A stretch of DNA of 35,826 bases, from the IMG/VR virus record IMGVR_UViG_3300036766_000216, positions 1 through 35,826 of that record; one strand, 5' to 3'. Position numbers and translations under genes: made by a program. Source of the stretch: a virus. Position 1 is the stretch's first letter; the number at the start of each line of letters is the position of its first letter. The notes beneath the pieces are model-generated. The model was given only the letters and a program-made list of their open reading frames with translations, did not search any database and was not told where the DNA came from. This document shows, one piece after another, positions 1 to 35,826 of this stretch.

Positions 1-133
1 TCATTGTGTTTAACTGTCCCGCCATTTTTGAGAATGCGCTGTGCAGGGCTTCGTACGCTTTTTTTGCTCCTTCAACATCTGTAAAGGGAATTTTAACAGG
101 AGGATTGAATGTGACTGATATTTTAGTAGGCAT
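1..133 (-). CDS. Unknown protein, N-terminal 44 codons (runs off the window)
   Basis: The reading frame opens at an ATG whose A overlaps the last base of the stop of the 2391-residue gene (TAATG), and stays open to the window edge. The visible N-terminus begins MPTKISVTFNPPVKIPF and continues into a charged, probably helical stretch. The start is supported by translational coupling to the gene before it. I do not recognise the family. Its position after the last ejection protein would suit another virion or lysis gene, but nothing visible decides this. Confidence 0.75.
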   Translation of the reverse strand, partial: MPTKISVTFNPPVKIPFTDVEGAKKAYEALHSAFSKMAGQLNTM

Positions 134-3100
134 TATGGATTCAAAAGTGATTGACGTAATATCGAGCGACTGAGTGCCGAGCGGCGCGTTTTTCGGGCTT
201 CGTAGGGTAGCGTGCTCGTGGCATCGGTGGACATCTGGACCGGAGAGAATGAATTGACCATCTCTCGCGGTACTCCAAGCACTTTTCTGTTTGCCTGTTC
301 ATCTGATATTGGGACGAACTGCCTGGTGAATGGTGTTTTCATTTCAAGTCCCTGCACAAAACCTTTTGGCTTTCTGTACACCGGATCGACCAAGTTCCCT
401 ACCCAGTTCTGAAGACTTGCAAGGGGAATTAACTGTGATGGCAGGTTGGTAATGAGTTTATCGACATCATAGAGTTCGCCTTTTGAAACGGCATCCAAGA
501 GGTCTGAGATTCCCTGCACGTAGGATTGATCAGCGAAAAACTTTGCCTGTGAGCTGAGAATACTTTCTATCTTCTGCAAGGGGTTCGATTCTCCGGCTTG
601 TTTACTTTGCTCGGTATGATATTTCACGGCGGAGGCAAGGGCGATTGGATAAGCAAGCACTCCGAGTTTTGAATAGGAATACCATGTGTCGCCAAGTTTT
701 ACTGAGTACGGTTGTTTGCCTGAATCATAGAATCTTTTCTTCTCACTGGGGTTCGCGGGTGGCTCCCATGTCGATTCATTGGAGAACACAAGTGCTGCGG
801 CTCCGGCAAATACGGTTGAACCTACCATTGCTTTGGCAAGTTGAAGTTGTTTTTGTGTCGATCCGATCAACGTTGCAAATCCGGCTGGCGAGTACTCGAG
901 TCCCTGCTTCAAGATGTTCATAGGCGTTCTGATAAAAGGAACCGTCCATCCTACTACCGGAAGATCGCGGAACTTATATGCAACAGCCGCGCCCTTATCG
1001 AGCCATGACAAGATTTTTCCCTGTCCCGTGGCGTTTGTAGGATCAAGTTCGGCGCGGAATAGATATTCCTTCGCTCTCTGTGTGGCTTCTTCGTCGATAA
1101 GGCTTGGGTCCATCGTCTTGCCTTGACGGGTGTTTCTATATGAGATCGCTTCTCTCTCTCCTGACTTAATCAATGTTTGGAGGTAGATGTCTGCCGCTTC
1201 GAGTGCCGTGGTTACGGGGCGCATTTTCTGATTGAACTTTGATATGCCGATCGATGCGCCTCTGCTGATTGTTCCTGCAATCTTTCCAATCTTCGATGTA
1301 GCGTTTGTCGCTTCGATTCCCTCTCCCATTGCAGGAATAGTTTCAAGATCGGGACGGAGTGTGAACGCCTCACCCTTCAATACTGCCGTTGCGTTTTTGA
1401 AGGCTTCGGGTAGCGCATGTAAGAGTCCCTTGTAATACACGGGGACGGAGCGAACATATACCTGACGATCCCTACCGGAAATGCTTGTCCCTACATAATC
1501 AATCCCTCCCTGATAGAGCTTTGTCAAAGGCGCGATGATACCGCCCTGCAAGATGTTGGAGAACATATTGACAATGTGCGTTTTCGGGGATGAGAGCAGA
1601 TTGATGTACCTGTACTCGTCCAAGATGTCCTTCCAACTTGGTTTTATGAACTGGCGGTAGAACCCTGCCACTTCCATCGGGTTATCGAAGTTCACGCCCT
1701 CGGATGCTTTCAGAATATCATCCGTCTTCATTCCAAGATCGACCAGCTTCTTGATGACCGCTTGCTTGATATTGGCAAGGGATGGATCAGCCTCGATGGA
1801 GAATTTCTGCAACCTCCGTCCGGCATCGGCGGCGTAGGTGGAGAGCACCCTGATATTGTCGATGAATTGACGGGTTACATCTTTGCCCTGCGCTCCGGCG
1901 GCAACGGCTTGACGGGTTTTAAGAATTGCGGCAGTAACCTTCTCCGTCTGATCGCGTGAGATTGCGCGACGTAAAAGGTCTGATGTCTGTGCATCGTCCA
2001 AGACTTCGGCGTTGGTTAATGGCTTTCCTTTTTCCCTTTGGAGTATGGGCTTCAGACGGTTTACAACTGCATCGAGATTGGACTTCTCAGCAGGTTCAAT
2101 GTTCAGATTCTCTTTGGAGATATTGAAGGCATACTTGATGTCATGCGCGGTCTGCGCGAGTGCTACACCCTGTTCAATTTTTGGAGCCAGTGCGGTTACT
2201 TGCGATTTTTCAGCAACAGGAATTTCGCGCCCTTTGGCGACACGCTCTCTTATCCATCCAGCCACTTCATTTGATTTTAATTTCCCGGATTCTACTAAAC
2301 CACGAGCTTCTTCACCTAACTGGGAAATGGATTTTATTGTAGTGCCTGACATCTTACCTAATGTTGCGGCGATTCCTCCAAGTGCAAGTGCTCCGAATAC
2401 GGCTTTAAGTTTCTTTTTTGTATCATCATCGGTATTAAGTTGATCTACGGCGAGATACCCTGCACCGGCACCGATGGAGAATAAAGGCATTCCTTTCTCG
2501 TTGGCGGTTTTCTTCATCTCCGGAGTTATGGGGAGGATGTGGATGGGTTCGCCTTGTGGCATTTCTCTAAAAAATTCTTTTACAACGGGATTGTTCTTTT
2601 CTTGCCATTCAGCCGTTGCAGATCCGCCATATCCTTTATTTTTCTTCCACCTAATAAATTCTTGAATACCTGCGGCTTCGCCTGCGCCGGTTTTTATTCG
2701 TGCATCTGCGGTACTTGCGCCGAATTTTTTCCCAAACTTGTTGGCGTAATTAACAAGCATCTTATCGTAGAATCCCGCCATCCCCGTATCGGAAATGGTA
2801 ATGTCGTTCCCCTCAATCGTGCCGGATTGATTAGGATCATTTTTAATTTTATCTGCCATAGACTTACCAATGGCATCGCTGACAGCATTTTCCTGTTCAA
2901 ATGTATCGGCAACCTTTTTGGCGTTTTGACCATCCTTCCATCCAATAATGTGAACGCCATCTTTAGTTTTTGTCCACTCAATGCGGTCTACTGCTTTTCT
3001 TAGAGATTCCGTATATCGTCCAACCTGTTCGCTCCCTGTTGTCCATCCAATAGCATCGTACCCGTTTTCTGAACTGTAGCGTACCATTCTCCTGAATGCG

Positions 3101-6100
3101 AGTTCATGCCAGTCTTTTTTGAAAGGCATATCGGGGACGGCTTGCTGATTTTCTGATTCCTGTAATTTTTTAAGTTCTGCTTCTGCTAATCCTCTGTCCT
3201 CGAATTTCTCGCGTGTTCCCGCACCTTTACGCTCAATGCTAAAAGTTCCATCGGGATTGTCAACGAGACTGAATCTACTCTCTCCCTTAAACGTACTCGC
3301 CCTTCCCTTCTGCGCCCAATCGGATTGTACTTCTTCTAAGAAAAGAGTTTTCTTACCGTCTACTGTTCTATCATTGAATCGTACGTGTGCTAAGATGTTT
3401 GGTTCATCGAAATGGGAGGAACGGAAATTATTTTCCCAATCAGCAACCGTCTTTGTGCCTTGTAGAATCAGTTCGTACTTGTAGCCTTCGGATTTGAGTT
3501 GACCGCGCTTCTCAACTGCCGTCATATCATCCAACGTGCCGGACATTTCTTTAACTTCGCCATCTGGAGATGTAATTTTCAGAATGGCTTGTGGAAGTGA
3601 TGTTTTCTGTTTCTCCGGCAACGTCAGCAACAACTCCCTGTAGTTCTCTCCTCCGGGGAGTTGATAGGAAGAGAATTTGGTGTCTGAAGTGCGATCCTGT
3701 TTCATCTGTGTCACTAACGATTTTGCCTCTCCTTCGGTTGGGGCAACTCCAACAACATCACCTTTCTCATCAACGATATTATATCCTCTTTTTTTGCTAT
3801 CTGGGAAGATGGCAAGTTGTCGCTCCTTTTCCCCCTTCTCCACTTCTTCTACCTGCACATTGTTTCTTGCAATAACATCTTGCAATTCTGCCTTAGTTAC
3901 TTTTTCTCCCTTTGAAGATTTTTCGCGTAAGAAGTCATCTAACCCCGTCCACTTCATTTCTTCAGACTTAATTTCTTTGAAAAGGCCACGTGCCTGATCT
4001 GGGGTAAAAGTTTCTTGACGGGCTTCTCCAAGTGCTTTAGCAGATTTTAAGAACCACTTCGGAGAATTAACTGCCATTCCAAGTGAGATACCTAATCCTG
4101 CAAGTGAGAGAGCTTTTAAGAGCTTCTTCTTATCATCGTCGATAGGGAGTTGATCAATGACTGGATAGGCGGCACCGAGGCCAAGAGAAAGGAGTGCTTT
4201 CCCGTTACCCCTTTTTGCCGCTTCTTCCCCTGTTAAGAACTTTCCATTTTGCACGAATCCAGCATCTTTAATTTGTTCTGCTTTTAATCCAGGGGGAAGG
4301 GTGTGTACATTAGAACCGGCTGGTACTACTGTACCATCGTTAAGGAGATAGGCGGGGGCGAGTTTATTTTGTTCGCCCGTCAACAAATCTTCCTGCGTGT
4401 TGAAAATATCTTCTGCGGGGCGAAGTTTTCCTATCTGCTTGTTGACATCTGAGAGTTCTTGTTTTGCTTTTGCAATTTGTTCGGGCTTGGCTTTTTCCGA
4501 TGCGATTTCACGTTGTAGTTGTTTTCGGCGACCAACGGCTGCGCTGAGTGCGGCTTCATCGGCTGCTTTTTTCTCTGCGGCGCGATTTTGTTTTGCACGT
4601 TGCTCCATCTGAGCGGCGGGTTTAATGTTTCCCTCCACCAATTTTTCTTTTACAAAAGCCTTTTCCTTCGGCACGCCAATCGAACCTTCCGGCAAATTGC
4701 CGAGTAAGTCGTCAACGGGTACTTGTTCGTGCGGTATTCCCTCTGCTGGACGGATTTCTACCGTGCCTGATTCATCGGCTTGTTTCAGGGCTGAGATAAG
4801 GGCTTGGGCGCGATAACTTCTTTCTGCGTCTCCCCCGTCCTTGTCCCATTCTTCGATTGCCTTCCTGATCGAGGCGATAGAGAGATTCTTCCCGTCCGGC
4901 CCGACAACACGGATGCCCGTTCCTGCCGCGTCAAGGATTTTTTGATAACGCTCCACATCTTCTTTTGGAATCTCATCTTTTGTGATTGCATTGGGGTCTT
5001 TGCCACTCATGCCCTCTTTTCTGATACGCTTTTCTTCCGCGATTTTCGTATCACGTTCAGCAATGAGGCGTTGGAATTCAGATTCCTTCGCGGAGATTGC
5101 AGACTTGTTCTGAGTAGGGATTCGCATATTGCCATAGCGACCGGATTCACCTTGTTCAGGTACTTTCTCCCCTCCTGTCTTATTGGTGGAAGGGGGAGTT
5201 GTGGGCTTATCAAGGTCAAAGAATGTTATGTCTTTCCGACCTGTTATTTTTTTGAGTTCATTGAAGGCATCTTGTCCGGCATTGCGGTAAACGGGACTCA
5301 GCATATCACTTTCAAATCCACTCCCCTTCAACCGCTTGGCAAGAAGTTCATCATACTGTTGACGAAGCGGTGTTTTCCCCGTTCCTTCCCCCTTCCCTGT
5401 TTTTTGGGGGGCGAGAGATTTTGAGGCGAGATATTCTTTTGCCTGTGGAATATCTTTATCGAGAATCCGTCTTACATTTTGGTAGGCGTTTGTGCCTGTC
5501 CCTTCTTTTCGTAAAATGGCTTCTTGCTTCTGCGCTTTTGCCAGTTGCTCATCAAGTGCCTTTGAAATTGCATCAATAGGTTTTCCCTCTGAGATAGCCC
5601 TGTCAATCTGTTTCTTTTGCGCCTCTGTCATTGGTGGATTTCCATACCGGTCGACACCGCCCTTTTGGAAAGTCGACGAACCACCCTCTTTTACTTCTAT
5701 GGCGCTTGCTAATTCATTCTCAGTTAACGGTTTATTGGTGTCGACGTTTTCTACCTTCCCCTGCTCTTTCTTCCACGCTTCGCCTTCAGCAAATTTTGCT
5801 CGCACTCTCTCAATAGCTTTTGGAAGAGTTTCTCCTTTTTGCATTGTGAAGTTTGTACCAGTTTCAGGATCGCGGAATGTTTCAAGGTCTGGTACATCCT
5901 TGAATCCTTTTTGAGTACCTGTGTAATCAACGCCGTTATTCTTTGCGAGTTCGACAAGGGCAGTACGTTCCGCTTCGGGGCGTTTCACCCATTCAGGAAT
6001 ATCTACTGTTTCACCGGGGAGAGCTGGAAGATCGAAGTTCTTTGCCTGTTCAGGGAGCTGATTAACGCCCGCCAGAACCCCCTTACCTTTGATTACAGCG

Positions 6101-7308
6101 GCTTTGTCCGTTTCAAGCGGTAGAACGACTGCTGAGCGCCCAACGCCCGTTTGTGTCAGGGTAGAGCTTGTTTGTGGCACGGTCTGGGCGGTTGCTGAAC
6201 CTTCTTCTGGCGCTGTAAACTTTCTTCCTTCTTCTCCGGGGGCGTAAGGTGCTCTGGCGTAGATAAATTCTCCCGGATGCTCTGGGTCTGGGATAGGAAC
6301 TTCCCGCCTTGTATCGCTTAAAAAGTCGTTTGGGGGCAATAACTGGCGAGCTTGCAATCCCGTCTTAATACGGGAGGCTTCTGTCGCATTTTTCGCGGCT
6401 TCTGCTACTGCATCTTGATTCGCCATCTCTCTTGAGATCCCGCCTTGCGCATTTGGCTGTGGTGTTTCAGGTATCTCGTTTATTGCGGCTTCCGAGCGTG
6501 CTGAAAGATTTTCATTTATTTTTCGACCAACTTTTCCTGTCCCGACGATCCCGCCTAAGAATGAAATGTTCTTTGCAAGGTCGATGATCCTGTTCTTGTC
6601 TGCCTCGTTCAAGCGTGTGTAGTCAACGCCTTCTTTAGCAAGTAATCCTGTAATATCTGAGAGGACTGCACCGGCAAAAACGGGCGCACCAAATTTCAGA
6701 GCACTCCCGTATTGAAGTATCTTATCGGCAACAAGTTTTCCTTTTTCTCCACCGATGGAATTTCCGATTTCTTCAACGTGCGGCGCGATTGCGCTTACAA
6801 CTGCATTGACGCTGGCGACTGCGGGGATTAAACCTAACCCCGCTTCTGTGCCGCCAATACCGACATCAGCAGCACCTCGTAAGAGTTCTGCTGTGCGTGT
6901 TGGGGCTTCGCCGCCAATATCCCTTGCTCGTGGAGCACCTTGTGAGAGTCCGACTGCCTCTCCCATTCTGTTGATACCCTCGGCAACTTTTGGTATGCCT
7001 TCCGTAATAGGAGTGGTAACGCCGCGAATAGTTCGCTCAACCGTCTCTTGTCCAAGTTGTGCCATCTGTGGAGCAGTCTCACGAGAAACGGCAATGCGTG
7101 GATTGACTGCGGGAGGCGTGGTGAATTGTCTGCCGATAAATTCCGATGCCCTATCAAATAAGGATGGCGTGGCTGTCTGGTCTGCGGGAGTCGCGCCGTC
7201 CACCTTTTCTATACCAGAAAAATTGAACGGTTCGCCGGTGGACTTTTCTATTCCTGAAAAATCGTATGTTTTTGCCTTTTCGATTCCGGCAAAATTATAG
7301 GTGCTCAC
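133..7308 (-). CDS. Giant inner-virion / polyvalent-type protein, 2391 aa
   Basis: This is the largest gene. The start is GTG, overlapping the previous stop as GTGA. Three near-identical octapeptides of the form (Y/F)(N/D)F(S/A)GIEK open the protein (residues 4-11, 15-22, 28-35). A long, charged, Gln/Lys/Glu-rich low-complexity region follows. Around residues 1200-1500 there is a globular domain with the signature FLEEVQSDWAQ (about 1326), followed by a WHELAFRRMVRY segment (about 1400). I recall this arrangement from phage 'large polyvalent protein' type products. A hydrophobic module containing QL..DDD.KK occurs twice (about residues 1050-1100 and 1610-1670). The C-terminal third has a LLSSPKTHIVNMFSN motif (about 1906) and FIRTPMNILK (about 2130), which also recur in giant phage inner-virion proteins. 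Position after two smaller ejection-type genes matches the T7 gp14-gp15-gp16 order. A role as an ejected internal protein is inference; an enzymatic activity of the central domain is possible but unproven. Confidence 0.85.
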   Translation of the reverse strand: MSTYNFAGIEKAKTYDFSGIEKSTGEPFNFSGIEKVDGATPADQTATPSLFDRASEFIGRQFTTPPAVNPRIAVSRETAPQMAQLGQETVERTIRGVTTPITEGIPKVAEGINRMGEAVGLSQGAPRARDIGGEAPTRTAELLRGAADVGIGGTEAGLGLIPAVASVNAVVSAIAPHVEEIGNSIGGEKGKLVADKILQYGSALKFGAPVFAGAVLSDITGLLAKEGVDYTRLNEADKNRIIDLAKNISFLGGIVGTGKVGRKINENLSARSEAAINEIPETPQPNAQGGISREMANQDAVAEAAKNATEASRIKTGLQARQLLPPNDFLSDTRREVPIPDPEHPGEFIYARAPYAPGEEGRKFTAPEEGSATAQTVPQTSSTLTQTGVGRSAVVLPLETDKAAVIKGKGVLAGVNQLPEQAKNFDLPALPGETVDIPEWVKRPEAERTALVELAKNNGVDYTGTQKGFKDVPDLETFRDPETGTNFTMQKGETLPKAIERVRAKFAEGEAWKKEQGKVENVDTNKPLTENELASAIEVKEGGSSTFQKGGVDRYGNPPMTEAQKKQIDRAISEGKPIDAISKALDEQLAKAQKQEAILRKEGTGTNAYQNVRRILDKDIPQAKEYLASKSLAPQKTGKGEGTGKTPLRQQYDELLAKRLKGSGFESDMLSPVYRNAGQDAFNELKKITGRKDITFFDLDKPTTPPSTNKTGGEKVPEQGESGRYGNMRIPTQNKSAISAKESEFQRLIAERDTKIAEEKRIRKEGMSGKDPNAITKDEIPKEDVERYQKILDAAGTGIRVVGPDGKNLSIASIRKAIEEWDKDGGDAERSYRAQALISALKQADESGTVEIRPAEGIPHEQVPVDDLLGNLPEGSIGVPKEKAFVKEKLVEGNIKPAAQMEQRAKQNRAAEKKAADEAALSAAVGRRKQLQREIASEKAKPEQIAKAKQELSDVNKQIGKLRPAEDIFNTQEDLLTGEQNKLAPAYLLNDGTVVPAGSNVHTLPPGLKAEQIKDAGFVQNGKFLTGEEAAKRGNGKALLSLGLGAAYPVIDQLPIDDDKKKLLKALSLAGLGISLGMAVNSPKWFLKSAKALGEARQETFTPDQARGLFKEIKSEEMKWTGLDDFLREKSSKGEKVTKAELQDVIARNNVQVEEVEKGEKERQLAIFPDSKKRGYNIVDEKGDVVGVAPTEGEAKSLVTQMKQDRTSDTKFSSYQLPGGENYRELLLTLPEKQKTSLPQAILKITSPDGEVKEMSGTLDDMTAVEKRGQLKSEGYKYELILQGTKTVADWENNFRSSHFDEPNILAHVRFNDRTVDGKKTLFLEEVQSDWAQKGRASTFKGESRFSLVDNPDGTFSIERKGAGTREKFEDRGLAEAELKKLQESENQQAVPDMPFKKDWHELAFRRMVRYSSENGYDAIGWTTGSEQVGRYTESLRKAVDRIEWTKTKDGVHIIGWKDGQNAKKVADTFEQENAVSDAIGKSMADKIKNDPNQSGTIEGNDITISDTGMAGFYDKMLVNYANKFGKKFGASTADARIKTGAGEAAGIQEFIRWKKNKGYGGSATAEWQEKNNPVVKEFFREMPQGEPIHILPITPEMKKTANEKGMPLFSIGAGAGYLAVDQLNTDDDTKKKLKAVFGALALGGIAATLGKMSGTTIKSISQLGEEARGLVESGKLKSNEVAGWIRERVAKGREIPVAEKSQVTALAPKIEQGVALAQTAHDIKYAFNISKENLNIEPAEKSNLDAVVNRLKPILQREKGKPLTNAEVLDDAQTSDLLRRAISRDQTEKVTAAILKTRQAVAAGAQGKDVTRQFIDNIRVLSTYAADAGRRLQKFSIEADPSLANIKQAVIKKLVDLGMKTDDILKASEGVNFDNPMEVAGFYRQFIKPSWKDILDEYRYINLLSSPKTHIVNMFSNILQGGIIAPLTKLYQGGIDYVGTSISGRDRQVYVRSVPVYYKGLLHALPEAFKNATAVLKGEAFTLRPDLETIPAMGEGIEATNATSKIGKIAGTISRGASIGISKFNQKMRPVTTALEAADIYLQTLIKSGEREAISYRNTRQGKTMDPSLIDEEATQRAKEYLFRAELDPTNATGQGKILSWLDKGAAVAYKFRDLPVVGWTVPFIRTPMNILKQGLEYSPAGFATLIGSTQKQLQLAKAMVGSTVFAGAAALVFSNESTWEPPANPSEKKRFYDSGKQPYSVKLGDTWYSYSKLGVLAYPIALASAVKYHTEQSKQAGESNPLQKIESILSSQAKFFADQSYVQGISDLLDAVSKGELYDVDKLITNLPSQLIPLASLQNWVGNLVDPVYRKPKGFVQGLEMKTPFTRQFVPISDEQANRKVLGVPREMVNSFSPVQMSTDATSTLPYEARKTRRSALSRSILRQSLLNP

Positions 7309-8357
7309 TTAAAATGCGAATTTTGTTGTAAGAATAATTTTACCGCCTTGTCGCTTGAATCAAGTCCCTTGCTTTTAAGAAGTTCTGCCGCCTTCGATTC
7401 CCTTGTCCCTGTCGGAGATACAATAGGTTCTCCGCCAACTTCCTTCTTCAACTTATCCATCTGCGATTGGTAGGCATCGTACTTGTCGCCCATCATTTTT
7501 TTGTATTCGATGATCTGTCCTAAGTTGTTGAGCATCCCGCTTTTCGATGGAAGTTTCTGCCGTTCAATGGCATCTTTGTACGTTTGAGCGTCTTTCGCCT
7601 CGTACCTTTTTGGATTGCCGTCTTTGTCAATTATCTCAATCGATCCATCAGCGTTTCTTTTAACGCCGGATTCCTGCGTTGCAATCTCGACGTTGTACTC
7701 GTTGTTCTTGTTTTCCAACTGCTGAATTTTTTCTTGAATTTGACTTTTACGAAGTCCCGTACCTTTGATGTATGGGTCTGCATCTACCGGCTCTTCGCTT
7801 ATCACGGTATGCACGGGCTTTGCATTGGGGCTACCAAACTCATTCTTCTTGAAGTATTGCACTTCCTTTACGTCCTTGCCATCTTTCCTGTACTTTCTTT
7901 CAACTGGGACAAAACTATCGCCGTTCGGTGTTTCGGATGTCGGGGTAAGTCCCGCAGGCATCGGACCGGCTGTCTCTGGGTACAGTTCATATCCGCCCTG
8001 TGCATTTTTCACGGGCAGTAATTTTTGCGGGGTCACGGGTTCGGGCCGCGTAATTGCGCTGTAGAGTCCTGAGTAATCTCCCGTTATCGCCGCGATACGT
8101 CCGGCGGCCGCCGTGCGTGCGCTGTTTCTCCCAACCACGGTAGTAATTTTGTCAACCTGAGAAAGATCATTGGCCACGCCCTGCAATGCCGTTTTCCGTT
8201 CTTCTTCCTTCTGCTGCTTCTGTCTTGCAAGAGAATTGCGTAGATCATTGTCGACGAACTGATTCAAGGATTTTGAAAGCAGATCAAGGGAAGATGTGTC
8301 TTTAGGAGCGAATGAACCGCCCTGTGGATATTGTCTGGTGTTGTATAAGTCCTGCAT
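7305..8357 (-). CDS. Putative internal virion (ejection) protein, 350 aa
   Basis: A soluble, charged protein with strong helical and coiled-coil character at residues 20-65 and again around 195-225 and 270-310. There is no signal peptide or membrane helix. The start has an SD (AAGGAATTAG) just upstream, within the end of the preceding gene. Its stop overlaps the GTG start of the giant gene by 4 bases, so the two are probably translationally coupled. I recognise no sequence family. Its place between a small Gly/Ala-rich protein and a giant protein matches T7 gene 15 in the gp14/15/16 ejection set. That is positional inference only. Confidence 0.8.
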   Translation of the reverse strand: MQDLYNTRQYPQGGSFAPKDTSSLDLLSKSLNQFVDNDLRNSLARQKQQKEEERKTALQGVANDLSQVDKITTVVGRNSARTAAAGRIAAITGDYSGLYSAITRPEPVTPQKLLPVKNAQGGYELYPETAGPMPAGLTPTSETPNGDSFVPVERKYRKDGKDVKEVQYFKKNEFGSPNAKPVHTVISEEPVDADPYIKGTGLRKSQIQEKIQQLENKNNEYNVEIATQESGVKRNADGSIEIIDKDGNPKRYEAKDAQTYKDAIERQKLPSKSGMLNNLGQIIEYKKMMGDKYDAYQSQMDKLKKEVGGEPIVSPTGTRESKAAELLKSKGLDSSDKAVKLFLQQNSHFK

Positions 8358-8359
8358 GA

Positions 8360-9223
8360 CTAATTCCTTCGATAATTCAGATTCAGTTTCCGGCCATGGG
8401 GAACTGTTTGAGGTTGACCGTAATTCACTCCCGGCGTATTGATATCAAGCGGATTGAAATTATTTGGATCGAAACCCGGATTGACGACTGGCCTAACGTC
8501 GCCAACGTTGTTATCATAATTGGGTGCGACTGGTGTTCTTCCCCATGTGAGATTTTCTGGTACGGTCCCGGGTAATGGCGCCGGACCCGGCGCGTATGTT
8601 GAGCCGCCTCCCGGCGTTCTCGTACTCATTGCATTAACAAGATCACGGTTCTGTGCGAACTGCATTCCGGCGTTTCCAAGTTCTCCTACATAGTCAGTAA
8701 CAGAGGGTTGGATCGGTTGATCGGCCTGCATGTACTGGGCGTCTGCAATCATCTTGTCATATTCGGTGTTGATCTGATTGGATGCGCGTAAACTGGCATC
8801 GGTCAAATTTCTGGAGCTGTCTGATCCTTGATTGGCCAGTTCATTCTGGTTTACGAGGTAGTCTGCCTGATCTACACTCCTTCCACTTGAAGCACTTCGC
8901 CTGCCAATATCTGCTGCACCTTGTTTTATTCTTCCGGTGGTTGTGGTATTGATAAGTCCCTGCTGGCGGTCGGTTTCAGTGGCAAGACGGGCGAGAGCCT
9001 GTTGACGCGCTGCCTGACGCTGTTCAATCAACTTATTAATCCTGTCCGAGCGTTCGTCTTCGGGCGACTTTGAAGTGAACGCATCATAGAGCGACGCGAT
9101 ACCAAGCCCGGCTCCTACGGCCCATCCAACGGGTCCGCTTCCAGCAAGTGCGGCGATTCCCATTCCTGTTCCTGCGGCTCCGATCCCGCCTCTGAGTGCT
9201 GTTCCCCATCTGTTATTCGGCAT
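8360..9223 (-). CDS. Putative internal virion protein (T7 gp14-like position), 287 aa
   Basis: The N-terminus (residues 10-50) is a Gly/Ala-rich hydrophobic stretch (GGIGAAGTGMGIAALAG and following) that could insert in a membrane. A Gln/Arg/Ala-rich helical region follows (60-160), then a Pro/Asn/Gly-rich, probably disordered C-terminus. This composition is typical of the small ejection proteins of short-tailed phages, which form a channel in the outer membrane. The SD AAGGAG precedes the ATG. It lies directly after the nozzle-like gene and before the two larger internal proteins, which supports the assignment. No enzymatic motif is visible. Confidence 0.8.
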   Translation of the reverse strand: MPNNRWGTALRGGIGAAGTGMGIAALAGSGPVGWAVGAGLGIASLYDAFTSKSPEDERSDRINKLIEQRQAARQQALARLATETDRQQGLINTTTTGRIKQGAADIGRRSASSGRSVDQADYLVNQNELANQGSDSSRNLTDASLRASNQINTEYDKMIADAQYMQADQPIQPSVTDYVGELGNAGMQFAQNRDLVNAMSTRTPGGGSTYAPGPAPLPGTVPENLTWGRTPVAPNYDNNVGDVRPVVNPGFDPNNFNPLDINTPGVNYGQPQTVPHGRKLNLNYRRN

Positions 9224-9238
9224 GATGTTTAACTCCTT

Positions 9239-12200
9239 CTACAAATTCTGTAATTTTTTGTTTGGTAAAAATCCTAAGTCCAGCTCGGCCAAATCCAATC
9301 GGCCAACGGTGGAGGTACTATCAAGTGATATTTTTATACTCAGGCGGTCGATTGCGCCGCGTCTGTCAATCTCACGATATTCCATGATTTCATCGGAACG
9401 AACCAGGTGCGGGTCGAAGGACACGGTTTCTCTATTCGCATAAAAATCCACATTGAAGAGTCCGTATCCATCGCTGGAGTCCGCAGTAAAATCCAACTTA
9501 AATCCGTTGAGCGCGTTCTCAATAATTTTTGCGTTGAACAAGGCGATATTCATTTCAAAACTTGTCGGGACGATAAGCGACTGAGAGATTTCAAGTGCGG
9601 AGCCGTTGACTCTCACATCATCCTGATAGATATTTGCGCCTGAACGGTTGGGATATTTGAGGATTGATTTTTCTGTGCCAATCGTGAAACAGGTATCGCC
9701 AATGTTCTTTGAAAAATACCGTATGTCGTCTGTGACGTTCAGGATTCTTACATACCAGTTTCCGCGTTCAAAAGAGTAGCGGAAGCAACGAATCTCCGTG
9801 GATGTCGCGGTATTCACTTTCAGCCTCATCCAGAGTTCCTTGTAGAGATCGTTGTAACCGGCGATCATATCGTTGCGGTAGGTAGATGTTACATACTGGG
9901 TAGTGCCAGTCACAAACTGATTACCGGAATAGTAATTGTCCCACAAGGGGTTAAGTGAAACAATGGCGCTGCCGTCTATCGGAATTATGAAGATCGAGGC
10001 GTTGCCTCCGTAAATGATTCCGTAGGGAGTTGCAAGGATTGATTTCTTCGCGCATACGTCGGCCTTGTAGGTCCGCATGAACACGCCCTGAAGGTCGTAG
10101 GTTTCAATTGTGGACTTTCTAAATACGTGAATGATGTCGCTCAAGATATTCAGTCCAAGAATCTCTCCGGTGCCCTTAAATGGAATTTTGAGTTTGTTTT
10201 TGTTGTTATCGTTTCTTACGTCTGGGAAATTATCGTCTTCGTGATCGCCCGATCCGTTGTAGCTTGAGAGCCTTCCTGAGAGATCGCCATCGTCGATTAG
10301 AATAATTGCTCCATCATTTCTTGTGGCTGTTGTAGCAAATCTCGGAGTAGGATAGGTTCTTTCCATATCGACGGCGTGATTTAGTTCGTCGTTGATATTG
10401 ACCGCGCCTGCATTGACAGCCGTATCGTAATTTGTTGCCGAGGCTTCCATTTTATTCAACTGAGAAATATCATAGCCGTAGACCCCTTGCAAGGATTTTA
10501 AGACCGCGCTCTGGTCTGTCCATTCGGTTGCCAGATAATCGGTGTCCGTTGTCGCGCTCTGAATGGGAAGTGAAAAATGAAGAATATATTCCTTCGTCGC
10601 ATTCTTCCAGCCTTTTTGAACGATGGTCGAGTTTTGAAATACCGCGTACATGTAGAGGTGAGTCAGTTCCTTGTTCATCAGCGCAAATGACAGATAAGGT
10701 GTCAAGAGCAAGTCGGGCGGGGTGGTTGATGTATCACCCTGTAAAAATGCCTGCAAGATCGGATCGGATTCTTCATAGCCTCCGTAGCCTGCGGTGACGT
10801 AGACGCGGCCTTGGGAATAAACGGCGGTGGTGTCAATGCCGCCTTCGAGATCACGGACGGAACTCGGAACGGCTGTCGCGCCCTGAGACACATTTGAAAT
10901 TGCAAGCGTTCCAACATTAAATACGCCGATTACGAGTCCGGCAAAATTGTATTTGCTCCCTGCGAAGTTCGCGGTTATGGTAATAGTCCCGCCTGAATTC
11001 ACGGCAACATAGCGGAACAGCGACGCCAAATTCCAATCAGTGTTAAACATTGAAACAAGTTCATCGGCTGATGTAAATTCTCTCGCCCCTGCGTTGTAAA
11101 CTGCTTTCTTTGTGTAATCTACTCCACCAGTTCCATCTTCTGGGAAGAAATGAACCGTATCATTGTTCGTTGGCGCATTAAAAATAATCTGTCCCGTGGC
11201 TTTTGCCGTACTGCCATTGGAAAGATTCCCATAGAGATTCAGCCAGTTGCGTCCGGCTGTCTTATCGTAAATCTGTCCGATATTTTTGTAGACCGCGATA
11301 CTGCCGGCTGTTGTAGCTCCGTTGCCTGTTGAGGCATCGAGTTGAAATGTTGTGCCGTTGACTACCGTAATCGAGTAGAGATGATTGGCGTTGGTGTTGG
11401 TCGTGAACCCAGAACCGACTACAATATCTCCCGTTGTAAGTCCTGCGGTAGATGGAACAGTTACTACGATAGGTGCGGCGTTTGATGCTCCACTGGCCGC
11501 GAGGGTAGTGAAGTTCCCTCCACCCGGAGATTTTGGACTTGCTACCGATCCGTAGGTGGTTGCATACGGATTAAGAATACCAAAATCAGATTCAACGTAC
11601 CATCCGGCAAGAAGTGTACGAAGATATGTTGTGGTAGAAGAATCATAGAAATAGTTTCTCACATTTCTTCGCATGATCTGGAGTGCCTGATACTTCGTAC
11701 CGTCTGTGTGCTGGTGGAAAAAAATGAGTTTCCTTTGCTGCGTGACTTCCAGCCAGCTCACTGAGGGCGTTGCGCCGTGCGCGAAAGTGTAGTTAAACTT
11801 GATTGCCGGGAAGCGGTAGATTTGAATCACATCCGTTGCCACCCATGCAAGTCCGTTCGCTCCAAGAACGGTGTCGGTTGTCAGAACTCCAAAAGAACCA
11901 TAGACGCTGTTTGTGATAAATGCGGTTTCGTTTGATTGTGTCGTATTAAGTACGATCCACTTGTCAAGAGAACCATCAGCGTATGGATATGTTTCGGGAG
12001 AGGTTATGCCGTTTTCCTTTACGTTTTCAATATCAATTGTTTTGGCTGTGGCCGACGGAGTGGTTTTTATCGTCGCGGTGTAGTTTCGCGTCAGTTCAAT
12101 CCACTTTGATTTTTCCGTGGAGGCACTATCGTAAACGTACAGTCTTAGATTATCCGATGAATCTTTTCCCGCGACGATCTCATATTCACTCTGCGTGTCT

Positions 12201-12655
12201 TTATCGTAGAACGTGTACCCGTGTGAGATTGTAATTGGAGTTTTCGAGGCGATCCCGCCGGATGTGTAGGTATGAACAAACGCCGAACCTACAAGATCGA
12301 AAGTGTGCGTTGTTACTCCTGAGATCACCCACTTGCCGATTGCCTCTACCGTTCCCACAACCTCATCAATGTAAACCGTATCGCTGTTTGAATAGCCGTG
12401 AGAGGTCGCGGTGATTCTGATTAACCCCGATGCGGATGCGGCGCCGGAGATGACTTTGAAAACATTTGGTCTAATGGGGGGACAAGGGACACGCGCAATA
12501 GTTCCGTAGTCCCGTTGAAAAACGACCGTATCGCCTCCGGGACGCAAGCCTGTATTGTCTTTGAAGTAATTACTCTTCAAATCAACAGAGTCTTCATCCA
12601 GAATGAGGTCGCCATTGTTCTTGATGGAAAGTATGTTCAAATCTTTGGGCGTCAT
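9239..12655 (-). CDS. Putative tail nozzle / tubular protein with beta-propeller character, 1138 aa
   Basis: A large, beta-rich, soluble protein. Its C-terminal 400 residues contain regularly spaced short strands (for example ATPYGIIYGGNASIFIIPID and IRYFSKNIGDTCFTIGTE) like the propeller blades of P22 gp10 and T7 gp12 nozzle proteins. The N-terminal part contains two inserted beta modules: residues about 70-130 with ITATSHGYSNSDTVYI, and about 385-450 with VPSTAGLTTGDIVVGSG. The start lies one base after the stop of the preceding fibre gene. Position between fibre-like genes and ejection-protein genes fits a distal tail component. It could instead be a large tail-hub or stabilisation protein; no homology search was possible. 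Confidence 0.7.
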   Translation of the reverse strand: MTPKDLNILSIKNNGDLILDEDSVDLKSNYFKDNTGLRPGGDTVVFQRDYGTIARVPCPPIRPNVFKVISGAASASGLIRITATSHGYSNSDTVYIDEVVGTVEAIGKWVISGVTTHTFDLVGSAFVHTYTSGGIASKTPITISHGYTFYDKDTQSEYEIVAGKDSSDNLRLYVYDSASTEKSKWIELTRNYTATIKTTPSATAKTIDIENVKENGITSPETYPYADGSLDKWIVLNTTQSNETAFITNSVYGSFGVLTTDTVLGANGLAWVATDVIQIYRFPAIKFNYTFAHGATPSVSWLEVTQQRKLIFFHQHTDGTKYQALQIMRRNVRNYFYDSSTTTYLRTLLAGWYVESDFGILNPYATTYGSVASPKSPGGGNFTTLAASGASNAAPIVVTVPSTAGLTTGDIVVGSGFTTNTNANHLYSITVVNGTTFQLDASTGNGATTAGSIAVYKNIGQIYDKTAGRNWLNLYGNLSNGSTAKATGQIIFNAPTNNDTVHFFPEDGTGGVDYTKKAVYNAGAREFTSADELVSMFNTDWNLASLFRYVAVNSGGTITITANFAGSKYNFAGLVIGVFNVGTLAISNVSQGATAVPSSVRDLEGGIDTTAVYSQGRVYVTAGYGGYEESDPILQAFLQGDTSTTPPDLLLTPYLSFALMNKELTHLYMYAVFQNSTIVQKGWKNATKEYILHFSLPIQSATTDTDYLATEWTDQSAVLKSLQGVYGYDISQLNKMEASATNYDTAVNAGAVNINDELNHAVDMERTYPTPRFATTATRNDGAIILIDDGDLSGRLSSYNGSGDHEDDNFPDVRNDNNKNKLKIPFKGTGEILGLNILSDIIHVFRKSTIETYDLQGVFMRTYKADVCAKKSILATPYGIIYGGNASIFIIPIDGSAIVSLNPLWDNYYSGNQFVTGTTQYVTSTYRNDMIAGYNDLYKELWMRLKVNTATSTEIRCFRYSFERGNWYVRILNVTDDIRYFSKNIGDTCFTIGTEKSILKYPNRSGANIYQDDVRVNGSALEISQSLIVPTSFEMNIALFNAKIIENALNGFKLDFTADSSDGYGLFNVDFYANRETVSFDPHLVRSDEIMEYREIDRRGAIDRLSIKISLDSTSTVGRLDLAELDLGFLPNKKLQNL

Positions 12656-12656
12656 G

Positions 12657-13916
12657 TTAGATCACGAATGATTGTTTAATCCCAACTATGCCCGATACGC
12701 CATCAGCGCCGTCTGTGCCGAGCGTGCCTGTGACAACCGTTCCTTTTGTTCCCTTTGTTCCTGGCGAACCACCTGCGACTGAATACGTCCATGTAGAGGT
12801 ATCAAGTCCGTAGAAGATATTTATTCCTCCACCATTCCCGCCGTTGCCAGCAGCACCACCTCCACCACCACCGCCTACTCCGGTAGCGTTCCCGCCATTT
12901 CCACCATTGCCGCCAGTCCCACCGTTTGCAGAGATTGTCAAAGTTCCGGTAAGTACCCGAGCGATGATAACAACTTGACCGCCGTTGTTTCCTGCGGCAG
13001 CGCCTCCACCACCAGAGCCGAATCCTGTTCCTACTCCGCGACTGCCACCACCGGAACCACCGTTTGTTTGATTGTAAACGGGAGCAACTACGGCGCTTGC
13101 TGAAAATGCACGGGCTAAGACAGCGTTCCAACTATTTCTCATTGAACCGGATGTAGCGGGAAGTGCTGTGCCTGTAGCCGCGCCACCTGTTGCGCCGCCG
13201 GAATTATCGCCGCCGTGTCCTCCTTGCTTTCCTGCCAAACCAACTGCTGAGTTCCAATAGCCGCCCGCGATTGTTCCGCCAACCGAGCCTGCTACTGCCG
13301 CAGTAGAACCGTCACCACCATTACCTCCAGCACCTCCCGGCCCACCACCGGGTAAATATCCTCCCGTGGCATCGGCTGTGGCACTTCCACCAAGTCCCTT
13401 TGTCTGAGCTACTGCCGATGTTGCATTTCCACCAGCCGCGCCTGAATTATCAATCGTGCCTGCACCGCCAACTCCAGAGTTTGCAAATATCCTATACCCG
13501 GCGGCGGCGAGTGTGATTCCTGTATTTACCGTCAAGAGCGTGAAATATCCGTCCCTCAACAAGGTGTAATGTGTTGCGCTATCTTTTGTGAATAGTCCTG
13601 ATACGCTTGCCTGTGTTCCATCTAACGTGTAGGCTCCATCTGAACCGGTTCCATATGAGATCGTCCCTGCGACTCTTGGAATTGAATTTGAATCAATGTG
13701 CTGGCACGGAGAAAGCTCAGTTACCTTTGAACCGTCTTTGTAAATGTCATAGATGCCCGTTTCAGCAACGACCGTGTAGAGTCCGGCATTGATTTCCGTG
13801 AACGTCGCGATAATCGCCAGATCGGTTGCCGTATCACGGTATTGATACACCGCGCCCGTGATGGGAGTGCCATCGGCGTTGAACATCGGAAATATCTTTT
13901 TTGCTGTGGCTGCCAT
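12657..13916 (-). CDS. Glycine-rich tail fibre / adhesin-like protein, 419 aa
   Basis: Residues 1-160 form a beta-rich N-terminal domain (FTEINAGLYTVV, GIYDIYKDGSKV, LTVNTGITLAAAGYRIF). Residues 160-385 are extremely Gly-rich with many GGxGG and poly-Gly runs, alternating with short Ala/Asn/Thr stretches. This resembles the polyglycine-II helix sandwiches of phage receptor-binding adhesins such as S16 gp38, although the fold is only inferred. The protein shares its architecture with the 616-residue product just upstream and is its paralogue. The ATG directly abuts the previous stop (TAAATG). A receptor-binding or fibre-tip role is likely but not proven. Confidence 0.8.
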   Translation of the reverse strand: MAATAKKIFPMFNADGTPITGAVYQYRDTATDLAIIATFTEINAGLYTVVAETGIYDIYKDGSKVTELSPCQHIDSNSIPRVAGTISYGTGSDGAYTLDGTQASVSGLFTKDSATHYTLLRDGYFTLLTVNTGITLAAAGYRIFANSGVGGAGTIDNSGAAGGNATSAVAQTKGLGGSATADATGGYLPGGGPGGAGGNGGDGSTAAVAGSVGGTIAGGYWNSAVGLAGKQGGHGGDNSGGATGGAATGTALPATSGSMRNSWNAVLARAFSASAVVAPVYNQTNGGSGGGSRGVGTGFGSGGGGAAAGNNGGQVVIIARVLTGTLTISANGGTGGNGGNGGNATGVGGGGGGGAAGNGGNGGGINIFYGLDTSTWTYSVAGGSPGTKGTKGTVVTGTLGTDGADGVSGIVGIKQSFVI

Positions 13917-15767
13917 TTAGCTTAATTCAAAAAATAAGACTGCGCCATTGTTTCTGGTATTGGTTATCATATTCCCAGCTGAAGAGCGAGTGCCATCTCC
14001 GGGTTGTCCAAAACTCGCACCCCAATTACCAGTTCGAGGGAGAATTTGTCCTGTTCCGGGAATCCAGTTTCTATTACCTATCAAGTCTTTTGCGATTCCC
14101 CTGAGAATTAAGGGAGGCACGTAATCGTAATAATAAAGTTTCTGGTCTAGGTAAATCCTTGTGCTGAAATAAACATCTGCTTGATAATTCCCCTCGAATC
14201 CTGTTATGGGAGAAGTGATAAAAGTTTGATTTGCATTCGTATTGCCCTGTACACCACTTATCTCGAACGCAATAACGGGGTTTTGTGTACTAAACGGGGC
14301 AAAGTTGACCGATATGGGGCTAGTACCCTTTCCGGTCATCCCCGTTATAGGTAGCGGATCTGGAGTGGGGGCATTTTGAATTGGCCTGATAGGACAAAGT
14401 CCTCCACCACCTCCCATGCCACCAGAGACATCGAATGTTCCAGTAAACTGCGACTTGTCATAGTAGGCGATGTATTGTAAGCCACCCTGACCGCCTGCAC
14501 CACCACCACCACCGCCCCCATATCCGCAAGATGGAAATAATGGGGGGGGTGCCCCAGTTTGTCCCCAAAAACCGTCACCCCCTCTTGTTGAAAACTTTCC
14601 ATCGCCAATTATTCTCCTTGCGGCGACATAAAGTATACCAGCTGGAATTCCCGATGCGCCGCCGTCTCCACCCGCGCCTCCAACTCCAATTGTTACACTT
14701 CCGCCACCTTGACCGCCGCCGCCTCCACCTCCAGATATTTGATTGACAAAGAATACTTGAAGGCCGTTGAAAGTAAAGATTCTTCCAATTTCCGCTATTT
14801 CAAGCGTGTCAACGGAAACAACTGATCCTACAATCGAGGAAATTCCTGATATACCTCCAAGGCCTGGGAGTTCAATGGGAATTGTCAAGAAAGAAGAACC
14901 ACCTCCGCCACCACGACCGCTTAATACACTTGGAGAGAGAGATGATCTGCAATTTGTTCTTGCTGCGGCATCATCACCGTGGCCACCTGGCACATGACCG
15001 TATCCGGGAGTAAAAGTTCCACCACCGCCCAAACCTCCATTAGAACCAAAACCATGCGAGGGATAAAAACCGGACGCACCTGCTCCATTGTTTGCTATAG
15101 TGCCGTAATTATAGAGATTGTTTTTTACTGTGATTTTCCAGTTAGCCGCGTGAAGCGACACGCTTAGATAAAATGAAGCGTTTGTATGCACACCAAAATC
15201 TGTTGAACAGATCAGAAGTGTATCGCTCCCTACGCCTGTAACAATTCCTTTTTCGTCGCCAATATAGATTGTATCTCCAACGACAACATCAGATAAAAAA
15301 TGTGTCCCATTTCCGTTCACGGTTTGATCACCATCAGCAGTAACCGAAACTGTCCCGGACGGATAAAAAAACTTGTTCACGGTGAGATTGTTGTATTCCA
15401 TGTTTTTCGTGAGCAGTGTGGTCTGCGTAATAACCACATCTCCGTCATCTCCATTTCCTAAAACAGAACCCGGTGAACTTGGCACGGCGAAAGAAGCAGG
15501 ATTCAGGAATACCACTGGATCAGCGATACAGATAGGACTTATTGAATTCTGAAGAACGCCGTTCTTGAAAATGGAATATGTACCCCCTTCAACAAATTCC
15601 GAGTACTGTCCTGAGATATGTTCCCTGAGTTTGATTGACCCGGAAACAAGCAACTCCTCGAATTCGTGGAGTTGTAACTGCACAGTCTTTCCACTATCAA
15701 AAGCGCCGAGGCTTGTGAGTAAGAATAGATTGTGTTTAGCGCGTGCATTTTGTGTGCGAAAATCCAT
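13917..15767 (-). CDS. Glycine-rich tail fibre / adhesin-like protein, 616 aa
   Basis: A longer paralogue of the 419-residue neighbour. The N-terminal domains match loosely (REHISGQYSEFVEGGTYSIF against the equivalent EINAGLYTVVAETGIYDIY). The shared LTVN...W/YRI...GTI.N.G segment is split here by an extra module of about 65 residues (138-203, core NGNGTHFLSDVVVGDTIYIG). Residues 225-470 hold Gly-rich blocks with poly-Gly runs (GGGGGGGAGG type). The last 150 residues are a separate, less Gly-rich domain absent from the shorter paralogue, ending GAVLFFELS. The start abuts the preceding stop (TAAATG). Probably a host-contact protein or fibre; the C-terminal domain is the best candidate for specificity. 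Confidence 0.8.
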   Translation of the reverse strand: MDFRTQNARAKHNLFLLTSLGAFDSGKTVQLQLHEFEELLVSGSIKLREHISGQYSEFVEGGTYSIFKNGVLQNSISPICIADPVVFLNPASFAVPSSPGSVLGNGDDGDVVITQTTLLTKNMEYNNLTVNKFFYPSGTVSVTADGDQTVNGNGTHFLSDVVVGDTIYIGDEKGIVTGVGSDTLLICSTDFGVHTNASFYLSVSLHAANWKITVKNNLYNYGTIANNGAGASGFYPSHGFGSNGGLGGGGTFTPGYGHVPGGHGDDAAARTNCRSSLSPSVLSGRGGGGGSSFLTIPIELPGLGGISGISSIVGSVVSVDTLEIAEIGRIFTFNGLQVFFVNQISGGGGGGGQGGGSVTIGVGGAGGDGGASGIPAGILYVAARRIIGDGKFSTRGGDGFWGQTGAPPPLFPSCGYGGGGGGGAGGQGGLQYIAYYDKSQFTGTFDVSGGMGGGGGLCPIRPIQNAPTPDPLPITGMTGKGTSPISVNFAPFSTQNPVIAFEISGVQGNTNANQTFITSPITGFEGNYQADVYFSTRIYLDQKLYYYDYVPPLILRGIAKDLIGNRNWIPGTGQILPRTGNWGASFGQPGDGTRSSAGNMITNTRNNGAVLFFELS

Positions 15768-16694
15768 TTACAATAAGGCTTCTGCTTTGTCTTTGATGAC
15801 ATTCTCTTTTTCGTTGATGCCTTTGCTGCGATAGAGGGCGTTTATGGCGTCCATCATTTCTGCTTTATCGCGGTCTTTATCATTTGGAGTCCCCGGAGGC
15901 ATACGGGAGATGATTAACTGCTTCAGGGCGATAAGGCCGATCTGCACCATTGCGCCGTCAAGCAAAGGTAAGCGGTCTGTATCGGCAGTAATCATGGCAC
16001 AGATTCGCGGGCCTCTGAACGTTAGAGTGCCGTAGGAAGTAAGAGCGGTTTTCAAATAGACATTATCACCCACCAGATTCCAGACGATGCGGTTACGGTT
16101 CGCCGGGGCGGTCGTGGGGAAACGTCTATACGCCTCACTTGAAAGAACGTCCACAAAATCCGTTTCCGTTGAAAAGATTGTGAAGCGGTTTATCAGGTTC
16201 GAGTAGCGCAGGAGTTTTAAGCTCGAAATATCTACCGAGTCGCCAATCAAGGTTGAGCCTATCAGCCTGACATCGTTCACGGTTGCAATATCCGCCGGGG
16301 GAACGTCGCCTTTGACTGTAATCGAAGTAGCGCTTACATATTCATCGACTGAGCAGAGATAAATCAGTGGTCCGGTATTATTCGTGATGACGACTGCCTT
16401 GCCTTTATCGTTTGCGGTAAAGGCCGTGTCCATCGTTGCTGTTAAAGTGCGCGTGGCAGACACGTACGATGCACCGGAGGAATAACGGCGCCCGGTTTTA
16501 TTGGGAACCATGTCGGTATCTTCGGTATAGTATTCGGCTACAAGGTCTGCAAACTCTCCCTGCACCCTTTGAAATATCCGGTTGGAGAGTTCGAAGCGTT
16601 CGTTGTAGATTGGAGAGTTCTGCTCGAAATCATAGATGTCGGCAGTCGCGATTCTCCAGCCAGATTTGACGGTATAAAGTTGTGAGCCTATCAT
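15768..16694 (-). CDS. Putative tail/adaptor structural protein, 308 aa
   Basis: Helical N-terminus (NERFELSNRIFQRVQGEFAD, residues 31-50), a beta module at about 75-150 (TATMDTAFTANDKGKAVVI core), then a globular region and a charged C-terminal helix with K/E/D pairs. The order of helical ends around an inserted beta module is the same as in the next two upstream genes. The start overlaps the previous stop as ATGA. I do not recognise a named family. Its place in the run between the capsid/decoration genes and the fibre/nozzle genes suggests a head-tail or tail-assembly component. Confidence 0.75.
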   Translation of the reverse strand: MIGSQLYTVKSGWRIATADIYDFEQNSPIYNERFELSNRIFQRVQGEFADLVAEYYTEDTDMVPNKTGRRYSSGASYVSATRTLTATMDTAFTANDKGKAVVITNNTGPLIYLCSVDEYVSATSITVKGDVPPADIATVNDVRLIGSTLIGDSVDISSLKLLRYSNLINRFTIFSTETDFVDVLSSEAYRRFPTTAPANRNRIVWNLVGDNVYLKTALTSYGTLTFRGPRICAMITADTDRLPLLDGAMVQIGLIALKQLIISRMPPGTPNDKDRDKAEMMDAINALYRSKGINEKENVIKDKAEALL

Positions 16695-17569
16695 TTGAGT
16701 GATGCTCCTACAAGTTGAGTCGCAAGGGCGTTAATGGATTGGCCGCCCTGCTCTGATGCGATTGCCTCTGCGAGTTCAAGAATTTTCGGGTACCAGTCAT
16801 CGTTGAATGTTTCGACCGTGGTTCCATCCAAAACGTGCGAGAGACTGAAATTTGTTATCCCGGAATAGTAGAGAATATATGTCGAGGCATCCAGAACGTT
16901 GGTCGAGCCTGTCAAGGCGACAAATGTAGTCCCGTAATCGAATACCATGCGGTTTGTTGCGCTTTCCAAATCCTTCAAACGGGCGATCATTGAAACGGGA
17001 TTAGTGGTGATCTGTGCGCCTGAAGAATCTTCCAAGCGCCATACTTTGATAAAACCTGTGGGCTTGGTGGCGATCCCGGAAGCAAACTGAAATGCCGCGT
17101 TCTTTGTGATCGTCCCTGAGATCACGGTGGCTTTCAGGAATTCCGGGTAGGACTTATCAATCGCGTTTGCAAGTGCGAAGCGGGCTTCGTTGTAAATGTC
17201 GAGTAATCTTTGCGCGAGGAAATTTGCGGCACCCACGCTTCCGATAAGGGCTGGCGTACATGTCCCGCCCGTTCCCGCACCATTGCTTGCCACGACGATT
17301 GTGAATGTAGTAGTTCCCGTTACGGTCACAGTCCAATTAGGATTAGCCAGAGTGTTGTTGACCATCGTATTTGTGGCAACGCCTGTGATATAGACCTGAT
17401 TGCCCGTTACGAGCCCGTGTGCGGTGGCGGTCGTGATGATACTTGGATTGGCGTTTGAGGCAGTACTGATGACAATAGCAGAAGAAGAGTCGTTGAACTT
17501 CTGACCCTTCTTTGTTCCTCCGGGGGAAACCCGAAGTGCCAAACGGAATAATTGTTGCTGAACTGTCAT
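16691..17569 (-). CDS. Putative head-tail adaptor-like protein with inserted beta module, 292 aa
   Basis: Residues 1-30 are basic. Residues 40-108 form a Thr/Asn-rich module with ITTATAHGLVTGNQVYITGV and VTVTGTTTFTIVV; I recall this 'HGL..G..V.I.GV' type as recurring in phage structural proteins. From residue 110 a mostly helical and beta core follows (LAQRLLDIYNEARFALANAI; YPKILELAEAIASEQGG) of the kind seen in small adaptor proteins that bridge portal and tail. The SD GAGG lies about 8 bases before the ATG, and the stop overlaps the next gene (ATGA). The adaptor role is inferred from position and helix/strand pattern. Confidence 0.75.
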   Translation of the reverse strand: MTVQQQLFRLALRVSPGGTKKGQKFNDSSSAIVISTASNANPSIITTATAHGLVTGNQVYITGVATNTMVNNTLANPNWTVTVTGTTTFTIVVASNGAGTGGTCTPALIGSVGAANFLAQRLLDIYNEARFALANAIDKSYPEFLKATVISGTITKNAAFQFASGIATKPTGFIKVWRLEDSSGAQITTNPVSMIARLKDLESATNRMVFDYGTTFVALTGSTNVLDASTYILYYSGITNFSLSHVLDGTTVETFNDDWYPKILELAEAIASEQGGQSINALATQLVGASLK

Positions 17570-17585
17570 TGAGGAAACCTCGTTA

Positions 17586-18692
17586 TCAATTTGTGTCTAC
17601 TGTTACTCTCGTCTTTGAGGGCGTATTGTTTTTCAGGGTGGAGATATATTCGCCAAAGGTAGCAAGAGCCTCCATCGCGCTTTTGGTGTCCTTCAATTTT
17701 TTGTAGAGGCGGTATTTCGCCCATTCTTTTATTGCCGGTTCATATTCCTGAGAAAGAGGAATGTTTGCCGTCAGCGCTACCGACACATAAGCCCTCGGAT
17801 TGACCTGAATAAAGCCGAAGATCGTAATGGTTTTATCAGTCCCAACTGCGGGAAAGATTTCCAGATACTTTCGTCCAGCGATATTGTCCCAGACACTAAC
17901 GCAAAGCGGCTGGCTATAGTTTGAATAGGCGGTGAGTCCGAATGTGGCCTGTTTTTGTTCCTGCAAAAGCTCGTTTGATACTACCGCCACGGGAAGGGGG
18001 ACTATTCCTTCAAGCCTTGTAATTTCCTTGATGTTGTAGAACTTCGTAGGAATCTCTGTAACAACGGTATCGACTGTGAAGGCTTGTGTTGATTGGGGCG
18101 TTGCATAAGCAACGGTCACTGTGAGGTTGTAGGCATCGGTGATCTCATCCACGATGCGCGAGACACCTCCAACGACGATCGTACTTCCCGGATTGACTTC
18201 CTTTGTGAATTTTGTCGAACAAATCGAATATGCTGACGCGGAAAGATCGCTATCAAATTGGCCGTCAATCGTGCAGATTGTATTCGAGGTGATTGAGGCG
18301 ACCATCTTCTTCTGTGTCCCGACAATAATCATCCTACCTACTTGCAAGTACGTCAAGAATGTTGAACCCGATCCGGTGACATCCTTACCAGATGTTGAGA
18401 TTGTTCCATCGCCTGCGATTGTAATACCAGTGACATCCTTGTTTGAAACATCGACCGTGCCTGTGCCTGTCACTGGTACGGTGGAATCAGAGAAGAAATA
18501 CTCAGTCTGATCGACAAGGAGCCGCAAGTCCGTTTTTTGACGGACTGGATAAAGCGAGGTTATCCTTTGGCAACCTTGAAGGATGTACCCCTGAATCGCT
18601 TCGGGAGATACAAGATCGATCTGGGAATCTTCAATCTCATCCTGGATGTCGTTGATCAGGGATTGGTAGTCAGAATAGTTGTACGTGCTCAT
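17586..18692 (-). CDS. Putative head-tail adaptor with inserted beta module, 368 aa
   Basis: The N-terminus is helical (YSDYQSLINDIQDEIEDSQI, residues 6-25, then EAIQGYILQGCQRITSLYPV), as in phage head-tail adaptors. Residues about 95-160 carry a module of type TSGKDVTGSGSTFLTYLQVG with MIIVGTQKKMVASITSNTI, and a further beta segment (about 160-200) follows. The core then resumes with a beta region (NIAGRKYLEIFPAV) and ends in helices (EYEPAIKEWAKYRLYKKLKD). The ATG abuts the upstream stop (TAAATG). First of three consecutive adaptor-like genes downstream of the head genes. Function is inferred from layout. Confidence 0.75.
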   Translation of the reverse strand: MSTYNYSDYQSLINDIQDEIEDSQIDLVSPEAIQGYILQGCQRITSLYPVRQKTDLRLLVDQTEYFFSDSTVPVTGTGTVDVSNKDVTGITIAGDGTISTSGKDVTGSGSTFLTYLQVGRMIIVGTQKKMVASITSNTICTIDGQFDSDLSASAYSICSTKFTKEVNPGSTIVVGGVSRIVDEITDAYNLTVTVAYATPQSTQAFTVDTVVTEIPTKFYNIKEITRLEGIVPLPVAVVSNELLQEQKQATFGLTAYSNYSQPLCVSVWDNIAGRKYLEIFPAVGTDKTITIFGFIQVNPRAYVSVALTANIPLSQEYEPAIKEWAKYRLYKKLKDTKSAMEALATFGEYISTLKNNTPSKTRVTVDTN

Positions 18693-19283
18693 TTAGTTTT
18701 GCCTGTCAACACCGATAATGATTCTGTAATGAGCGTTCCAGCTTGGCTCGAATGCTCCGTTAGCAATCACAACAGCACGAAGTTTCCCGCTTAAAAGTTC
18801 AAATGGGATAGGTATGGTTGGTTTGGTCGTACCTTCGGAGGCTGTGGCTCCACCTGCGGTCGTTCCAAAAACGGTTTGCGTTACCGTGACATCATCGTAC
18901 CATCTGTAATAGCCTGCACCAAGTTGAAACTTGGATTGAAAGACTGCGTTATCTGCCGGCAGTTGTGCCCAGAGTCCGGTCGTGTCCGATACATCGAAGA
19001 ATCTCACCTTCACGGATTTGTTCGTGGCGTTTGCGCTGTCATCCTGCACGGTGACGAAAGTAATCTTCCCGCGAGAGTTATTCGTTCGCCCGACGTTATT
19101 GAACGTGAGATATTTTGTATGTGAACCTGAGTCTGCGATCATATCGCCGGATGTATAAACGACCGAATCCGCACCCCTGACGAAGCGCACAGTGTCTATC
19201 ACGAATGACGGATACTGATTCTGTGATGTGGCCGTGGTAGTAAGCGCAGCAAGCACGAGAATTAAGAAAATTAGTTTTTTCAT
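18693..19283 (-). CDS. Virion decoration-like protein with an N-terminal signal peptide, 196 aa
   Basis: The first 20-22 residues look like a Sec signal peptide: MKK, a hydrophobic core LIFLILVLAAL, then TTTATSQ as a likely cleavage region. The mature part is beta-rich (SVVYTSGDMIAD, SVKVRFFDVSD, SGKLRAVVIANGAF, AHYRIIIGVDRQN). Its pattern resembles a family of small phage structural proteins I recall (YTSGDV...; FFD..P...; SGxLxAVxV; LRLGxxxD at the end). A good SD (GAGAGGAAC) precedes the ATG. The gene is the first after the strong terminator at 19297-19335. An exported virion-type protein is unusual; alternatives are a surface-exposed phage-encoded protein or a captured host gene. Confidence 0.7.
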   Translation of the reverse strand: MKKLIFLILVLAALTTTATSQNQYPSFVIDTVRFVRGADSVVYTSGDMIADSGSHTKYLTFNNVGRTNNSRGKITFVTVQDDSANATNKSVKVRFFDVSDTTGLWAQLPADNAVFQSKFQLGAGYYRWYDDVTVTQTVFGTTAGGATASEGTTKPTIPIPFELLSGKLRAVVIANGAFEPSWNAHYRIIIGVDRQN

Positions 19284-19296
19284 CTGTTCCTCTCTT

Positions 19297-19335
19297 TGAA
19301 AAAAAGTTCTCAGGGCGAGTTACCCCGCCCTGAGA
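19297..19335 (-). terminator. Strong rho-independent terminator after the second decoration gene
   Basis: Perfect 10-bp stem (TCTCAGGGCG with CGCCCTGAGA; arms 19326-19335 and 19308-19317), 8-nt loop, then AC and seven T on the minus strand. It separates the highly ordered head genes from the tail genes. Since the same-strand genes continue 14 bases further on, it most likely lowers rather than stops downstream transcription. Confidence 0.85.
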
Positions 19336-19345
19336 GTTTAGAATG

Positions 19346-19870
19346 TTACGCCGTTACGATCCTGTACCCGAGCAGATACACCCATTTAAGAGCTGCTGAT
19401 CCCGTTGCATAGGATTCCAGCGCAATCGCAGAAGTGTTCCCGCCTAAGATGATCCCCGTCCCTAAGACGGAAGATGTTGCAGTGGCCGAGGTTTTCATTG
19501 TGAAATAGGTCGGGGAAGCGTTTAAGACTTCCAGTTGATCGCCCTTTACAATGTCTGTCCCGCCGTAGCTGTTTGCCTTTACACACCCTCTCACGGTGCA
19601 ATACCCCCATGCCCCTGCCGCGACCGTCCCTGATGGGTCATCGACTACCGCAATAAGAACGGAAGCCGTTGCCATCGTAGAGGCTGCGACAAGAATAGGC
19701 CGGAGGATTGGATTCGATGAGTCCGTAATATCAACTTCGGTAGTGAGCGTGAAAACGTCACCGTTGGTCATTACGGTCGAGTGATTGTAAAAGCGAACCT
19801 GTACTTTGTCCTGATCGCCGCACAAATAGGGTATTCCCCTAAAGGCAGCTTCATCATAGTTCGCTTGCAT
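19346..19870 (-). CDS. Capsid decoration-like protein, second tandem copy, 174 aa
   Basis: Paralogue of the gene directly upstream: same length, the same start (MQANYD), and long shared blocks (VDITDSSNPIL, TMATASVL, VRGCVKAN, LKWVYLLG). By eye more than half the residues are identical. The protein is Gly/Thr/Val-rich and beta-rich, with GD turns, as in phage cement and decoration proteins. It lacks a signal peptide and membrane helix. It lies between two minus-strand terminators and so forms its own transcript segment. An SD-like AAAGAGAAA precedes the ATG. The decoration role is inferred from composition and its place next to the capsid gene. Confidence 0.8.
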   Translation of the reverse strand: MQANYDEAAFRGIPYLCGDQDKVQVRFYNHSTVMTNGDVFTLTTEVDITDSSNPILRPILVAASTMATASVLIAVVDDPSGTVAAGAWGYCTVRGCVKANSYGGTDIVKGDQLEVLNASPTYFTMKTSATATSSVLGTGIILGGNTSAIALESYATGSAALKWVYLLGYRIVTA

Positions 19871-19899
19871 AGGTTTTTCTCTTTCTTTGAAAAATGTTA

Positions 19900-19927
19900 T
19901 AGAAAAACGGGCGGTGTATTGCCCGTT
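19900..19927 (-). terminator. Rho-independent terminator between the two decoration genes
   Basis: Seven-bp stem AACGGGC / GCCCGTT (19921-19927 and 19906-19912), 8-nt loop, followed by a run of T on the minus strand (TTTTTCT including the stem end). It lies in the 64-nt gap between the tandem paralogues, so the second copy should be transcribed less than the first. Confidence 0.8.
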
Positions 19928-19934
19928 ATTATTT

Positions 19935-20459
19935 TTACTCCGTTGCGGCTACGACAACACGTTCACCGAGCAAGTACACCCACTTGAGAGCAGGTGTAGT
20001 ATCGGTTGTCCATGTTTCGAGCGCGATTGCGCCCGTGTTTCCACCAAGGATTACACCAACACCGGCGGTAGCGGCTGTTTTCTTCACAAACGCCGTCGGA
20101 GTTGCGTTCACGACTTGCAGCTGATCGCCGTAAGCAATGTTCGTCGTTCCGAGAGTATTTGCTTTTACACAGCCACGGACTTTCGCCTGACCCCACTTCC
20201 CATCTGCGACTGTTCCATTTGGATCATCAACGACCGCAAACAAAACACTTGCAGTCGCCATTGTGGAAACAGCTACGAGAATAGGGCTGAGGATTGGGTT
20301 CGAGGAGTCCGTGATGTCAACTAACGTGGATATTGTCTTCACATCACCATTGGTTAGGGTGTTACCGGTGTTATTGTAAAAACGGATATACACATCGTCT
20401 TGATCGCCTTCCAAGTATGGAATTCCGCGAAAAGGAGCGCCATCATAATTTGCTTGCAT
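19935..20459 (-). CDS. Capsid decoration-like protein, first tandem copy, 174 aa
   Basis: Beta-rich, Gly/Thr/Val-rich protein without signal or membrane segments. It is near-colinear with the copy downstream; differences cluster at residues 30-45, 85-120 and the C-terminus. A good SD (GAAGGGAA) precedes the ATG. It lies close to the capsid gene, separated from it by an endonuclease gene that may be a later insertion. Likely a capsid cement or head-decoration protein. Which of the two copies is the major virion component cannot be read from sequence, but this copy lies before the intergenic terminator and should be made in greater amount. Confidence 0.8.
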   Translation of the reverse strand: MQANYDGAPFRGIPYLEGDQDDVYIRFYNNTGNTLTNGDVKTISTLVDITDSSNPILSPILVAVSTMATASVLFAVVDDPNGTVADGKWGQAKVRGCVKANTLGTTNIAYGDQLQVVNATPTAFVKKTAATAGVGVILGGNTGAIALETWTTDTTPALKWVYLLGERVVVAATE

Positions 20460-20477
20460 GATAAATTCCCTTCTTTG

Positions 20478-21326
20478 CTAATTGAAAATAATTCGATCTA
20501 CTTCGTCGGCTTTTCTTCCCTTCCCGACGAGAACCTCACATTGAGAAATATCGTTGCGATGACCTTTTTGATATTCCCCAAGAGCTTTGACTTTCGCCTT
20601 TGTCTTTTCACTTTTCATAAGATGAGCGCCTTTTATTTCTACCAAACTTCTTGTGCCATCGACATAGATAACCAAGAAATCAGGCTTATATAATCGGCTC
20701 CCTTCAAATTCGTAGCGAATGACATATCCTTTCGGTTCATATTCCCACCTGAGGACGTTAGAGCTCGAGTCAAGCTCCTTCATATACTTCAGTTCGTAAG
20801 ACGAGCGGTAAAAAACCTCTTGATCCAACTTCGTAGAGAAGTATTTCCCCTGACTGTATTGATGCGTTGTAGAGAGCCGTTCTATCGCTTTACGCGACAT
20901 TGATTCCAAGCACTCCTTACTTCGCTTTACCATGTTCCAGGGATGGCCGCCGAATCTCTCCAGCGTCGTTTTCTTTCTCTTGTCTTTTGTTTCTTGAGAT
21001 TGTTTAATCCCGCGTTTTACGTCTCCGACACTTCGTATATGGATGTTCAGTTCTTTTAACCTACGCATGATCGGCAATCGCCCTATTCCCATTTCTTTGC
21101 TGACTAATCTTGTGTGAAGATTTTTATTCACATAGAGGTCAATCAACATCGAATCCATTTGAGGGGAAAATCTCACCGTATTCCAAACTATGTCGGTTCG
21201 CTTTTTCCTGTTCACGGGTGATTTGCGTTTTTTACCGCGCATGGAAGCAACACGTTTTTCAATGTGTTCTTTTGTTTGCTTCCTACCCGTTAATGAATGG
21301 GGAAAGTTTAATTGTCGATTATTCAT
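20478..21326 (-). CDS. Free-standing homing-type endonuclease (NUMOD3-like motif, HTH, PD-(D/E)xK nuclease), 282 aa
   Basis: Residues 9-35 are a short basic repeat-type motif (HSLTGRKQTKEHIEKRV) like the NUMOD3 DNA-binding element of homing endonucleases. Residues 55-100 look like a helix-turn-helix (LVSKEMGIGRLPIMRRLKEL). Residues 170-235 hold a complete PD-(D/E)xK core: RSSYE (E178), YKPDFLV (D216) and LVEIKG (E230, K232). This combination suggests a sequence-specific endonuclease. It sits between the capsid gene and the decoration gene, a common landing site for homing endonucleases. Its ATG lacks a good SD, unlike its neighbours, consistent with low expression or later arrival. No intron or split gene is visible next to it. 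A packaging-related nuclease is a less likely alternative. Confidence 0.8.
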   Translation of the reverse strand: MNNRQLNFPHSLTGRKQTKEHIEKRVASMRGKKRKSPVNRKKRTDIVWNTVRFSPQMDSMLIDLYVNKNLHTRLVSKEMGIGRLPIMRRLKELNIHIRSVGDVKRGIKQSQETKDKRKKTTLERFGGHPWNMVKRSKECLESMSRKAIERLSTTHQYSQGKYFSTKLDQEVFYRSSYELKYMKELDSSSNVLRWEYEPKGYVIRYEFEGSRLYKPDFLVIYVDGTRSLVEIKGAHLMKSEKTKAKVKALGEYQKGHRNDISQCEVLVGKGRKADEVDRIIFN

Positions 21327-21336
21327 AAGTCGTTTG

Positions 21337-22323
21337 TCATGCGTAGGTTAAGCCCGATATACGAAATTGCTGCCACGGGGCAGAGAGCCGGAACTGACCC
21401 ATCCAGATCAGGTGCGCGAGTTTTGCCAACTGATCGGTCGGGGCAAGCCAAATCGATCCATTGACTTTATGGAAGTCGAAGTTGGCACCGGGATAGATGA
21501 ACATATCCCAGTCGTTCATGTTCAGACCGTAGATGTAGCCTGCCGTGCAGAAGTCGTCGAAGGTGATCGTCACACCGTCCAGCTTCACGCCTGGGAAACC
21601 CAAATCAGCGTTGGAGCCTGATTCGATTCTCAGTTTGTCGCGGGAGATGTTCTTGTACACCGCATAACCCGCCTTCGTCATGATGATCGTGTCGATGGAT
21701 TCGTCGTGCGTTGCGGCCAAGACTTGATTATCCAGCAAGCGCGGCATGTAGCCCGCGTCGGTCGGATCTTCGAGGGCGGCCAGAGCATAGCCGGTCGAGT
21801 TGACATTTGACTGCCAATACTCGTTACCTGCGGTGGCGCGGTTGATGTTCGCGTAGGTTCCAGTCGCGCCGGTAATGGCCGCCTGAAGCCCCGTGACACC
21901 CTGTAAACCGCCAACCAAAGAACCATCGCTGTAAAAGTCGGTGGCGATCTGGTAGCGCAAGGTCGATTCGGCATTCTTCATCACAGTGGTGAAGATGTCG
22001 ATGATCTTCTCCGGGCGGTTCGCGTTCATAATCAACTCGTCTTCCGCGAAGCCAACTGTGGCGTAGTACTCTCCCGGAGGGAGAGTGGCTTGCCCCAAGA
22101 TATTGGCCTGTTGATTGACGAGTGTGGAGAACGCTTTGAAGCGTCCAAGTGCCGCGTGGCGTGCTTTCACGATATCCCACGTTGTCGAGATGCCCGTTGC
22201 ATCTTGAATTCTCCCTGATTTCTCAAGGATCGTCAGAAGCCGGGTCTTATTGTAGAGATTGTTCTTCAACGTCCGAAGATATTTCGTGATCGTCGAAGTG
22301 GATAACAATTCGCTGTCTTCCAT
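21337..22323 (-). CDS. Major capsid protein (HK97-fold type), 328 aa
   Basis: Length, composition and position (directly after a scaffold-type gene) fit a major capsid protein. The N-terminus is helical (TSTITKYLRTLKNNLYNKTR). The middle carries a Gly-rich segment, GLQGVTGLQAAITGATGTY, then YWQSNVNSTGYALAALED. The C-terminal half has VKLDGVTITFDDFCTAGYIYG and LNMNDWDMFIYPGANFDF, and ends LSAPWQQFRISGLTYA. I recall this order (Gly-rich turn, W-containing helix, the D.....G.IYGLN motif, then a C-terminal strand with R.Q) from HK97-fold capsid proteins of short-tailed phages. The SD GAAGGA precedes the ATG. No protease domain or gene is adjacent, so maturation by cleavage is not suggested. Confidence 0.85.
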   Translation of the reverse strand: MEDSELLSTSTITKYLRTLKNNLYNKTRLLTILEKSGRIQDATGISTTWDIVKARHAALGRFKAFSTLVNQQANILGQATLPPGEYYATVGFAEDELIMNANRPEKIIDIFTTVMKNAESTLRYQIATDFYSDGSLVGGLQGVTGLQAAITGATGTYANINRATAGNEYWQSNVNSTGYALAALEDPTDAGYMPRLLDNQVLAATHDESIDTIIMTKAGYAVYKNISRDKLRIESGSNADLGFPGVKLDGVTITFDDFCTAGYIYGLNMNDWDMFIYPGANFDFHKVNGSIWLAPTDQLAKLAHLIWMGQFRLSAPWQQFRISGLTYA

Positions 22324-22351
22324 AGGTTTAGTCCTTCAAATAAAAATGAGT

Positions 22352-23311
22352 TTAGATTTCCCTCCCGGCCCTTGATGGCAACTCACTTTTTACTTTCCGT
22401 GAGAGAGCATCATAGCCGAGAATTGTTTTGTCGTCGTCTTCTACTTTCCCGCCGTCTGCGGGGGTCTTAATTCTGCCCTTGACGCGGGCCGCTTCTGCGG
22501 CCAAGTCTTTCTTGACGGGGGTATTCGAGCGCATGATCTTCGTGATCTGATCCGAGACTTCAGCTTCTATGGCGCCGCCTGGTATGCGTCCCGACTTGTC
22601 CTTTTCGGCCATCGCTTTCTCGATTGCCGTCTTGAACATTTCTGGCGTGTATTGGTCGACAACGCCGGATTTTGCAAGCATCTTCTGAACATTCTTGGTA
22701 GACTGTTCTAAGGTCTTGTTGTTGTCCACGGCAACGGAGGCGATAGACATATCGCGGTCTGCAAGTTTGTTGGCGCGTTCGATTGCGTCACGAACGCCAT
22801 CTTGTAAACGGATGATGTGACGGTCTTTCAAGCCTTGTTCATCCTGATAGCGGTCCCAGTCTGCATCGGTCCATGAGAGCATCTTCGCGTCGACACCCGC
22901 CTTTTTAACTTCACTGGCGAGGTGAGTTGAGTACACTTCTGCATCATCGGGTAGTTCAAGAATCGGCGCTTCTTCAGGCTTCGTGCCTCTGAGTTCATCG
23001 GGTATCTTGATAATCTCTGCGGCTTTCGCCTTTCGGATAGCTTGATCCTGCTCGATTTTTCCTTTGAGAAGGTTCTGGTGAACTTCCTTTTGGGTTTTGC
23101 CGTAGTATGTTGAATCTCCGGCGACGAGTTTATATGACCCGTCTTCGAGTTTCTCGATCCCGTCGAGAAGGTTCTCTTCTGTAGGCGGTATGACTTCTTC
23201 ACCCTTTTTTTCCTTTGGAGTAACCGGGGTCGGCTCTTCCACTGGAACTACTGGTGTAGGTTCGTGGCTGGGTATTTCCACATCTTCTGCTACAACTATT
23301 GTTTCTTCCAT
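22352..23311 (-). CDS. Putative capsid scaffolding protein, 319 aa
   Basis: Acidic, Pro/Glu-rich N-terminus (EIPSHEPTPVVPVEEPTP, about residues 12-29), a central highly charged helical region, and a basic C-terminal segment near KKDLAAEAARVKGRIK. This is the usual composition of scaffolding proteins, whose C-terminus binds the coat. It lies immediately upstream of the capsid gene. The start at 23311 (MEETIVV) was chosen because CCAAAGGAAGAAA places an SD correctly; a longer frame to 23404 would begin inside the terminator stem. It is the first gene after the terminator at 23382-23428. Confidence 0.8.
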   Translation of the reverse strand: MEETIVVAEDVEIPSHEPTPVVPVEEPTPVTPKEKKGEEVIPPTEENLLDGIEKLEDGSYKLVAGDSTYYGKTQKEVHQNLLKGKIEQDQAIRKAKAAEIIKIPDELRGTKPEEAPILELPDDAEVYSTHLASEVKKAGVDAKMLSWTDADWDRYQDEQGLKDRHIIRLQDGVRDAIERANKLADRDMSIASVAVDNNKTLEQSTKNVQKMLAKSGVVDQYTPEMFKTAIEKAMAEKDKSGRIPGGAIEAEVSDQITKIMRSNTPVKKDLAAEAARVKGRIKTPADGGKVEDDDKTILGYDALSRKVKSELPSRAGREI

Positions 23312-23381
23312 GATTTTTCTTCCTTTGGTAAGGATGAATGATTGTGAGAGGCTTGGTAGTCTCTCGTTTGTTAAAACTTTC

Positions 23382-23428
23382 ACATAAATAAAAAAGCCGC
23401 TCACAGCTTCTTAGGCTATGAACGGCTT
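23382..23428 (-). terminator. Strong rho-independent terminator upstream of the scaffold/capsid genes
   Basis: The stem has 14 pairs including two G-T wobbles (23415-23428 with 23394-23407), a 7-nt loop CTAAGAA, then TTTTTTATTTAT. It separates the accessory small-gene block from the head genes, so a promoter for the scaffold is expected nearby or readthrough is large. The non-coding stretch 23405-23550 around and upstream of it holds no gene I can support. Confidence 0.85.
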
Positions 23429-23550
23429 CGGTGGATAATTCCTCTACTTCGTCTTCGACTTCGTAGCGTCGTTGACTTTTCAGGCTTCCGCGAACGGACC
23501 GTTATTGCTTATGTCAAAAACTTGTAGGCTTGGTCGTACCTACTTGCCAC

Positions 23551-23760
23551 TCAAAGCGCGTTTACGGGGCGGTCACGTGAATCACCGCGTCCGTAAATAG
23601 TGGATGAAGTAACTACCGCCGTCAATCCTTGAAGTCCAAATGTATACTCAGATTGATGTAGGTCGGCATAAAGCATATTCGCAAAATCATTTTTCACCTT
23701 TCTCATAGTGAAGATGAATTCGCGTTCTTTCCAGTTATATTTCTGACTTCGTTTAACCAT
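23551..23760 (-). CDS. Unknown small protein, 69 aa
   Basis: Begins MVKRSQKYNWKEREF and is basic in the first half, with a GLQGLTAVVTSST segment in the second. An SD (GTAGGATTC) precedes the ATG and lies in the first copy of the 21-bp direct repeat described at this locus. Its 5' end touches a plus-strand gene candidate. No family is recognised. It is the last gene of the accessory block before the terminator. Confidence 0.55.
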   Translation of the reverse strand: MVKRSQKYNWKEREFIFTMRKVKNDFANMLYADLHQSEYTFGLQGLTAVVTSSTIYGRGDSRDRPVNAL

Positions 23761-23778
23761 TGAATCCTACTCTCACTA
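23758..23778. repeat. 21-bp imperfect direct repeat, copy 1
   Basis: This copy matches the one at 24048-24068 at 18 of 21 positions in the same orientation; the last 11 bases (TACTCTCACTA) are identical. Read on the minus strand it contains the SD region and ATG of the 69-residue gene. Together the copies bracket the plus-strand gene at 23796-24023. Confidence 0.65.
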
Positions 23779-23795
23779 ACTCTTTCGGGGTTAAA

Positions 23796-24023
23796 ATGGC
23801 AACGATTCCCTTCAAACTTTCAGATGCTAAGGCTTTAGCCGCTACGGTCGAACTTCTCATTGACAACCATGCCCTTCTAAATGTCATACTTGGGAATCAG
23901 ATAAAAGACATCTCCGAAAAGACTGGCGAACCTCCTGAAGAAGTCTTAAAACGGATGAACGAGAGATTCGGATATTTCCGAAACGCAAAGGCGGCGGAGA
24001 TTTTTTCAAAATATGCGCAATAA
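23796..24023 (+). CDS. Plus-strand small helical protein, 75 aa (possible moron)
   Basis: The translation looks like a genuine protein: a soluble helical N-terminal part (LSDAKALAATVELLIDNHAL), then a charged helix with the turn SEKTGEPPEEVLKRMNERF. Nothing is hydrophobic enough for a membrane helix. The start chosen is the ATG at 23796, with only a weak GGGG upstream; an ATG at 23760 would add 12 residues. It runs opposite to the flanking operon and lies between two 21-bp direct repeats, so it may be a later insertion. It lies antisense to most of a minus-strand frame at 23884-24099, and the two cannot both be strongly constrained. Function unknown. Confidence 0.6.
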   Translation: MATIPFKLSDAKALAATVELLIDNHALLNVILGNQIKDISEKTGEPPEEVLKRMNERFGYFRNAKAAEIFSKYAQ

Positions 24024-24099
24024 GAAACGGGCTTAGTTTTTGATCTTCATCGAACCTTACTCTCACTATTCGATTCATTCCCTTTTTATCGGTGATCAT
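23884..24099 (-). CDS. Doubtful 71-aa frame antisense to the plus-strand gene
   Basis: Its ATG overlaps the stop of the 70-residue gene as ATGA, which favours translation at least at its start. The first 25 residues read as ordinary protein (MITDKKGMNRIVRVRFDEDQ). The remainder lies opposite the plus-strand gene and is Ser/Arg/Leu-rich in the manner of an antisense shadow. If the repeat-bracketed segment is an insertion, the original minus-strand frame would have ended after about 18 codons. I list it as possible only. Confidence 0.3.
   Translation of the reverse strand: MITDKKGMNRIVRVRFDEDQKLSPFLIAHILKKSPPPLRFGNIRISRSSVLRLLQEVRQSFRRCLLSDSQV
24048..24068. repeat. 21-bp imperfect direct repeat, copy 2
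   Basis: Second copy of the repeat at 23758-23778, with differences at positions 4, 8 and 10. The unit-to-unit distance is 290 bp, enough for the 75-residue plus-strand gene and little else. Confidence 0.65.
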
Positions 24100-24308
24100 A
24101 TTTTCTTCCTTCCCAAAAGACGTACGATCCGTTTCAAGTCCCTCGCCATCTGCAAGCGTTGAAGTCTTTCAGGATCGAAGCCAATCTCCTTTGATGCTTT
24201 CGATGCCGCTACAAGAATATCTCCGTCGATCTCTCGCAGTTCCATTTCCCTGAATGCCTTTAGCTCTTTGCTAAATTGCGCGTCTAAAATTTTTTCTTCT
24301 TTTTTCAT
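24096..24308 (-). CDS. Unknown small charged protein, 70 aa
   Basis: Highly charged and probably all-helical (KILDAQFSKELKAFREMEL; RLQRLQMARDLKRIVRLL), ending with a basic GRKKI tail. No membrane segment. On the minus strand a perfect TATAAT (24369-24374) lies 60 bases before the ATG but has no good -35 partner. A weak or absent SD precedes the start. It is divergent from the plus-strand candidate at 24394, with an 85-nt gap between them. Could be a small DNA-binding or assembly-chaperone-like protein; no family is recognised. Confidence 0.6.
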   Translation of the reverse strand: MKKEEKILDAQFSKELKAFREMELREIDGDILVAASKASKEIGFDPERLQRLQMARDLKRIVRLLGRKKI

Positions 24309-24393
24309 TTTGTACTTGATTTGTAATGTTTTGATACAAACAAGAGAAAATCGTCAGCTAATCCACTCATTATATCGCGGGCTATCAATACCA

Positions 24394-24528
24394 ATGAGCG
24401 GATTCCAGAAAAAAGAAATCGAGAGCTGGCACGAAGAAGAATCGTTGAAGCTGTCACTCTTTCTTTCACGGTTTGCTCATGACATTCATTTTGATCCGAC
24501 GAAAGATGTCGATACATCGAAAAAATAG
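24394..24528 (+). CDS. Plus-strand small protein candidate, 44 aa
   Basis: Begins MSGFQKKEIESWHEEE and ends in a charged tail. The composition is like a real amphipathic small protein, whereas the antisense frame on the minus strand is Ser/Arg-rich and implausible. There is no clear SD. It is divergent from the 70-residue minus-strand gene, which would fit a shared promoter region at 24309-24393. With only 44 codons and no recognised family, this is a tentative call. Confidence 0.4.
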   Translation: MSGFQKKEIESWHEEESLKLSLFLSRFAHDIHFDPTKDVDTSKK

Positions 24529-24647
24529 AATCCGTAGATATTCTCAAAGTTTTCTCACTCCAATAAACTACAAAACACAATCACTTTGCTCATCGCTTGT
24601 TTGGCGAATGTCACACTGCGTACCGCAATCTGGTAAATGATGCACTT

Positions 24648-24663
24648 CCTTTATTCATAAAGG
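24648..24663. repeat. 16-bp inverted repeat CCTTTATTCATAAAGG
   Basis: Seven-bp arms separated by two bases, at the 3' end of the 101-residue gene. It is too tight for an RNA hairpin loop and more like a protein-binding palindrome. The gap 24529-24654 between the plus-strand candidate and this gene shows nothing else I can support. Confidence 0.4.
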
Positions 24664-24960
24664 AGATCGGGTGATTTTTTGATAAATAACCGCAGGGAAC
24701 ATCACTACACATTCGGGGTCTGTTTCACTTTCTTCAAGAATTGGATTTGACCATTCCACTCTTAGTTCTGCGCGAGATATAAAAAATGAATTTGGAATAC
24801 CCGCACTCTCTTCCGGCGTGGAGTAGGCCAATGATTTCTTTAACTCATAAAGTCTCTCCTTCGTGTAAATAGTCTTATCCGGCGAAGATTCTGCATCCCT
24901 ACTAAGTAACCATTTACTTAAAAGACTTCCCTCGCTCTCTTTCTTGTCTATTTCAGGCAT
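24655..24960 (-). CDS. Unknown protein, 101 aa
   Basis: Starts MPEIDKKESEGSLLSKWLL with an AGGTG SD a few bases upstream. The N-terminal half is charged and helical; the second half has strands (AELRVEWSNPIL, CVVMFPAVIYQKI). No signal peptide, Cys/His cluster or known motif. It is the first protein gene after the tRNA, with 55 bases between. Function unknown. Confidence 0.65.
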   Translation of the reverse strand: MPEIDKKESEGSLLSKWLLSRDAESSPDKTIYTKERLYELKKSLAYSTPEESAGIPNSFFISRAELRVEWSNPILEESETDPECVVMFPAVIYQKITRSPL

Positions 24961-25014
24961 TCGACACCTATCTCTGAAATGTTTTTGAAATTAGGACACT
25001 ACCCAAATTCTTCG

Positions 25015-25087
25015 TAGCGACGACAGGACTCGAACCTGTGACCTCAAGAGTATGAATCTTGCGAGCTACCAACTGCTCTACGTCGCG
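25015..25087 (-). tRNA. tRNA with CAU anticodon (tRNA-Met, or Ile2 type)
   Basis: A full cloverleaf can be drawn: D stem GAGC/GCTC with loop AGTTGGTA, anticodon stem CAAGA/TCTTG with loop TTCATAC (anticodon CAT), 5-nt variable loop, and T stem ACAGG/CCTGT with loop TTCGAGT. The acceptor pairs at six positions, but position 1 (C) faces U, so there is a 1:72 mismatch; the discriminator base is A. The anticodon stem lacks the three G-C pairs of initiator tRNA. CCA is not encoded. The stop codon and last bases of the upstream gene lie in its 5' end. A lysidine-modified Ile tRNA is the alternative. Confidence 0.92.
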
Positions 25088-25344
25088 ATAGATTTATTCC
25101 AGATTCTTACGGGGATTTTATCTGCTCCATGCCCCGATGTGTAAAATGTCTTTTCAGTTTGCTCCCGGTATGGTAGCACGACCGATTTGCTTTTTAAGTC
25201 TGGAACAACTATAATTTCGCGTTCGATCATCAACTTTTTCCATCTCACCAAAAACATATTTCCGCGCTTACTTAGCGTTCCACTTTCCATAACGCACTTA
25301 TCTTTGAAGCAAAGATGGATTGAAATGTTTTTCTTTGTGAACAT
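25078..25344 (-). CDS. Unknown basic protein, 88 aa, overlapping the tRNA
   Basis: Small, basic and beta-rich (GNMFLVRWKKLMIEREIIVV; SVVLPYREQ). The SD AAAGG is well placed before the ATG. The last codons and the TAG stop fall within the first 10 bases of the tRNA, so tRNA 5' processing would cut the end of this message. No family is recognised. Confidence 0.65.
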   Translation of the reverse strand: MFTKKNISIHLCFKDKCVMESGTLSKRGNMFLVRWKKLMIEREIIVVPDLKSKSVVLPYREQTEKTFYTSGHGADKIPVRIWNKSIAT

Positions 25345-25379
25345 ATATTGCCTTTCGCTTTTGCCCCGCTACCAGCGAC

Positions 25380-25718
25380 TTATGCCGCGTAATTCCTTCT
25401 TGCTCTTACAATATCCTGCCATGAAAAACGTACTTCGCGCCCTAAGAAGGTTAGATTTTTCATCGGGCGGAATTGACCTGAGAAATAATGACGACGGACA
25501 AGATCATTTTTCATTGCCAGTATTTTCGGGATTCTCGTTGAACGTCTGCGAGAGATGTGTCCTGGACTTCGCTCCATCGAACGGCGGCTTGGCTCAGGTG
25601 CGTCCATCGTGATTTTTTCTTCACGCGCTTTTTCATGTTCCGTCTGCCGTTTGAAGAATTGTTTCGCCGCTCTTACTTCCGATTTGAATCTGACTTTTAT
25701 TCGAGCGAGGTTAAACAT
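25380..25718 (-). CDS. Unknown very basic protein, 112 aa
   Basis: Rich in Arg and Lys throughout (FKSEVRAAKQFFKRQTEHEK; RRSMERSPGHISRRRSTR), suggesting nucleic-acid binding, though no fold is recognisable. The start shares its A with the preceding stop (TAATG) and has an SD (AAAGG) inside the upstream gene. Part of a chain of coupled small genes. Confidence 0.65.
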   Translation of the reverse strand: MFNLARIKVRFKSEVRAAKQFFKRQTEHEKAREEKITMDAPEPSRRSMERSPGHISRRRSTRIPKILAMKNDLVRRHYFSGQFRPMKNLTFLGREVRFSWQDIVRARRNYAA

Positions 25719-25993
25719 TAGCTTGCCTTTAAGATTGATCGCTTGTGCGTTTCCCGTGAAAATTGAATCTCCGTCCCATTGAGGTCATTATTTTTTACCA
25801 TCGTTCCGTGAGAACCTCCCTCGAATAACAAAAGCATGTTTGAATAAATCAGTGGGCTTAACTCGATCACATCCGGCACCGTATCTAACTCTTTTAATTC
25901 ATTGTAAATCGCATGGTGAATCAGTCGTGGAAGATAATTGCGCCGCGCTGGGTCGATACCAAAAACTTTGATTTCTGCTGTGAGCATTTCCAT
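25718..25993 (-). CDS. Unknown protein, 91 aa
   Basis: Starts at the ATG overlapping the previous stop (TAATG); a second Met two codons later is possible. It contains alternating strands and helices (LTAEIKVFGIDPARRNYL; YNELKELDTVPDVIELSPL). No motifs are recognised. Linked by overlap to its neighbours on both sides. Confidence 0.65.
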   Translation of the reverse strand: MEMLTAEIKVFGIDPARRNYLPRLIHHAIYNELKELDTVPDVIELSPLIYSNMLLLFEGGSHGTMVKNNDLNGTEIQFSRETHKRSILKAS

Positions 25994-26139
25994 TAGACGT
26001 TTACCTGTACTTTGTTATCCACTATCCCGCCATCCTTCAGGTTCACCTCGATCTTTCCAGTGACATTATTAGGGACAGAGGGATTCAAGAGTTTCTCTCT
26101 GATTGCTGATAAGATTTTTTCAGCTTTCTCCGTGCTCAT
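25993..26139 (-). CDS. Small protein, 48 aa
   Basis: A short gene fitted exactly between its neighbours: its ATG overlaps the upstream stop as ATGA and its TAA overlaps the downstream start as TAATG. The product begins MSTEKAEKILSAIREKLL, a helix, then a beta-like second half (GKIEVNLKDGGIVDNKVQV). The precise overlaps and sensible composition support a real gene. Function unknown. Confidence 0.7.
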   Translation of the reverse strand: MSTEKAEKILSAIREKLLNPSVPNNVTGKIEVNLKDGGIVDNKVQVNV

Positions 26140-26426
26140 ACGGGGGCTACCACTGTTCCTACGGTTTCTTGTTTCTCCGATACGGGCAGTTTCGGGCGAT
26201 CAGGTGGAAATATGGAATTCAAAAGAACAAGGTCTTTCCTGATAAATGCGTCGAAGGTTCCGGGATCCATCTGGAGATCAGAGATGGGGTCGAGGACGCG
26301 CCACGCAACGTCATCTGGCACGTTTTGTCCTGTAAGAATTTCTCCGAGACTTGAAACTTCACAACTCTCCACGCTTCCATCATTCATCAAACGGTGCGCG
26401 TGGTTGTCAACAATCAATGCTATCAT
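26136..26426 (-). CDS. Unknown protein, 96 aa
   Basis: The start at 26426 (MIALIVDNHAHRL) was chosen because AAGGAG lies five bases upstream; a start nine codons earlier lacks one. The sequence is mixed alpha/beta with a Pro-rich C-terminus (FPPDRPKLPVSEK). No family is recognised. Its stop overlaps the 48-residue gene. Confidence 0.65.
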   Translation of the reverse strand: MIALIVDNHAHRLMNDGSVESCEVSSLGEILTGQNVPDDVAWRVLDPISDLQMDPGTFDAFIRKDLVLLNSIFPPDRPKLPVSEKQETVGTVVAPV

Positions 26427-26442
26427 AAAGCTCCTTGTATGG

Positions 26443-26664
26443 TTAGTTACCAAGTTTTGAAATTTGTGGTCCCGGTAACGGGATTATCTTTGACATGCTT
26501 TCAGTTGCTTTTCTTAGTGCGCCACTGATAACCGCTTCCTCTGCGACATGGAGAATGTTTCTAATGTCTTCTTGATCGGTGACACCTTCTGTACCTACGT
26601 GCAAGCGACTATCTGCGAAGATAGAGACTTGGACAATCTTGATGGGTTTCTTTTCTGCGGGCAT
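26443..26664 (-). CDS. Unknown protein, 73 aa
   Basis: Begins MPAEKKPIKIVQVSIFAD; a short beta/alpha protein with a helix near residues 32-60 (DIRNILHVAEEAVISGALRK). The start overlaps the preceding stop (TAATG). No known motif. Confidence 0.65.
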   Translation of the reverse strand: MPAEKKPIKIVQVSIFADSRLHVGTEGVTDQEDIRNILHVAEEAVISGALRKATESMSKIIPLPGPQISKLGN

Positions 26665-26861
26665 TATTCCACCTCAAAGGGTTCTGATTTAACACGGTCA
26701 AAACGTGACCGACTACAATGTGCATCGTGAATCTCTATGATAGTTATACTGTAAGGTGGCCCCTTTGGAATTTGAATATAGTTCCTATTGACCATTTGCA
26801 CCAACAAACACTCCTTGCACCAAAACTCTGTTTTCATCATCCATTCGGGACGTTTGTTCAT
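26664..26861 (-). CDS. Small protein with possible zinc-binding Cys/His, 65 aa
   Basis: The start at 26861 (MNKRPEWMMK) was preferred over one 14 codons earlier because it follows the upstream stop by two bases and has a GGAG nearby. CKEC (residues 15-18) and HDAHC (about 44-48) could make a CxxC...HxxHC metal site. No family is recognised; the site is inferred from spacing alone. Confidence 0.6.
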   Translation of the reverse strand: MNKRPEWMMKTEFWCKECLLVQMVNRNYIQIPKGPPYSITIIEIHDAHCSRSRFDRVKSEPFEVE

Positions 26862-26863
26862 TG

Positions 26864-27205
26864 TCAGTTCTCCGTTGAATTGTTTTTTCCGCAACGAGGA
26901 CAAATGAAACCGTCATTGTACGTGCAGCAGCCTCCGCAATCCGGTGTAGTGCATTTCTTCGCCGCATGAGCTGAGTTCAAAGATGATCTGAGTTCAAGCG
27001 CGGGATAGAAGGCGGGACGGCCTTTGACATTCATCGGGTTACTTGCGACACGCTTTTCATAGTCCCGCCGTTCTGCTTCGTTCTCAAATTTCATCTTCGG
27101 ATAGTTCTTCGCGCCAACTGCTTCCTTCTTCGCCCGGAGTGGATCGTCTGAGGCATGTTTGATCTTCCTCGGCTTTGATTCTTTCATGTGGACGGCGACG
27201 CTCAT
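26864..27205 (-). CDS. Small protein with a C-terminal zinc-ribbon-like Cys cluster, 113 aa
   Basis: The N-terminal 80 residues are basic and helical (KPRKIKHASDDPLRAKKE). The C-terminus holds at least six Cys in CTTPDCGGCCTYNDGFICPR, with a further Cys in CPRCG, a spacing typical of zinc ribbons. The start overlaps the previous stop (ATGA); an internal Met six residues later is possible. A nucleic-acid or protein-binding role is plausible but not shown. Confidence 0.7.
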   Translation of the reverse strand: MSVAVHMKESKPRKIKHASDDPLRAKKEAVGAKNYPKMKFENEAERRDYEKRVASNPMNVKGRPAFYPALELRSSLNSAHAAKKCTTPDCGGCCTYNDGFICPRCGKNNSTEN

Positions 27206-27468
27206 GGTATTATGTTCTCGCGTTTGGTGACGACCCAGTTACCGCTTTCCATACCAATAGCAACCATTCCCGCTTTAAGTCTTTCATTGACCTCCCATTG
27301 GATGTATTCTGGATAGCAATAAGAGATTCTTGTTGGGTCAAGAAGGTCTTCTGGTCTTGTCGTGCTTGGTTCTCCCAAAACCTCAACGGCGAATTTTATC
27401 ATTCGTTCATCAGAATACTTCACCACTTCCACTTCGCCGCGATACACCGGAACAAGTAGTTGGCTCAT
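27202..27468 (-). CDS. Unknown protein, 88 aa
   Basis: Mixed alpha/beta (LVPVYRGEVEVVKYSDERM; YIQWEVNERLKAGMVAIG). No motif is recognised. It starts with an ATGA overlap on the upstream stop and ends with an ATGA overlap into the zinc-ribbon-like gene. Confidence 0.65.
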   Translation of the reverse strand: MSQLLVPVYRGEVEVVKYSDERMIKFAVEVLGEPSTTRPEDLLDPTRISYCYPEYIQWEVNERLKAGMVAIGMESGNWVVTKRENIIP

Positions 27469-27734
27469 TTGCCTTTCTTTCTTCCGACCATGAACTTCAT
27501 CTTTACGGCATCCAACTTGTCCATCGGCATTTTCTTCTTTCTCTTTCCCATCATTGCGCTTTCAGCGACCTCATGGAGTCTGTCCTTGCTGGACTTTTTG
27601 GGGGATTCTTTTTCTTCTTTCATCGTTATACCTTTCGATGCTTGATTGAATTCGTCTACCTTTGAGCGTCCCATTGCCGCGAGTCCGGCAGGAGAGTTGC
27701 CCCAACGACGTTGTTTGTCCGAGCGCCACGGCAT
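27465..27734 (-). CDS. Conserved-type small phage protein (MPWRSDKQRRW...), 89 aa
   Basis: Its N-terminus, MPWRSDKQRRWGNSPAG, is a form I recall from many short uncharacterised phage proteins (MPYKSxxQRRxF type). The rest is Lys-rich and helical, and ends in a basic tail GRKKGK. No function has been established for the type that I can cite. The stop is coupled (ATGA) to the next gene. Confidence 0.75.
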   Translation of the reverse strand: MPWRSDKQRRWGNSPAGLAAMGRSKVDEFNQASKGITMKEEKESPKKSSKDRLHEVAESAMMGKRKKKMPMDKLDAVKMKFMVGRKKGK

Positions 27735-27740
27735 AAGTTC

Positions 27741-27995
27741 TTATCCCCCCCATTCATCAGCTTTGTACTCTTCAAACCGCCAGTTGGTAATGTGGGTGAA
27801 TGAGAAGTATTCAGGCTGTGCGCTCTTTGTCCGGCTTTGACCGAGGAAATAATCGTCGTGGACTTCGAGGATCTTCATGCGGCGCGCTTCTGGATCGCCG
27901 GAGGCGGTTTCAAAACGGATGACGGCGTTTCCCGTATCGCTGTCTTTGATCGCTTTTTTTATCTGCGATACTGAATCTTCAATATACTTTCCCAT
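27741..27995 (-). CDS. Small beta-barrel-like protein, 84 aa
   Basis: A helix (YIEDSVSQIKKAIKDSD) leads into strands (NAVIRFETAS; RMKILEVHDDYFLG; EYFSFTHITNWRFEEY). The second part resembles an SH3-like small barrel, loosely like the ligand-sensing part of WYL domains, but the similarity is only in pattern. The SD AAAGGAA precedes the ATG. Function unknown. Confidence 0.65.
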   Translation of the reverse strand: MGKYIEDSVSQIKKAIKDSDTGNAVIRFETASGDPEARRMKILEVHDDYFLGQSRTKSAQPEYFSFTHITNWRFEEYKADEWGG

Positions 27996-28015
27996 TGCGA
28001 ATTCCTTTCTGAAAA

Positions 28016-28372
28016 TTATTTGTGCGTTTCTAAATATCGCTGTACTTCATCCCAGAGCGCTTTGTTCTCTACCTGATTAGTCCCGCCAAGACAGGCTCCG
28101 AATTTTGATACTGCGGCGTGTTTGTTTAGTTGGCTACCGTAGCCCTGAACACAAGTCTTAAAAATTTTGAATAGCAATAGTTTGTCAACGGAGATGTATT
28201 CCTTCTTCGCTGGTACGGGGCTTGGGGGGTCAACTACGGGAGATTCGACTCCACCACTCTGCAATACTGACAATTCTTCTTCGCTTGGCGGTGTTGGTTG
28301 TTCAACCACCGGCGGCGTTTGTTCAGAAACAAGTTCTTTTTCTTTCTTCTTTGATGTTTTTTCCTTTGCCAT
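28016..28372 (-). CDS. Unknown protein with disordered acidic/Pro-rich N-terminus, 118 aa
   Basis: Residues 1-60 are Lys/Glu then Pro/Glu/Ser-rich and probably disordered. Residues 60-118 are a small globular helical domain with two Cys (KIFKTCVQGYGSQLNKHAA; CLGGTNQVENKALWDEVQ). A strong SD, AAGGAG, precedes the ATG. No family is recognised. Confidence 0.7.
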   Translation of the reverse strand: MAKEKTSKKKEKELVSEQTPPVVEQPTPPSEEELSVLQSGGVESPVVDPPSPVPAKKEYISVDKLLLFKIFKTCVQGYGSQLNKHAAVSKFGACLGGTNQVENKALWDEVQRYLETHK

Positions 28373-28387
28373 GTGAAGCTCCTTAGA

Positions 28388-28576
28388 TTAAATTACAGAA
28401 TCATTTTTCCCAATGAATCTTGCCTTGAAATTTGAGAGTTCATCTGGTGTTTGAGGAAATGGAGAATGTCTTAGGAAATATGGCTTGACCTCCATCTTCG
28501 TCTCTTCACTTTTCGCCATCCTCACCATCTTAGCAAATGTCTTTCTACCGGCTTTGAGTTGAGAGGTGCGGTTCAT
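28388..28576 (-). CDS. Unknown small basic protein, 62 aa
   Basis: Lys/Arg-rich N-terminal half (RTSQLKAGRKTFAKMVRMAK), then a Pro-containing segment. The start overlaps the preceding stop (ATGA). No recognised motif. Confidence 0.6.
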   Translation of the reverse strand: MNRTSQLKAGRKTFAKMVRMAKSEETKMEVKPYFLRHSPFPQTPDELSNFKARFIGKNDSVI

Positions 28577-28758
28577 TGTCTGCGTTCCTTCATTTCATCT
28601 TGTCTTAATTCTTCATACGGGCAATTCGCCGTTAGAATCTGATGCTCTCCAAAATCAAAACCGCAATACATACAGATCGCCGTATTCTTAGGAAGTGTTG
28701 TGCGAAATTTTCGCGCAAGAGTTTCAAAGTCTGGTTTACGTGGAGATTCGAGTTCCAT
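28573..28758 (-). CDS. Small protein with possible Cys/His metal site, 61 aa
   Basis: The middle carries CMYCGFDFGEHQILTANC: a CxxC followed by His and a fourth Cys, a plausible zinc site. The ends are charged helices. Coupled on both sides (TAATG at its start, ATGA at its stop). Function unknown. Confidence 0.6.
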   Translation of the reverse strand: MELESPRKPDFETLARKFRTTLPKNTAICMYCGFDFGEHQILTANCPYEELRQDEMKERRQ

Positions 28759-29021
28759 TACTGTACCGTAGTCGGGTTAAATGGAAATTCTGTCAGTCCT
28801 GACTTCTTCAAAGCATCGAACGTCTTTGGATTCATCACGTATATGCTGTCTTCTGGCGCATACGGGTCTACCATGAAATTACTGCGTATCGCAAGTCCAA
28901 TGAGAGCGTTCTTTGATTCAAGAAGTGCTTTCTCTTTTTGGAGTTGTTTTATTTGCCGATCCTGCCAATAGATAATTCCACAAACCATGCAAACATATCC
29001 GAGGATTAAGAGTGTTATCAT
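28758..29021 (-). CDS. Small membrane protein with N-terminal TM helix and short coiled coil, 87 aa
   Basis: Residues 1-20 (MITLLILGYVCMVCGIIYW and one more) form a hydrophobic helix. A charged helix follows (DRQIKQLQKEKALLESKNAL), then a soluble tail. A single membrane helix plus coiled coil is the layout of inner-membrane spanins (Rz type), but it is shorter than usual and has no overlapping Rz1-like lipoprotein. A holin-like or membrane-anchored assembly role is equally possible. The start overlaps the portal stop (ATGA). Confidence 0.65.
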   Translation of the reverse strand: MITLLILGYVCMVCGIIYWQDRQIKQLQKEKALLESKNALIGLAIRSNFMVDPYAPEDSIYVMNPKTFDALKKSGLTEFPFNPTTVQ

Positions 29022-31258
29022 GCTTGCACTCCCATTCCATTACCGTTTGAAGGAACCATTCCCCGATTCGCCATTATTTGATTAGCGGCGTCCGTGGTCA
29101 TTCTTGATTGCACTTTCTGTTTCACTTGATCGAGCGCCCCACCTTGCTCTGCGACGACTTGTTGCTGCTGCGCTTGAGCACTCTGTTGTTGTTGGAGCAC
29201 TTGTTTACCGATTGCAACAAGTTCGTTCAACTTCCGATACTTCCCGCCAGAACCGAGCGACGGGAATCTGCGCGAAACGTAATCCAATATCATATCGGGC
29301 GGGATGATCGGTTGACCCGTTGCATCCAAGACTTTCGAGAGCGACACTAAGGTGTTTATTTCACTTTCGTCGCGATTTGGGAAGTTCGATTCCGGCTTTA
29401 TTGATACTTCGATCTTGCCAATATCCTTCATCACGAGTTGACCGTTTTCCTCAACCTGCATTTGTTTTAAGTGCTCTGAGAGGACGAGCATTTTCTGTTG
29501 TCCGTCGATTGTGTAGGGACGGGGTTCAATGTAGAACTCCTTCCACATTTCAAATCGGGCTTCGACAATATCCTCCAGCACATCGTTCAGGTTCATGTTC
29601 AGCTCACCGGCGACCATTGTCACGTTCTGGGAGATCAGGGCTTCGGCGTGCTTGCCGGATTCACCTGCGAAGTTCGATTCGCCTCTGGTGGTTTGATTGA
29701 TACCGAGAGTTTCTTTTATGCCGCCTTTGACAAGATTGTACATTTCAAGATACTGGTTGTTGGCTGTGCCAGTGGCGAATATCGGCGCTTGATCGTCAAA
29801 ATATCCCGGTTCTGTCGGATTGGTAGAGAGTCCTTCTGCGTCATGTTTCGCTTTTTCAGAGCGTTTGAACCACGGCTTTTTATGTGTTGCCAAAAGCGCG
29901 TCATCGGCAAAGCGCGAGACAAACGTATCAAGGATTCTATTGTCCTGCCACAAGATTTCCACATCGCCCCGGCCATCAATGCGCTCGGGTACTTTTTCAT
30001 TGGCGAGATAATGGAAGAGGTTTCTCCATTCGTTGTTGTAGGGGTTTACATCATCCTCTGCCGTGACGCCGTTTATGGTGCAGATGTAGCGGCCTTTCGG
30101 GTACTTCTTCATCTTGCCTGCGGGAATCTTCTGGGCCGGATCGACATCCTGCGTTTTAGCCAGCATCTCTTCGTGCATGGCAAGTTGTTCGTCCACAACC
30201 TTAATTGCGTTTTCTGCTAAGACAGCGTCCTCCGGGATTAGTTCGCCTGCGGCCTCGATACGTTTGTAGAAGTCAATCTTCTCCTCGGCCCAGTCACTAT
30301 ACGCCTTGATGAACTTTTTGTGATTGTCCGTTTCTTTCGGCATCACCGTGGCGGATTCATCCTGTGCTCTTTGGGGGTCCTCATTGGCCATATTGAAGGG
30401 CGCCATCAAGAGGCCGATACGCTGATCGAAGTCTTCCTCCTCGTAGGGAATCTCCACGTACGTGTCATCATCAAGGAAGGCTTCGAGTTTGTTGAACAGT
30501 TTGGTGTTGGAATACGAATGTGCCTTCTTGTCGATTTCGAAGAACGATGGGGTGTGGCCTTCGTTCTTTGAGAGATCAATCTTTGGGTAGTTCTTTTGCA
30601 CCCAATGGTCGTTGACCTTTTCCCCGTGAATAACGTACCAACATCCAGCAGCCTTCTTGATTGAACGGGTTTCCGGTGTGCGTAACACGCTGCCGTTCTT
30701 ACAGGTCATCTCGGTTGCTATTCCTGCCGGGTCTTCGGTCTTATCAAGAATCGATCTTATCCACACCCCGCCGAAATTCTGAGCATATCCTACCCATTCT
30801 CTAATATGCTCACTCCACTGGGTACGTTTACGCTCCTGATCGAAGATTTCATTGATGCCAACGATATTCGGGGAAATAACGATCTCATGCCAGTTGGCGG
30901 TGATGTGGTTTTTCTTTGCGCGAATCTGTTTCTGTATCTCGTTGTCGATCAACTCCTGTTTCCACGAGTTGCCTACCCCGGAGCGGCGTGTGGCGTATGG
31001 ACCATTGGGAGCGTAGTGCTGGCCGTTTTCCAGCTTTGAACAGGCATCCCAGAATGATTCAGGCGAGGAAAATCCCAGACGGCCAGAGTCCTCTGATTCC
31101 ATGAAGGAGTTTTCAAGGAACTTCTTTCCGTCATCCCACAGCTTTCCTACATAAGAACTGACTTCTGTTTCGCCTTTTTTCGGAGGCGCATCATTGAAGT
31201 CGTTCTCGGCTGCGAAAGCGTAATCGTAACGGTCGCGGTATATTTTCTTCCAGGACAT
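29018..31258 (-). CDS. Portal protein (P22-type size), 746 aa
   Basis: The portal is the dodecameric ring through which DNA enters the head. Length (P22 gp1 is 725) and position after the terminase genes support the call. The N-terminal half is rich in Trp, Asp and Lys. A conserved-looking stretch, NLVKGGIKETLGINQTTRGE, is followed by SGKHAEALISQN, where portal proteins carry the helices lining the channel. The C-terminus is Gln-rich (QQQQSAQAQQQQ) as in portals with a long coiled-coil barrel. Coupled by TAATG to the 36-residue gene upstream. Confident as a portal; the exact family was not searched. Confidence 0.88.
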   Translation of the reverse strand: MSWKKIYRDRYDYAFAAENDFNDAPPKKGETEVSSYVGKLWDDGKKFLENSFMESEDSGRLGFSSPESFWDACSKLENGQHYAPNGPYATRRSGVGNSWKQELIDNEIQKQIRAKKNHITANWHEIVISPNIVGINEIFDQERKRTQWSEHIREWVGYAQNFGGVWIRSILDKTEDPAGIATEMTCKNGSVLRTPETRSIKKAAGCWYVIHGEKVNDHWVQKNYPKIDLSKNEGHTPSFFEIDKKAHSYSNTKLFNKLEAFLDDDTYVEIPYEEEDFDQRIGLLMAPFNMANEDPQRAQDESATVMPKETDNHKKFIKAYSDWAEEKIDFYKRIEAAGELIPEDAVLAENAIKVVDEQLAMHEEMLAKTQDVDPAQKIPAGKMKKYPKGRYICTINGVTAEDDVNPYNNEWRNLFHYLANEKVPERIDGRGDVEILWQDNRILDTFVSRFADDALLATHKKPWFKRSEKAKHDAEGLSTNPTEPGYFDDQAPIFATGTANNQYLEMYNLVKGGIKETLGINQTTRGESNFAGESGKHAEALISQNVTMVAGELNMNLNDVLEDIVEARFEMWKEFYIEPRPYTIDGQQKMLVLSEHLKQMQVEENGQLVMKDIGKIEVSIKPESNFPNRDESEINTLVSLSKVLDATGQPIIPPDMILDYVSRRFPSLGSGGKYRKLNELVAIGKQVLQQQQSAQAQQQQVVAEQGGALDQVKQKVQSRMTTDAANQIMANRGMVPSNGNGMGVQA

Positions 31259-31368
31259 TAGAGAGTCTTTTCCGGTTTTAGAGCGTATTTCATCAAACGT
31301 TCCTCGGCAATGTCGTCCTCTTTCTGTAAGGCTAAGAGATCACCGAGGAGTTTCACAAGGAGCTTCAT
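31258..31368 (-). CDS. Very small protein, 36 aa
   Basis: Its ATG directly follows the stop of the 71-residue gene (TAAATG), and its TAA overlaps the portal start (TAATG). The product begins MKLLVKLLGDLLALQKEDD, an amphipathic helix, and ends KYALKPEKTL. The exact fit between neighbours makes translation likely; it may serve to couple ribosomes into the portal gene. Confidence 0.65.
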   Translation of the reverse strand: MKLLVKLLGDLLALQKEDDIAEERLMKYALKPEKTL

Positions 31369-31584
31369 TTAGTCTGCGTCCGTAACGGTTACTTTGCGCC
31401 AATCATTATCGGCGTTGTTGTCTGCGATCTTAACGTGCATACGTCCATCGGTCGTTGATATGGCAATCGAGCCAATGCCGGAATTATCGCCTGCCGTGGT
31501 TGATCTAATGACTGCGCGTGTCGTATAGGCAAGCGAGACAATCGAAGCGCCGCCGTTTAATCTTACTTTTCTAAACCAAGCCAT
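31369..31584 (-). CDS. Unknown beta-rich small protein, 71 aa
   Basis: Starts MAWFRKVRLNGGASIVSLAY; Gly/Thr/Ala-rich with short strands (AYTTRAVIRSTTAG; GRMHVKIADNNADN). A strong SD, AAGGAG, precedes it. No membrane helix or signal peptide. Its place between terminase and portal, next to a signal-peptide protein with similar strand-rich composition, suggests a minor virion component. This is an inference. Confidence 0.65.
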   Translation of the reverse strand: MAWFRKVRLNGGASIVSLAYTTRAVIRSTTAGDNSGIGSIAISTTDGRMHVKIADNNADNDWRKVTVTDAD

Positions 31585-31596
31585 TGTGAGTTCTCC

Positions 31597-32334
31597 TTAT
31601 TTCCTGATAAAGTATCGATAGTGCTGACCGGATTTTAAGCCAGCAGGAGTTGCATCACCAGACGCCTTAGCACGTGTCACGGCAAGTTGAGCCGTACCCA
31701 CACCAGAGACTAAGCAGATCGAGGTTACGGTTGCTGTGTCTGCCGTCGCGCTGTATGGAGGATTGTAGAGTTGAACGAAGGCATACGATGATGCCGTCAC
31801 CCCTGTGACTGTTACTGTGTCTGCGGGAGCTGTCGTAGTAAACGAGTCAACACCAAAAATATAATTGGAAAATAATGCCGTCCCGTTAACAGTGAGATTA
31901 CCCTGAACACGAGCAGAGTCTGTGGCTATAATCTTTCCGCCAGAAGTGATGTTGCCAGATGAATCAACGAGTTTTGTTGACTTCCAGAATATCTCCGCGA
32001 AATATCCACCTTTCCAGTAGTAAGTCGATGAACCTTCGGTCAAAGTTCCAATGGTCGAGGGAAGATGACTCCCTGTCGATGTTTGCGCTCCAACTGATGT
32101 GAGTGTCCCGGCGATGTAGACGTTTCCCGCGCTGTCAACCCTAAATCTGAGTGTTCCGTCCTTATTGTTGAGAAGAATGGGGTACTGTTTCAGGGCGATG
32201 TTCTTGATTATCATGTCGCCTTTGAGGTTGATGTGGTAAGCATCAACTCTGTCGGCGGCAATGAGTGGGGTGAATAGAAAAGCCGTTATCACGGCCATAA
32301 GCGTGAAGCGTTTTACAAAATCGAATGCTTTCAT
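31597..32334 (-). CDS. Signal-peptide protein with repetitive beta structure, 245 aa
   Basis: Residues 1-32 look like a signal sequence: basic KAFDFVKR, hydrophobic TLMAVITAFLFTPLIA, with ADRVDA as a possible cleavage end. The rest is built of short strands (LRFRVDSAGNVYIAGTLTSV; GNITSGGKIIATDSARVQGN; LTVNGTALF), like fibre shaft or tail-spike segments in phages. The second half (DTVTVTGVTASSYAFVQL) resembles a head-fibre or tail-spike tip. A good SD (AAGGAAGGG) precedes the ATG. Export of a fibre-like protein is unusual and may indicate a surface-exposed or captured gene. Confidence 0.7.
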   Translation of the reverse strand: MKAFDFVKRFTLMAVITAFLFTPLIAADRVDAYHINLKGDMIIKNIALKQYPILLNNKDGTLRFRVDSAGNVYIAGTLTSVGAQTSTGSHLPSTIGTLTEGSSTYYWKGGYFAEIFWKSTKLVDSSGNITSGGKIIATDSARVQGNLTVNGTALFSNYIFGVDSFTTTAPADTVTVTGVTASSYAFVQLYNPPYSATADTATVTSICLVSGVGTAQLAVTRAKASGDATPAGLKSGQHYRYFIRK

Positions 32335-32382
32335 TGTATTACCCTTCCTTAGAATGTTGATAGTGTGAATTAAAATTCAGTT

Positions 32383-33912
32383 TTAGAGCGCTTCGCCTCG
32401 TACTTTTGGTTCAATAGTAGATTTCTTGATTTTCTCGAAGATTGTATCTTTCACGTAGTCGGCTTCGGTTAAGTAGACTTTTGCTCTCTTAGGTTCTGCG
32501 GGAGTCCAGAGCGTCATAAATCCCATCTTGAAAGCATCGTACCACGTATCTAAGTCGCCCTGGTCGGCAACATCTTCCTGATCTTTTTCATCGGTTAAAA
32601 GAAGGGGAAGCGTTTCGACAAGTTTCGCGCAACGTTCGTAAATCAGGAGGCGGGGCTTTACCGTGAGCGATCCGGCGCCATCTCCGGCCCAATGGAGATA
32701 ATCTCTCACAGCATCGTTACAGGCTATGCGGTAGCCGCGATTGTTTTCGGCTCTTGAAACGTTCTTCGATACCTTCACCAACTGCAACCCTTCAGCGATG
32801 AAATCTGCGGCGGGATCGTGCTTGTAGCTTGCATCGAACTGATCGGGGACCCACATATTCGTATCGGCTTCAATTCTCAGTTTACCAAGCCCGCGTTCTT
32901 GCGCGAATTTTTTCAGGGTCTTGACCTTCTCGCTTCTCACGGATTTGATGTCCGTCCACTCGTCAAAGACAATGACATTGCCGTCGTAGTTCTTTGCCTG
33001 ATACTCAACGGCTGAATAATTCCCGTAATCCATCCCGGCAACACAGTTGAAGTTCAAAAGGGCAGAATAAGGGAGATAATTTTCGGGCTTTACAACGTGA
33101 ATATCGCTGAAGAACTCGTCGAAGAATTGCCCCTCGAAGATGTCCCAGTTGCCAAAGAGGAATTTCTGCTGGTCCTTCTTGGATAACTGCTGTAAGCGCC
33201 TGAGTTCGCCGGGGTCACGCGCCATGACGATCTTGTTGTCGTAGACTGTCGCGGGCAGGAAGAAAATCTCTTTCTTGTCGTACTTCGGGAAGCGTTCGGC
33301 ATCCTTCACCGTCTTTTTCACGAAATAATTTCTTACATCCACATGCGCCTTGTCGCCGGGGTTTGTCGCGCACGCCCAGAAGGGAATGAACTCTTTGCGC
33401 GAGGCCGTCAAACGGGACCGGAGTAGATAAGAAAACTCGAAAGGAATTGTGGTCAGCTCGTCGATTAGAATGAAATCATACTCTGCGGAGAGATATTGTT
33501 TGAAGTCCTCTTTCCTGTCGCCGTAGCCGAACTCTAAAACAGATTCGTTCATGTAATGGGCTACGTGCTTTTGGGAATTGTAGGATAGGATCTCTCCCGG
33601 AAGATCAAAGGGAAGTTGTGCAAGGTGTGAGCGTTCAAGCTCCGGGAATGAAGAACGAATCAGTAACCCTCTCAAGCGTGGGTAGTGCAGGCAGTTTCGA
33701 TGTCCTTCCCATCTCAGGGCGATTGATTTTCCGCCACGCGCTGCGCCGCCGTAGAGGAAGTCCCGGTATCCGTTTACTTCACGGTTCAAGATTGCTTCAT
33801 GGAATTCGCGTTGTTTGTCCTGCGGCTGGTAGTACCATGTTCCACCGATTTCTATTCCGTCAAATGTGTAGGTGTCCAAAATGAGGAGTATGAGGAATGA
33901 GAGAACTTTCAT
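32383..33912 (-). CDS. terL: Terminase large subunit (packaging ATPase and nuclease), 509 aa
   Basis: The motor that cuts and pumps phage DNA into the portal. The ATPase domain has Walker A GGAARGGKS (residues 55-63), Walker B FILIDEL (D151, E152) and the coupling motif TNPGD (183-187). The RNase H-like nuclease domain shows acidic residues at GMDYG (D295), RIEAD (D350) and DLDTWYDAF (D455/D459). The ATG overlaps the TerS stop as ATGA. The first 15 residues (MKVLSFLILLILDTY) are unusually hydrophobic for a terminase; a TTG start at residue 12 lacks an SD. The rest is typical. Confidence 0.95.
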   Translation of the reverse strand: MKVLSFLILLILDTYTFDGIEIGGTWYYQPQDKQREFHEAILNREVNGYRDFLYGGAARGGKSIALRWEGHRNCLHYPRLRGLLIRSSFPELERSHLAQLPFDLPGEILSYNSQKHVAHYMNESVLEFGYGDRKEDFKQYLSAEYDFILIDELTTIPFEFSYLLRSRLTASRKEFIPFWACATNPGDKAHVDVRNYFVKKTVKDAERFPKYDKKEIFFLPATVYDNKIVMARDPGELRRLQQLSKKDQQKFLFGNWDIFEGQFFDEFFSDIHVVKPENYLPYSALLNFNCVAGMDYGNYSAVEYQAKNYDGNVIVFDEWTDIKSVRSEKVKTLKKFAQERGLGKLRIEADTNMWVPDQFDASYKHDPAADFIAEGLQLVKVSKNVSRAENNRGYRIACNDAVRDYLHWAGDGAGSLTVKPRLLIYERCAKLVETLPLLLTDEKDQEDVADQGDLDTWYDAFKMGFMTLWTPAEPKRAKVYLTEADYVKDTIFEKIKKSTIEPKVRGEAL

Positions 33913-34190
33913 TTTTTCCGGTAGACAAGATTGACCGAAATTGCCTGACCCTTTGTTGTCAGATCAACCGACTGTGGAGCTTTCCCGCCCTTTTGCTCAA
34001 TCAGAAATTCTGCCGCTTCAACTGCCGTGCGAAGATTCTCTTTCTTCTGCTTCATTGCATAGCGCAGTGTCGCAAGCGCATAATCAACATCTGCAAACGT
34101 GATGCGGTCGCGGAGAGATGCTTGAATCTCGGTGGTGATTTTCTTTTTTCTTCCGGCTCCGGCTCTTGCTCCGCCTTTTTTCTTCGGCAT
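33909..34190 (-). CDS. terS: Putative terminase small subunit, 93 aa
   Basis: Directly upstream of the large subunit and coupled to it (ATGA). The N-terminus is a basic, Gly/Ala tail (KKKGGARAGAGRKKK) as in many TerS proteins, followed by helices (FADVDYALATLRYAMKQKKE; TAVEAAEFLIEQKGG) that suit a DNA-binding and oligomerisation core. It is at the short end of the TerS range. It would recognise the packaging site and activate TerL. The assignment rests on position and composition, not on a family search. Confidence 0.75.
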   Translation of the reverse strand: MPKKKGGARAGAGRKKKITTEIQASLRDRITFADVDYALATLRYAMKQKKENLRTAVEAAEFLIEQKGGKAPQSVDLTTKGQAISVNLVYRKK

Positions 34191-34244
34191 TTGAATCTCT
34201 GATTTTTTTCAATCACGGAGAATGCTGCAATAGGGAGTTTCCTG

Positions 34245-34258
34245 GTAGAAATTTCTAC
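34245..34258. promoter_or_regulatory. Perfect 14-bp palindrome GTAGAAATTTCTAC (candidate operator)
   Basis: A perfect dyad without a spacer lies between the likely promoter and the TerS start, about 55 bases upstream of that start. Such a site suits a dimeric regulator. No repressor gene is visible in the window, so the binding protein is unknown. Confidence 0.4.
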
Positions 34259-34310
34259 TGCACTTCCATGATTCACTTGGTTGGTCGTTGGTACGATCAA
34301 TACGGTGATA

Positions 34311-34339
34311 AATCTATAAGGGAATTAGGGTTCAGTCAA
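34311..34339 (-). promoter_or_regulatory. Candidate sigma70-type promoter for the terminase operon
   Basis: TTGACT (34334-34339) and TAGATT (34311-34316) are separated by 17 bases: five of six and four of six matches to consensus. Transcription would start near 34304, giving a leader of about 110 nt that includes the 14-bp palindrome. The site follows directly after a terminator hairpin, the expected layout at an operon boundary. The 34191-34452 stretch contains no gene I can support. Confidence 0.5.
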
Positions 34340-34359
34340 AGGAACTTTTCCAGTAAGCG

Positions 34360-34401
34360 GGGAAAATAGAAAATGCGCGGGGGTTCAAGTCGCGCATTTT
34401 C
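34360..34401 (-). terminator. Rho-independent terminator upstream of the terminase promoter
   Basis: Perfect 11-bp stem GAAAATGCGCG / CGCGCATTTTC (arms 34391-34401 and 34369-34379), 11-nt loop, followed on the minus strand by TATTTT. The A/T-rich stem base makes it potentially active in both directions. It would end the transcript of the small genes at 34453-35826. Confidence 0.7.
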
Positions 34402-34452
34402 GGAGGTAGGATGTTTGTCCCGCTTGCCAACGGGATGAGGATGTGAGAGGGG

Positions 34453-34839
34453 TTAAATGATTGAAAGAAATAGCATTTGAAAGGATTTCAGGGATTCGTT
34501 GAATTCAAAGAGCAGGACTTTCTCGCCTAAAATTATATGCTGGCGAAGCGTTTTGTAGGCGATTTCGCGCTCAGGAAAATTTATTTTTTCTAATGTCGAA
34601 AGATTGAGTAAGATGAACGGGAATTGACGAGCCGCCTCTTTCACGGAGAGTTTGTTTTCGTTTTCGATCAATGTCAGTTTTGATTTTCCGGCGATCTTAT
34701 GTACCCATGTATCGGTATGGATGTTTCTGTTCATGGGTTCTGTGCAAGTGAGTTCCGCATTGCAGTCGAATTCAATCGCAAGTTCAGAGACATCGTAGTG
34801 CTCTAAGGTTCCTTCTGATGTTACGGTGGTGATGTTCAT
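34453..34839 (-). CDS. Unknown protein, 128 aa
   Basis: The start at 34839 (MNITTVTSEGTLE) was chosen because AAAGG lies seven bases upstream; a longer frame to 34872 would overlap the previous gene and lacks an SD. The N-terminal half is beta-rich with two Cys (DCNAELTC), the second half helical. No membrane helix or recognised domain. It is the last gene before the terminator at 34360-34401. Confidence 0.65.
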   Translation of the reverse strand: MNITTVTSEGTLEHYDVSELAIEFDCNAELTCTEPMNRNIHTDTWVHKIAGKSKLTLIENENKLSVKEAARQFPFILLNLSTLEKINFPEREIAYKTLRQHIILGEKVLLFEFNESLKSFQMLFLSII

Positions 34840-34850
34840 GGTTTTACCTT

Positions 34851-35078
34851 TCACAGTTGCCTTATTAACCAAAACATGAATTTCTTGAGATGCTGCCGGA
34901 TTCCATAACCATTTCCAACAATAAGTCCCTTCACTTCAATCTTTCTCTCTGCTTCGATTCTATACCCGTCTGTAAAAATCTTTGTATTTTCTGGGATTGT
35001 AAAAATGTCGCACTTCACATTTTCTCCCAGTATCAAGATTGAACCCTGCGGGAGATTGATTCTGTTAAGGCGTTTCAT
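34851..35078 (-). CDS. Unknown small protein, 75 aa
   Basis: The start at 35078 (MKRLNRINLPQGS) is preferred since GGAAAGGG lies just upstream. A short beta region (GSILILGENVKCDIFTI; GYRIEAERKIEVKGLIVGNG) repeats strand-turn units, then a basic Trp-containing end. The pattern of a short left-handed or bactofilin-like beta stack is conceivable but not established. Confidence 0.6.
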   Translation of the reverse strand: MKRLNRINLPQGSILILGENVKCDIFTIPENTKIFTDGYRIEAERKIEVKGLIVGNGYGIRQHLKKFMFWLIRQL

Positions 35079-35101
35079 CTTTTTCCCTTTCCTTAAATTA
35101 T

Positions 35102-35127
35102 AGCCCCGCCGTATTAGGTACGGGGCT
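35102..35127 (-). other. Hairpin in the leader of the 75-aa gene
   Basis: Seven-bp stem AGCCCCG / CGGGGCT with a 12-nt loop; an alternative inner stem CCGTA / TACGG is possible. No T run follows on the minus strand, so a regulatory or processing hairpin is more likely than a terminator. A TATAAT lies just downstream, without a -35 partner. The rest of 35079-35227 shows nothing I can support. Confidence 0.4.
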
Positions 35128-35227
35128 GTAGGAGAACGTATGAGTAAAGCCACCGATGTTATTTCTCACCGAGGTATGAAGTGAGAGTACTCAGGACACT
35201 ATCGGCTTGTCCTTGACCTCCCTCGGT

Positions 35228-35578
35228 CTACTTTGTGACAATTTCCAATTCTGTCTGACGGTCTGATTCCGTCATCTTCGTGACTTCGACTTCCGCGCCG
35301 GTATCAATACGTGTGAGCGTTTTTATGCCCTTCTTCGGCGTATCAAGTTCAACCTCACAATCAACATTGCGGTACTCGTAGCCGTTGTTGACGTTATTGG
35401 AGAGCATGGAGATAAGGGAGTGCTTTGCATCGATCTTCGCTTTGAAGTCCGAGACTACTTCCTTTTTCTGTTCTTCGAGTTGCGCGACCTGCCGACACTC
35501 ATAGGCGAGTGTTCGGGAGAAGTCCTTTATCTCTGATTCGGTGAACTTACATTCCAATGACTTCTTTACTTTTAGCAT
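35228..35578 (-). CDS. Unknown coiled-coil protein, 116 aa
   Basis: Charged helical N-terminus (TESEIKDFSRTLAYECRQVA; LEEQKKEVVSDFKAKIDAKH), then a beta-like tail (RNVDCEVELDTPKKGIKTL). The SD AAAGGAG precedes the ATG. No membrane segment. This resembles small phage proteins of unknown role; I cannot name a family. Confidence 0.7.
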   Translation of the reverse strand: MLKVKKSLECKFTESEIKDFSRTLAYECRQVAQLEEQKKEVVSDFKAKIDAKHSLISMLSNNVNNGYEYRNVDCEVELDTPKKGIKTLTRIDTGAEVEVTKMTESDRQTELEIVTK

Positions 35579-35599
35579 TGAATCTCCTTTCTGTTTGAG

Positions 35600-35826
35600 T
35601 TATGCCGCCTTCTTCTTTCTCTTCTTCCCATAATTCCTCTTCATCCAAATGCTGTAAATGGTTGAACTTTCTAAATCGGGATATTTCTTGGAAACAATGT
35701 CACAGATTTCTTCGTCGATCTCACGGGCGGTTTTTGGGGGATCAAAGAGTTTTGTCTGTGATTTCATTTCTTCCTTGCGGGCGGAACATTCGGCACGGAT
35801 ATTTTTATTGCGCTCGATGTAGAAGG
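35600..35826 (-). CDS. Unknown small basic protein, 5' end possibly outside the window
   Basis: An open frame runs from the window edge to TAA at 35600. The product ends with a basic tail (GKKRKKKAA) and contains EIDEEICDIVSKKYPDLESS followed by TIYSIWMKR, which looks like a helix-turn-helix that might bind DNA. An internal ATG at 35767 has AAGGA just upstream and could be the true start (55 residues); otherwise the gene begins beyond the window. Function unknown. Confidence 0.6.
   Translation of the reverse strand, partial: FYIERNKNIRAECSARKEEMKSQTKLFDPPKTAREIDEEICDIVSKKYPDLESSTIYSIWMKRNYGKKRKKKAA

Follow-up and report, generated by a model that had tools for sequence, protein, structure and literature searches.

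The analysis concerned a short-tailed phage whose tail-ring, nozzle and fibre proteins are best read, with a probability of roughly three in four, as carrying small six-stranded barrels of two kinds that have been inserted or appended, would serve external contacts and were acquired separately. The window (the whole stretch of DNA analysed, a virus record of 35,826 bases) encodes the phage, and its recognised products include the portal, the major capsid protein, the large terminase and an internal virion protein of 2391 aa. The minus strand carries the tail genes, transcribed in the order 368, 292, 308, 616, 419 and 1138 aa (products are named here by length, and all tail gene and module coordinates given below for the window refer to the minus strand).

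Several other features of the window were recorded. Downstream of the major capsid gene lie two adjacent genes for 174-aa proteins (19346-19870 and 19935-20459) that are 68% identical, a tandem duplication; the pair (19346-20459) perhaps encodes head decoration proteins. Between the capsid gene and this pair, a 282-aa protein (20478-21326) had PHROG matches of head-closure, endonuclease or Holliday-resolvase type and is possibly a homing endonuclease. A tRNA-Met gene (25014-25087) was located among small genes between the portal and capsid genes.

Module A (IT.A.HG) was common to the 292- and 1138-aa products (BLASTP E 8e-6) and module B (V.G.GT.FL) to the 368- and 616-aa products (E 2e-4), both in searches against all tail proteins of the window and both as the original prediction had it. 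Iterated profiles returned clear domain matches, placing A once in the 292-aa and twice in the 1138-aa protein, and B twice in the 368-aa and once in the 616-aa protein. Two of these copies had been missed at first reading (A at residues 387-454 of the 1138-aa protein; an N-terminally shortened B at residues 155-207 of the 368-aa protein), and a weak A-like stretch at the C-terminus of the 616-aa protein (residues 474-525) had also gone unreported. Window copies were 31-39% identical in pairwise comparison. Five module-bearing products had been claimed within 13917-18692; the 368-, 292-, 616- and 1138-aa proteins are clear cases, while the 308-aa segment fits neither kind well, and the 368-, 292-, 308- and 616-aa genes lie inside that span while the 1138-aa gene (9239-12655) lies outside it. 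Treatment of A and B as one sequence family was rejected (profile-profile probability <2%); they have overlapping structural neighbours (E1, phi92 endosialidase, LKA1 gp49 and two tail tube proteins) and no demonstrated common ancestry.

Built from ten phage A modules, a profile matched E1 enzymes in their FCCH domain (E 3e-9 to 2e-5) as well as phage structural proteins of solved structure (E 0.004-0.008). The 292-aa protein was modelled with AlphaFold, template-free and from an alignment of phage modules only. Its module was matched to many E1 structures (Z 10.7-12.6, rmsd 1.5-1.9 Å, 74-80 residues; best Z 12.6, rmsd 1.7 Å over 77 residues) and has the FCCH barrel fold; endosialidase barrels were matched as well (3ju4, Z 7.9; 4hiz, Z 8.8). 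Scores of the window copies against Pfam E1_FCCH (PF16190) were 16.6-21.4 bits, below the gathering cut-off of 29.5 bits, which A relatives in other phages exceed. The likeness to E1_FCCH, a family annotated in phage tail proteins too, is one of sequence profile and fold, whereas the phage copies differ in sitting in tail proteins without ubiquitin chemistry. Pfam already implies this relationship, as do annotations of phage genes that read 'FCCH domain ubiquitin-activating enzyme E1'; a literature search on phage FCCH domains found nothing relevant.

A seven-member B profile matched the distal tail protein gp20 (PDB 23gd) at E 4.1e-8 and the F2-pyocin side fibre (25ve) at E 3.6e-6. Neither was used to build the profile, whose outside members were first found at E 0.01-0.9 and then confirmed by iteration. 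In both matches the domain is N-terminal, whereas B is internal in the fibre-like and adaptor-like window proteins. The B model (residues 91-150 of the 368-aa protein) gave six-stranded barrel matches and resembled tailspike insertion barrels and the P22 coat I-domain. Listed fold matches included other phage barrels, 23gd and 25ve not being among the matches listed, and most had middling Z. The LKA1 gp49 tailspike insertion barrel scored Z 9.5 but with rmsd 4.9, the P22 coat I-domain Z 6.2 (rmsd 2.8) and E1 FCCH Z 6.3. The LKA1 and P22 folds have been likened to each other and are six-stranded barrels likewise inserted into an unrelated host fold (PMC5701251); their likeness to B is one of fold, at middling Z.

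Structure prediction of one protein per kind (292 and 368 aa) supported the proposal that the segments are independent domains and did not contradict a shared fold, both being small barrels. Blocks of A had pLDDT 77-98, and ten-residue blocks across residues 91-150 of the 368-aa protein, most of B copy 1, had 69-96, while most of the host sequence fell below 60; the host parts of the two models were poor (mean pLDDT 55 and 61).

In the 368-aa adaptor-like protein (17586-18692), two B modules separate the N-terminal helices from the C-terminal part. Copy 1 (residues 94-157; 18222-18413) was supported by profile match, pLDDT and barrel matches; copy 2 (residues 155-207; 18072-18230) was found by profile (E 1e-6), lacks the first strand and falls in a low-confidence region of the model. 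Against SU10_adaptor (PF24175) the protein scored 32.8 bits (E 1.2e-7), exceeding the curated cut-off of 27 bits, over residues 186-355, a span that partly covers the second B module; the C-terminal part alone scored 20.9 bits. An adaptor of this family would have a four-helix bundle with fibre-dock strands and form a dodecameric ring on the portal. The model has helices at both ends (residues 6-22, 30-47, 299-308 and 315-356) and pLDDT <50 over much of the host part, and it places the B modules after the N-terminal helices and before the next strands. Adaptors of SU10 and T7 are built of a helix bundle, a dock for fibres and a part that embraces the portal; their nozzles have a platform, a beta-propeller and other domains (PMC9509320, PMC6702177). 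By the model, the modules would lie near where the fibre dock would be.

In the 292-aa protein (16691-17569), module A (residues 33-105; 17255-17473; assigned by profile and E1 FCCH fold) stands between the first and second predicted helices (residues 3-13 and 111-140), and confidence in the model is confined to the module and the following helix. Outside the module, Pfam and PHROG gave no convincing family match; the protein is possibly a second adaptor-like ring protein. The 308-aa protein (15768-16694) likewise had no convincing Pfam or PHROG match. Its residues 79-132 (16299-16460) form a divergent B-like segment that matched the B profile weakly (9.7 bits; 0/2000 shuffles as good), did not fit A, and had no match at E 10 when searched against phages. 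The 1138-aa protein carries both of its A copies by profile: residues 68-136 (12248-12454; 52% identity to a module in MW202742) and residues 387-454 (11294-11497). Its module was matched in tail tubular protein B and in phage stabilization (P22 gp10-like) proteins. Outside the modules no nozzle family (T7 gp12 or P22 gp10-like) was detected, Pfam giving FCCH only and PHROG nothing; size, position and module context make the protein a probable nozzle or tail hub.

The 616-aa Gly-rich fibre-like protein (13917-15767) contains module B at residues 136-202 (15162-15362; profile), and its PHROG tail fibre match falls on the module and just upstream of it. Its A-like stretch (14193-14348) is weak, and 0/2000 shuffles scored as well. 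The 419-aa Gly-rich fibre-like protein (12657-13916) carries no module and had been proposed as a paralogue with an empty site, from which the insertion could be read. This held for the right flank (11/2000 shuffles as good), but the left flank was at chance (1108/2000). No mutual BLASTP match of the two proteins was listed at E 10, and the joined flanks of the 616-aa module had no match in phages. Long Gly-rich stretches were observed in both proteins (12657-15767). Direct relatives of the 292-, 368- and 1138-aa proteins were not found in viral contigs, nor those of the 368- and 292-aa proteins in phages, where the 1138-aa protein matched by its module only; among TerL relatives, none of the five tail proteins was found. 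Because no module-free relative of its own proteins was found in viral contigs or phages, the insertion is not directly readable in the window phage.

Both modules are mobile between unrelated phage tail proteins (nozzles, adaptors and fibres). The sequences fetched, window included, held 118 copies of A in 95 proteins and 136 copies of B in 130, counts that come from motif-based fetching and hence are not frequencies; the extra B copies were retrieved with a DNA pattern, alignment searches having yielded none. Host proteins of A matched tail, tail spike, tail fibre and virion structural families (Phage_nozzle in 4/50), and B was found at N-termini (residues 7-62) and in the interior of larger proteins. 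Among phages with T7 gp11/gp12- or P22 gp10-like adaptors and nozzles (HTVC010P, MW202742 and MW202510), the nozzle carries A, as does the adaptor of MW202510, but outside the module these proteins have no sequence similarity to those of the window. The MW202510 adaptor shows a clean insertion, A interrupting a stretch that eight relatives have unbroken. A candidate for a second adaptor with B at the 368-aa site (locus L218) was rejected, its flanks aligning to the 368-aa protein no better than shuffles did (181/1000 and 340/1000 as good).

A and B occur together in two proteins, structural proteins of ~870-880 aa at loci L108 (2998-5652, minus strand) and L125 (2-2617), with A near residue 170 and B near residue 420. 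At a further locus (L048), which resembles the window, four A copies are spread over three ORFs (2641-3624, 5235-7454 and 7548-9449). Domain mosaicism, in which one domain is common to otherwise unrelated phage proteins, has been described, with receptor-binding, neck passage, endolysin and replication proteins as examples of ongoing shuffling (Smug et al., 2023; PMC10684548). The phenomenon is the same here, the difference being that a single phage has it in adaptor-like and nozzle-like proteins; the window is a case of ordinary phage domain mosaicism across phages, not a new system.

Under the preferred reading, tail proteins would have gained, by insertion or appending, A modules of the E1-FCCH type and B modules of the type seen at the N-terminus of some distal tail proteins and side fibres. 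The barrels would stand on the tail exterior, those of the adaptor close to the fibre dock, and may offer fibres or adjacent subunits more surface for contact, possibly with weak glycan binding. A role as host-surface glycan-binding domains that tune adsorption, as in the K1F endosialidase, is a tentative and rather less probable alternative. The endosialidase matches of A suggest it, as do the pectate-lyase, lectin-like or carbohydrate-binding domains borne by some A host proteins. In K1F the barrel serves as a site for polysialic acid (PMC12632334), which for the window modules is a lead. A shared fold, however, shows no function; B is often placed at the extreme N-terminus, the usual anchoring end of a fibre, and adaptors and nozzles are not usual receptor binders.

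Lateral spread within one virion operon had been suggested as the origin of the copies, and copying between neighbouring genes would account for several copies in adjacent genes. By rank, the copy in the 292-aa protein and the second copy of the 1138-aa protein stand fairly near (9th and 17th of 117), and a weak 70-column tree did not reject one origin for all three A copies (AU p 0.25). Against this, each copy was closer to modules of other phages than to those of the window: by alignment score the window's own copies ranked 9th-117th of 117 for A and 56th-135th of 135 for B, a ranking that may be biased, since the patterns used to fetch comparison loci were close to the 1138-aa copy for A and to the canonical motif for B. 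The low pairwise identities given above also argue against copying within the operon. When module DNA was compared between window copies no nucleotide similarity was found, and the module borders held no repeats beyond chance. In GC the modules are close to their host genes. Closer outside relatives, lack of DNA similarity and lack of border repeats together favour separate acquisition, short of proof, and make copying from gene to gene improbable. Most likely, the copies were acquired separately from a common phage pool.

That the similarity is merely compositional, as short, low-complexity-like Thr/Gly/Val-rich beta segments with such modest identities might suggest, is hardly credible given the E-values of the profiles, the shuffle tests, the homologues of solved structure and the confident models, which refute it for the main A and B copies; the weak copies, in the 308-aa protein and at the 616-aa C-terminus, may yet be of that kind.

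The link to E1 extends beyond the window. One phage tail-type module (locus L031, ORF 2152-4662, residues 601-676) is 45-47% identical to animal E1 FCCH domains over 60-67 columns. The E1 FCCH sequences group on their own in a largely unresolved tree, and a review counts the cysteine and FCCH domains of E1 among those found only in eukaryotes (PMC11354881). Derivation of the eukaryotic E1 FCCH domain from a phage pool of mobile tail barrels is an unlikely, if conceivable, extension of these data.

The window provides a compact, checkable example of barrels from two sequence families used as plug-in parts within one virion. The annotation 'ubiquitin-activating enzyme E1' on phage tail genes reflects a shared barrel and not ubiquitin chemistry, and a large phage family exists against which the origin of E1 FCCH can be tested.
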